A DNA stretch of 45,666 nt, taken from NCBI GenBank assembly GCA_025362495.1, contig JANYGI010000076.1, positions 1-45,666 on the forward strand, given 5' to 3'. The DNA is from Byssovorax sp. Lineage in GTDB: Bacteria > Myxococcota_A > Polyangia > Polyangiales > Polyangiaceae. The notes beneath the pieces are model-generated. The model saw nothing but the letters and a program-made list of their open reading frames with translations, was not told the DNA's origin and did no database searches. A program made the translations under genes and the position numbers. Positions within the stretch are counted from its first letter, which is position 1, and the number at the start of each line of letters is the position of its first letter. Shown one piece after another: positions 1-45,666 of the stretch.

Positions 1-951
1 GCGTCCAGCCCGGGCACGCATCATGTGCATGCGTACCGGACGAGCACCCCGCCCGACAAGGTATCTCCCGACGTCTTCGACTGCGGCGATCTGGCCGGGC
101 CGCTCCTCTACACGGCCCAGAAAGAGGTCGAGTCGACCCGGTTTCAGCCGGGGGTCGGCGTCAAATTCGCGAAGGGCGAGGTCGTCCGGCTCGAGCTGCA
201 CTATCTCAACACCGGCGAAGCCGCGGCGGACGCCGAGCTGCGGCTCAACCTCTGGTTCGCCGGAGCCCCGCTCACCGCCGAGGCGGGCAGCTTGTTCATG
301 TACGATCACGACATCGCCGTCCCCCCGCACGGCAAAGCGACGACGCGGATGCACTGCGAGGTCCCGAGCGACATCGCCATCACGTCCATCCTCCCTCACG
401 TCCACGCCCACGGGACGGGAGAGCGAATCTACCTGAGCGGCAAGGGCGTCAATCCGCCGAAGCTCCTGGTCGGCTCGAAAGGGTATGGCGATCTGGAGAC
501 TCGATATTTCGACGACGCGCCGATCGCGGTCAAGGCCGGGCAAGCCCTCGACTTCGAGTGCGACTTCCAGAACGACGGCTCGACCGGGCTGCTCGCGGGC
601 TCGTCGACCACGAAGGCCGAGATGTGCATGATCCTCGGGAGCTATTATCCCCGCCTCCCCCCGGCAGCAGAGTGGTGCACCCTGGCGGGCTCGGGCCCGC
701 TCCACGAGGGAAAGACCACCTGCAAAGACGCCTTGAAGTGCGCGACGACGAAGATGGACGACGACTCGTTCGAGCAGGAGGCGTGCGTCATCGACGTCTG
801 CCAGGCCTCTTCCGCGGCCTACGACGACGTCAACAACTGCGGGGACAATCGCTGTCCCGAGAAATGCCCCGGCAAGCACTGCTCCGAGTGCCTCGACGAG
901 AAGTGCAAGGGCGAGCTCGGGGCCTGCAAGGCCGCGACCTGCAGCCCCTGA
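1..951 (+). CDS. Copper type II monooxygenase-like secreted protein, 5' truncated
   Basis: The frame is open to the first base and already codes for HHVHAYR before the GTG at 25, so the true start lies outside the window. HHVHAYR, LHYLN, HVHAHGTG and AEMCMILGSYYP resemble the copper-ligand and core motifs of the PHM/DBM fold (copper type II ascorbate-dependent monooxygenases). After this core the last ~90 residues are rich in Cys (CGDNRCPEKCPGKHCSEC), a typical extracellular disulfide tail in myxobacterial proteins. The protein is probably exported and may bind copper through the His and Met residues. Real substrate and enzymatic activity are unknown. The stop TGA at 949-951 directly abuts the stop of the convergent acetyltransferase. 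Confidence 0.75.
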   Translation, partial: ASSPGTHHVHAYRTSTPPDKVSPDVFDCGDLAGPLLYTAQKEVESTRFQPGVGVKFAKGEVVRLELHYLNTGEAAADAELRLNLWFAGAPLTAEAGSLFMYDHDIAVPPHGKATTRMHCEVPSDIAITSILPHVHAHGTGERIYLSGKGVNPPKLLVGSKGYGDLETRYFDDAPIAVKAGQALDFECDFQNDGSTGLLAGSSTTKAEMCMILGSYYPRLPPAAEWCTLAGSGPLHEGKTTCKDALKCATTKMDDDSFEQEACVIDVCQASSAAYDDVNNCGDNRCPEKCPGKHCSECLDEKCKGELGACKAATCSP

Positions 952-1521
952 TCAGGAGGGCTCTCGGCCGAAATCCGCCGTGGTGAGCGAGAAGAGCGCC
1001 GCGTCGATCACCTCGTCACGGAGGATGAGGCGGCTCCGCATCAGGCCCTCACGCGTGGCCCCGGCCTTCTCGGCGACGCGCTGGCTCCCGATGTTTCCAG
1101 GCGCCGTGAGGATCTCGAGGCGGTTCAACCGCAGCTCCTCGACGCCGAACCGCGCCACCCGCCGCGCCAGCGCCGAGCCGAGCCCCTGGCCCGTCGCCGT
1201 CGATCGGACCCAGTAACCGAGGTTGGCGAAGCCGTGCATCCGGTTGATCTGGCTGATGCTGCAGTCGGCGAGCACGTCACCACTCGCGACGTCGACGGCG
1301 ACGAACGAGTACTGCGTCCCCTTCGACCATCCACCCTGGCAGAGCTCGAGCCACGTCACCGTGTCTTCGAGCGAATAGCCCGCGTGAGCCCAGGGCATCC
1401 AGGTCGCGAGCTCGGCGACCGAGGCGCGCACCGCCTCGAGGACGCGAGGGGCGTCGCCGATCTCGGAGCGGCGGATCCGCACGGTGTTTCGCCGAAGGGC
1501 AAGAGTCTCGTCGATATCCAT
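952..1521 (-). CDS. GNAT family N-acetyltransferase (RimJ/RimL-like)
   Basis: This is a 189-residue protein if translation starts at the ATG at 1521, four bases after the rarA stop. An in-frame ATG at 1581 would overlap rarA and adds a basic, low-complexity tail, so the inner start is preferred. The sequence has the acetyl-CoA motif TGQGLGSAL and the RimJ/RimL-type pattern LEILTAPGNIGSQRVAEKAG followed by GLMRSR. Such enzymes acetylate N-terminal amino groups of ribosomal proteins or small amines; the substrate here cannot be told. It is the last gene of the minus-strand run yggS, TlpA-like, rarA, GNAT. Confidence 0.85.
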   Translation of the reverse strand: MDIDETLALRRNTVRIRRSEIGDAPRVLEAVRASVAELATWMPWAHAGYSLEDTVTWLELCQGGWSKGTQYSFVAVDVASGDVLADCSISQINRMHGFANLGYWVRSTATGQGLGSALARRVARFGVEELRLNRLEILTAPGNIGSQRVAEKAGATREGLMRSRLILRDEVIDAALFSLTTADFGREPS

Positions 1522-1525
1522 CCAG

Positions 1526-2887
1526 TCATCCCTCGCCGCGGACGCGCCGGACGCGCTCCGCGATCTGCTTTTCGTAGCCACGCTCGGTGGGCTCGTAGAA
1601 GCGCTCTCCTTTGATCTCCTCGGGCAAGTACACCTCGCCCGTCGCCACGCCGCCCTCTTCGTCGTGAGCGTAGCGATAGCCTTCCCCGTAGCCCTCGGCG
1701 CCCATCAGCTTCGTCACGGCGTTGCGTAGCTTCATCGGCACCGGGAGCGCGCCATGCGCCTGGACGGCCTCTTGTGCCTTGTGCCAGGCGATATTGCACG
1801 CGTTCGATTTCGGCGCCGTGGCGAGGTAAAGAGCGGCCTGCGCGATGGGATACATGCCCTCGGGCATACCCATCCTGCGGAACGCGGCGTCGGCGGCGAC
1901 GGTGAGCTCGAGGGCCCGTGGATCGGCGTTCCCCACGTCCTCGCTGGCGAAGATCATCATTCGTCGCAGCAGGAACAGGGGATCGTCGCCGGCCTCGATC
2001 ATCCGCATCAGCCAGTAGATCGCCCCGTCGGGATCCGAGCCGCGCATCGATTTGATGAAGGCGCTGATGACGTTGAAATGCTCTTCCCCGGACTTGTCGT
2101 AGAGCAGCGTCTTCTGCTCGCCCGAGCCGGCGACGACCTCGCGCGTGATCACCGTCTCTCCGCTGCGCTCGATCTCGGCGGCCGCGATTTCCAGGGTCGT
2201 CAGCGCCCGGCGCGCGTCGCCCTGCGCCAGCGCGGCGATGGCCTGGAGGGCGTCGTCCTCGGCCGTGAACGCGCCGTCGAGCCCCTGCGGCGAGGTGAGC
2301 GCGCGGCGGAGGATGTCAATGAGCTGCCCTGGATCGAGGAGCTGGAGGCGAAACACCTTGCAGCGCGAGAGCAGAGGCGCGTTGACGGCGAACGACGGGT
2401 TCTCGGTGGTGGCCCCGACCAGCGTTATCGTCCCGTCCTCCACGTGCGGCAGAAAGGCGTCTTGCTGGGCCTTGTTGAAGCGGTGGATCTCGTCGACGAA
2501 GAGGATGGTCCGTTTGCCCTCGTAGGCCCGGATCTTCTTCGCTTCACCGAGGATCTCGCGCAGCTCCGGGAGGCCCCCGAGCACCGCGTTGAAGGGCACG
2601 AAGCGCGCGTTGGTGGTGTGCGTGATGACGCGAGCGAGCGTGGTCTTGCCGGCGCCGGGCGGCCCCCAGAGGATCATCGAGGGCACGCGATCGGCGGCGA
2701 TGGCCCGGGCGAGGAGCTTCCCCGGCGCGAGGAGGTGGTCTTGCCCGATGACCTCGGACAGCGTGGCCGGGCGCATCCGCTCGGCGAGCGGGACGGTGCC
2801 CCGGAGCTCGGTATCGTGGCGCGTGGCGGCCTGAAAGAGCGTGGGATTCTCGGCGCCGAGGCGCGGTGGTTGCGCTCGTCGCGCCAT
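1526..2887 (-). CDS. rarA: Replication-associated recombination protein A (AAA+ ATPase)
   Basis: The product is 453 residues, close to E. coli RarA/MgsA (447). The Walker A motif GPPGAGKT lies at residues 75-82, the Walker B/DEAD-like segment is ILFVDEIHRF, and a sensor-like GATTENPSF follows. The C-terminal half has the clamp-loader-like region and the MgsA tail (MYPIAQAALYLATAPKSN, EEIKGERFYEP). RarA acts at stalled replication forks as an AAA+ ATPase related to RuvB and clamp loaders. The start chosen is the ATG at 2887 (MARRAQPP), two bases after the TlpA-like stop. A longer in-frame extension overlapping the upstream gene is Arg-rich and rejected. Confidence 0.95.
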   Translation of the reverse strand: MARRAQPPRLGAENPTLFQAATRHDTELRGTVPLAERMRPATLSEVIGQDHLLAPGKLLARAIAADRVPSMILWGPPGAGKTTLARVITHTTNARFVPFNAVLGGLPELREILGEAKKIRAYEGKRTILFVDEIHRFNKAQQDAFLPHVEDGTITLVGATTENPSFAVNAPLLSRCKVFRLQLLDPGQLIDILRRALTSPQGLDGAFTAEDDALQAIAALAQGDARRALTTLEIAAAEIERSGETVITREVVAGSGEQKTLLYDKSGEEHFNVISAFIKSMRGSDPDGAIYWLMRMIEAGDDPLFLLRRMMIFASEDVGNADPRALELTVAADAAFRRMGMPEGMYPIAQAALYLATAPKSNACNIAWHKAQEAVQAHGALPVPMKLRNAVTKLMGAEGYGEGYRYAHDEEGGVATGEVYLPEEIKGERFYEPTERGYEKQIAERVRRVRGEG

Positions 2888-2889
2888 GG

Positions 2890-3423
2890 TCACTCCGCGA
2901 GGACGACGTTGACGGCGCGGCGAACATCGCCCGTGTCGCGGCCAATCCAGCGCACGATCCCGTGCCGATCGATCACGAACGTGAGCGGGATGTTGCCGAC
3001 GCGGTAATTGCCCGCGATGCGCATGTGCGGATCGAGGACGATGGGGAACTTCGCGTGGAGGTGCTGCGCGAGGAGGAGCGCGTCGTCGGCCGACTCGTCG
3101 ACGCTGACGCCGATGACCATCACGCCGTCGTCGCGCTTGTCGTTGTAGAGATCGTTGAGCGCGGGGATCGACTCCTGACAACCGACGCACCACGAGGCCC
3201 AGAAATCGACCACGGTGACGCGCGTGCGCGGGCTCCCGGGGAGGCCGACGTCGCGATCGGCGGTGGCCATCTCGTGGAACTCGGGCGCGGGATTGCCGAT
3301 CATCGAGTGGCCGATCGAGGGCGGCATCGCGCCGGTGCAGCCGCCGAGGAGGCCAATCGAGACGGCGAGGAGCGAGGCGCGCGCGAAGGGCATGGCGGCC
3401 GCGAGCATACGACGGCGGGTCAC
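2890..3423 (-). CDS. TlpA/ResA-like thioredoxin-fold lipoprotein
   Basis: This is a thiol-disulfide oxidoreductase-like protein of 177 residues. It has an N-terminal hydrophobic segment ending in a lipobox (LLGGC), so it is probably a lipoprotein in the cell envelope. The thioredoxin-fold core carries WASWCVGC with an intact CxxC, then IPLTFVIDRHG with the cis-Pro region. TlpA/ResA proteins reduce disulfides outside the cytoplasm, often for cytochrome c maturation. The start is GTG at 3423, in a 4-nt GTGA overlap with yggS; ATG codons 15 and 30 bases further in are alternatives. Its role inside a yggS-rarA run is not obvious. The Ccm genes lie about 31 kb away. Confidence 0.88.
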   Translation of the reverse strand: MTRRRMLAAAMPFARASLLAVSIGLLGGCTGAMPPSIGHSMIGNPAPEFHEMATADRDVGLPGSPRTRVTVVDFWASWCVGCQESIPALNDLYNDKRDDGVMVIGVSVDESADDALLLAQHLHAKFPIVLDPHMRIAGNYRVGNIPLTFVIDRHGIVRWIGRDTGDVRRAVNVVLAE

Positions 3424-4124
3424 GCGCGGGCCCCGAAGATCGCTGTCCCCACGCGCACCAGCGTCGCGCCCTCGGCGATGGCGACGGGGAAATCGTGGGA
3501 CATGCCCATCGATAGCTCGGGCAGCGCCGCGGCGCCGCCGTGCGCGTCGCGGAGCGCGCGCAGCGCCTGAAAACGCGGGCGCGTGAGCTCGGCGTCGTCC
3601 TCGGCGGGAGGGATGCTCATCAGCCCGACGGCGCGCAGGTGCGCGAGCTTTGCTGTCGCGGCGAGCAGCGCGCCGAGATCGGCCGGAGCGCAGCCGCCCT
3701 TGCTCGCTTCACCTTCGAGGTTGACCTCGATCAGCACGCTGACGACGACGCCCGCGGCGGCGGCGCGCCTGTCGATCTCGATCGCGAGATCGGCTCGATC
3801 CACCGCGTGGATGAAGCGCGCGTGCGGGACGATCAGCTTGACCTTGTTGCGCTGGAGCTGGCCGATGAAGTGCCACACGAGGTCCGGGAGATCGCGCAGC
3901 GCGGCGGCCTTCTCGGCGAGCTCTTGCGCGTAGTTCTCGCCGAAATCGCGCTGCCCTGCGGCGTGGGCGGCGCGGATGTCCTCGGCGGGCTTGTGCTTGG
4001 AGACGGCGACGAGGCGCGCGGATCCAGGGGCGCGCCCCGCCTTCGCGGTCGCCTCGTCGATGGTCCGTTTCACCCCGGCGAGGCGCCCGGAGATGCCTGT
4101 CGCGTCGCTCGGATCGATGGTCAC
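3420..4124 (-). CDS. yggS: YggS/PROSC family pyridoxal 5'-phosphate homeostasis protein
   Basis: This is a PLP-binding protein of 234 residues with the alanine-racemase-like barrel fold. Family landmarks are LVAVSKHKP with the PLP lysine near residue 43, [20 protein letters not shown], and the phosphate-binding SMGMSHDF. Members keep free PLP at safe levels and affect amino-acid pools; no catalytic reaction is established. The start is a GTG at 4124 (MTIDPSD). It heads the minus-strand run and its stop overlaps the start of the TlpA-like gene by 4 nt, suggesting translational coupling. Confidence 0.95.
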
Positions 4125-4284
4125 GCGCGCACCATAGAGCCTGGGCGGCAGAGCACCAACCGATCGCGACGTCCGAACCCGTGCCAGCCTGTGCCGAGCC
4201 CCGGCGCGAGGGCGACGCGAGAACCGCGGGAATCATGGCGCTTTGCTGTGGCGCGGCCGTTGCAGCGACGGGGTTTCCCCGACC

Positions 4285-4656
4285 ATGCGAAACCTTGCCC
4301 TCGTCGCCTTCGCCGCCCTCACGCTGGTGGCCGGCTGCATCTTCAATCCGCAGCCCGATCCTCCGGGAGGGGATCCGACGAAGGGTTCCGGCGGCGGGTT
4401 CGCCGGATCGACGAGCGTCGGCGCGGGCACGTCGGGCGGGAGCGGCGGATCGAGCGCGCCGGGCACATCCGGCACGTCGGGGACCTCGACGGGCGCGACC
4501 GGTGGAGGCAGCACCTCGAGCGGCACGGGGACGAGCGGCGCGGGCGGCGGCGGCGGGGCCGGCGCGGGCGGCGACTGCAACCCGCTCGGCACGGGCACCT
4601 CGGGAGCGACGAGCAGCGGCACGAACGGCGCCGGTGGAGCCGGAGGCGGCTGCTGA
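4285..4656 (+). CDS. Small Gly/Ser/Thr-rich lipoprotein with FNPQPDPPG motif (copy 1)
   Basis: The 123-residue product starts at the ATG at 4285 with a lipoprotein signal peptide (MRNLALVAFAALTLVAGC, lipobox LVAGC, Cys 18). Right after the lipidated Cys comes IFNPQPDPPGG. The rest is a disordered tract of Gly, Ser, Thr and Ala with two Cys near the end. No enzymatic domain is visible. The downstream gene at 4718 starts the same way, so the two are tandem paralogues. It probably sits in the outer membrane facing the periplasm or surface; its function is unknown. A 5' extension to 4243 is rejected because it would bury the signal peptide. Confidence 0.8.
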   Translation: MRNLALVAFAALTLVAGCIFNPQPDPPGGDPTKGSGGGFAGSTSVGAGTSGGSGGSSAPGTSGTSGTSTGATGGGSTSSGTGTSGAGGGGGAGAGGDCNPLGTGTSGATSSGTNGAGGAGGGC

Positions 4657-4668
4657 TCGCGACGACGG

Positions 4669-4688
4669 ACGAGGCCTGTGCGCCTCGT
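4669..4688. terminator. Hairpin between the two small lipoprotein genes
   Basis: ACGAGGC (4669-4675) and GCCTCGT (4682-4688) form a 7-bp perfect stem with a 6-nt loop. There is no T-run after it, so it could attenuate rather than terminate transcription between the paralogues. Confidence 0.3.
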
Positions 4689-4717
4689 GGTAGCGTGCGA
4701 TTGAAGCGAGGCTGACG

Positions 4718-5095
4718 ATGCGAAAATACTCCATTCTTGGCCTGGTCATCGTGGCGAGCTGCGTGTTCAACCCGCAGCCCGATCCGCCGGGAGCCGCCGA
4801 CGAGGCGCCGTCGAGCGGCTCGGGCGCGGGCGGTGGCGACTCGATCACGAGCACCGGCGGCGCAACAGGCACGGTCACGGTGGGCGCGGGCGGTTCGGCG
4901 ACGGGCGCAGGCGGGGCCGGCGGCGCGGCCGAGGCGACGTCGACGGGCGCGACGAGCACGTCGACGGGCACGACGAGCAGCGCCACGAGCAGCTCCAGCG
5001 GCACGACGACGAGCAGCTCCACGGCCGCCACGGGCAGCAGCGGAAGCACGGGCGGGGCCGGCGGCGCGGGCGACGGCGGCGCGGGCGGGCACTGA
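4718..5095 (+). CDS. Small Gly/Ser/Thr-rich lipoprotein with FNPQPDPPG motif (copy 2)
   Basis: The 125-residue product has a short lipoprotein signal (MRKYSILGLVIVASC, Cys 15) followed by VFNPQPDPPGA, nearly identical to copy 1. The remainder is low-complexity Gly/Ser/Thr/Ala with runs such as STGTTSSATSSSS and ends in GAGGH. It lacks the Cys residues seen in the tail of copy 1. A GAGG ribosome-binding sequence precedes the ATG. The tail has diverged completely while the short N-terminal motif is kept, suggesting selection on the motif next to the lipidated Cys. Function unknown. Confidence 0.8.
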   Translation: MRKYSILGLVIVASCVFNPQPDPPGAADEAPSSGSGAGGGDSITSTGGATGTVTVGAGGSATGAGGAGGAAEATSTGATSTSTGTTSSATSSSSGTTTSSSTAATGSSGSTGGAGGAGDGGAGGH

Positions 5096-5108
5096 CGACG
5101 AGCGGAGC

Positions 5109-5129
5109 GGGGCCTGCGCGACAGGCCCC
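5109..5129. terminator. GC-rich hairpin after the lipoprotein pair
   Basis: GGGGCCTG (5109-5116) and CAGGCCCC (5122-5129) form a perfect 8-bp stem with loop CGCGA, 13 bases after the stop at 5095. No T-run follows, so termination would be weak or factor-assisted. Confidence 0.45.
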
Positions 5130-5171
5130 CTCCACGCTTCACGAAGCGGGCTCGACTGGCACGCTGGAGAT

Positions 5172-5209
5172 GCGCTGTGGCGGTCGATGACATCGACTCT
5201 CCACAGCGC
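5172..5209. terminator. Nested inverted repeat between convergent genes
   Basis: GCGCTGTGG (5172-5180) pairs with CCACAGCGC (5201-5209). Inside the loop a second palindrome, TCGATG-A-CATCGA, is present. The element lies between the plus-strand lipoprotein and the minus-strand cNMP-binding gene and reads the same on both strands. It could be a bidirectional terminator or a protein-binding palindrome. Confidence 0.4.
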
Positions 5210-5232
5210 GTCAGCGCCGCTTCAACGGCCTC

Positions 5233-5745
5233 TCACGGGCGCCGGGTGAACTGGTCCATCATGTTGCCGACCAGCTCGGAGAGCAGGCCGTCGGCGACGC
5301 GCAGGCGGCGCGAGAGCTCCCGCGCGACGTTGAGCACCAGGAGCGAATAGGATCGCAGATCGCGGCGATACAGCACGTCGAGATCGTGTGCCGTGAAGCG
5401 GAGGAGCTGCGCCGGCGCGACCACCCGCATCGTCGCCGAGCGCGGCAGGACGTCGAGGATCGACATCTCGCCGAACCAGTCGCCGGGGCCGAGGAGGGCG
5501 ACGCGCGTCTCGTGGCCGCGCTTGGACCGACGCAGCACCTCGACCTCGCCGTCGAGGATCACGAAGAGATCGCGGCCGGCCTCGCCCTCGTGAAAGACGT
5601 CGACGCCGGACGAGAGCTCGAGCCGGGCGAGGGCCGCGACGAACGTCTCGAGGATCTCGTCGCTCAGGCCGCCGAAGAGGCCAATCTCGCGCAGGCGCCC
5701 CACGGTCGGGGGAGGCGTCAGGTTGGGGGGCGGGGCTAGAGACAT
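5233..5745 (-). CDS. Stand-alone cyclic-nucleotide-binding domain protein
   Basis: The 170-residue product starts at the ATG at 5745 (MSLAPPPNL). The cNMP-binding fold is clear: LFGGLSDEILETF, EGEAGRDLFVILDGEVEV, and the phosphate-binding cassette FGEMSILDVLPRSAT, which keeps the Glu and Arg that contact cyclic nucleotide. A helical tail follows (LNVARELSRRLRVADGLL). There is no helix-turn-helix, so it is not a Crp/Fnr transcription factor by itself and may signal through a partner. Its start overlaps the end of the upstream Cys-rich lipoprotein gene by 10 nt in another frame, so the two are probably co-translated. Confidence 0.88.
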   Translation of the reverse strand: MSLAPPPNLTPPPTVGRLREIGLFGGLSDEILETFVAALARLELSSGVDVFHEGEAGRDLFVILDGEVEVLRRSKRGHETRVALLGPGDWFGEMSILDVLPRSATMRVVAPAQLLRFTAHDLDVLYRRDLRSYSLLVLNVARELSRRLRVADGLLSELVGNMMDQFTRRP

Positions 5746-6623
5746 GCCCCGTACTCTTCGTTGCCGACCAGCTCGGGCGTCGCGAAAAAGAGGCACTTGG
5801 TGCCCGCGGGGCAAGCGTTCGGCGCGCTGGCTTTGCAGTTCTTCAGGCACTTCACCGCGGTGGGGTTGGTGGTGTTGAAGCAGCCGAACGTGGGGGCGCA
5901 GTCGGCGCCCGTGACACACGTGGCGCCTTGTTGCCCGGCGCCGGAGCCGGTGCAGTGGGTGAGGAAGCGCATCTGCCCCTTGGACTCTTGCGCGACCTCG
6001 CAGGCGGTGCCGGCCGCGGGACAGCCGGTGTTCGTCGTGGGATCGCAGTTCTCGGTGCAGAGCGAGACGCCGGGGATGGGCATCATGTTGCTGTCGTTGA
6101 GGCCGATGATGCAGAGGCCGCCGGGCGCGGTGCAGTCGCTGTCGCTGTCGCAGAACCGGCTGCAGGTGCTGACCGTCGGCGCGGTGTTGACGCAGAGGAG
6201 GCCCGCGGCGCAGTCCGGGCCAGTGCACACCTGGCCCAGGCCGGTGTTGCCCGTCGTGCCGCAGGTGACGCCCGTCGAGTCGACGGTGCACTGCTGGCCC
6301 GCAGCGCAGCCGCATTGCGGGACGGTGAGCTTGCACGGGCTGTCCACGCAGGCGGGCCCGGAGCTCGTCGAGGACGCGGCGTTGCTCGTCGAGGTGGTCG
6401 AGCTCGTCGAGCCCGACGTCGCGTCGCCGCCGACGCCGCCCGTGCTGCTGGTCGTGGGGTTGCCGCTCGTCGTCGCGCTGCCCGTCGTGGGGTTGCCCGT
6501 CGGGTTGCCTCCGCTGCCGGGACCGCTGGAATCGCCGCCTACACCGCCGGTGGTGGAGGCCTTGGCACACGCGGAGAGGAGCACGAGCAAGCTGCTGAAA
6601 AGAAGGAGCGATCGCGGTCGCAT
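5736..6623 (-). CDS. Cys-rich lipoprotein with Thr/Ser/Gly linker
   Basis: The 295-residue product starts at the ATG at 6623 with a lipoprotein signal (MRPRSLLLFSSLLVLLSAC). A ~65-residue Gly/Ser/Thr linker follows, then a Cys-rich region with recurrent units such as CVDSPCKLTVPQCGCAAG, CTGPDCAAGLLC, CSRFCDSDSDC and CVTGADCAPTFGC. Spacing resembles the dickkopf-like or disulfide-knot repeats common in myxobacterial surface proteins. It is likely an extracellular or outer-membrane lipoprotein; function unknown. The in-frame sequence upstream of this ATG is not signal-like. It overlaps the cNMP-binding gene downstream. Confidence 0.85.
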   Translation of the reverse strand: MRPRSLLLFSSLLVLLSACAKASTTGGVGGDSSGPGSGGNPTGNPTTGSATTSGNPTTSSTGGVGGDATSGSTSSTTSTSNAASSTSSGPACVDSPCKLTVPQCGCAAGQQCTVDSTGVTCGTTGNTGLGQVCTGPDCAAGLLCVNTAPTVSTCSRFCDSDSDCTAPGGLCIIGLNDSNMMPIPGVSLCTENCDPTTNTGCPAAGTACEVAQESKGQMRFLTHCTGSGAGQQGATCVTGADCAPTFGCFNTTNPTAVKCLKNCKASAPNACPAGTKCLFFATPELVGNEEYGACL

Positions 6624-6682
6624 GGGGCACCTCGCGAACGAGAAAAAGCGTGTGCCGGAGGCTACGCCTGTCACCTCAAAGG

Positions 6683-7126
6683 TCAACGTTCTGCGAGATC
6701 CTTCGTGAACACGATCCGCAGGCGACCGGGGCCAGCGTAGTCCTCGACCTCGCTCATCGCCCAGCCGAGGTCTTGATGGAAGCGGACGCTGCCCTCGTTG
6801 CCGAGCGTGGTGATCGCCTTGAGGCTGCGGCAACCCTCGTGAGCGCAGTCACGCTCGAAGGCCGTGTAGAGCAGCCTGGCGACGCCGCGACGACGGTAAT
6901 CCGGGTGAATCCCCACCAGGTGTACGTAACCCACCGAAGCATCGGGGCAGTTGAACCCGAGCAGGAAGCCAACGAGGATGCCGTCGCTCTCGACGACGCG
7001 AGCGAGGCGCCCGAGCTCGTAGAAGAACATCGGGTGCGCCAGAGCGCTGGTCGGGCCACCCCACCAGCGGTCGATCACGCGCACTATCTGGTCGTAGTCC
7101 GCCTTGGCAAGGGGGCGAGTGTCCAT
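6683..7126 (-). CDS. GNAT family N-acetyltransferase
   Basis: The 147-residue product has the GNAT core: LVGFLLGFN (beta 4), [23 protein letters not shown] with the acetyl-CoA loop RRRGVA, then [15 protein letters not shown]. The ATG at 7126 is preferred because GGAGGAAGG lies at good distance; an ATG two codons upstream (7132) is possible. The Cys-rich lipoprotein gene starts 59 bases downstream on the same strand. Substrate unknown. Confidence 0.9.
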
Positions 7127-7323
7127 TCCCATCCTTCCTCCGAGATGCTGCGGCGGCGCTGGCCGTCCGCTGCCGTTCAAAATCCGACGCTAGCAGGTTA
7201 TGTGCACGGCGGCGCCGCGGTTTCTCCCGCAGAGCGGACGTTCTCCGGCGCGCGGGATCTTGCGTCGGCCGAGGCGGGCGCGGACGCGAGCATCGGCCGC
7301 GACGCCGTGCTAGGCGCTGCACC

Positions 7324-8043
7324 GTGCAAACGACGCTGATCGCGCCCTCGATCCTCTCCGCCGACTTCGGCCGTCTCGCCGAGGATGTGCGCGCCGTCGA
7401 GGAGGCCGGAGCCGACTGGATCCACGTCGACGTGATGGATGGGCGCTTCGTTCCCAACATCACGGTAGGCCCGCTGATCGTCAGCGCCGTGCGCCGCGCG
7501 ACGAAGCTCCCGATCGATGTGCACCTGATGATCGTCGAGCCCGAGCGCTACGTGGACGAGTTCCGCAAGGCCGGCGCCGATTCGATCTCGGTCCACGTCG
7601 AGGCTTCGCCGCACCTGCACCGCACGGTGCAGCAGATCAAGGCGCTCGGCGCGAAGGCCGGCGTGGTGCTCAACCCGCACACGCCGGAAGAGTCGATCCG
7701 CCACGTGATCGCCGACGTCGATCTGGTGCTCGTGATGAGCGTCAACCCCGGCTTCGGCGGGCAGTCGTTCATCCCCGCGGCGCTGCCGAAGCTGCGCGCT
7801 CTCCGCGCGATGATCGACGCCTCGGGCCGCGACGTGGCCCTCGAGGTCGACGGCGGCGTGAGCCACGCGACGTCGGGCGACGTGGTGGCCGCGGGAGCGC
7901 GCGTGCTGGTCGCGGGATCCGCGGTGTTCGGCGCGGTGAAGCCCGGTGAGACGCCGACGTACGAGGAGCGCGTGAAGCGCTATGCGGCGGCGATCGTGAA
8001 GATCCGCGACGGCTACCGCGACGCGTCCGGGCCGGCCCGTTGA
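7324..8043 (+). CDS. rpe: Ribulose-phosphate 3-epimerase
   Basis: The 239-residue product is a full-length Rpe, interconverting ribulose 5-phosphate and xylulose 5-phosphate in the pentose phosphate pathway. Diagnostic segments are [56 protein letters not shown] and EVDGGV, with metal-binding His and catalytic Asp residues in place. The start is GTG at 7324 (MQTTLIAPS). The stop overlaps the TTG start of the next gene (TTGA). The 197-nt divergent region before it holds the promoters of rpe and the GNAT gene. Confidence 0.97.
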
Positions 8044-9395
8044 GGCTCGCGCGAGCGATCGTCGGGGCGGGCCTGCTGCTCGCGGCGTGCAGCCCCGCGG
8101 CGCCGCCGATCCTGCCGCCCACGGTGACGGTGCCCGTGCCGGCGACGCCGCCCGCGCCGAGCGCCGACGCGCCTCGGGCCACGCCCGCGGAGACGGCGCA
8201 GGCCGAGATCGAGAGCCGCAAGAAGGTGCGCGCGATGATCGCGCGGGTCGCGCGCGCGCGCGGTCTGCCGGCGCTGCGCGAGGTGCCGATCAAGGTCCTG
8301 AACCGCGACGAGATCCTCGCGCGGATCAAGGCCCACGTGGACGACGACGTCCCGAAAGAGTCGATCGTCGACGAGGGCGAGGCCCTCGCCGCGCTCGAGC
8401 TGGTGCCCCCGTCGTACGACTTCCTGGAGGGCTCGTACAAGCTGATCCAGGGCCGGATCGCCGGCTTTTACGAGCCCGCGGACGGGACGATGTACCTCGT
8501 CGACGATCTCGACGACGACGAGGCCGAGGAGACGCTGGCGCACGAGCTCGACCACGCGCTGCAAGACCAGACGTACCCGCTGGCGCCGATGATGAAGTAC
8601 GCGCCGGGCCAGTCCGATCGCCTCGGAGCGGCGCACGCGCTCGTCGAGGGCGACGCGATGAGCGCGATGTACGACGTGGTCGCGGGCTCGGCGTTCAACG
8701 TCAACGACAAGCTCTTTCAAGGCCTGGCGACGGCCTCGACGGCGCTCTCGGCCCAGGGATCGGCGGCGCCGTACGTGCTGCAGGCGTCGCTGATCGCGCC
8801 GTACTCGGACGGCTTCAGCTTCGTGCAGGCGCTGCGGCTGAAGGGCGGTTGGCCCGCGGTCGATCAGGCCTGGCGCGCGCTCCCCGAGACCACCGAGCAG
8901 CTCCTCCACATCGAGAAATACCTCGCGCGCGAGCCGGCGATCGTCGTCCCCGTGCCCGCGACCGACGCGCTCGGCGCGGGCTTCCACGCGGTGCTCGACG
9001 ACGTGATGGGCGAGCAGAGCCTGCGCATCGCGATCGAGGCGTGGGCGGGGCGCGCGGCGGCGATCCCGGCGGCCGCCGGCTGGGGCGGCGATCGCTACGT
9101 CGTGGCGCGGCGCGACGCGGGCGGGCAGCACGAGATCGCGCTCGGCTGGCACCTGGTGTTCGACACCGACAAGGACGCCCACGAGATGGCCGCGGTGCTC
9201 GAGAAACGCTTCGGAAAGGCCTGCAAGGAGCGCGATCTGCTCGGTCCGATCGCCTGGGCGTCGAAGGGGCGCGACGTGGCGATCGCCGGCGGTCCGTTCG
9301 AGAGGCGCGCGGCCGGCGCGCCGCCGGCGAGCGCGAGCACCTGCAAGGCGATCGCTGGCTGGCCCCGCGCGATGCTCGCCGCCGCGAAGCCCTGA
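8040..9395 (+). CDS. Putative zinc-metallopeptidase lipoprotein (HExxH)
   Basis: The 451-residue product starts at TTG 8040 in a 4-nt overlap with rpe. The signal peptide ends in LLLAAC, a lipobox, followed by a Pro/Ala-rich linker. The core has [11 protein letters not shown], then [13 protein letters not shown] with HELDH at residues 168-172, and [13 protein letters not shown], where Glu 203 is a plausible third zinc ligand as in gluzincins. A coupled sugar-phosphate epimerase gives no hint to its substrate. It is probably anchored in the envelope. Proteolytic activity is inferred from the motif only. Confidence 0.78.
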
Positions 9396-9735
9396 GCCGC
9401 ACTCGACGACGAGGAGCCGCGGCGCGGTGGCGCACCCCGTGCGCGCCTTCGCGCCGGGCGAGCGCCCTGGCCATCGGCGAGCTCGATTGCCGTCAACGCG
9501 TCTGGCGGGAACGGCCTCGTGAGGGAGCGTCGTGGCGAGATATCATCGCCGGATGCGCCGGTTTCCCGGGTGTGATGTGGAGTCCTACGCAGTTTGCGGG
9601 GACTCCCTAGGGCCCACTCGATGGAGCACCCCGGCGCACCGTCTGATCTATCTTGCTATGTCTGGGTACCGGTCGAGGGTTGGGCGGCGCGTCACGGCGA
9701 CCGCCCTCGCCAGTTCCCGCCCGGATGAGGGACAG
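9396..9735. other. Intergenic stretch without a recognisable gene
   Basis: No open frame here looks like protein on either strand. The base composition is less GC-extreme from about 9540 on. It ends in GAGGGACAG just before the ATG at 9736, a fair ribosome-binding site for the methyltransferase. No repeat or strong hairpin was noticed. Confidence 0.5.
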
Positions 9736-10611
9736 ATGTCGTTGCGCGTCGATACGGTGAATCTGGGTCTGCCGCTGACGATCAACCCCGCCGGGGACAT
9801 CGTCGTTCCGATGGATGATGATCTCCGGCCGAGTCGGCGAAGCGTTCGTCCCAGCCAGAGACGAGGTAGCCTTCAACGGCAAGAGCATCCGGGACGCGAT
9901 ACCCACGGTGAGGCGCGAGACGCCCCGGCGAGCCAGGCTCGCGTCGGCCGAGCCTACGAGAGGCGGAGTACGACGTTCATGGGGCTCGAGCTCGAGGTCG
10001 GGCCGGGCGCGTTCGTCCCGCGCACCGAGACAGAGCTCCTCGGCGAGACTGCCCTCGAAGCGCTTCGGGCCCGGCCGCGCGGCGCGGGGCACCGCGTCGT
10101 CGACATGTGCTGTGGTTCGGGCAACCTCGCATGTGCGCTGGGCTCGTACGCGCAAGGGGCGCAGATCTGGGCCAGCGATCTCACCGACGGCGCCGTCGCC
10201 GTCGCGCGGCGAAACGTGATGCGACTCGGACTCGAGGCCTCCGTTCACGTCGGCCAGGGCGACCTCTTCGCGAGCTTCGACGGGATTGGCCTCGAAGGGA
10301 CGATTGACCTCATCACATGCAATCCACCGTATATCTCGACACGCCGCCTCGAGAACGAGCGCAATACGCTGCTCGTCCACGAGCCGCGCGAGGCGTTCGA
10401 CGGCGGGCCCTACGGCCTGTCCATCCACCAGCGGGTCGTGAGCGAGGCGCAGGCGTTCCTTCGCCCCGGAGGCGTGCTGTTCTTCGAGATCGGCCTCCGC
10501 CAGGAGCGCCAGGTGGAGATGCTGTTCCGTCGAACAGGCAGCTACGGCGCCGTCGAGATGCGGCGTGACGCCGTCGGCCAGGCGCGCGTCGTCTTCGCCA
10601 GCAAGCTCTGA
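9736..10611 (+). CDS. PrmC/HemK-like SAM-dependent methyltransferase
   Basis: The 291-residue reading from the ATG at 9736 (MSLRVDTVNLG) carries a HemK-type domain: FVPRTETELL (residues ~93-102, like the PRPETE signature), VVDMCCGSGN (SAM motif I, Asp 123) and ITCNPPY (catalytic NPPY, residues 196-199). HemK/PrmC enzymes methylate glutamine in release factors; relatives modify other substrates. Residues ~30-65 are unusually Arg/Ser/Gln-rich, and there another frame has better codon bias, so two compensating indels are possible. Whether this is the housekeeping PrmC or a paralogue cannot be decided. The unusual N-terminus favours a paralogue. Confidence 0.75.
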   Translation: MSLRVDTVNLGLPLTINPAGDIVVPMDDDLRPSRRSVRPSQRRGSLQRQEHPGRDTHGEARDAPASQARVGRAYERRSTTFMGLELEVGPGAFVPRTETELLGETALEALRARPRGAGHRVVDMCCGSGNLACALGSYAQGAQIWASDLTDGAVAVARRNVMRLGLEASVHVGQGDLFASFDGIGLEGTIDLITCNPPYISTRRLENERNTLLVHEPREAFDGGPYGLSIHQRVVSEAQAFLRPGGVLFFEIGLRQERQVEMLFRRTGSYGAVEMRRDAVGQARVVFASKL

Positions 10612-11075
10612 AGGGCGGTAGCGCGGGGGACTTCAGCTCTTCATCATCACTGACTCTCGCGCAGCCAATCGACTTCGATCTCGATCTCGATCTCGCCTCG
10701 AAACCCAGGGGCGTCGCGGCCGAGGTCACGACGATGGCTCTCGCCCCCTTCACGCGTCCGCCGGGCGGCGTGGATCGTCGCGCCGCTCGCCGCGGTGTCG
10801 CTCGCGCTGGTGCTCCCTCGCCTGGCGATCGCGCCCCGGCCGCGTGCGCTCGGTCGTGGAACGGCATCCCGGTCCCTGTCGTCGAGACAATGCGCGCGCC
10901 GCGGGACCTGACGACGACCCAGCGCGACGCGCATTTCCGCGAGGTCGATCCCGGGGAGGCTGCGCGATGGCTGGACGACGCCGCCGCGGCGGGGTAACAG
11001 CGGGGAACGGCGTCGTGTCGCGCCTCGAGGAACGTCGCACGGATCGCCAGCAAAATGCAGCTGTTCTGAACGCCT
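10612..11075. other. Intergenic stretch with a possible decayed membrane-protein gene
   Basis: There is no intact convincing gene. Three plus-strand frames each hold a protein-like piece. One frame has QPIDFDLDLDLASKPRG near 10660. A second holds the hydrophobic segment AAWIVAPLAAVSLALVLP near 10770-10830. The third has ETMRAPRDLTTTQRDAHF ending at the stop at 10995. They could be parts of one small membrane protein broken by two frameshifts, or chance open frames in GC-rich DNA. Confidence 0.3.
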
Positions 11076-11160
11076 GGAGGAGTGGCCGAGTGGTCTAAGG
11101 CAGCGGTTTTGAAAACCGCCGATGGGAAACCATCCAGGGGTTCGAATCCCCTCTCCTCCT
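11076..11160 (+). tRNA. tRNA-Ser (anticodon TGA)
   Basis: The acceptor stem GGAGGAG (11076-11082) pairs with CTCCTCC (11153-11159). The D arm is GCC...GGC. The anticodon stem GCGGT/ACCGC encloses the loop TTTGAAA with anticodon TGA (11110-11112). A long variable arm GATGG-GAAA-CCATC, typical of serine tRNAs, and the T arm AGGGG-TTCGAAT-CCCCT complete the cloverleaf. CCA is not encoded. The base in the discriminator position reads T rather than the G usual for serine tRNAs. Confidence 0.96.
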
Positions 11161-11259
11161 CCCCGATCTCTCGAAGGCATTTCCCGAAGGCGGGAGGAGC
11201 GCGCCGCAGACGGATGGTGGGCCCTGACGGGCCGCGTCGACAGCGCGACGTTTGCCGCT

Positions 11260-13524
<2,265 letters not shown>

Positions 13525-13555
13525 GGAGCGCCCCCCTTTTCGATGTTCTGGAGTT

Positions 13556-16500
13556 TTACGAGCCGCTGAGGCCGAGCTGTCCGCGCGCGTCGGCGTAGGC
13601 GTCGGAGACCGAGAAGACGACGAGCTCGCGCGCCTCGGCGTTGCGACCGATCCACGTCATGCGATCTTTGCCGGTGGCGGGAGGCGCGTTGGCGTGGCCG
13701 CCGGCCCAGGCGATGCCGGTGATGGCGACGTTGAGGTCGCCCACGGCGAGGAGCCCCGCGCGGTTGCCCCAGCCGTTGATGACCGTGTTGAGCGTCGAGG
13801 CGCGGTTACCGATGGAGCCGATGACCTCCGACGCGAGCAGCGCGACCTGCGGATCGGTCGCGCGCTGGCCGGTGGAGCGCGAGATCTTTCCGTAGAAGTC
13901 GGTGAGCTTGCCGGCGTCGACGCCCTGCGGCGCCCACCCCGGGCTGTGCGCCTTCAGGTACGCGGCGAGGAGCGGCCAGAGATCGATTGGCGCCGTGCGC
14001 GAGATCGCCGCCGTGTTGGACTGCAAGATCTTGAGCGCGCGGTGGACGAGGAAGCCACGCACGTCGTCGCGATCGGAGGCGACGAGCGCCTGCCCGAGGA
14101 GCAGCACCGGCGGGTGCGCGCTCACGGGGACGCACACCGAGCCGACGGCGCTGGAGACGAAGACCTGCAGGTTGTGCACGCCGTAGCCCGTGGCGATGTC
14201 GCGGATCGCATCGCCGAGGCTGCTGAGGTTGAGCGGCAGCGGGGCGCCGCGGACCGCGCCGAGATCGAACGGCACGGCGCTGTCGAGGAGCGGGCCCGTG
14301 AGCTTGAGCAGATCGCGGAAGGCCGGCGTCATCACCTCGGGGGCGAGGAGATCGTCGAGCTTCACGTCGGATGCGGCGACGCCCGCGCCCTCGAGCTCGG
14401 CGGGAGCGCCGTCGAGGGCGGCGACCGCGGCCTGCGCCACGCGCGCGGCGTCGGGCCGCGAGCGGAGGTCGGCGACGGTGGCGATCGTGCCGAAGAGATA
14501 AGGCTCGAAGCGCCCCGTCCCGAGGGCGCGGCGCGCGTCGGCGACGGCGCGCTCGAGCAGCATGTTGGCCGCAGGGCCCTGACCGCCGCGCTGGTAGAAG
14601 CGCGCGAGGGCGCCGAGGGCGATCTCGTCTTTCGGCCAGGTCTTGCGCGCCTGGAGCAGCGTCGCTTCGGCCTTCTTCGAGTCGCCCGTGACCTCGTGGA
14701 TCCTGGCGAGCTCGATGGTGCGCAGGCACTTGGCCTCGGGGGCCTCGGCGGCGTTGATCAGCAGCGTCTGCTGCTCGACGGCGCGGGGCGCGTCGCCCTG
14801 GCGCTGGAAGAGCGCGACGAGCCGCTCGCGCGCGGCGAGGTCACCCGGATCGCGCTTCAAGATCTCCTGGTAGGCGAGCTCGGCGCGCTCGGGGTTCGGG
14901 AGGTGCTCGTCGTAGATCTCGCCGAGGCGCAGGTAAATCGCCGCCTGGCGCGCGGGATCGGGGACGAGGCGCGCGAGACGGATCCAGGCCTGCTCGGCGC
15001 CGGACCAGTCTGCTTCAGCCGCGGCCACGTCGCCGAACGCCGAGAGCGCCTCGACGTGATCGGGGTTGGCCTCGAGCGCGGCGGCGAGCGCGCGCTTCGC
15101 GGCGGCGGCGTCGCCGACGTCGGCGAGCGCGCGGCCGCGGAGCACTTCCATCTCCACGCGCTCGGCGGGATCGGTGACGGCGTCGAGGCGCTTCTTGAGC
15201 AGCGCCGCGAGCTCGGCCCGCGCGCCCTCGGCCACGTAGATGGCTTGCAGGCGGGGGAAGACGTCGCCGTAGCTCGGATCGAGCTCGACCACGCTCTCGA
15301 ACGCGGCGCGCGCGCGGGCGCTGTCGCCCGCTTTGTCCTGCCAGAGGATCGCCGCCTTGTAGAGGTTGTGGGCGCGCTCGGCGTCGGAGACCGAGGCCTC
15401 GGCGGCGGCTTCGAGGGCCGCGGCAGCGCCGGCGAGGTTGCCGGTCTGCTCGAGGACCGAAGCCATTTCGATGTGGATCGCGAGGTGCGTCGGCGCGAGC
15501 TCGATCGCGTGGCCGAGGAAGGCCAGCGCGTCGTCCATGAGGCCGGCCTTCACCGCGCTCTGCGCGGCGCGGAGCGAGAGCGTCGCCGCCTCCGACGGGC
15601 GCTGCGTGCGCTCGATCAGCTGGCGATCGGCCTCGAGCGCCAGCATGTGCTGGCCCTGCGCGCGAGCGTGCGCCGCGGTCTGGCGGAGCGCCCAGATGCC
15701 GCGCGGCTCGTGGCGGTAGGCGATCTCCACCGGATCGCGCGTGTCGTCCCACGAGCCCGTGCGCATGCGGAGCCGCGCCGAGAGCATGGCGTGAGCGATC
15801 GCCGAGGCGCCGTCGAGGGCCTTGGCGAGCTCGAAGGTGACGGGCTCGAGCTCGTCGTCGCGGCCCGATCCGATGAGCGAGCTGGCGACGAGGCGGAGCG
15901 TGGGCAGGTGCCCCGGCGTGTCTTCGAGGATGGTGCGGCGCCAGAGCAGCGCGCTCGCGGAGTCGCCGCGGCCGCGCTCGTCGAGCTCGGCGAGGCGCTC
16001 GTAGGTCTCGAGGCGCTCGACCGGATCGGTGGCCTCGCGAGCGCGGGGCATGAGCGAGTCGATCAGGTCGCCCGTGCCGTGGCCGGCGAGGGCCGCGCGG
16101 TACATGACGATCGGCGCGAGCTGCGTCTCGCCCGCGGCGATGGCGAGGCGAGCGCAGCGCGCTGCGCCCTCCAGATCGCCGCTGCGCTCGAGCTCGAACG
16201 CGGCCTCCAGCGCGAGGCGGGCGGCCTCGGCCGGCGGCGCTTCGGCGGCGCGCTCTTCACGCCAGGCGGCGCGATCGGCGAGCGGCTCGGGGGACAGGCG
16301 CTCGTAGAGATCGCGGAGCGCGGCGTCCTTCGGGCGAGCGCGCAGGGCTTGCTCCAGCAGCGGCACCGCGGCGGCGCCCTCTCCTTCGGCGAGGATCAAC
16401 GCCTCGCGCACGAGATCGTACGCTTGCTCGAGCGGATCGGACGAGGCCTCGCGGCGCGTGCGGACCCACTCGACGACGCCGTTGCGATCGGCCCCGGCGC

Positions 16501-18883
16501 GCGACGCGCGCTCGCCCAGGCTGAGCGCGAACGGCAGCGTCGGATCGAGCTCGGCGGCGCGGCGGAGGAGCCCTTCGCTCTCGGCTTCGTCGCCGGCGTC
16601 GGCGAGGCGCACGGCGGCCTCGCCCAGCAAGATCGCGGCGCGGCTGCCGCCTTCGAGGGCCTGCGCGTGCTCGGCGATCCGCGCCGCGGCGGTGTCGCCG
16701 TCGGCGTGGGCCGCGGAGGCGCGGGTCGCCGCCTCGCCCGTCAGGTCGAGCGTGCGGGCGTGATCGTACTCGGCCTTGGCGCGCTCGATTTCTCCAGAAA
16801 CCTCGGCGATCAAAGCTCCGGCGAGGGCGCGCTCGCGCTCGCCGTCGGTGTCCTCGCGCCACGACGAGACGGCGCGGGCGACCTTGCCGCCGTTGCCCTC
16901 GTCGACGTCGAGCTCGAGCGCCAGCGCGCGCGCCGTCCCGTGCTCGGGCGCGGCGTCGGCGAAGGCGAGCACAGCGCCGCGGAGCAAGCCCGCCGTGCCT
17001 TCGCCCGTCGCCGCCATGGCGCGGCCGAGGGTCGACGCGGTGCGCGCGAGCAGCCCGCCCGCCGGGTAAACGAGGCGATCGGGCGACGCCGGATCGCCGA
17101 GAGCGGCGCTGGCGGCGGCTGCGATCGGCGCGAGCTCGGGATCGCCGAGCAGCGTGTCGATCCAGGGATCGACGTCGGATCGCTCGCCCCCCGTGAGGGC
17201 CGCGAGCGCGATGCGATCGGCGGGGCTGAACGCACCTTCGCTGGTGGAGTCCATCGCCGATCGGGCCGCGTCGGCGTCGCCGATCTCGATGGCGCGCGCC
17301 GCGAGAGCGCGGCGCGCCGCCGAGCCATGGGAGCCGTCGAGGACGCCGCGCAGCGCCGTGACAGCGCGCGCGCGTGTGTCCTTCAGCGGGGCCGCGAGCA
17401 CGGCCGCGAGCCAGCCGGCGCCGCCCGCGAGCGGCGCGACGCGCGCCAGGCCTTCGAGGCCGGTGACGGTGCGCGCGTGATCGCCCGCGGCGATCGCGGT
17501 GCGCACGTCGAGCAGCGATTCGTAGGTCGATCCCGCGATGCGCGAGGTCGTGCCGGCGACGCCACGGTGCGCGGCGACGAGCACCGCCGCGTCGGCGAGC
17601 GGCGCGAGCTCGGGCGCATCGGGGATGCGCACCTTGCCGAGCGGGGACGGCGCGGAGGCCTCGGGATCGGCCGCGGCGAGCGCCTCGCAGAAGCGCTGCA
17701 CGTAGGCGCGCGGATCGGCGGGGGCGATGCGCTGCGCGCCGTCGAGGCGCTTCTTCGAGGCCTCGTCGTCGGCCTGGCAGATGCGCGCGATCTCCGCGCC
17801 GAACAGCGCGCCGTGAGCGCGCGCTTCGGGCGTGGGAATCGACTTCGACTCGGCCTCGAGGACCTCGAGGACGGCGGGCCAGTCGCCGTCGCGCGCGAGG
17901 AGCCCGCGGGTCTGCCGGTGCGGCAGAGGCAGGCCCGGCGCGATCTCGCGCGCCTCGTCGGCCACGGCACGCGCCGTCGCCTCTTCGCCGGCCATGGCGT
18001 AGAGCTCGGACACGACGAGCAGCGCGCGGGCTCGCCCGTTGAAGTCGGAGAGCGCGCCCGCCTCGGCGCGGAGCCACTCGGAGCGGTTGACCCACGCGTC
18101 ACGCTGCTGGGCGCGGAGCAGGAGCGCGCTCGCGTCTTCCTCGCGCTCGAAGGCGACCGGCGGCGGGCGACGCGACGGGATCGGCGCGCTCACCCGCGGC
18201 GGCTCGCTCGGCGCGACGTCGGCGACCTGGGCGACGTCATCGACGTCATCGACATCGGCGACGTCAGCGACCCTCAGAGCGTCCTCGGCGGCCACGAACC
18301 CGGGCAGATCGGCCGGATCCATGTCCATCGTCGCGGCGTCCTTGTCGACGACCGGCGGCGCCGCGATCATCGCAGCGATGTCGACGTCGGGCTCGGGCTC
18401 GCTCTCGACGTGGCCGTCGATCGTGTCGAGCGCCGCGCGCGCGGGGGCGCCCGCAGCGGGCCGCGGCGGCGGCATCCCGCGCGTCCTCACGGGCGCGGCG
18501 GGCGCGATCTCTTCGACGATCTCGTCGGCCTCGGCGGACACGTCGACCTCGACCTTCGGTTGGTCGCGGGCGTCTTCGAAGAGCATGTCGAGCAGCGCGT
18601 CGCCCTCGCTGGCGGAGGGCGACGGCGCTCGCGCCGGCGCCGCGTCGCGCGAGAACATCTGCCGGAGGCCGCCCTTGGTCGGCTCTTCCTTCTGGCGATG
18701 CGCCTCGGCGAGGAGCTCGTCGGGGATGCGGGCCATCACCGTCGCTTCTTCGCCCTCGTAGTCGGAGTCGTAGAGGTCGTGATCCTCGGGCGGCGGCACC
18801 GTCGCCGGCTGAGCCGGGCGGGTGGCCTCGGGATCCACGAACTCTTCCTCGGAACCTTCGTCGTGCACGTCGCTGCTACTCAC
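13556..18883 (-). CDS. Giant TPR protein with degenerate peptidase-like C-terminal domain (1775 aa)
   Basis: The N-terminal ~250 residues are acidic and disordered, rich in Pro, Asp and Glu, with a VADVADVDDVDDV run. Residues ~260-1450 are helical repeats of TPR type (e.g. AILWQDKAGDSARARAAFES, RLGEIYDEHLPNPERAELAY). The last ~330 residues form a separate domain with PPVLLLGQAL and FLVHRALKIL near residue 1613, placed like the lG-x-HExxH region of M48 peptidases but without the catalytic residues. No signal peptide or membrane segment is seen. The start is GTG at 18883, in a GTGA overlap with the upstream paralogue. Probably a cytoplasmic scaffold; the partner is unknown. Confidence 0.85.
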   Translation of the reverse strand: MSSSDVHDEGSEEEFVDPEATRPAQPATVPPPEDHDLYDSDYEGEEATVMARIPDELLAEAHRQKEEPTKGGLRQMFSRDAAPARAPSPSASEGDALLDMLFEDARDQPKVEVDVSAEADEIVEEIAPAAPVRTRGMPPPRPAAGAPARAALDTIDGHVESEPEPDVDIAAMIAAPPVVDKDAATMDMDPADLPGFVAAEDALRVADVADVDDVDDVAQVADVAPSEPPRVSAPIPSRRPPPVAFEREEDASALLLRAQQRDAWVNRSEWLRAEAGALSDFNGRARALLVVSELYAMAGEEATARAVADEAREIAPGLPLPHRQTRGLLARDGDWPAVLEVLEAESKSIPTPEARAHGALFGAEIARICQADDEASKKRLDGAQRIAPADPRAYVQRFCEALAAADPEASAPSPLGKVRIPDAPELAPLADAAVLVAAHRGVAGTTSRIAGSTYESLLDVRTAIAAGDHARTVTGLEGLARVAPLAGGAGWLAAVLAAPLKDTRARAVTALRGVLDGSHGSAARRALAARAIEIGDADAARSAMDSTSEGAFSPADRIALAALTGGERSDVDPWIDTLLGDPELAPIAAAASAALGDPASPDRLVYPAGGLLARTASTLGRAMAATGEGTAGLLRGAVLAFADAAPEHGTARALALELDVDEGNGGKVARAVSSWREDTDGERERALAGALIAEVSGEIERAKAEYDHARTLDLTGEAATRASAAHADGDTAAARIAEHAQALEGGSRAAILLGEAAVRLADAGDEAESEGLLRRAAELDPTLPFALSLGERASRAGADRNGVVEWVRTRREASSDPLEQAYDLVREALILAEGEGAAAVPLLEQALRARPKDAALRDLYERLSPEPLADRAAWREERAAEAPPAEAARLALEAAFELERSGDLEGAARCARLAIAAGETQLAPIVMYRAALAGHGTGDLIDSLMPRAREATDPVERLETYERLAELDERGRGDSASALLWRRTILEDTPGHLPTLRLVASSLIGSGRDDELEPVTFELAKALDGASAIAHAMLSARLRMRTGSWDDTRDPVEIAYRHEPRGIWALRQTAAHARAQGQHMLALEADRQLIERTQRPSEAATLSLRAAQSAVKAGLMDDALAFLGHAIELAPTHLAIHIEMASVLEQTGNLAGAAAALEAAAEASVSDAERAHNLYKAAILWQDKAGDSARARAAFESVVELDPSYGDVFPRLQAIYVAEGARAELAALLKKRLDAVTDPAERVEMEVLRGRALADVGDAAAAKRALAAALEANPDHVEALSAFGDVAAAEADWSGAEQAWIRLARLVPDPARQAAIYLRLGEIYDEHLPNPERAELAYQEILKRDPGDLAARERLVALFQRQGDAPRAVEQQTLLINAAEAPEAKCLRTIELARIHEVTGDSKKAEATLLQARKTWPKDEIALGALARFYQRGGQGPAANMLLERAVADARRALGTGRFEPYLFGTIATVADLRSRPDAARVAQAAVAALDGAPAELEGAGVAASDVKLDDLLAPEVMTPAFRDLLKLTGPLLDSAVPFDLGAVRGAPLPLNLSSLGDAIRDIATGYGVHNLQVFVSSAVGSVCVPVSAHPPVLLLGQALVASDRDDVRGFLVHRALKILQSNTAAISRTAPIDLWPLLAAYLKAHSPGWAPQGVDAGKLTDFYGKISRSTGQRATDPQVALLASEVIGSIGNRASTLNTVINGWGNRAGLLAVGDLNVAITGIAWAGGHANAPPATGKDRMTWIGRNAEARELVVFSVSDAYADARGQLGLSGS

Positions 18884-21800
18884 CGGACCCCCATGCCGAG
18901 CTTCTTGCGAAGCTCGAGATAGCTGGGAGAAAGAACAAACCCGAGCAGGCGACGGGCCCGCTCGTTGTCGGCGCAGAGGCCGCCGAGCTCGGTACGAGGC
19001 GCGCCGAGGATCTCGGCGAGCACGATGGAAACATCACCGGCGGCGATGACCGCGAGGCGATCGATGCTGCGACGCGCGATGGCCGCCCATTGCCGGGGAT
19101 CCTGGCCGCTGGCCATGATCCGCTGGCAGATGTCGGGGATGGCCTTGCGGACCTTGCGCGGGATCTCCTTCTTCACGGCGCGCGAGACCTCGCCGAAGAC
19201 GGCGTACTGCGGGCTCGGCACGTTGAGGCCCGCCTCTTGGCTGGCCGCGATCACCAGCGAGGCGATGGTGTTGTCGTCGCGGGTGCGCACCGCGGTGATG
19301 CCGCGGCGGAGCGCAAAGACCTCGCGCGCGACCGCCGATCGCGTGGCGGCGTCGAAGGGCTTGGTGATCCCGCTGCCGAGCACGATCGCCGGCTGCTCGC
19401 CCGCGATGGCGTGGACGCCGCGAGCATCGGGCCCGCCGATGTAGAGGTCGAAGTCGCCCGTGAGGCCGATCGCGCCCATCCACTCGACCACGGCGACGCG
19501 GAGCGGGTGGCCGCCGCGCGGATCGATCTTGTCTTTCTTGGTGACGCCGAGCGACGAGAGCGAGGGCCCGAGGGCCAGCATCACGGTCTCGGCCATGGCC
19601 GGGAACAGCTCGGCGATCGGGCCGCCGTCCTGGGGATCGGCGATCTCCGCGAGCATGCGGTCGTCGAGCGCTTGCGGCGGCTGCGCGGCGACGCGGCGAT
19701 CGAGCTGCGCGAGCTCGTCCGTGAGCGCCTGGGTGTTGCGGCCGAGCGCCACGAGCGCGCCGACCGTGGCCTGACGCAGCCCCGCGTCGTTGCCGAACGC
19801 GGCGAGCTTCGCGAGGAGCAGCACCCGATCGGCGTCGCACGGGTTGCTCGCGAGCGCGGCAATGAGCGTCTGCCGCGCGCGACCGAGGACGCGGACCTTG
19901 AACGAGGCGTCGAAGCCCGTCGCCAGGACGAAATCGATCGCCTCGCCGTCGTCGGGCGCCTCTTCGAGGAGCTTCTCCACCGCGGCCTGCGCGCGCACGG
20001 GGACGTTGAGCTTGTCGCGCCAGAACGTCATCCCGAGCCGCGCCGCCTCGATGCGGCCCTCGCTCTTGTCACGCTCGTTCATCAGCGATTCGAGGATGCT
20101 CGTCGCTTCGCCCCAGGCGCCGGCGCGGGCCGCCACGCGGGCGAGGCGCTCGCGCACGGGCAGCGTCGAGAGCCCCGCCTGGTGCAGCTTCGTCAGCACC
20201 TCGAGGGCCTTGTCGGGCTGCCCGAGCTTGTTCTCGTAGATGTCGACGGCCATGATCCCCGACATCAGCCGCTGCTGATTCGGCGCGTCCTGCGTCACGG
20301 AGAGGCGGGCGAGGAACGGAGCGGCCTCGGCGAAGGCGCCCTTCTTCATCTGCACCTCGCCGAGCAGCGCGAGCGCGCCGACGTGGTCGGGCTCGAGCAT
20401 CGTCACGTTCTCGAGCGCCGCGAGCGCGCCGTCGAGATCGCCCTTCTTGCGGAGTACGCGGGCGCGCTCCCAGTAGAGCTTGCCGATCTCCTGGTCGTCC
20501 TCCGACACGTCGAGCCGCTTCTCGATGATGGCGAGGAGCTTGTCGTCCTCGCTGCGCGAGCGCACGGCGCGGAAGAACTTGTCGAAGGCGATCGCGCGAC
20601 GAGGATCGCGATCGAAGGCGCGCGAGAAGGCGATCTCGGCGTCGTCCTTGGCGTCGGTGTGCTCGAGGAGGATCACCCCGGCGGCCTCCCAGAACTCGGC
20701 GCCACGCTCGTCGTCCTTGCAGAGCGCGCCGAGCTGCGCCGTCGCGAGGGCGGCCTGCACGTGATCGCCGAGGCCCGTCGAGGCGCTGCGCACACCCTCC
20801 CAGGCCGCGAGATCTTCGGGGCGATGCTCGATCACCGTCCGGAACGCGGCGCGCGCCGCGTCGAAGTTCGAGGCGGCGAGATCCGACCAGCCCGCGAGGC
20901 CGATCGCGTCGATCTGCGAGTCCTCGCCGAGCGCGAGGCCGAGGCCGTGGAGCGCGGCGGAGCGACGGCGCGGATCGCAGCCGGGGAACGCCAGCTCGAG
21001 GTTCATGAGCTGCGCCGGGGCCTCGTCGCCCTGGATGAAGCCCTGCGGGATCGTCGGCTGATCGAGGAGTTCGACCAGGGCCGCGCTCGCGAGCATCGCG
21101 GCGCGCGCGGCGCCGGTGAAATGCGTCGCGGCGGAACGCCGCGCGGCGATCTCGGCGTCGCGATCTTCGGCGGCGATCGCCGCGCCGATCCACTCGAGAG
21201 CGGCATGGAGCTGCGGATCGGCGGCGGCCCACGCGGCGGCGCGCGTCGTCGTCACCATGCGATCCTGGTCGAGCGTGCGCGCGAGGCGGAAGCGCTCGGC
21301 CGCGGCGATCGCCGAGGCTTCGCCGCCGCGATCGTCGAGCACGTCGAGCGCGCGATCGACCGGGCCACGCGCTTCGAGCGCCGCCGGCCAGAGCACGCGC
21401 CCGAGAGCCGCGGCGAGCTCGAGATCGCCCGAGCTGTCGTGCTCCAGCGTCTCCAGCGCCGAGAGCGCCTCGACCGCGTCGCCCATGGCGCTCTCGAGGC
21501 CGAAGCGCTCGATCGCCACCACGTCCGCAGCTTCGCCGGCGTCGGCGGCGACCTCGAGGGCGCGGCGTCGGCCTTCCACCGTGTCGGCGTCGGCGCCGCG
21601 GAGCGCCCACGTGAGCATCGTCGCGCCGGCGCGGGGCACGCTCGCGCGCGTGGCCTCGAGCTCCTCGACGGCCTTCTGCCTATCGCCCGCGCGGAACAGC
21701 AAGAGCGCGGCTTCGAGGCGGAGCGCGGCGCCGAGATCGGCGTCCTCGCTCTCGCCCGCGCACGCCGAGAGCGCCGCGGCCGCAGCGCGAGGATCGCCGG

Positions 21801-23625
21801 CGCGACGCTCGAGCTCGGCGAGGAAGATCGCCGCAACCGGATCGCCCGGCGATTGCGTGTGAAGCTCGCGCAGCCCCTGGCGCGCCCCCTCGACGTCGGC
21901 GGCCTTCACGCGGCGGAGCGCGGCGACGATCCAGAGCGCCCGCGCCATGCCCGCGTCGGTCTCGACCTGGGCGAGGGCCTCGATCGCCGACGGCGAGCGC
22001 GGCTTGCGATCGGCCGGGGCGACCTCATCGGCGCCGGCGAGCCCGATGGCGTACGCGCCGAGCGCGCGCCCGAGCCACGCCGATCCGTTCGCCTCTTCGC
22101 CGCCCGACGCGGCGAGCCGCTCGAACGCCGCCGCGGCGCCCGCCTCGTCGCCGCGGAGGAGCTTGCTTCGACCGAGCTCGAACCACAGGCTCGGCTGCTC
22201 GGCGGCGTCGACACCCGCGGCGATCAGCGCCTCGGTGGCCTCGGTGTACCAGACGGCGTCTTTTCGCAGCGCCGCGAGCGTGCGCGCGACGCGGGCGATC
22301 GTCGTCGCGGGGACGCCGTTCTGCCCGGCTTGCGCCAGCGCCTTCTTTGCGGCCGACGTCTCGCCGGCTTGTACCGCCCACACGTGCGCGGCGAAGAGGT
22401 ACGCGCGGCCCTTCGGCGCCGGCGCGGTGAACGAATCGGCGAGCGCCTCGTAGGCCGCGGCGAGGCCCGCGGCGTCGGCGCTGTCGCTGAGGCGATCGAT
22501 CTCCAGCGCGCGCGCGGGGATCGAGTCGCGATCGAACTGGAGAGCGTTGCGGAGCGCGTCGAGCGCGCCGTCGCGATCGCCGGCCTTGCCGGCCGCCTCG
22601 GCGACGCGGACCCACAGCGAGGCCGCGCTCGGGCCCGTCGCGCCGCGCGCCAGCTCTTGCCTGGCGAGCTCGGCCGCGCCGGCCACGTCGCCCGCGGCTT
22701 CCAGCGTCGCGAGCCGCGCCCGCCCGATCACCGCCGAGTCGGGCAGCCGCTGCGCGGCGCGCTCGATCATCCCGGCGCCGCTGCTGTCGCCCATGCGCGT
22801 GTGCGCCGCAGCCGCGCGCAGCCAGGCGTCGGCCGCGAACTCCGCCTTGCGCATGTGGCGCGGAACGCCGGTCGCATCCCCGCGCTCGGCGTCGTCGATC
22901 GCTTCCTCGATCAGATCGGCCTGGCCTTCGAGCGCCCGCGCGAGGGCCTCGTGGTTCTCTTCCTTGGCGGCGACCTGCTCGACCACGATCTGCGTGCGGA
23001 AGCGCGCCTTGCCTTCGAGCGCCGCCGCGGCGCCGAGGAGCTGGTAGGCCCGCGGCGCGTCGCCCGCGGCGGCCGAGAGCTCGGCGAGATCGATGAAGAG
23101 CAGCGCCTGCCACGTCGGATCCGTCGCGAGCTCGGCGCGCGCTTCGAGGGCCCGGAGGCGGCCGTCCGCGTCGCCGACCTTGGCCGCGCAGAGCTCGAGC
23201 TCGAGCCACAGCGCCGGATCTTCGGGGCTGCCGCCGATGGCTTCCTCGAGCAGCTCCTTCGCGCCGGGCACGTTGTTCTCGTGCGTCTGCAGGTACGAGG
23301 CGCGCTCCCAGAACGCGCGCGCTCGCTCCTCCGGCGTGGCCGCGGCGCGGGTGAGCGCGTCGAGCAGCTTGCCGAGGTTCTTGATCGATTTGCGCCGCGA
23401 CAAGATCCGCACGAGCGCCTCGAGGGGCTCGCGGAACTGCGGGTCGGCGTTGAAGGCGGCCAGGAAATCGCGCGCAGCGACGGGCTCTTCGCCGCTGGTT
23501 TCTTCGAGCACGCCGCACTCGTGCAGCAGCAGCGCCTGGGCGCTCTTGTCCGGGTGGGCGGCATGCTCGGCGCGAAGCCGTGCGACGAGAGCGCCGGCGG
23601 CGCCGTCGGGGGTCTGGACTGTCAT
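18880..23625 (-). CDS. Giant TPR protein paralogue with degenerate peptidase-like C-terminal domain (1581 aa)
   Basis: The product begins MTVQTPDGAAGALV and is almost wholly TPR-like helical repeats (e.g. ALWLELELCAAKVGDADGRL, ELAFPGCDPRRRSAALHGLG). The C-terminal ~300 residues match the layout of the neighbour: DFDLYIGG, GEQPAIVLGSGI and VAREVFALRRGI near residue 1432, then IASLVIAASQEAGL. In the position of an HExxH motif it reads REVFA. It lacks the long acidic N-terminus of the 1775-residue paralogue. It is the first gene of the minus-strand unit and overlaps the next by 4 nt, so equal expression and a shared complex are likely. Function unknown. Confidence 0.85.
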   Translation of the reverse strand: MTVQTPDGAAGALVARLRAEHAAHPDKSAQALLLHECGVLEETSGEEPVAARDFLAAFNADPQFREPLEALVRILSRRKSIKNLGKLLDALTRAAATPEERARAFWERASYLQTHENNVPGAKELLEEAIGGSPEDPALWLELELCAAKVGDADGRLRALEARAELATDPTWQALLFIDLAELSAAAGDAPRAYQLLGAAAALEGKARFRTQIVVEQVAAKEENHEALARALEGQADLIEEAIDDAERGDATGVPRHMRKAEFAADAWLRAAAAHTRMGDSSGAGMIERAAQRLPDSAVIGRARLATLEAAGDVAGAAELARQELARGATGPSAASLWVRVAEAAGKAGDRDGALDALRNALQFDRDSIPARALEIDRLSDSADAAGLAAAYEALADSFTAPAPKGRAYLFAAHVWAVQAGETSAAKKALAQAGQNGVPATTIARVARTLAALRKDAVWYTEATEALIAAGVDAAEQPSLWFELGRSKLLRGDEAGAAAAFERLAASGGEEANGSAWLGRALGAYAIGLAGADEVAPADRKPRSPSAIEALAQVETDAGMARALWIVAALRRVKAADVEGARQGLRELHTQSPGDPVAAIFLAELERRAGDPRAAAAALSACAGESEDADLGAALRLEAALLLFRAGDRQKAVEELEATRASVPRAGATMLTWALRGADADTVEGRRRALEVAADAGEAADVVAIERFGLESAMGDAVEALSALETLEHDSSGDLELAAALGRVLWPAALEARGPVDRALDVLDDRGGEASAIAAAERFRLARTLDQDRMVTTTRAAAWAAADPQLHAALEWIGAAIAAEDRDAEIAARRSAATHFTGAARAAMLASAALVELLDQPTIPQGFIQGDEAPAQLMNLELAFPGCDPRRRSAALHGLGLALGEDSQIDAIGLAGWSDLAASNFDAARAAFRTVIEHRPEDLAAWEGVRSASTGLGDHVQAALATAQLGALCKDDERGAEFWEAAGVILLEHTDAKDDAEIAFSRAFDRDPRRAIAFDKFFRAVRSRSEDDKLLAIIEKRLDVSEDDQEIGKLYWERARVLRKKGDLDGALAALENVTMLEPDHVGALALLGEVQMKKGAFAEAAPFLARLSVTQDAPNQQRLMSGIMAVDIYENKLGQPDKALEVLTKLHQAGLSTLPVRERLARVAARAGAWGEATSILESLMNERDKSEGRIEAARLGMTFWRDKLNVPVRAQAAVEKLLEEAPDDGEAIDFVLATGFDASFKVRVLGRARQTLIAALASNPCDADRVLLLAKLAAFGNDAGLRQATVGALVALGRNTQALTDELAQLDRRVAAQPPQALDDRMLAEIADPQDGGPIAELFPAMAETVMLALGPSLSSLGVTKKDKIDPRGGHPLRVAVVEWMGAIGLTGDFDLYIGGPDARGVHAIAGEQPAIVLGSGITKPFDAATRSAVAREVFALRRGITAVRTRDDNTIASLVIAASQEAGLNVPSPQYAVFGEVSRAVKKEIPRKVRKAIPDICQRIMASGQDPRQWAAIARRSIDRLAVIAAGDVSIVLAEILGAPRTELGGLCADNERARRLLGFVLSPSYLELRKKLGMGVR

Positions 23626-23651
23626 GTCGGTGGGCGGGCCTCCGAAGCCAT
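23622..23651 (-). promoter_or_regulatory. Possible nine-codon upstream ORF coupled to the TPR gene
   Basis: An ATG at 23651 preceded closely by GAGGA opens a frame reading MASEARPPT. Its TGA stop overlaps the ATG of the 1581-residue TPR gene as ATGA. The main ATG has no well-placed ribosome-binding sequence: GGAGG is 13 nt away. Translation of the short frame could therefore deliver ribosomes to the TPR start. The short spacing between GAGG and the upstream ATG weakens the case. Confidence 0.22.
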
Positions 23652-23831
23652 TTCCTCGTGATGCGGGACCGAAGACTAGACCAAGGGCGACGCCGTTGTC
23701 ATGCCATCGATCCCGTCCCTGCGAGCAGGCGCCTCCCGCGGGCGCGCAGGCTTCGCCTTCGGGGCCTCCCTGCCCTGGCGGCTCACCTTCCAGAAAGCCC
23801 CACCAAACGCTTTCATGCTACGGTCGCCTTC

Positions 23832-24125
23832 ATGAGCGGCGCCGCCCCAAAGCTCGATTTCACGGCTCCGGCGCTGGCAGATGATCCCGCCTGGGAGGCG
23901 CTGGTCACGGCCGCCGCCGAGGCGCCCGAGGCAGAGGCACCCCCGCCCGCGGAGGCCTCTCCCGAGCCTTTCGAGTACTTCGCCGATCCGACGCCCGAGA
24001 TGCTGGCCGTCGGGGCCGCCTACGAAGAGGGCCACGCCCTCTACGGCGACGAGGACGGCGACGCCTGGATCGCTGCGCTCGAAGACGGCACGCACCCGCT
24101 CTGCCGCGTCAAGACCGCCGCGTAG
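23832..24125 (+). CDS. Small acidic protein of unknown function
   Basis: The 97-residue product starts at the ATG at 23832 (MSGAAPKLDF). It is acidic and Ala/Glu/Pro-rich in the first half. The second half, FEYFADPTPEMLAVGAAYEEGHALYGDEDGDAWIAALE, looks like a compact helical segment. It has no signal peptide and I recognise no family. The next gene starts 11 nt downstream, so they are probably co-transcribed. Confidence 0.6.
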   Translation: MSGAAPKLDFTAPALADDPAWEALVTAAAEAPEAEAPPPAEASPEPFEYFADPTPEMLAVGAAYEEGHALYGDEDGDAWIAALEDGTHPLCRVKTAA

Positions 24126-24136
24126 CGCTCGGGCGG

Positions 24137-24547
24137 ATGCTGCCCGTTCTGCCCCGCCTCCTCGCGGGCTACGAGCTCTTCGCGCGACGGAATCGGTTCG
24201 CTGCCGAGCGCAACGAGGCGGCCCTGGCCGACGCCCTCGACGACGCCGCGGCGCTCGCCCGGGGTCGCGAGATCGACGAGCCGGCCGCGCTCTTCCTGGC
24301 GCTGGCGCGCCGGCCGCGGGCCTTCGGCAGAGAGCACGGTCGCGTCGTCATCCACTTCACCGTCGAGCACGCGCGTGGCCTCGGCCTCGCGCTCACGGTC
24401 GACGTCGCCGTGCTCGAGCTGATGCGCGCCCGCGTCGTGCGCAGCGCGAGCGAGCGGGTGCGCGCGTTCGCCGCGGTCGTTGAGCGGGTTTGCCAGGAGA
24501 AGATCGCGAGCTTGCGGGCAGCAGCGGAGGCCGCGGGCGACCGCTGA
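24137..24547 (+). CDS. Hypothetical helical protein
   Basis: The 136-residue product (MLPVLPRLLAGYELF) is predicted mostly alpha-helical, with EPAALFLALARRPRAFG and VVIHFTVEHARGLGLALT as its most distinctive stretches. The second half faintly recalls Doc/Fic-like folds, but no HPFxxGN motif is present, so no activity is assigned. It lies 11 nt after the acidic small protein and 112 nt before the next gene. Confidence 0.55.
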   Translation: MLPVLPRLLAGYELFARRNRFAAERNEAALADALDDAAALARGREIDEPAALFLALARRPRAFGREHGRVVIHFTVEHARGLGLALTVDVAVLELMRARVVRSASERVRAFAAVVERVCQEKIASLRAAAEAAGDR

Positions 24548-24659
24548 CCTGGTCGAACCGACGAGCGACTGGAAGCAATTTCCGGATGAACTCGACCACG
24601 TGGGCCCGCTGTCGCTTTCTTGGTTGAACCATGAACGTGGGTCCGCGTACCGTCGTCGC

Positions 24660-25436
24660 ATGGCCATCTCGCTCGATCCGGTCACCTACGCTCACGCTCC
24701 GTCGATCACTGTATCCACCGGGATCACGCTCGCCCACGCTCTCGTCGATGCTTGCCCGAAGAATGCGCCAGCCAACGTCAAGAAGGCTGCTGTCTACCTC
24801 AAATCGATTGCCGATCTCGCGCGCACCGATCTGGCGGACCGCAATCGCGCGCTGGGTACGTTTCCGGACGAGGACTCACGCGCTCTCGATAACGAGGCTG
24901 ACCGCTGCTGGGGCGGGTTCCGCCTCGGCATCCAGGGAAGAGCGATGCTGCGCCAGGACCTCTATCCGAAGGCCAGGCTCGCCGCCGAGCTCGACGCCAA
25001 GCTCTTCGCGCAAGGCACCGAGTTCCTCAAGGCCGAGTACGCCTCGCAGAGCAGCAGCATGGCTGTACTGCTGCAGATGATCGACGACGACAAGCTGGAG
25101 AAAGACATCAACGCTGTCGTCGGTCCCGATTTCTTGACGGCGATCCGCGACGTGCAGCCGCGCTACGAGGCGATGGTGAAGGAGCGATTGCGCCGCGACA
25201 CGGCCTCGGGGCAGAACCTGACGGAGCGGGTGCGGACGATTCAGAACGCGATCGTGAATTATGCGAGCAAGGTCGTGGGCTCCGTCGAGCACGACGATCC
25301 GGCGACGGCCGAGGCGGCGCGCGTGGCGTTGCTGCCGATCGTGAACCACCGCGAGGCGGCCGCGGCGGCGCAGCGCCCGGCTCCGGTGGCTGTCGCAGAG
25401 CCGATCGTCGATCCGAAAAAGGTCGAGCCGAGCTGA
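24660..25436 (+). CDS. Hypothetical 258-aa protein
   Basis: The ATG at 24660 (MAISLDPVTYAHAP) is chosen because the in-frame upstream extension is Arg-rich and reads through the end of the preceding gene. The sequence is helical and polar (IADLARTDLADRNRALG, DNEADRCWGGFRLGIQGRA, LQMIDDDKLEKDINAV) and ends in a Pro/Ala/Val tail. No signal peptide, membrane segment or catalytic motif is visible and I do not recognise the family. Codon bias fits a real gene. A hairpin begins about 25 nt after the stop. Confidence 0.7.
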   Translation: MAISLDPVTYAHAPSITVSTGITLAHALVDACPKNAPANVKKAAVYLKSIADLARTDLADRNRALGTFPDEDSRALDNEADRCWGGFRLGIQGRAMLRQDLYPKARLAAELDAKLFAQGTEFLKAEYASQSSSMAVLLQMIDDDKLEKDINAVVGPDFLTAIRDVQPRYEAMVKERLRRDTASGQNLTERVRTIQNAIVNYASKVVGSVEHDDPATAEAARVALLPIVNHREAAAAAQRPAPVAVAEPIVDPKKVEPS

Positions 25437-25461
25437 GGTAGCCGCGGGTGGCTGGCGGAAC

Positions 25462-25480
25462 CTGGTTCGATCCGAGCCAG
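25462..25480. terminator. Hairpin downstream of the 258-aa gene
   Basis: CTGGTTCG (25462-25469) and CGAGCCAG (25473-25480) form an 8-bp stem with one G-T pair and a 3-nt loop. No T-run follows. It is placed where a terminator of the preceding gene would be expected. Confidence 0.35.
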
Positions 25481-25571
25481 TGAGCTTCAAGCACCTTCGC
25501 AGGCTCGTCGTGGCCCAGCCAAGCGACGTCCCAGGAGCCGCCTCGGCAGCGCACAGACCCGCTCCTCGACG

Positions 25572-25710
25572 TTCCGGGAGGCGGGGTGACCTGCTTGCAA
25601 CCAGCTCCCTCTTGATGGCGGGAGGCTGCACCACGGCTCGTGGACCAGCGGAGAGACCTTCCGGGAGGTCCAGCGCTCGGTTGAAAGCAGGTCGGAGACC
25701 TTCCGGGAGG
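25572..25710 (+). repeat. Three copies of TTCCGGGAGG
   Basis: Copies lie at 25572-25581, 25659-25668 and 25701-25710. The last two extend to the 16-mer GAGACCTTCCGGGAGG (25653-25668 and 25695-25710). Both longer copies sit inside hairpin loops. Spacing is irregular (87 and 42 nt), so this is not a CRISPR array. Confidence 0.6.
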
Positions 25711-25727
25711 CCTCCGACCTGCTTTTT
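25687..25727 (+). terminator. Strong rho-independent terminator
   Basis: GCAGGTCGGAG (25687-25697) and CTCCGACCTGC (25712-25722) form a perfect 11-bp stem around a 14-nt loop that is itself partly self-complementary. TTTTT follows at 25723-25727. The nearest annotated gene stops 250 bases upstream, after its own hairpin, so this terminator may end an unannotated RNA starting between about 25480 and 25650. Confidence 0.7.
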
Positions 25728-25962
25728 CTGCGGAGATAGCGGGATGTTCGAACGCTCGTCGGAGGCCTCGCGAAGAAATTGGACTTCCGCCTGGTGGTCC
25801 GGCCGAAATGAAAGCGCGGCCGCCTTGAAGGCCACTCGATCGGAGTAATCGGGCTGCCACGAAGCCACGAAACCGCGGGCCACGCGGTTCCCGGGCCGCG
25901 TGCACGCGCTCGTCCGGCTTCGCCGCGTTCCCCGACGCACGGGTTCGCGCTATCGTCTCCAG

Positions 25963-26145
25963 ATGCAAGCTGTGGCCAACAAGCAGCGGATCCTGAACGC
26001 CCTCGACGATCTCCCGGAAGACGCGAGCGTCGAGGACGCCATCGAACGCCTCTACTTTCTCGCCAAGGTCGAGAAAGGATTTGCGGAGCTCGATGCAGGT
26101 CAGAGCGTCGACCACGACGAGGTGAAGCGCCGAGTCGGGTTGTGA
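25963..26145 (+). CDS. Antitoxin of a ParE-type toxin-antitoxin pair
   Basis: The 60-residue product starts at the ATG at 25963 (MQAVANKQRIL). It has the short helical form of small antitoxins paired with RelE/ParE toxins: LDDLPEDASVEDAIERLYFLAKVEKGFAELDAG with a C-terminal HDEVKRRVG. Its TGA overlaps the GTG start of the toxin frame (GTGA at 26142). It would bind and neutralise the toxin and repress the operon. The gene appears intact although the toxin frame is broken. A longer start at 25900 adds an Arg-rich tail and is rejected. Confidence 0.8.
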   Translation: MQAVANKQRILNALDDLPEDASVEDAIERLYFLAKVEKGFAELDAGQSVDHDEVKRRVGL

Positions 26146-26434
26146 CCGCGATCCGCTGGTCACCCGGGGCCGCTGACGACCTCGAGGGGATCAGGAACTT
26201 CATCGCGCGCGACTCAGCTCACTACGCCAGGCTCGTCGTGCAGCGCATCGTGGCCGCCATCGAGACGCTCGCCGAGTCTCCAGAGATCGGCCGTGTCGTC
26301 CCCGAGCTGCACAATCCAGAAGTCCGCGAAATCGTCGTCGGCCGTACCGCGTCGTCTACCGCTACCGACGCGGCATCATCGAGATATCGACCATCTTCCA
26401 CGGCTCGCGGGGCTTCCGCGAGAACGACGTCTAG
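26142..26434 (+). pseudogene. ParE/RelE-family toxin, frameshifted
   Basis: The first frame (GTG 26142) reads IRWSPGAADDLEGIRNFI, then ETLAESPEIGR and REIVVGR, the standard ParE pattern. Past about 26344 this frame loses sense. The missing C-terminus is present one base out of phase from 26345: YRVVYRYRRGIIEIS and IFHGSRGFRENDV, ending at TAG 26432-26434. Restoring one base at GGCCG-TACCGC rejoins an ordinary ~97-residue ParE. So a 1-nt deletion, real or a sequencing error, splits the toxin. Without its last two strands ParE should be inactive on its gyrase target. Confidence 0.85.
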
Positions 26435-26526
26435 AGCGCGAGCCAATCGGTTCAAGCGCGCTCGAACATCCATGCGACGGGCGCGGCGGCCTGCCGCACC
26501 CGGATGGAAAGCTGGCTCGCGATCGA

Positions 26527-26823
26527 TCAGGCCTGGGCGATCAGCTTGTCGAGCTTCTCGGTGACCTTGCCCTCGATGGTGCCCTTCACGGCGCGGAGCA
26601 GGAACGGGAGATCGATCTCCACGCGCACCTGGCTCGTATCGACCTTCACCGTGCCGGTCGCGCCCTTGGCGGCGCCGCTCGGGGCGTCGAACTTGATCGT
26701 GTCGCCGTCCCAGCTCCAGCGGATGCCGAGCTTCTCTTGCATGCTCGTCGCGAGGGCCGCGGCGCGCGTCTTGGCCTCCGCGAGGTCGAGGGTGTGGGCC
26801 CGCTTGATGTCGATCGTCGCCAT
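26527..26823 (-). CDS. Polyhydroxyalkanoic acid system (PHA granule region) family protein
   Basis: The 98-residue product (MATIDIKRAHTLDLAEAK) matches the small PHA_gran_rgn family: an N-terminal I-K-R-x-H-x-L segment, KLGIRWSWDGDTIKF in the centre, and RVEIDLPFLLRAVKGTIEG with a helical end. The fold resembles small lipid- or START-like domains, and the name comes from association with PHA granule genes in some proteobacteria. No PHA synthase or phasin gene lies in this window, so a role in PHA metabolism is not supported here. It starts 33 nt after the parvulin-like gene and is probably co-transcribed. Confidence 0.82.
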   Translation of the reverse strand: MATIDIKRAHTLDLAEAKTRAAALATSMQEKLGIRWSWDGDTIKFDAPSGAAKGATGTVKVDTSQVRVEIDLPFLLRAVKGTIEGKVTEKLDKLIAQA

Positions 26824-26856
26824 GGTCTTGCTCTGATGCTGGTGAGAGGTCTCGGG

Positions 26857-27450
26857 TTACTCGATGCGCCGGACGATCCAGAAGCCGCGCGGCGTGTCGA
26901 CAGGATCGCTCACGCCGTCCTTCGGTAGGCTGAAGAGCACGAACTCGGGCGCCGGTTCCAGCATGCCGCGGGGCATGCGGCCGGCGTTTTCCATCGAGCC
27001 CTTGTCGCCCTTGGCGACGGTGGCCTTGAAATCGGCCTTGGCGTCGGTGGCGAGCTGCTTGGCCAGCTCGAGCGCCGCGTCGCGGCTGCGCGCGGTGGCG
27101 GGCGCGCCCTGGGCGCCCTTGTACGTGACCAGGATGACGCCGAAGACGATCGACTTCGGGGCCTCGGCCGCGAGCGCCGGAGCGGGCTCGCCGGTGAGCA
27201 GCCGCGCGCCGGCGTCGCTCGCGCCGGTGAGCGTGGGATCGCCCGCCATCGGATCGTCGAGCGTGTCACCCGCGTCGCCAGGCTCGCCGCCGTCGAGGGC
27301 CAAGGCCGCATCCTGAGCGGCGTCGGTCGCCGCGTCGACGCCGGCATCGAGGCCGACGGACGGGCCCTTGCCCGCACCTCGCCCGAGAACGACGGCCACC
27401 ACGAAGGCCGCCGTCAGCGCAGCGAACATCAACGCCGTCCACCTTTGCAT
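26857..27450 (-). CDS. Membrane-anchored parvulin-like (PpiC) peptidyl-prolyl isomerase
   Basis: The 197-residue product starts at the ATG at 27450 (MQRWTALMFAAL) with one N-terminal membrane segment and then an Asp/Ala-rich linker. The C-terminal ~95 residues follow the rotamase pattern: VFGVILVTYKGA, ARSRDAALELAKQL, GSMENAGRMPRGMLEPAPEF and SDPVDTPRGFWIVRRIE. It would act on the periplasmic side, helping protein folding. It is smaller than SurA or PpiD, with a single domain. The longer open frame upstream is rejected because it lacks a signal-like sequence. Confidence 0.78.
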   Translation of the reverse strand: MQRWTALMFAALTAAFVVAVVLGRGAGKGPSVGLDAGVDAATDAAQDAALALDGGEPGDAGDTLDDPMAGDPTLTGASDAGARLLTGEPAPALAAEAPKSIVFGVILVTYKGAQGAPATARSRDAALELAKQLATDAKADFKATVAKGDKGSMENAGRMPRGMLEPAPEFVLFSLPKDGVSDPVDTPRGFWIVRRIE

Positions 27451-27601
27451 AGGGCGGCGTGGCGTTACCACAGATCCCCGGGTCACGGCCACGAAACGTG
27501 GGCCCGAAGCCTGGCTTTGTCGGCGAGACACGACAGAAAAGTCCGCGGTGAGCTGTTCCCTGCTAGATCAGGGGCTTGATTTCGAGGCGTGTGGGTTGAG
27601 C

Positions 27602-30600
27602 ATGGTCAAGGTCGAGTGCGACGGGTGCAAAGCGCCCTACCAGATCGACGAGAAGCGCATTCCGCCGGCAGGCCTGAAGATGCGCTGCCCCAAGTGCGGG
27701 ACGAATCTCGTCGTGATGAAGCCGGAGAGCGGGGCGAGCGAGGCCGATTTGCCCGCGCCCGCGCCCGTCAAGCAGAGCCCGTTCGCGGGCGGAGCGCCGC
27801 GCCCAGCGGGCCCCCCGCCGCGGCCCGCGCCCGCCGCGCCGCCGCGCCCCGCCGCGAAGGCCCAGGCTTCGTCGCTCGAAGACGATCTGCTCGATTTACC
27901 GAGCGCCACGCGCGCCGCGCCGGACTTCGGCGGCCCGCGCACCGGCATCGGCTTTGGCCCGCCGGCCCCTCGCCCCGCAGCGCCCGCGCCGCGCGGCGGC
28001 TTCGGCGAGATCGACTTGATGATCGATCTCCCCGCCCCCACGGGCTTCGAGACGAGCGAGCTCGACGCTGATTTCGGCGCCCAGGACCTGCCCGTGGTCC
28101 ACGGCGCGCTGGCGGCGAAGGCCCCGTTCGGGCGCGCTGTCACCCGCAACCGCACGATGGATCTGGGCGAGACCGATTTCGAGGACGCGTCCGATCTGCT
28201 CGACGAGGCCCCCAGCCTCGAGGCCGACTTCGGCGACGTCGATCTGCCCGCCGTTCAGCCCGACGCGGAGCTGCCGAGCCTCCCCGGCGGCGTGATCGAC
28301 TTTCCGCGGGCCCGCGGCGGCCAGGCTCCGTTCCATGGGGCCCCGCGCGCCCCCTCGGCGCCGCCCGGCGCGCTCGGCTTTGGCGAGCTCGATCTCCCTG
28401 CGCCGCCGCGCGCCGGGAGCGGCGGCGCCTTCGGGGAGATCGATCTTCCCTCCGCCCACGACGAGACCGGTCTCCCCGCGAGCCGCAGCCCCGAGCCTTC
28501 GTTCGGTCACATCGATCTGCCGCTCACGTTCGGTGAGGCCTCGCTGCCCGCGCTGTCGGGCCGCGATTCGTTGCCCGCGCTGTCGGGCCGCGACTCGTTG
28601 CCCTCGGTGGCGGCGTACGGCCTGCCTGCCCCCGCGATGGGATCGGGCTTGCCGATGCCGTCGCAGGGTGGATCCGGCTTGCCGATGCCGGCGACGGCGT
28701 CGGGCCTCCCGGCCCCGGCGAGCGGCTCGGGGTTGCCCATCTCCGCGATGGCCGCGGGCTTCCCCGCGTCCGCGACGGCGTCGGGCTTGCCCTCGTCGGC
28801 GAGCGGCCCTTCGCTCCCCATGGTGATGCCCGGCGGCGGCTTGCCCGCGGCGCTCGGCGGTGGTTACGACGGCGAGGCCGATCTCGGCGGTGATTCACCG
28901 CTCGGCGCGTTCGACGACTCCGATCGCGCGATCTCCACCACGGCCGGCCCGAACATGGACGGCGCGGTCGGCCTCGACGACGGCCCCGGCGGTGCTCCGG
29001 TGGGCGACGAGGCCGACATCACGGGCCAGACGTCGGTCGACGGCGCCGGCGTGGTGCGACCCGCGACGCCGCGCCCCGCGCCGAAGGCGGCGCGCGCGGC
29101 CCGGAGCCGGCGCGTCGCGATCCTCGCTGCGGTCGCGCTCGCGGTCGGCGGCGGCGCGCTCACGCTCGAGCCTTCGATCGGGCCGTTCGGCATCAACTTC
29201 ATCGGCGATCGCGTCAACGCGAAGGCCAACACGGCCAAGCTCGACGATCTGCGCACGAGCGTGCAAGCCGACTTCGACGAGGACACGGCCGCCGCCGCGA
29301 AGCACGCGTTCGGATCGGCGCTGGCGGCGCAGGCCGCGGTGCCGCGCCACCGCGCGACGGCGGCGTACGCGTCGTACGTGGCCCTCGCGCGCGGGCTCCG
29401 CTTCGGCCACCGCACCGAGGACGACACGCGCGGCGAGCAGCTCCTCGCCGCTGCGGGCGTCGAGCCTAGCGACGCGCGCTCGCTCGCGGTCGCGGCGCAG
29501 GCCGCCGGCAAAGCCCAGCTCCCGCAGGCGCGGCAGGCCCTCGCCGAGGTGCTGCAGCGCGCGCCGAAGGACGTCGACGCGCTCGATCTCGCCGGCGAGA
29601 TCGAGCTCGCCGCGAAGGCTCCGGCCGACGCGGTGAAGGCCTGGAAGCAGGCCGTCGCGGCGCGCGGCGACCGGAAGAGCGCCCGCGCCCTCTTCGGCCT
29701 CGCGCGGGCCGAGGTCGCCGCGGGCGACACCGCCGGCGCCGAGGCCGCGGCGCGCGCGGCGATGGTCGCCTCCAAGCTCCACGCCGGCGCGCGCACGCTG
29801 CTCGCGTCGCTGCTGTGGCAAGCGCCCGATCACGAGGCCGAGGCCCTGACGCTGCTCAAGGCCGTGACCGACGACGCCGCCGTGCGCGGCGCCGCGAGCG
29901 ACGTCGAGCTGATCGAGGCCTACACGCTGCTCGGGCGCGTGCACCTCACGCGCTCGCGCATCTCCGCGGCCGAGCAGGCCTTCGCCGCGGCGCTGAAGCT
30001 CGATCCGCAGGCCGTGCAGGCCCTGATCGGCAACGGGGAGCTGTTCTACCGATCGGGCCGCTACTCCGAGGCCCTCGCGCGCTTCGAGGCGGCGACGCGC
30101 TCCGACGCCGAGAACGTCCCCGCGAAGGTGGGCGTGGCCAAGACGTGGCTCGCTCTCGAGCGGATGAAAGAGTCGAAAGATCTGCTGAAAAAGCAGCGCG
30201 AAACCCACCCGGGCGACTCGCTCGTCTCGTACTGGCTCGGCCGCACCGAGGAGGCCCTCGGCGACAAGAAGGACGCCGAGACGATGTACGGCGAGGCGAT
30301 CAAGCTCGGCGGCGGCAAGCCCGAGGTGGTCGACGCGTACGTGTCGCTCGCGCGCTTGCTCAGCGGCTCGGGCCGCACCGACGAGGCCGCGCAGAAGCTC
30401 GCGGAGGCCTCGCAGAAGTTCCCGGAGCTGCCCGCGCTGCACCGCGCGAAGGGCGACGTCGCGCTCCAGACGGGCCGCTACGAAGAGGCCCGCGACGAGC
30501 TGAAGGCGGCGCTCGTCAACGACGACGATCTCGGCACGCGCTTCAAGCTCGGCGTCGCCCAGCGGCGGCTGCGCGCGTTCGCCGAGGCCGCCGCGGTGTT

Positions 30601-31534
30601 CGACGCCATCTCCGCGATCGACAAGGACTACCCCGGCCTCGCGCTCGAGCGCGGCCTGATGTTCGAGGAGACGGGCCAGAGCGACAAGGCCCTCGAGTCG
30701 TACTCCGACGCGCTCCGCAAGGCGCCGAACGACGTCGATCTCAAGCTCCGCGTCGGCTCGACGCAGGTCATCGCGGGGCACGCCGATCAGGCCGAGGCGA
30801 TCCTCCGTCAGGTCGTGAAAGAGCGCCCCGGCTCGGCCGAGGCCAACCACTTCCTCGGCCGCGCGCTGCTCACCAAGGGGACGAACCTCACCGAGGCGAT
30901 GAAGTACCTCGAGGCCGCGGTGAACATCGACGGTAACCGCGCCGAGTACCACCTCTACGTCGGCTGGGGCGCCAACGACACGGGCCAGCCCGCGCGCGCC
31001 GAGACGGCCCTGAAGAAGGCCCTCGAGCTCGACAAGGGCCTCGGCGACGCCTACTGGCAGCGCGGCATCCTCCGGCAGAAGAGCGGCAGCGCCGCCGACG
31101 CGCTCGAAGACTTGAAGACCGCGCTCGAGAAGCGACCGTCGCGCTACGAGGCCTATGCGACGATGGGCTTCTGCTACCAGGATCTCAGCCGCTGGGCCGA
31201 AGCCGAGGCCGCGTGGCGCAGCGCGATCGCCGGCAACCCGAGCATCGCCGAGTGGCACTATCGCCTCGGGAAAATCCTCGCGAGCCACGGCAGCGTCGCC
31301 GCCTCGGGCCCCGAGCTCGAGCAGGCCGTCAAGCTCGCCGATCTGCCCGATCACCCCGTGCCGGGCTGGCTCTACGACGCGCACCTGCTGCTCGCCGAGG
31401 CCGTGCGCGGCAGCAACAAGGCCCGCGCGATCGAGAGCTACCGGCGCTTCCTCGAGCTCGCCCCGCACGACAGCCCATACGTGAGCGAGGCCGAGAAGGG
31501 CCTGGTCTCGCTGGGCGCGACGCCGCAGCGCTGA
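27602..31534 (+). CDS. Zinc-ribbon, single-pass membrane, TPR protein with FGxxDLP repeats
   Basis: The 1310-residue product starts at the ATG at 27602. Residues 6-32 form an MJ0042-type zinc ribbon (Cys 6, 9, 29, 32). A ~470-residue disordered region rich in Pro, Ala and Gly follows, with six FGxxDLP-type motifs and a later block of (S/G)GLP repeats. One membrane segment lies near residues 503-522 (RRVAILAAVALAVGG). The C-terminal ~780 residues are TPR repeats. The likely topology is ribbon in the cytoplasm, TPR in the periplasm. The layout recalls the zinc-ribbon domain of the gliding protein GltJ/AgmX, but homology beyond the ribbon is not claimed. Confidence 0.88.
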   Translation: MVKVECDGCKAPYQIDEKRIPPAGLKMRCPKCGTNLVVMKPESGASEADLPAPAPVKQSPFAGGAPRPAGPPPRPAPAAPPRPAAKAQASSLEDDLLDLPSATRAAPDFGGPRTGIGFGPPAPRPAAPAPRGGFGEIDLMIDLPAPTGFETSELDADFGAQDLPVVHGALAAKAPFGRAVTRNRTMDLGETDFEDASDLLDEAPSLEADFGDVDLPAVQPDAELPSLPGGVIDFPRARGGQAPFHGAPRAPSAPPGALGFGELDLPAPPRAGSGGAFGEIDLPSAHDETGLPASRSPEPSFGHIDLPLTFGEASLPALSGRDSLPALSGRDSLPSVAAYGLPAPAMGSGLPMPSQGGSGLPMPATASGLPAPASGSGLPISAMAAGFPASATASGLPSSASGPSLPMVMPGGGLPAALGGGYDGEADLGGDSPLGAFDDSDRAISTTAGPNMDGAVGLDDGPGGAPVGDEADITGQTSVDGAGVVRPATPRPAPKAARAARSRRVAILAAVALAVGGGALTLEPSIGPFGINFIGDRVNAKANTAKLDDLRTSVQADFDEDTAAAAKHAFGSALAAQAAVPRHRATAAYASYVALARGLRFGHRTEDDTRGEQLLAAAGVEPSDARSLAVAAQAAGKAQLPQARQALAEVLQRAPKDVDALDLAGEIELAAKAPADAVKAWKQAVAARGDRKSARALFGLARAEVAAGDTAGAEAAARAAMVASKLHAGARTLLASLLWQAPDHEAEALTLLKAVTDDAAVRGAASDVELIEAYTLLGRVHLTRSRISAAEQAFAAALKLDPQAVQALIGNGELFYRSGRYSEALARFEAATRSDAENVPAKVGVAKTWLALERMKESKDLLKKQRETHPGDSLVSYWLGRTEEALGDKKDAETMYGEAIKLGGGKPEVVDAYVSLARLLSGSGRTDEAAQKLAEASQKFPELPALHRAKGDVALQTGRYEEARDELKAALVNDDDLGTRFKLGVAQRRLRAFAEAAAVFDAISAIDKDYPGLALERGLMFEETGQSDKALESYSDALRKAPNDVDLKLRVGSTQVIAGHADQAEAILRQVVKERPGSAEANHFLGRALLTKGTNLTEAMKYLEAAVNIDGNRAEYHLYVGWGANDTGQPARAETALKKALELDKGLGDAYWQRGILRQKSGSAADALEDLKTALEKRPSRYEAYATMGFCYQDLSRWAEAEAAWRSAIAGNPSIAEWHYRLGKILASHGSVAASGPELEQAVKLADLPDHPVPGWLYDAHLLLAEAVRGSNKARAIESYRRFLELAPHDSPYVSEAEKGLVSLGATPQR
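28550..28603 (+). repeat. 27-bp tandem duplication inside the zinc-ribbon TPR gene
   Basis: Two adjacent 27-base units (28550-28576 and 28577-28603) differ at one base and encode ALSGRDSLP twice. The in-frame duplication adds one linear motif to the disordered region. It is followed to about 28830 by looser (S/G)GLP repeats. Confidence 0.85.
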
Positions 31535-31541
31535 ATCCCCT

Positions 31542-31925
31542 TCACTCGCCGAGGAAATCGCCCCGGAATCGCCGCGCCAGGGAGTCCAATCGGCTCACGG
31601 CGTCGGCGAGCTCCGAGGGATCGAGCGACTCGGTCGGGAGCTCGGCGCAGAGGACGATCTCGCCGTTCTCGTCGAGGGCGAACTTGGCGACGCGCATCTC
31701 GCGGTTGGCCGCGAGCAGGCGGCGGTTGAGATCGTCGGGGCGAAACGCGCCTTCCTCGAGCAGCCCGAGGATCGACAGCAGCACCCAGTTCTCCGTGCAC
31801 TGCACGAAGAACGAAGGCAGCGGCTCGCCCTCGCGGGGTGTCAACCGGAGCGTCGACGCGCCGTCGAGCGCCGTGTCGTAGCCGAGCTTCTCGATCCACC
31901 CTTGCACTGTCGCCGTGTCGATCAC
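31542..31925 (-). CDS. YbjN/type III secretion chaperone-like protein
   Basis: The 127-residue product starts at GTG 31925 (MIDTATVQGW). Its layout fits the CesT/YbjN fold: an N-terminal helix, FFVQCTENWVLLSILGL, then DDLNRRLLAANREMRVAKFALD, IVLCAELPTESLD and a final helix. Members are small dimeric chaperone-like proteins; no type III secretion genes are near, so a YbjN-like role is more likely. It lies 13 nt after the lipoprotein gene and ends 7 nt from the convergent TPR gene. Confidence 0.7.
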   Translation of the reverse strand: MIDTATVQGWIEKLGYDTALDGASTLRLTPREGEPLPSFFVQCTENWVLLSILGLLEEGAFRPDDLNRRLLAANREMRVAKFALDENGEIVLCAELPTESLDPSELADAVSRLDSLARRFRGDFLGE

Positions 31926-31938
31926 GCGGGCGAGCGTA

Positions 31939-32979
31939 CTACAGCGACAGCACCGCGGCTTCGCCCCGCTCGGCGACGCGCGCTTCGACCAGCGAAAGCA
32001 GCCCCGCGCGGCGCTCGTCGAGCTCGATCAGGCCGCGCGGCGAGACCAGCCACTCCTCGAACGAGCCCGGCGGCGCGAGGGCCTCGCGCGCGCTCTCGCG
32101 ATCGAACGCCAGGAGCGCGGCGCGCAGCCCGCGAGGAAACCGCGCGACGGGCTTGAGCCTCCGCAGGAGCTGGTCGACCGCAGCGGGCGGTGCCGTGACG
32201 GGGAACGCCTCGCGGTTGTCGTCGAGCACCAGCGCGTCGCCGCGCGCGGAGGTGAGCAGCGTCCTCCGCGTCGCGTTGGCGGAGAGGTAATCGAGCACCA
32301 GCATCTCCACGAAATCGCGGGTGACGCGCGAGTCCTCGCCGGCCGCAAGATCCGGCGACGACGCCCATCGCTCCCACGTCCGCACCTCGTACGAGGCCCG
32401 CGCCTCGACGCGCCGGGCCAGCCGGGGATCCCACCCGGGCGCGAGCGCGCTCGGCGCCGACGCGACCAGCAGCGCCGTCACGGTGCCGTCGTTGAGCACG
32501 CGCAGCCGCGCGCCGACGAGCGCCGCGATCTCTCGCTGCGGCTCGAGCAGCGCCGCGATCTCGCCGGCGCTGACGTGACGCTCCGCCGCCGCGGGGACGA
32601 CGTGCATGCCGAGGGCCGCCGCGAGCCGCGCGAACGCGAGCGGCCGGCGGTACGCGGTCGGCGCGCTGGTGAGCGCCAGCGTCACGGTCGCGCTCCCCGC
32701 GGGCTCCGCGAGCGTGGCCGCGAAGATCCCCGCGCTCGCGCCGGCCCCCGCGGCCGGCGTCAGCGCGACGAGGGTGCCGCTCGCGAGCGCGCTCTCGCCG
32801 GGAGCCTGCGTCCTGATCGGCCCCGCGGCAGTCGTTGGAGCAGCAATGGTTGGAGCTGCAACGATCGAGGCGCTCGACGTCACGGCCGGGCACCCGCCCG
32901 GGGCGGGCTTCGCCGCGCAGCCGGCGATCACCAGCGCGCCGAGGAGCGCGAGGCGCGCCGGACAGATCCGCGGGCGCAC
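31939..32979 (-). CDS. Lipoprotein with degenerate kinase-like motif
   Basis: The 346-residue product starts at GTG 32979 with a lipoprotein signal (LLGALVIAGC) and then an Ala/Thr-rich linker. The C-terminal half has VEARASYEVRTWERW, MLVLDYLSANATRR and DALVLDDNREAF. This resembles the LLDYLxGNxDR ... DN pattern of Fam20C/HipA/PI3K-like kinases. The His-or-Gly-Asn-Asp-Arg core is changed (ANATRR), so it may be an inactive relative. This match is by eye only. It follows the LeuA-like gene by 3 nt and precedes the YbjN-like gene by 13 nt. Confidence 0.6.
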   Translation of the reverse strand: MRPRICPARLALLGALVIAGCAAKPAPGGCPAVTSSASIVAAPTIAAPTTAAGPIRTQAPGESALASGTLVALTPAAGAGASAGIFAATLAEPAGSATVTLALTSAPTAYRRPLAFARLAAALGMHVVPAAAERHVSAGEIAALLEPQREIAALVGARLRVLNDGTVTALLVASAPSALAPGWDPRLARRVEARASYEVRTWERWASSPDLAAGEDSRVTRDFVEMLVLDYLSANATRRTLLTSARGDALVLDDNREAFPVTAPPAAVDQLLRRLKPVARFPRGLRAALLAFDRESAREALAPPGSFEEWLVSPRGLIELDERRAGLLSLVEARVAERGEAAVLSL

Positions 32980-32982
32980 GCG

Positions 32983-34242
32983 TCAGCGCGGCGCGCGGAC
33001 CTTGTCGACGACGGCCTGGATCTCGCTGTCGGCGAGGATGTGATCGGCGCCCTTGGCCACGGCGAGGATGGCCTCGACCAGCTCCTTCGAGGTCTCGATC
33101 TTCCGCTGCCGCAGCCAGTAGTTCACGTTCGAGGCGCCCGACATGTACCCGATGCAGATCTCCTGCTTGCGGCCGAACATGCCCGCGGGGACGCCGGAGT
33201 AGATCCGGTCGGCGAGCCACGAGTCGCCCTTGGCCTCGGCCTTGATGATCGCCGCGGCGTGCACGCCCGTCGCCGTGCGGAACGCGTCGTGGCCGACGAG
33301 CGGGTAGTTGATCGGCACGCTCCACCCGACGGCCTTGGCGGCGACGTTGCAGTACTCGAGCAGGTGGGTGAGATCTTGATCTTCGAGCAAGCCGAGGAGC
33401 TTGAGGTTCAGCAGGATCAGCTCCATCTGCGCGTTGCCGACGCGCTCGCCGATGCCGAGCGCCGTGCCGTGAACGCGGTCGGCGCCGAACTCGAAGGCCC
33501 AGAGCGCGTTCTCGAGGGCGAGGCCGCGATCGTTGTGGCCGTGCCAGTCGACGCCGACCTTGGCGCCCGAGCCGGCGATGATGCTCTTCGTGAAGCCGAT
33601 GAGGTTGCGCACGCCGTCGGGCGTCGCGTGGCCGACGGTGTCGCAGAGGCAGAGCCGCGAGGCGCCGTGATCGATCGCCATCTTGAAGAGGCGCGCGAGC
33701 ACCTCGGGGCGCGAGCGCGTCGTGTCCTCGGTGACGTAACAGACGGAGAGCCCGGCCTTGACGCCGACGTCGATCGCCTCGGCGCTCATGCGCTCGATCC
33801 GATCGAGATCCCAGTCCTCGGCGAGCTGGCGGATCGGGCTCGATCCGATGAAGGCGTAGACCTCGATCGGCATGCCCGCGCGCTGGGAGATCTCGATCAT
33901 CGGCGTGATGTCACTCACGACGGTGCGGCCCGCGCAGGCGACGCGGAGCGGGAGCTTGTGGTCGGAGATCTCGCGGCACATGCGGAGCACGTCGGCGAAG
34001 GCGCGCGGCGAGCTGCCCGGCAGGCCGATGTCGGCGACGTGGATCCCCACCTTCGCCATCAGGTGGAGCAGCTCGAGCTTCGACTCGATGTGGGGATCGG
34101 CGACCGAGGGGTTCTGCAGGCCGTCCCGCAGCGTCTCGTCGAAGAACGTCACGTCCTTCGGGATGAGCCGACCTCGTCGGCCGACTTCGTTCCAGTCGTA
34201 GATGAGCTCGGTCGCGGGCGGGTTGGGGAGCGGCTGACCCAT
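32983..34242 (-). CDS. LeuA-family (HMGL-like) acyltransferase
   Basis: The 419-residue product has the DRE-TIM barrel of isopropylmalate/homocitrate synthases: FFDETLRDGLQNPS (Arg 39, Asp 40), ADIGLPGSSP, DTVGHATPDG, metal ligands in GVDWHGHNDRG, and GIGERVGNAQME. It condenses an acyl-CoA (usually acetyl-CoA) with a 2-oxo acid. After the barrel comes a short helical C-terminus without the ~120-residue allosteric domain of LeuA, so leucine feedback is not expected. The precise substrate cannot be assigned. The start is ATG 34242 (MGQPLPNPP). Confidence 0.88.
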   Translation of the reverse strand: MGQPLPNPPATELIYDWNEVGRRGRLIPKDVTFFDETLRDGLQNPSVADPHIESKLELLHLMAKVGIHVADIGLPGSSPRAFADVLRMCREISDHKLPLRVACAGRTVVSDITPMIEISQRAGMPIEVYAFIGSSPIRQLAEDWDLDRIERMSAEAIDVGVKAGLSVCYVTEDTTRSRPEVLARLFKMAIDHGASRLCLCDTVGHATPDGVRNLIGFTKSIIAGSGAKVGVDWHGHNDRGLALENALWAFEFGADRVHGTALGIGERVGNAQMELILLNLKLLGLLEDQDLTHLLEYCNVAAKAVGWSVPINYPLVGHDAFRTATGVHAAAIIKAEAKGDSWLADRIYSGVPAGMFGRKQEICIGYMSGASNVNYWLRQRKIETSKELVEAILAVAKGADHILADSEIQAVVDKVRAPR

Positions 34243-34251
34243 ACGCCGCTG

Positions 34252-34257
34252 AGTATA
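34252..34257 (-). promoter_or_regulatory. Candidate -10 element for the LeuA-like unit
   Basis: On the minus strand TATACT lies 9 nt before the ATG at 34242. A weak -35 (TTCGCC) sits 17 nt further upstream. Transcription would start only 2-3 nt before the ATG, giving an almost leaderless message, consistent with the absence of a ribosome-binding sequence. The rest of 34243-34429 is the divergent promoter region shared with the ccmF operon; no clear plus-strand promoter was recognised. Confidence 0.35.
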
Positions 34258-34429
34258 CCCACGTTCATCCACCCGGCGAACTGGCCGTGATCGCGACGCA
34301 ATGCGCTGAAACGCTTCGCCGTGGGCCGAGCTGCGCGCGCGCCCGGTAATTCTTGCGGCGCGGACCGTGATCCAGGCTGCCGGGAAGGGTCGACCGCCTT
34401 GCGCTGCCGGCCTAAGCTCCGCGACCACC

Positions 34430-36667
34430 ATGCTGCAAGCGCTTCAACAAGTCGCCAAGCTGCTGCCGGTCTCGCTCCCCGAGTTCGGCACCGCGGTCCT
34501 GTACGCGATCCTCGTCGCCGCGGCGTACACGTTCGCCGTGGCGATCGCGGCCGGGCGCGGGCGACCTCGGCTGCTGCAGGCGGCGCGGCTCGGCGCGATC
34601 GGCACCGTGTCGATGGTCGGCCTCGCGGTCCTCGTGCTCGCGTACGCCTTCGTCAGCCACGATTTCCGCATCACGTACGTCGCGCACTACAGCGATCGCG
34701 CGATGAGCACGCCGTTCCTGATCGCGGCGCTGTGGGGCGGGCAAGACGGCTCGCTTCTGTGGTGGCTCTTCCTGACGTCGCTCTTCTCGGGCGCGTGCGT
34801 GCTCTGGCTCAAGCGCAAGTACCTGGAGCTCCAGCCGTACGTGATCGCGACGCTGATGAGCATCATCCTGTTCTTCGGCTTGCTGATGGTGTTCGAGGCC
34901 AACCCGTTCGCGACGAGCCTCGCCGGCGCGCCGATCGAGGGCCAGGGGCTGAACTACCAGCTCCGCAATTTCTACATGATCATCCACCCGCCGAGCCTCT
35001 ACATCGGCTTCACGTCGTCGGCGGTTCCCTTCGCCTTCGCGGTCGCCGCGCTCGCCACGGGCCGCCTCGACAACGAGTGGATCGTCGCCTCGCGCAAATG
35101 GATGCTCTTCTCGTGGCTCTTCCTCTCGATCGGCAACTCGCTCGGGATGCTGTGGGCCTACGACACGCTCGGCTGGGGCGGCCCCTGGGCCTGGGATCCC
35201 GTCGAGAACGCGGCCTTCTTGCCCTGGCTCACGGCCTCCGCGTTCCTCCACTCGATCATGATCCAGGAGCGCCGCGGGATGATGAAGGTGTGGAACGTCT
35301 TCCTCATCTGCCTGACGTTCTGGCTCACGCTCTTCGGCACGTTCCTCACGCGCTCTGGCCTCATCGCCAGCGTCCACTCGTTCGCGCAGTCGGGCATCGG
35401 CATCTGGTTCGTCTACATGATGGGCGTCGTCGCCGCGGTCTGCATCGCGCTGACGATCTACCGCCTCCCCAAGCTCCGGAACGAGGGCGAGCTCGACTCG
35501 CTCCTCTCGCGTGAGGCTGCGTTCGTCGGCAACAACTGGGGCTTCCTCAGCCTCATGGTCTTCATCGCCGTCGCGACGACCTGGCCGCGCATCAGCGAGT
35601 GGCTGCTCGATCAGAAGTCGACGCTCGGGCCCACGTTCTACAACGCGTGGCTGCCGCCGCTGGTGCTCACGGTCCTCGCGCTGATGGGCGTTGCCCCGCT
35701 CCTCGGCTGGCGCAAGACCTCGCCCGAGCTCTTCAAGAAGAGCTTCCGCTGGCCCGTCCTCGGCATGGTGATCGTCGCCGTGCTCCACGTCACGCTCGGC
35801 AAGCACTTCGGGTTCCCGGCGTTCATCAGCGTCGATCCGATCTACCCCGGCCTCCTCGGCGACGTGCTCTCGCGCGTGTCGGGCACGTACCCGTTCTTCA
35901 CGATCGCGATCGTGGCGTTCAACCTCGTGGTCGTGGTGCAAGAGTTCGCCCGCGGCGTCACCGCCCGCCAGAAGAACGCCGTGGACGAGGGCGTGATCGG
36001 ATCGCTCCTCCACCTCGTCGCCAAATCGCGCCGCCGCTACGGCGGGTACATCGTGCACGTCGGCATCGCGCTGATGTTCATCGGCTTCACCGGCCGCGCC
36101 TGGAGCGTCGACAAGGAAGCGAGCCTGATGCCCGGGCAGTCGACGTCGATCGAGGAGTACACGATCACCTACGCCGGCCCGCGCATGGAGGTCGACAGCG
36201 AGAAGCGGATGATCTTCGCCGACGTCGACGTCGTCCGAAACGGCAAGGCCGCCGGGCGGATCAGCCCCGCCAAGTTCATCTACAAGACGATGCCCGAGGC
36301 CCCCGCGACGATCGTCGGCCGCTACATCACCGCCAAGAACGACCTCTACATGATCATCGGCATGGTCAACCCGCAGTCCAAGGTCGCCGCGTTCCAGATC
36401 CACGTGAACATGCTGATCTCGTTCATCTGGTTCGGAGCGATCGTGCTCGCGCTCGGCGCCCTGGTCGCGATGTGGCCCGACGTCGCGATGGAAGAGGTCG
36501 GCGCCTTCGGCTACGTCCGCGCCGCGGCGTCGGTGACGACGGCTGTCGTGTTCGGGCTGCTTCTGGCGGGCGGGTCGGCCCAGGCCTACGGTGCGCAGCC
36601 TCCGCCGGTCGGCGACGTCGTCCAGGCGGCTCCAGCCCCGCTCACCGTCGGGGCCACCGACCCGTGA
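34430..36667 (+). CDS. ccmF: Cytochrome c maturation heme lyase subunit CcmF
   Basis: The 745-residue multi-pass membrane protein has the Trp-rich heme-handling motif GWGGPWAWDPVENAA (first Trp of WGGPW at residue 249), HPPSLYIGF and TRSGLIASVHSFAQS, all typical of CcmF/NrfE. A periplasmic domain follows near residues 560-650, then a last membrane helix. CcmF moves heme from CcmE to apocytochrome c together with CcmH. The start is ATG 34430 (MLQALQQVAKLL). It is the first gene of a six-gene operon and its stop overlaps ccmH by 4 nt. CcmA-E and CcmG are not in the window. Confidence 0.95.
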   Translation: MLQALQQVAKLLPVSLPEFGTAVLYAILVAAAYTFAVAIAAGRGRPRLLQAARLGAIGTVSMVGLAVLVLAYAFVSHDFRITYVAHYSDRAMSTPFLIAALWGGQDGSLLWWLFLTSLFSGACVLWLKRKYLELQPYVIATLMSIILFFGLLMVFEANPFATSLAGAPIEGQGLNYQLRNFYMIIHPPSLYIGFTSSAVPFAFAVAALATGRLDNEWIVASRKWMLFSWLFLSIGNSLGMLWAYDTLGWGGPWAWDPVENAAFLPWLTASAFLHSIMIQERRGMMKVWNVFLICLTFWLTLFGTFLTRSGLIASVHSFAQSGIGIWFVYMMGVVAAVCIALTIYRLPKLRNEGELDSLLSREAAFVGNNWGFLSLMVFIAVATTWPRISEWLLDQKSTLGPTFYNAWLPPLVLTVLALMGVAPLLGWRKTSPELFKKSFRWPVLGMVIVAVLHVTLGKHFGFPAFISVDPIYPGLLGDVLSRVSGTYPFFTIAIVAFNLVVVVQEFARGVTARQKNAVDEGVIGSLLHLVAKSRRRYGGYIVHVGIALMFIGFTGRAWSVDKEASLMPGQSTSIEEYTITYAGPRMEVDSEKRMIFADVDVVRNGKAAGRISPAKFIYKTMPEAPATIVGRYITAKNDLYMIIGMVNPQSKVAAFQIHVNMLISFIWFGAIVLALGALVAMWPDVAMEEVGAFGYVRAAASVTTAVVFGLLLAGGSAQAYGAQPPPVGDVVQAAPAPLTVGATDP

Positions 36668-37248
36668 CGATCCTCATGATTCAACGCCGCCGCATCGTCC
36701 GCTCCGTCGTCCTCGCCGCCGCCCTCTGCGCGGCGCTCACGTCGCTTCGCTTCGCCACGCCGGCGTTCGCGCAGGACGTGGGCGACATGGGCAAGGGCAT
36801 GGATCGCTCGGGCGAGCTCGACATCCGCAGCGCCGACGAGAAGCGCGTCTTCACCGCGCTCCAGTGCACGTGCGGCTGCCCGCGCGAGTCGATCGCCACC
36901 TGCACGTGCGGCTTCGCTCACGACTTCCGGATCGAGGTCCGGGCGATGATGGCGAAGGGCATGACCCTCGAGGAGATCAAGACCGAGTGGGTCCGCCAGC
37001 ACGGCCCCGGCGCGATGATGGTCCCCACCAACGAGGGCGCGAACCGCTTTCTCTACATCGCTCCGCTGGTGATGATCATGGGCATGGCGGCCTTCGCCGT
37101 GACGGTGCTGCGCCGCTTCCGCAGCCGCGGCGTCAGCGCCGGAGCGCGCGCGGCCGCGGCCACGACGCCCACCGGCGCGACCGTGGACGCGTACGACGCG
37201 AAGCTCGACGAAGAGCTCAAGCAGCTCGACGACCAGAACGACGAATGA
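36664..37248 (+). CDS. ccmH: CcmH-like cytochrome c maturation protein, CxCxC variant
   Basis: The 194-residue product starts at GTG 36664 (4-nt overlap); an ATG at 36676 is an alternative. A signal peptide ends near AFAQD. The redox region reads LQCTCGCPRESIATCTCG with Cys 68, 70, 72, 80 and 82, where classical CcmH has LRCxxCQNxSI. Then RAMMAKGMTLEEIKTEWVRQHG matches the CcmH helix pair and one membrane segment follows (YIAPLVMIMGMAAFAV). CcmH reduces the apocytochrome heme-binding thiols. The extra Cys residues suggest a different thiol relay or metal site. Confidence 0.88.
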   Translation: MTILMIQRRRIVRSVVLAAALCAALTSLRFATPAFAQDVGDMGKGMDRSGELDIRSADEKRVFTALQCTCGCPRESIATCTCGFAHDFRIEVRAMMAKGMTLEEIKTEWVRQHGPGAMMVPTNEGANRFLYIAPLVMIMGMAAFAVTVLRRFRSRGVSAGARAAAATTPTGATVDAYDAKLDEELKQLDDQNDE

Positions 37249-38105
37249 GCACACCCTCCCGCGATGTCCCCGAGCGCGAGTCGCCGCGCAACGAGCCGAA
37301 CGATCTCGAGAAGAAGCTCGCCGAGTACGCGCGCTACGGCCTGCCCGCGCTGACGGTGCTCATCGCCCTCACGGCCGGGTTCATCCAGGGGCCGGCCTCG
37401 GCGATCCTGGTGCTGGCGGGCGGCGCGCTCATCGGCGTGATCGCCATCTTCTGGGCCAGCGTTCGCACCCTCCTCGGCGAGACGCCGCTCTCCGGCGCCG
37501 ACGCCTACGCGCTGGCCGCGCCCCGCGCCGAAGAGGAGCGCAAGCGCGCCGTCCTCCGCGCCCTGAAGGACCTCGAGTTCGAGCGCAGCGTCGGCAAGAT
37601 CAGCGAGGCCGACTACGCCGAGCTGGTCGCCCGTTACCGCGCCGAGGCCAAGCGCCTGCTCCGCGAGATCGACGCCGAAGCACAGCCCCGCCACGAGCGC
37701 GCCGAGACGCTCCTCGCGAAGCGCCTGCGCCGCGAGGGCCTCGGCGACGCCGACGCCAGCGGCTACCGCGATCCGAAGTCCGACAGCGACAGCGACGATG
37801 CGCCGAGCAAGCCCGCCGCCACGGACGAGGACGACGTCAACGACGTCAACGACGTCGCCGCTCTGGCCACCACCGGCGTCAAAGGCGCGGCTTCCACCGT
37901 GAAGCCCGCCAAGGGCAAGAAGCGCAAGCAGGCGCCGGACGCCGCAGCCGCGAGCGAACCGGCGACGCGCACCTGCGCCGAGTGCAGCACGAAGAACGAT
38001 CCTGACGCCGTGTTCTGCAAGAAGTGCGGAGCGCGTCAGGTCGCAGCAGCCGAGGCGAAGCCGGCCACGCCGGCGGTTTCCGACGACACGGAGGAGAGCT
38101 CGTGA
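37245..38105 (+). CDS. CcmI-like membrane protein with C-terminal zinc ribbon
   Basis: The 286-residue product starts at ATG 37245 in an ATGA overlap with ccmH. Two membrane segments (YGLPALTVLIALTAGF and ILVLAGGALIGVIAIFW) are followed by ERKRAVLRALKDLEFERSVGKISEADYAELVARY, the helical pattern of CcmI N-terminal regions. A charged linker with a DDVNDVNDV run leads to a zinc ribbon near residues 244-264 (CAECSTKNDPDAVFCKKCG). The TPR domain of Proteobacterial CcmI is absent. CcmI presents apocytochromes to the CcmF/H lyase. Here the ribbon is predicted to be cytoplasmic. Confidence 0.82.
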   Translation: MSTPSRDVPERESPRNEPNDLEKKLAEYARYGLPALTVLIALTAGFIQGPASAILVLAGGALIGVIAIFWASVRTLLGETPLSGADAYALAAPRAEEERKRAVLRALKDLEFERSVGKISEADYAELVARYRAEAKRLLREIDAEAQPRHERAETLLAKRLRREGLGDADASGYRDPKSDSDSDDAPSKPAATDEDDVNDVNDVAALATTGVKGAASTVKPAKGKKRKQAPDAAAASEPATRTCAECSTKNDPDAVFCKKCGARQVAAAEAKPATPAVSDDTEESS

Positions 38106-39622
38106 GGCGCGCATCCACAGCACTCTTGTCGCTGGCCACCGCCGCGCTCATCGGCGCGGCGATGCCGGGCGCAGCGCTGGGCCAGGCGGGCGCGCCCGCG
38201 GCGAGCGCGAAGGTCGCACCGAAGTCGGCCAAGCCAGGCGACAAGCCGGCCGACGCGAAGGGCGCGACGCCGCCCGCCAGCCCGAGCGGCGCTGCGAGCG
38301 CGCTGCCGGCGGGCCACCCCGATACCGGCGCGCTCCCTAGCGGCCACCCTGCCGTGCCCGACGTGCCCAACGAGGCCGGCGACGACGGAGAAGACGCGCC
38401 CGATCCGCACGCCGGCGGGAACGCGCACGGCGCCGATCCCCGCTTTTACCAGGCTCCGCCCGACGGCTCGCAAGACGATCCCTCGCTCCCCATCGGCACC
38501 CTCGTCGTCAGCCTGCGCGACTCGCAGGACCGCCCGATCCCGCACGCGAAGTTCTCGCTGAGCGAGCTCTTCAACACCGTCGCCAAGGGCGAGAAGCCCG
38601 AGCGCATCACCGAGCGCGAGGTCGGCGACGACGGCACCGCGCGCATCGACAACCTCACCATCGGCACCAGCACCACCTACCGCGTGAGCAGCGCGCGCGC
38701 CGGCGGCCGCTACGGCATCGCCCGCTTCCCCCTCACCGACAAGGCCGGCAAGCGCGCCGTCCTCCACGTCTTCGACACGTCGTCGAACATCGAAGAGCTC
38801 TCCGCGGGCATCCAGGGCGTCGTCTACGTCTCGCTCAAGGAAGACGTGATCCAGGTCGAGCAGCTCCTCACCGTCTTCAACCTCGGCGAGGTCGCGTGGG
38901 TGCCCGACGTGGCCTTCAAGCTCCCCGTCGGCTTCAAGGCCTTCAACAAGCAAGACTCGGCGAACGAGGCCCGCCTCGAAGAGGTCAAAGACCACGGCGC
39001 CGCCCTCCGCGGCACCTACGGCCCTGGCCGCAACGACATGGACTTCCGCTATCAGGTGCCCCTCGACGGTAGCGAGAAGCAGACCCTCCTCGTCGAGCTC
39101 CCGCCTCGCGTCGCCCAGATGCGGGTGATGGCCGAGTCCTCGCGCGCCATGGCGCTCAAGGTCGCGAGCTTCCCCGATCCGCAGAAGATCACCCGCGAAG
39201 GCAAGCGCCTGCTCGTCACGGAGCGCCAGTTCGCGCGCAGCGAGAGCGGCGCGCAGATGGTCGAGATCACGCTGACGGGCCTGCCCGTGCAGGGTCCCGG
39301 CCGCTGGATCGCGGTGCTCCTGGCGATCGTCGCCGGCGTCTCCGGCATCGTCTACGTCGTGCGCCACCGCGACGAGACCGAGATCGACGACGACACCCGC
39401 AACGACTTGATCGAGGCCCGCGAGGCCCTGCTCTCGGAGATGGTCGCCCTCGAGCGCGCGCGCACCAGCGGCGAGATCGGCCCGAAGACGTACGCCCGCG
39501 TGCGCGCCTCGCTCCTCGACGCGCTCGCGCGCATCGTCGCCCAGCTCGACGCCGCGCGCGACGCCAGGGCCGCGGGCACCAGGCGCCGCCGCGATCCGCG
39601 CCCTGCGAACGAAGCCTCATGA
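38102..39622 (+). CDS. Membrane-anchored secreted protein with LPxGHP repeats
   Basis: The 506-residue product starts at GTG 38102 (GTGA overlap). A signal peptide ends near AALGQA. An Ala/Pro/Lys-rich tract follows, with LPAGHPDTG and LPSGHPAVP repeats and a His/Asp-rich patch. Residues ~120-400 look beta-rich (GTLVVSLRDSQDRPIPHAKF is carboxypeptidase regulatory-like). One C-terminal membrane segment (WIAVLLAIVAGVSGIVYVV) leads to a cytoplasmic helical tail (EREALLSEM-type) resembling the CcmI-like neighbour. The GHP repeats might bind heme or metal; this is inference from context. I do not recognise the full-length family. Confidence 0.75.
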   Translation: MRRASTALLSLATAALIGAAMPGAALGQAGAPAASAKVAPKSAKPGDKPADAKGATPPASPSGAASALPAGHPDTGALPSGHPAVPDVPNEAGDDGEDAPDPHAGGNAHGADPRFYQAPPDGSQDDPSLPIGTLVVSLRDSQDRPIPHAKFSLSELFNTVAKGEKPERITEREVGDDGTARIDNLTIGTSTTYRVSSARAGGRYGIARFPLTDKAGKRAVLHVFDTSSNIEELSAGIQGVVYVSLKEDVIQVEQLLTVFNLGEVAWVPDVAFKLPVGFKAFNKQDSANEARLEEVKDHGAALRGTYGPGRNDMDFRYQVPLDGSEKQTLLVELPPRVAQMRVMAESSRAMALKVASFPDPQKITREGKRLLVTERQFARSESGAQMVEITLTGLPVQGPGRWIAVLLAIVAGVSGIVYVVRHRDETEIDDDTRNDLIEAREALLSEMVALERARTSGEIGPKTYARVRASLLDALARIVAQLDAARDARAAGTRRRRDPRPANEAS

Positions 39623-40434
39623 GCGCAACGCGTCGCCACTTCGGTCGCCTCGCGCTGCCGGACGGCCGCCGCGTCTTCGTCGAGCTCGAGGGCGGCCGCG
39701 CCCTCTACCTCGACCGCGCCCCGTGGCGCGGCGGCAGCCCCACCGGCGAGGCGCTCGACCACGTCGACGCCCACGGCTTCCCCGCCAGAGAGACGGGCGC
39801 GCGAAGGATCGCGCCGGTCGATCCCGCGAAGATCCTCTGCGTCGGCCGCAACTACAAGGCCCACGCGAGCGAGCTCGGCAACGACGTGCCCGTCGAGCCG
39901 CTCCTCTTCCTCAAACCCTCGTCCTCGATCCTCGATCCCGACGGCGCGATCGAGCTCCCGCCCCGCTCGATCGCGGAGCGCGTCGATCACGAGGCCGAGC
40001 TCGGCGTGATCATCGGCAAGCGCGCCCGCCGCGTCAGCCGCGACGACGCCGCCGCGCACGTCTTCGGCTTCACGCTCGTCGGCGACATCACCGCGCGCGA
40101 TCTCCAGAAAAAAGACGGCCAGTGGACCCGCGCCAAGGGCATGGACACCTTCTGCCCGGTCGGCCCCATCGTCGTCACCGGCCTCGACGCGCAGGCCCTC
40201 ACCATCACCTGCTGCGTGAATGGACAACAGCGTCAACACGGCGCCACGTCGGACATGATCTTCACCGTCGCCGATCTCATCGCCTACGCCAGCCGGGTGA
40301 TGACGCTCGAGGTGGGCGATCTCCTCGTCACGGGCACCCCGTCGGGCGTGGGCCCGCTCGTCGCCGGCGACGCGCTGGAAATCTCGATCGCCGAGATCGG
40401 GACGCTGCGCACCTCGGTCGTCGCCGGTCCGTGA
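39619..40434 (+). CDS. Fumarylacetoacetate hydrolase (FAH) family protein
   Basis: The 271-residue product starts at ATG 39619 in a 4-nt overlap. The FAH core is complete: ILCVGRNYKAHASELG, EPLLFLKPSSS, VDHEAELGVIIGK, GDITARDLQKKDGQW, DTFCPVGPIVV and LLVTGTPSGVG. Metal ligands (two Glu, one Asp) are in place. Family enzymes hydrolyse or decarboxylate beta-diketo acids such as acylpyruvates and oxaloacetate. Its tight fusion to a cytochrome c maturation operon is unexpected and suggests either housekeeping coupling or a metabolite link. Confidence 0.93.
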   Translation: MSATRRHFGRLALPDGRRVFVELEGGRALYLDRAPWRGGSPTGEALDHVDAHGFPARETGARRIAPVDPAKILCVGRNYKAHASELGNDVPVEPLLFLKPSSSILDPDGAIELPPRSIAERVDHEAELGVIIGKRARRVSRDDAAAHVFGFTLVGDITARDLQKKDGQWTRAKGMDTFCPVGPIVVTGLDAQALTITCCVNGQQRQHGATSDMIFTVADLIAYASRVMTLEVGDLLVTGTPSGVGPLVAGDALEISIAEIGTLRTSVVAGP

Positions 40435-41369
40435 GCGTCGAGCCGCCGGTCGAACCCGCCGCCCCGGCACCCACGCCGTCCGCGGCCGCTTCCCCCCGTC
40501 GCGCGCGCCTCACGATCGCCGCCGTCACCCTCGCCGCGGTCGCGCTCATCGCTGGCGTCGTCGTCCTCGCGGCCTCTCGCGCCGAGCCGCCAGCGCGCTG
40601 CGCACCGGGCATGGTGGCCCTCGGACCGCGCTGCTGCGGCGACGGCCAGCGCCTCGACGGCGATCGCTGCATCGGCCCTCCGCGCGCCTGCGCCACGGGC
40701 ATGCGCGTCACGGCCGCGGGCTGCATCCGCGTCACATTCCCGGTGCCCATCGCGGGCGGCACCCTCCGCGTCGGCACCGGCGACTGGGAAGCGCAGGGCG
40801 TCGTCACCCCCTACGAAACAGCGGTCGCGCCCTTCGCGATCGACGCCCTCGAGGTCACCGAGCAGCGCTGGACGTCGTGCACGATCGCCGGCGCCTGCGC
40901 TGCGCTGCCGCTCTCGGGCGAGCCGGGTCGCCCCGTCATCAACGTCACGCTCGCCGAGGCCGGCGCCTTCTGCCGCTTCGCGCAAGGCGCGCTCCCCACG
41001 CGCGATCAGCTCACGTTTGCGGCCTCGGGACGCGCTGGCCGCCGTTACGCGTGGGGCGACACCGGCGCCGTGTGCCGCCGCGCGACCTGGGGCCTCGTCG
41101 ACGGACCGTGCGCCTCCGGGGCACGCGGCCCCGAGCTCGCCGGCTCGCACCCCGACGGCGCCTCGCCCGAAGGTGCCCTCGATCTCGCGGGGAACGTCGC
41201 CGAATGGACGCTCCCCGCCGGCCCCGCAGCGCACGAGACCGAGGTCCGCGGCGGCTCCTTCGCCGACAGCGCCGCGAGCAGCCTCCGCACCTGGCAGCGC
41301 CGCGTCGTCCCCGTCGACACGCGCTCCCCGGAGATCGGCTTCCGCTGCGCCTACCAGGTCCTGCCCTGA
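40431..41369 (+). CDS. Membrane-anchored FGE/SUMF1-like domain protein without catalytic Cys pair
   Basis: The 312-residue product starts at GTG 40431 (GTGA overlap). One membrane segment ([20 protein letters not shown]) precedes a short Cys-rich linker ([24 protein letters not shown]) and an FGE-sulfatase-like domain: [36 protein letters not shown] and [20 protein letters not shown], ending in IGFRC. True formylglycine-generating enzymes carry two active-site Cys after the RGGSW segment; here the segment has none. It is probably a binding or scaffold protein on the periplasmic side. Confidence 0.85.
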
Positions 41370-41466
41370 TCCGGTCACCCTCGCGTCATCGATCGCCGCG
41401 AAATCACCTCGAATCCACCGGATCGCGCTCGTATCGCGATCGAAATCCACTAAAGTCCGTCGTCCC

Positions 41467-42708
41467 ATGACCGTCGCGCTTCTGTCGATCGGGACCGAGC
41501 TCACCCGTGGCGAGATCGTCAACACGAACGCCTCGTGGCTGGCCTCCGAGCTCTCCGCCTCCGGCTTCAACGTGCTCGCCGCCGAGGCGTTGCCCGACGA
41601 TCTCGAGGTCGTCGCCGGCGCGCTCAAGCGCCTGGCGCAGACGTACCGCCTCGTGATCGTCACCGGCGGTCTCGGCCCCACGACGGACGATCTCACGGCC
41701 GCCGCCGCCGCGCGCGCCGCGGGCGTCGAGCTCGTGCGCGACGAGAGCGCGATGCTCGCCGTCCGCCGCCGCGTCGAGTCCTTCGGCAAGACGATGAACG
41801 CCGGCCTCGAGAAGCAGGCCGACTTCCCCGCCGGCGCCGAGACGCTGCCGAACTCGAACGGCACCGCGCCCGGCTTCTCGATCCAGCTCGGCGACACGCC
41901 CGTCTTCTTCCTCCCCGGCGTCCCCCGGGAAATGAAGCGCATGTTCACCGAGCAGGTCCTCCCGCGCGTGCGCCCGCAGGCCCCGAACAACACCTTCCAG
42001 GTTCGCCTCCGCACCTACGGCCTCGGCGAGTCCTCCATCGGCCAGGCTCTCGAAGGCATCGAGGCCGCGCACCCCGGCGTCACGCTCGGCTACCGCATCC
42101 AGTTCCCCGAGGTCGACGTGAAGGTCCACGCGCGCGCGACCTCGCAGTCGACCGCGCGCGAGGCCGCGATGCGCGCCGCCGAAGAGGTCAAGTCGCGCCT
42201 CGGCGACGTCGTCTACGGCACGGGCGACGAGTCGTTCCCGGAGATCGTCGGCCGCGCCCTCCGCGCTCGCGGCTGGCGCCTCGCCGTCGCCGAGTCGTGC
42301 ACGGGCGGCCTCGTCATGCACCTGCTCACGTCGTTCCCCGCGAGCGACTACCTGATCGGCGGCGCGGTCACCTACGCCAACAGCGCGAAGAGCCGCCTCC
42401 TCGGCGTCTTCGAAGACACGCTGCGCGGCCACGGCGCCGTCTCCACCGAGGTCGCCGCCGAGATGGCCGAGGGCGCGCGCCGCCTCTGCGAGTGCGAGGT
42501 CGCCCTCTCCATCACCGGCATCGCCGGCCCCACGGGCGGCACCGCGACAAAGCCCGTTGGCCTCGTCTACTGGGGCGTCGCGCACCCGGGCGGCACCATC
42601 GTGCGCGATCGCATCTTCGTGGGCAGCCGCGACGAGGTGCAGCTCGCCGCGGCCTACGCCGGCCTCGATCTCCTGCGCCGCACGGCAGCGGGGCTACCCG
42701 AGCGATAG
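41467..42708 (+). CDS. cinA: CinA family competence/damage-inducible protein
   Basis: The 413-residue product is a two-domain CinA. The N-terminal MoaB/MogA-like part ([40 protein letters not shown]) has NMN/ADP-ribose pyrophosphatase-like activity in relatives. The C-terminal PncC-like part ([32 protein letters not shown]) is an NMN deamidase. Together they recycle nicotinamide mononucleotide. The start is ATG 41467. It lies 97 nt after the Ccm operon, so it may have its own promoter, and it converges on clpB with 17 nt between stops. Confidence 0.95.
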
Positions 42709-42725
42709 CCCCACTCGCCTCGTGC

Positions 42726-45335
<2,610 letters not shown>

Positions 45336-45410
45336 GGCACCTCGGAGATAAGTCGGACCTGAGCGCAAGCAAGGGGCCTGCCACGACCAAACACAAAGGC
45401 CCGACCACAA

Positions 45411-45456
45411 ACGAAAACCCGCCCCCCAATCAGATCCGCTTCTGATGTGGGGCGGG
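45411..45456 (-). terminator. Intrinsic terminator of gyrB
   Basis: Read on the minus strand, CCCGCCCC and GGGGCGGG form the outer stem (ends at 45456 and 45418). An inner ATCAGA/TCTGAT stem lies inside the loop. TTTTCGTTT follows. It lies ~45 nt after the gyrB stop and ~76 nt before the clpB start. Confidence 0.8.
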
Positions 45457-45500
45457 CCTACGTGCCCGCCGCATGGACCTTCGAGAGCGAGCCTGTGGCT

Positions 45501-45666
45501 CTAAATATCGAGGTTCTTCACGTTGAGCGCGTTCTGCTCGATGAAGTTCCGCCGCGGCTCGACCTGATCGCCCATCAAGATCGTGAAGAGCTCATCGGTC
45601 TTCACGGCGTCGTCGATGCGCACCTGGAGCAGCGTGCGCGCGTCGGGGTTCATCGTCGTCTCCCAG
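45501..45666 (-). CDS. gyrB: DNA gyrase subunit B, C-terminal end (5' outside the window)
   Basis: The minus strand from 45666 reads [19 protein letters not shown], then [20 protein letters not shown] and [11 protein letters not shown] before TAG at 45501-45503. This is the conserved GyrB Toprim-distal C-terminus (E. coli: WETTMDPESRRML ... LMGDAVEPRRAFIEENAL). Only the last ~54 codons are present. The final NLDI tail is typical of gyrase B rather than ParE. The gene runs off the right edge. Confidence 0.95.

Follow-up and report, generated by a model that had tools for sequence, protein, structure and literature searches.

Two neighbouring giant TPR proteins, here called A and B, are encoded in the window (the whole stretch of DNA that was analysed, 45,666 nucleotides), and it is very probable that their C-terminal tails have the fold of M48 peptidases, are homologous to them and are inactive. 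The computations support the fold, the homology to M48, the loss of the zinc ligands, the sister paralogy of A and B, their adjacency and the occurrence of the same domain on GltI-like giants. Pseudopeptidases and TPR scaffolds are already known kinds of protein. Taken as a whole, A-B may be a cytosolic scaffold pair with dead M48 docking heads at the base of an envelope machine that is related to the Glt system but distinct from it, a reading for which we consider the chances to be even.

Two adjacent genes with related tails

The earlier note had described two overlapping genes coding for TPR proteins of 1581 and 1775 residues, and the open reading frames, their 4-bp overlap and the TPR matches in Pfam agree with this description (Table 1). 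Stop/start overlaps of this type are associated with coupled translation, and the GTGA junction suggests that A and B may be translated in this manner. TPR-type and related helical-repeat models were the sole Pfam matches above cut-offs in both proteins. A hydropathy scan found no N-terminal hydrophobic segment in A, where the single stretch above the threshold (residues 1524-1542) lies inside the modelled tail, and no segment above the threshold in B. Promoter-like scans of positions 23400-27800 and a search of Rfam revealed nothing relevant, and a motif pattern for the N-terminus of B, which matched 3 of 28 orthologues, was dropped.

Table 1. Positions in the window of A, B, their predicted domains and sites, and the genes next to them.
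Feature	Position	Strand	Description and basis
Gene A	18880..23625	-	ORF of 1581 aa, ATG start; TPR protein with predicted C-terminal pseudo-M48 domain
Gene B	13556..18883	-	ORF of 1775 aa, GTG start; TPR protein with predicted C-terminal pseudo-M48 domain
Overlap of A and B	18880..18883	-	4 bp, GTGA, comprising the TGA stop of A and the GTG start of B; junction sequence
Predicted pseudo-M48 domain of A	18892..19545	-	Residues 1361-1578; AlphaFold model, VIA matches, hhalign to M48 (P0003 82-299)
Predicted pseudo-M48 domain of B	13568..14269	-	Residues 1539-1772; AlphaFold model, VIA match to HtpX over model 90-283, hhalign to M48 (P0004 97-164)
HExxH position of A	19312..19326	-	R1434 (first His to Arg), E1435 (Glu kept), A1438 (second His to Ala); hhalign, HMMER, residue map
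HExxH position of B	14027..14044	-	R1615 (first-His column), A1616 (Glu), I1619 (second His), with H1614 one residue earlier and K1618; hhalign A-B, family alignment, conservation, residue map
Third-ligand position of A	19057..19074	-	R1518 (Glu replaced) to D1522 R1523, 'DR' motif kept; HMMER alignment to intact M48 L160 and L159, residue map
Third-ligand position of B	13760..13777	-	N1703 (Glu replaced) to N1707 R1708; motif read in B, residue map
PPIC-type peptidyl-prolyl isomerase (PPIase)	26857..27531	-	One N-terminal hydrophobic segment; PF00639 (E 2.9e-6), hydropathy; candidate partner by synteny
Zinc-ribbon (MJ0042 type)/one TM/TPR protein	27602..31534	+	PF13717 (2.8e-10), TPR models, TIGR02098 (1.7e-7), hydropathy; candidate partner by synteny

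The two proteins had also been said to carry matching C-terminal domains. Compared as profiles, the A and B tails align over 251 columns (hhalign, probability 98.9, E 1.7e-17), with the matching segments at residues 1411-1441 of A and 1591-1620 of B, and BLASTP aligns A and B through their C-termini over 689 columns, TPRs included (E 2e-10). The underlying alignments comprised the window and 31 of 32 loci for A (alignment A2, omitting L132, the frame of which runs to the locus end) and the window and 28 of 32 loci for B (alignment A3, omitting L118, L125, L129 and L132, in which a full B tail is absent). Searches of genome contigs with full-length A returned no match, and matches were obtained with the tail alignment as query. 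A-tail matches were found in 93 and B-tail matches in 84 of 97 related genomes, the distant rows including paralogues, and therefore the likeness of the tails is beyond chance. The A tail of Minicystis rosea DSM 24000 (G038), which belongs to the same family as the source genome (a 10.8 Mb assembly in 240 contigs), is 77% identical.

The co-occurrence check that had been proposed for the pair gave a clear result. A was matched at E 1e-30 or better in 55 genomes, all of which also have a B match, and in 48 of them A and B stand side by side on the same contig. Among the remaining 7 genomes, 6 are assemblies of 470 or more contigs, and the seventh (G054) is a 5-contig assembly with A and B on different contigs. 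The coupled genes, their constant adjacency and their common origin point to a joint role, and we infer that A and B form a heteromer. It is worth noting that, as A and B are paralogues, adjacency alone requires no complex; the two could thus be separate scaffolds kept together only by an old tandem duplication and common regulation, for which the arrangement in G054 also speaks. However, A and B remain side by side across many genera and overlap by 4 bp in the window, and the residues that are invariant among A tails differ from those that are invariant among B tails, so that we give separate scaffolds a real chance, but one that falls short of even.

A predicted M48-like fold with a lost active site

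Both tails had been proposed to contain a degenerate M48-like domain, and confident models, the zincin ranks in VIA and profile homology now agree with this proposal. AlphaFold models reached a pLDDT of 94.9 and a pTM of 0.92 for A (32 aligned tails as input) and a pLDDT of 93.4 and a pTM of 0.92 for B (29 aligned tails). The suggested fold search placed M48/M56-type peptidases first by VIA and was weak by Foldseek alone. The outcome that would have spoken against the proposal, namely tails whose folds have no relation to one another or to gluzincins, was not found, with the reservation that Foldseek returned no match in the PDB below E 0.001 (best 0.20 for A and 0.26 for B); its top rows were zincins, namely ZMPSTE24 and Ste24 for B and MATCAP, lethal factor and BepA for A. 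In VIA, the B model was aligned best with HtpX (Z 8.4, rmsd 2.5, 95 of 101 residues), followed by 3c37, BepA, BlaR1, Ste24/ZMPSTE24 and abylysin (Z 5.8 to 7.8), with unrelated chains such as GPCR fusions from rank 19 down. For the A model, abylysin came first (Z 6.4, rmsd 4.0, 99 of 105 residues), then 3c37, BepA, Ste24 and BlaR1 (Z 5.2 to 5.8), and the lower rows were mostly other zinc peptidases. VIA aligns Foldseek's candidates only, and families missing from its lists were not counted as evidence. Furthermore, most Z values are below 8, and the tool warns that such values are common and may mean little alone. The M48 topology predicted for both tails is therefore accepted because two separate models and the sequence evidence agree, and not on the basis of Z alone.

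For the sequence comparison, an M48 profile was built from 34 HExxH ORFs that were picked by motif pattern from the loci and are mostly relatives of the same order. Against this profile, hhalign gave a score of 34.6 over 189 columns for A (pairwise E 3e-4), 34.2 over just 67 columns for B (5e-4), 55.4 over 190 columns for group C, which consists of 16 paralogues (3.5e-7), and 55.4 over 196 columns for the family of 118 rows (7e-7). In all four tests, 0 of 60 column shuffles reached the real score, the best shuffled scores being 14.6 (A), 16.0 (B), 13.7 (group C) and 11.1 (family), while reversed-profile controls scored 10.5 to 13.4. In addition, a HMMER search of 350 ORFs with the family profile A4 detected the intact M48 proteins L160 (E 7.5e-8), L159 (5.2e-6) and L163 (6.7e-5), each match being the sum of two weak segments in the correct order (best single segment 8.6e-5). 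The reverse search was empty, as a HMMER profile of M48 retrieved none of the family at E 10 or better. Likewise, PF01435 matched 0 of 29 family members at E 1 and was also unmatched by full-length A and B. None of the 29 members reached the cut-off of any Pfam or NCBIfam model, a few weak and scattered rows aside, and the domain is therefore undescribed in these collections. PDB sequences searched with the family profile yielded only TPR designs and chance rows. On balance, the hhalign scores with their shuffle controls and the A4 profile point to homology between the tails and M48.

Were the tails not M48 relatives, their likeness would come down to a common alpha/beta arrangement, as the weak Foldseek E-values, the mostly low VIA Z values and the absence of all M48 HMM, Pfam and NCBIfam matches might indicate. 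Yet the top rows of two separate models come mainly from one superfamily, and both the shuffle and reversal controls and the two ordered segments in which A4 meets intact M48 argue against it, leaving this explanation very unlikely. The nearest M48 proteins (PF01435) in our data, L133, L159 and L160 from Myxococcota, resemble the tails in fold and profile homology and have the W..RRA.I.CDRAGLL region in common with them, apart from its Glu. In contrast to these peptidases, the tails are devoid of HExxH and of the third-ligand Glu, are joined to long TPR arms and lie beyond the reach of Pfam.

The position of the former active site follows from the HMMER alignment of the family with L160, in which 'fllaRala' stands against 'FVIGHEVG' and 'aarrsadRaall' against 'RRAEITCDRAGLL'. 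Across 169 domains, Arg occupies the first-His column in 152, the catalytic-Glu column has E in 57 rows, A in 58 and other residues in all remaining ones, and the third-ligand Glu column most commonly holds R (33 rows) or N (30 rows), with the Arg of the DR motif kept in 165. HExxH was absent at the site in the family alignments of 118 and of 169 domains; the single HExxH among the 169 domains, in L124, is located close to the start of its stretch and away from the site. Since the zinc ligands are lost across the family, the tails are predicted to be pseudopeptidases, and their assignment as catalytically dead M48-type domains is well supported, as judged from sequence.

With the first His, the second His and the third-ligand Glu all replaced in A as well as in B, the earlier note was right that neither paralogue has a complete site. 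Its further idea, that one paralogue keeps the His and the other the Glu, was upheld for A only, whose E1435 falls on the catalytic-Glu column and is present without exception in the 32 aligned tails. In the profile register, the His of B stands one residue before the first-His column, and only 5 of 29 B tails have a His there; a split of the motif between the paralogues is therefore not supported. The Arg after H1614 and the Lys three further along are invariant in the 29 B tails. The register of the earlier note, in which a count without gaps that begins at the conserved edge-strand Gly sets H1614 against R1434, was rejected because the profile alignments (A-B, A-M48 and family-M48) and HMMER agree in assigning R1434 and R1615 to the first-His column. 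The invariance of E1435, together with the prevalent Arg in the first-His column and the retained DR motif, could be taken to mean that the tails are still enzymes with a non-canonical site, but the Glu column varies across the family and not a single zinc ligand is kept, which renders enzymatic activity exceedingly improbable.

The same domain on GltI-like giants and other proteins

Beyond A and B, a survey of 235 genomes of the phylum with profile A4 gave a match at E 0.001 in 131 of them; up to 9 candidates per genome were scored in this survey, and its paralogue numbers are thus lower bounds. The source genome has eight matches. Among the matches listed are open frames of 3,366 to 4,081 aa, and A4 matched the GltI-like giants in G000, G038, G187 and G166 with E-values of about 1e-39 to 1e-46. 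The computations therefore support that GltI-like proteins of ~4,000 aa end in what appears to be the same domain as A and B. The neighbours of the giants were inspected in four genomes. In G187 and G166, the giant is encoded beside GltG-like (NF033760, E 1.6e-119 and 1.9e-99) and GltC-like proteins (NF033756, 3.8e-124 and 2.1e-90); in Minicystis, it is near GltG-like (1.3e-101), GltC-like (7.5e-80) and, weakly, GltE-like (4.6e-14) proteins; and in the source genome, near GltG-like (3.3e-97) and GltE-like (1.2e-20) proteins. As all of these scores are below the curated cut-offs, 'Glt-like' is the safe name.

GltI of Myxococcus xanthus (AgmK, MXAN_4863), a TPR protein, is reported to have 4132 aa and neither a signal peptide nor a TM segment (PMC3169522). 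It belongs to the Agl-Glt gliding machine and is a TPR-rich giant like A and B; the common C-terminal domain was seen on GltI-like proteins, M. xanthus GltI itself being outside the data set. With 1581 and 1775 aa, A and B are considerably smaller than the GltI proteins of about 4,000 aa. They lack the GltG-like neighbours of the GltI-like proteins and form a clade of their own.

This is apparent from a maximum-likelihood tree of 76 tail domains, which comprised random samples of the A rows (14 of 65) and the B rows (15 of 62), with those of the window kept, all 36 unassigned rows, 4 GltI-like tails, the C139 and C171 copies of the source genome and 5 of 34 M48 domains; rows shorter than 240 residues and the C17 copy of the source genome were left out. 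The tree recovered an A clade of 16 rows and a B clade of 15 rows, each with support 100/99, as sisters (97/81). A is not one group by label because the A-clade rows L085 and L088 scored under the A threshold. A separate clade of 18 rows (97/91) unites a kinase-TPR group and the copies from the PilB side and C171 with all four GltI-like tails, and the GltI-like rows do not form one group inside it. Thus, A and B were not placed in a shared clade with the GltI-like tails. Several branches of the tree are long, and its root is the midpoint only. The plain reading of the sister clades is that an old tandem duplication may have produced A and B.

Other members of the family in the source genome include a protein with a protein kinase domain (PF00069, 1.2e-18) and a 1048-aa protein located near PilB. 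The latter is near in size to SgmX of M. xanthus (MXAN_5766, 1,060 aa), a cytosolic TPR protein that is reported to bind MglA-GTP through its C-terminal part (PMC7668184) and is described as consisting of TPRs only. Orthology of the two is unsupported. The PilB surroundings of G187 and G261 contained no family member in eight 20-kb stretches, with ORFs chosen by codon composition and end-cut ORFs shortened.

Conserved neighbours and a possible role

In the window, A is preceded by the PPIase gene and the divergent gene for the zinc-ribbon/TM/TPR protein, for which position 27602 is the chosen start of an ORF that opens at 27368. The gene order and strands in the loci are as in the window (divergent zinc-ribbon protein, PPIase, A, B), with a PPIase relative near A in 23 and a zinc-ribbon/TM/TPR relative in 19 of 32 loci, several of which are too short to contain one. 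Based on this synteny, we infer that these two proteins are the likeliest partners of A-B. The zinc-ribbon protein matched the N-terminus of GltJ in NCBIfam (1.8e-5), over residues 82-131 and thus in the zinc ribbon only. Among ten window ORFs around A-B, Pfam revealed no FHA- or TonB-type neighbour, and the neighbours of A-B are not Glt genes, so that a placement beside gltG/gltC-type genes was not found (Pfam for the ten ORFs, NCBIfam for the zinc-ribbon protein only).

In M48 peptidases, the substrate runs along the edge strand beside the active-site helix. The long TPR arms of A and B would each end in a dead M48 head that may retain this peptide-binding side, i.e., the edge strand preceding what was once the active-site helix, as a docking site. 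Like A and B, BepA combines an M48 fold and TPRs in one protein, and it is among the best VIA rows for both models, but its TPRs follow the M48 domain, while those of A and B precede it. Moreover, BepA is, unlike the tails, an active zinc peptidase and periplasmic; its edge strand has been reported to bind LptD (PMC8423444, in the part accessible).

A and B would be produced together and work as one complex, which, with the zinc-ribbon/TM/TPR protein and the PPIase, may constitute the cytosolic part at the base of an envelope machine, in a role comparable to that of GltI in gliding but in a separate system. Whether the scaffold acts as a pair at the membrane could, in our estimate, go either way, and a motility-type machine is unlikely. 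One review assigns to GltI the role of a large scaffold connecting AglQ with MreB, together with GltG (PMC13104615), and in the model of another, GltG and GltI possibly pass through the peptidoglycan, a threading that it describes as not investigated (PMC12288465); this model does not fit with a purely cytosolic GltI. In the Nfs system, paralogues of GltI are said to be missing, according to the available part of a further paper (PMC3858216).

Alternatively, A and B could be dead-M48 TPR scaffolds of a soluble cytosolic process, such as an assembly factor or a regulatory or stress scaffold, and have no part in an envelope machine. The lack of TM or signal segments in both proteins by hydropathy is consistent with this, as are the kinase-domain member of the family, which implies that the tail serves different proteins, and the lack of a proven role for the conserved neighbours in the window. 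On the other hand, these neighbours are of membrane type by hydropathy, and the relatives with known context are GltI-like. A soluble role is therefore conceivable, though clearly less so than the two sides of an even chance, and we continue to prefer the envelope-associated pair.

A bolder reading would make the pseudo-M48 domain a shared docking head of myxobacterial cytosolic machines, binding the same kind of partner, for instance an MglA-type Ras-like GTPase or a motor or cytoskeleton component, in the GltI-like, kinase-TPR, pilus-side and A-B proteins. A dead protease fold would then have been reused several times as a coupling part in machines of motility and of the envelope, with A-B as the core of an undescribed machine. 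This reading is a long shot, weakened by the pil loci of G187 and G261 without a family member and by the list of MglA effectors in gliding, which comprises MreB, AglZ, AglR and GltJ and leaves GltI unlisted in the accessible part of the review (PMC12288465). In the open-access literature, as far as its text was accessible, a folded domain in which GltI would end was not mentioned. A pseudo-M48 family common to GltI-like and other proteins was not described there either, which is weak evidence of absence.

If GltI ends in a dead M48 domain that other giant TPR proteins also carry, this would offer a well-delimited stretch of some 220 to 240 residues for deletion or for use as bait, and the 'large TPR scaffold' would become a testable coupling mechanism. 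The A-B pair conserved in Polyangiales may belong to an undescribed envelope machine. As minor observations on the surroundings of A-B, 8 of the 32 loci encode a protein of ~96 aa from one cluster, and 4 of the loci have an AtpC-like gene upstream.

Genes flanking the two TPR proteins

The surroundings of the genes for the TPR proteins A and B and the PPIC-type peptidyl-prolyl isomerase (PPIase) upstream of A were compared across 32 A-B loci of related genomes. In 4 of these (L120, L121, L124, and L132), the gene upstream of PPIase-A-B is one that, from its sequence, we take to be AtpC-like. Between PPIase and A, 8 of the 32 loci, including L102, L103, L109, L120, and L121, encode a protein of 95 to 113 aa; its copies fall into one cluster and presumably resemble proteins of polyhydroxyalkanoate systems. 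Relatives of the 318-aa ORF and of the molybdopterin oxidoreductase, which lie on either side of A-B in the window, were absent from all 32 loci compared.

Features around A-B and further family members in the same genome
Feature	Location	Positions	Strand	Remark
318-aa ORF	window	24480-25436	+	between PPIase and A; DUF6261 match under cut-off (PF19775, E 3.9e-5)
tRNA-Ser (tga)	window	11076-11162	+	downstream of B
Molybdopterin oxidoreductase	window	11260-13524	-	downstream of B
Paralogue, 1794 aa	L220 (G000:C178:18000-36000)	7479-12863	+	own genome
TPR protein with pseudo-M48 tail, 1048 aa	L222 (G000:C139:98000-116000)	7776-10922	-	own genome

Family members elsewhere in the genome

In the paralogue at L220, the pseudo-M48 tail, the M48-like C-terminal domain devoid of zinc ligands, shares one chain with TPRs and with a protein kinase domain (PF00069, 1.2e-18). 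At L222, the gene of the shorter family member has two pil-type genes nearby, one for PilB (TIGR02538, E 3.6e-241) and the other PilT-like, and an FHA-domain gene and a kinase-type gene lie in between; a link of this family member to type IV pili is possible.

AgmX/PglI-type domains

The AgmX/PglI C-terminal domain family (NF033768) has 27 matches in the same genome, 18 of them over the cut-off, which exceeds the need of one gliding system.
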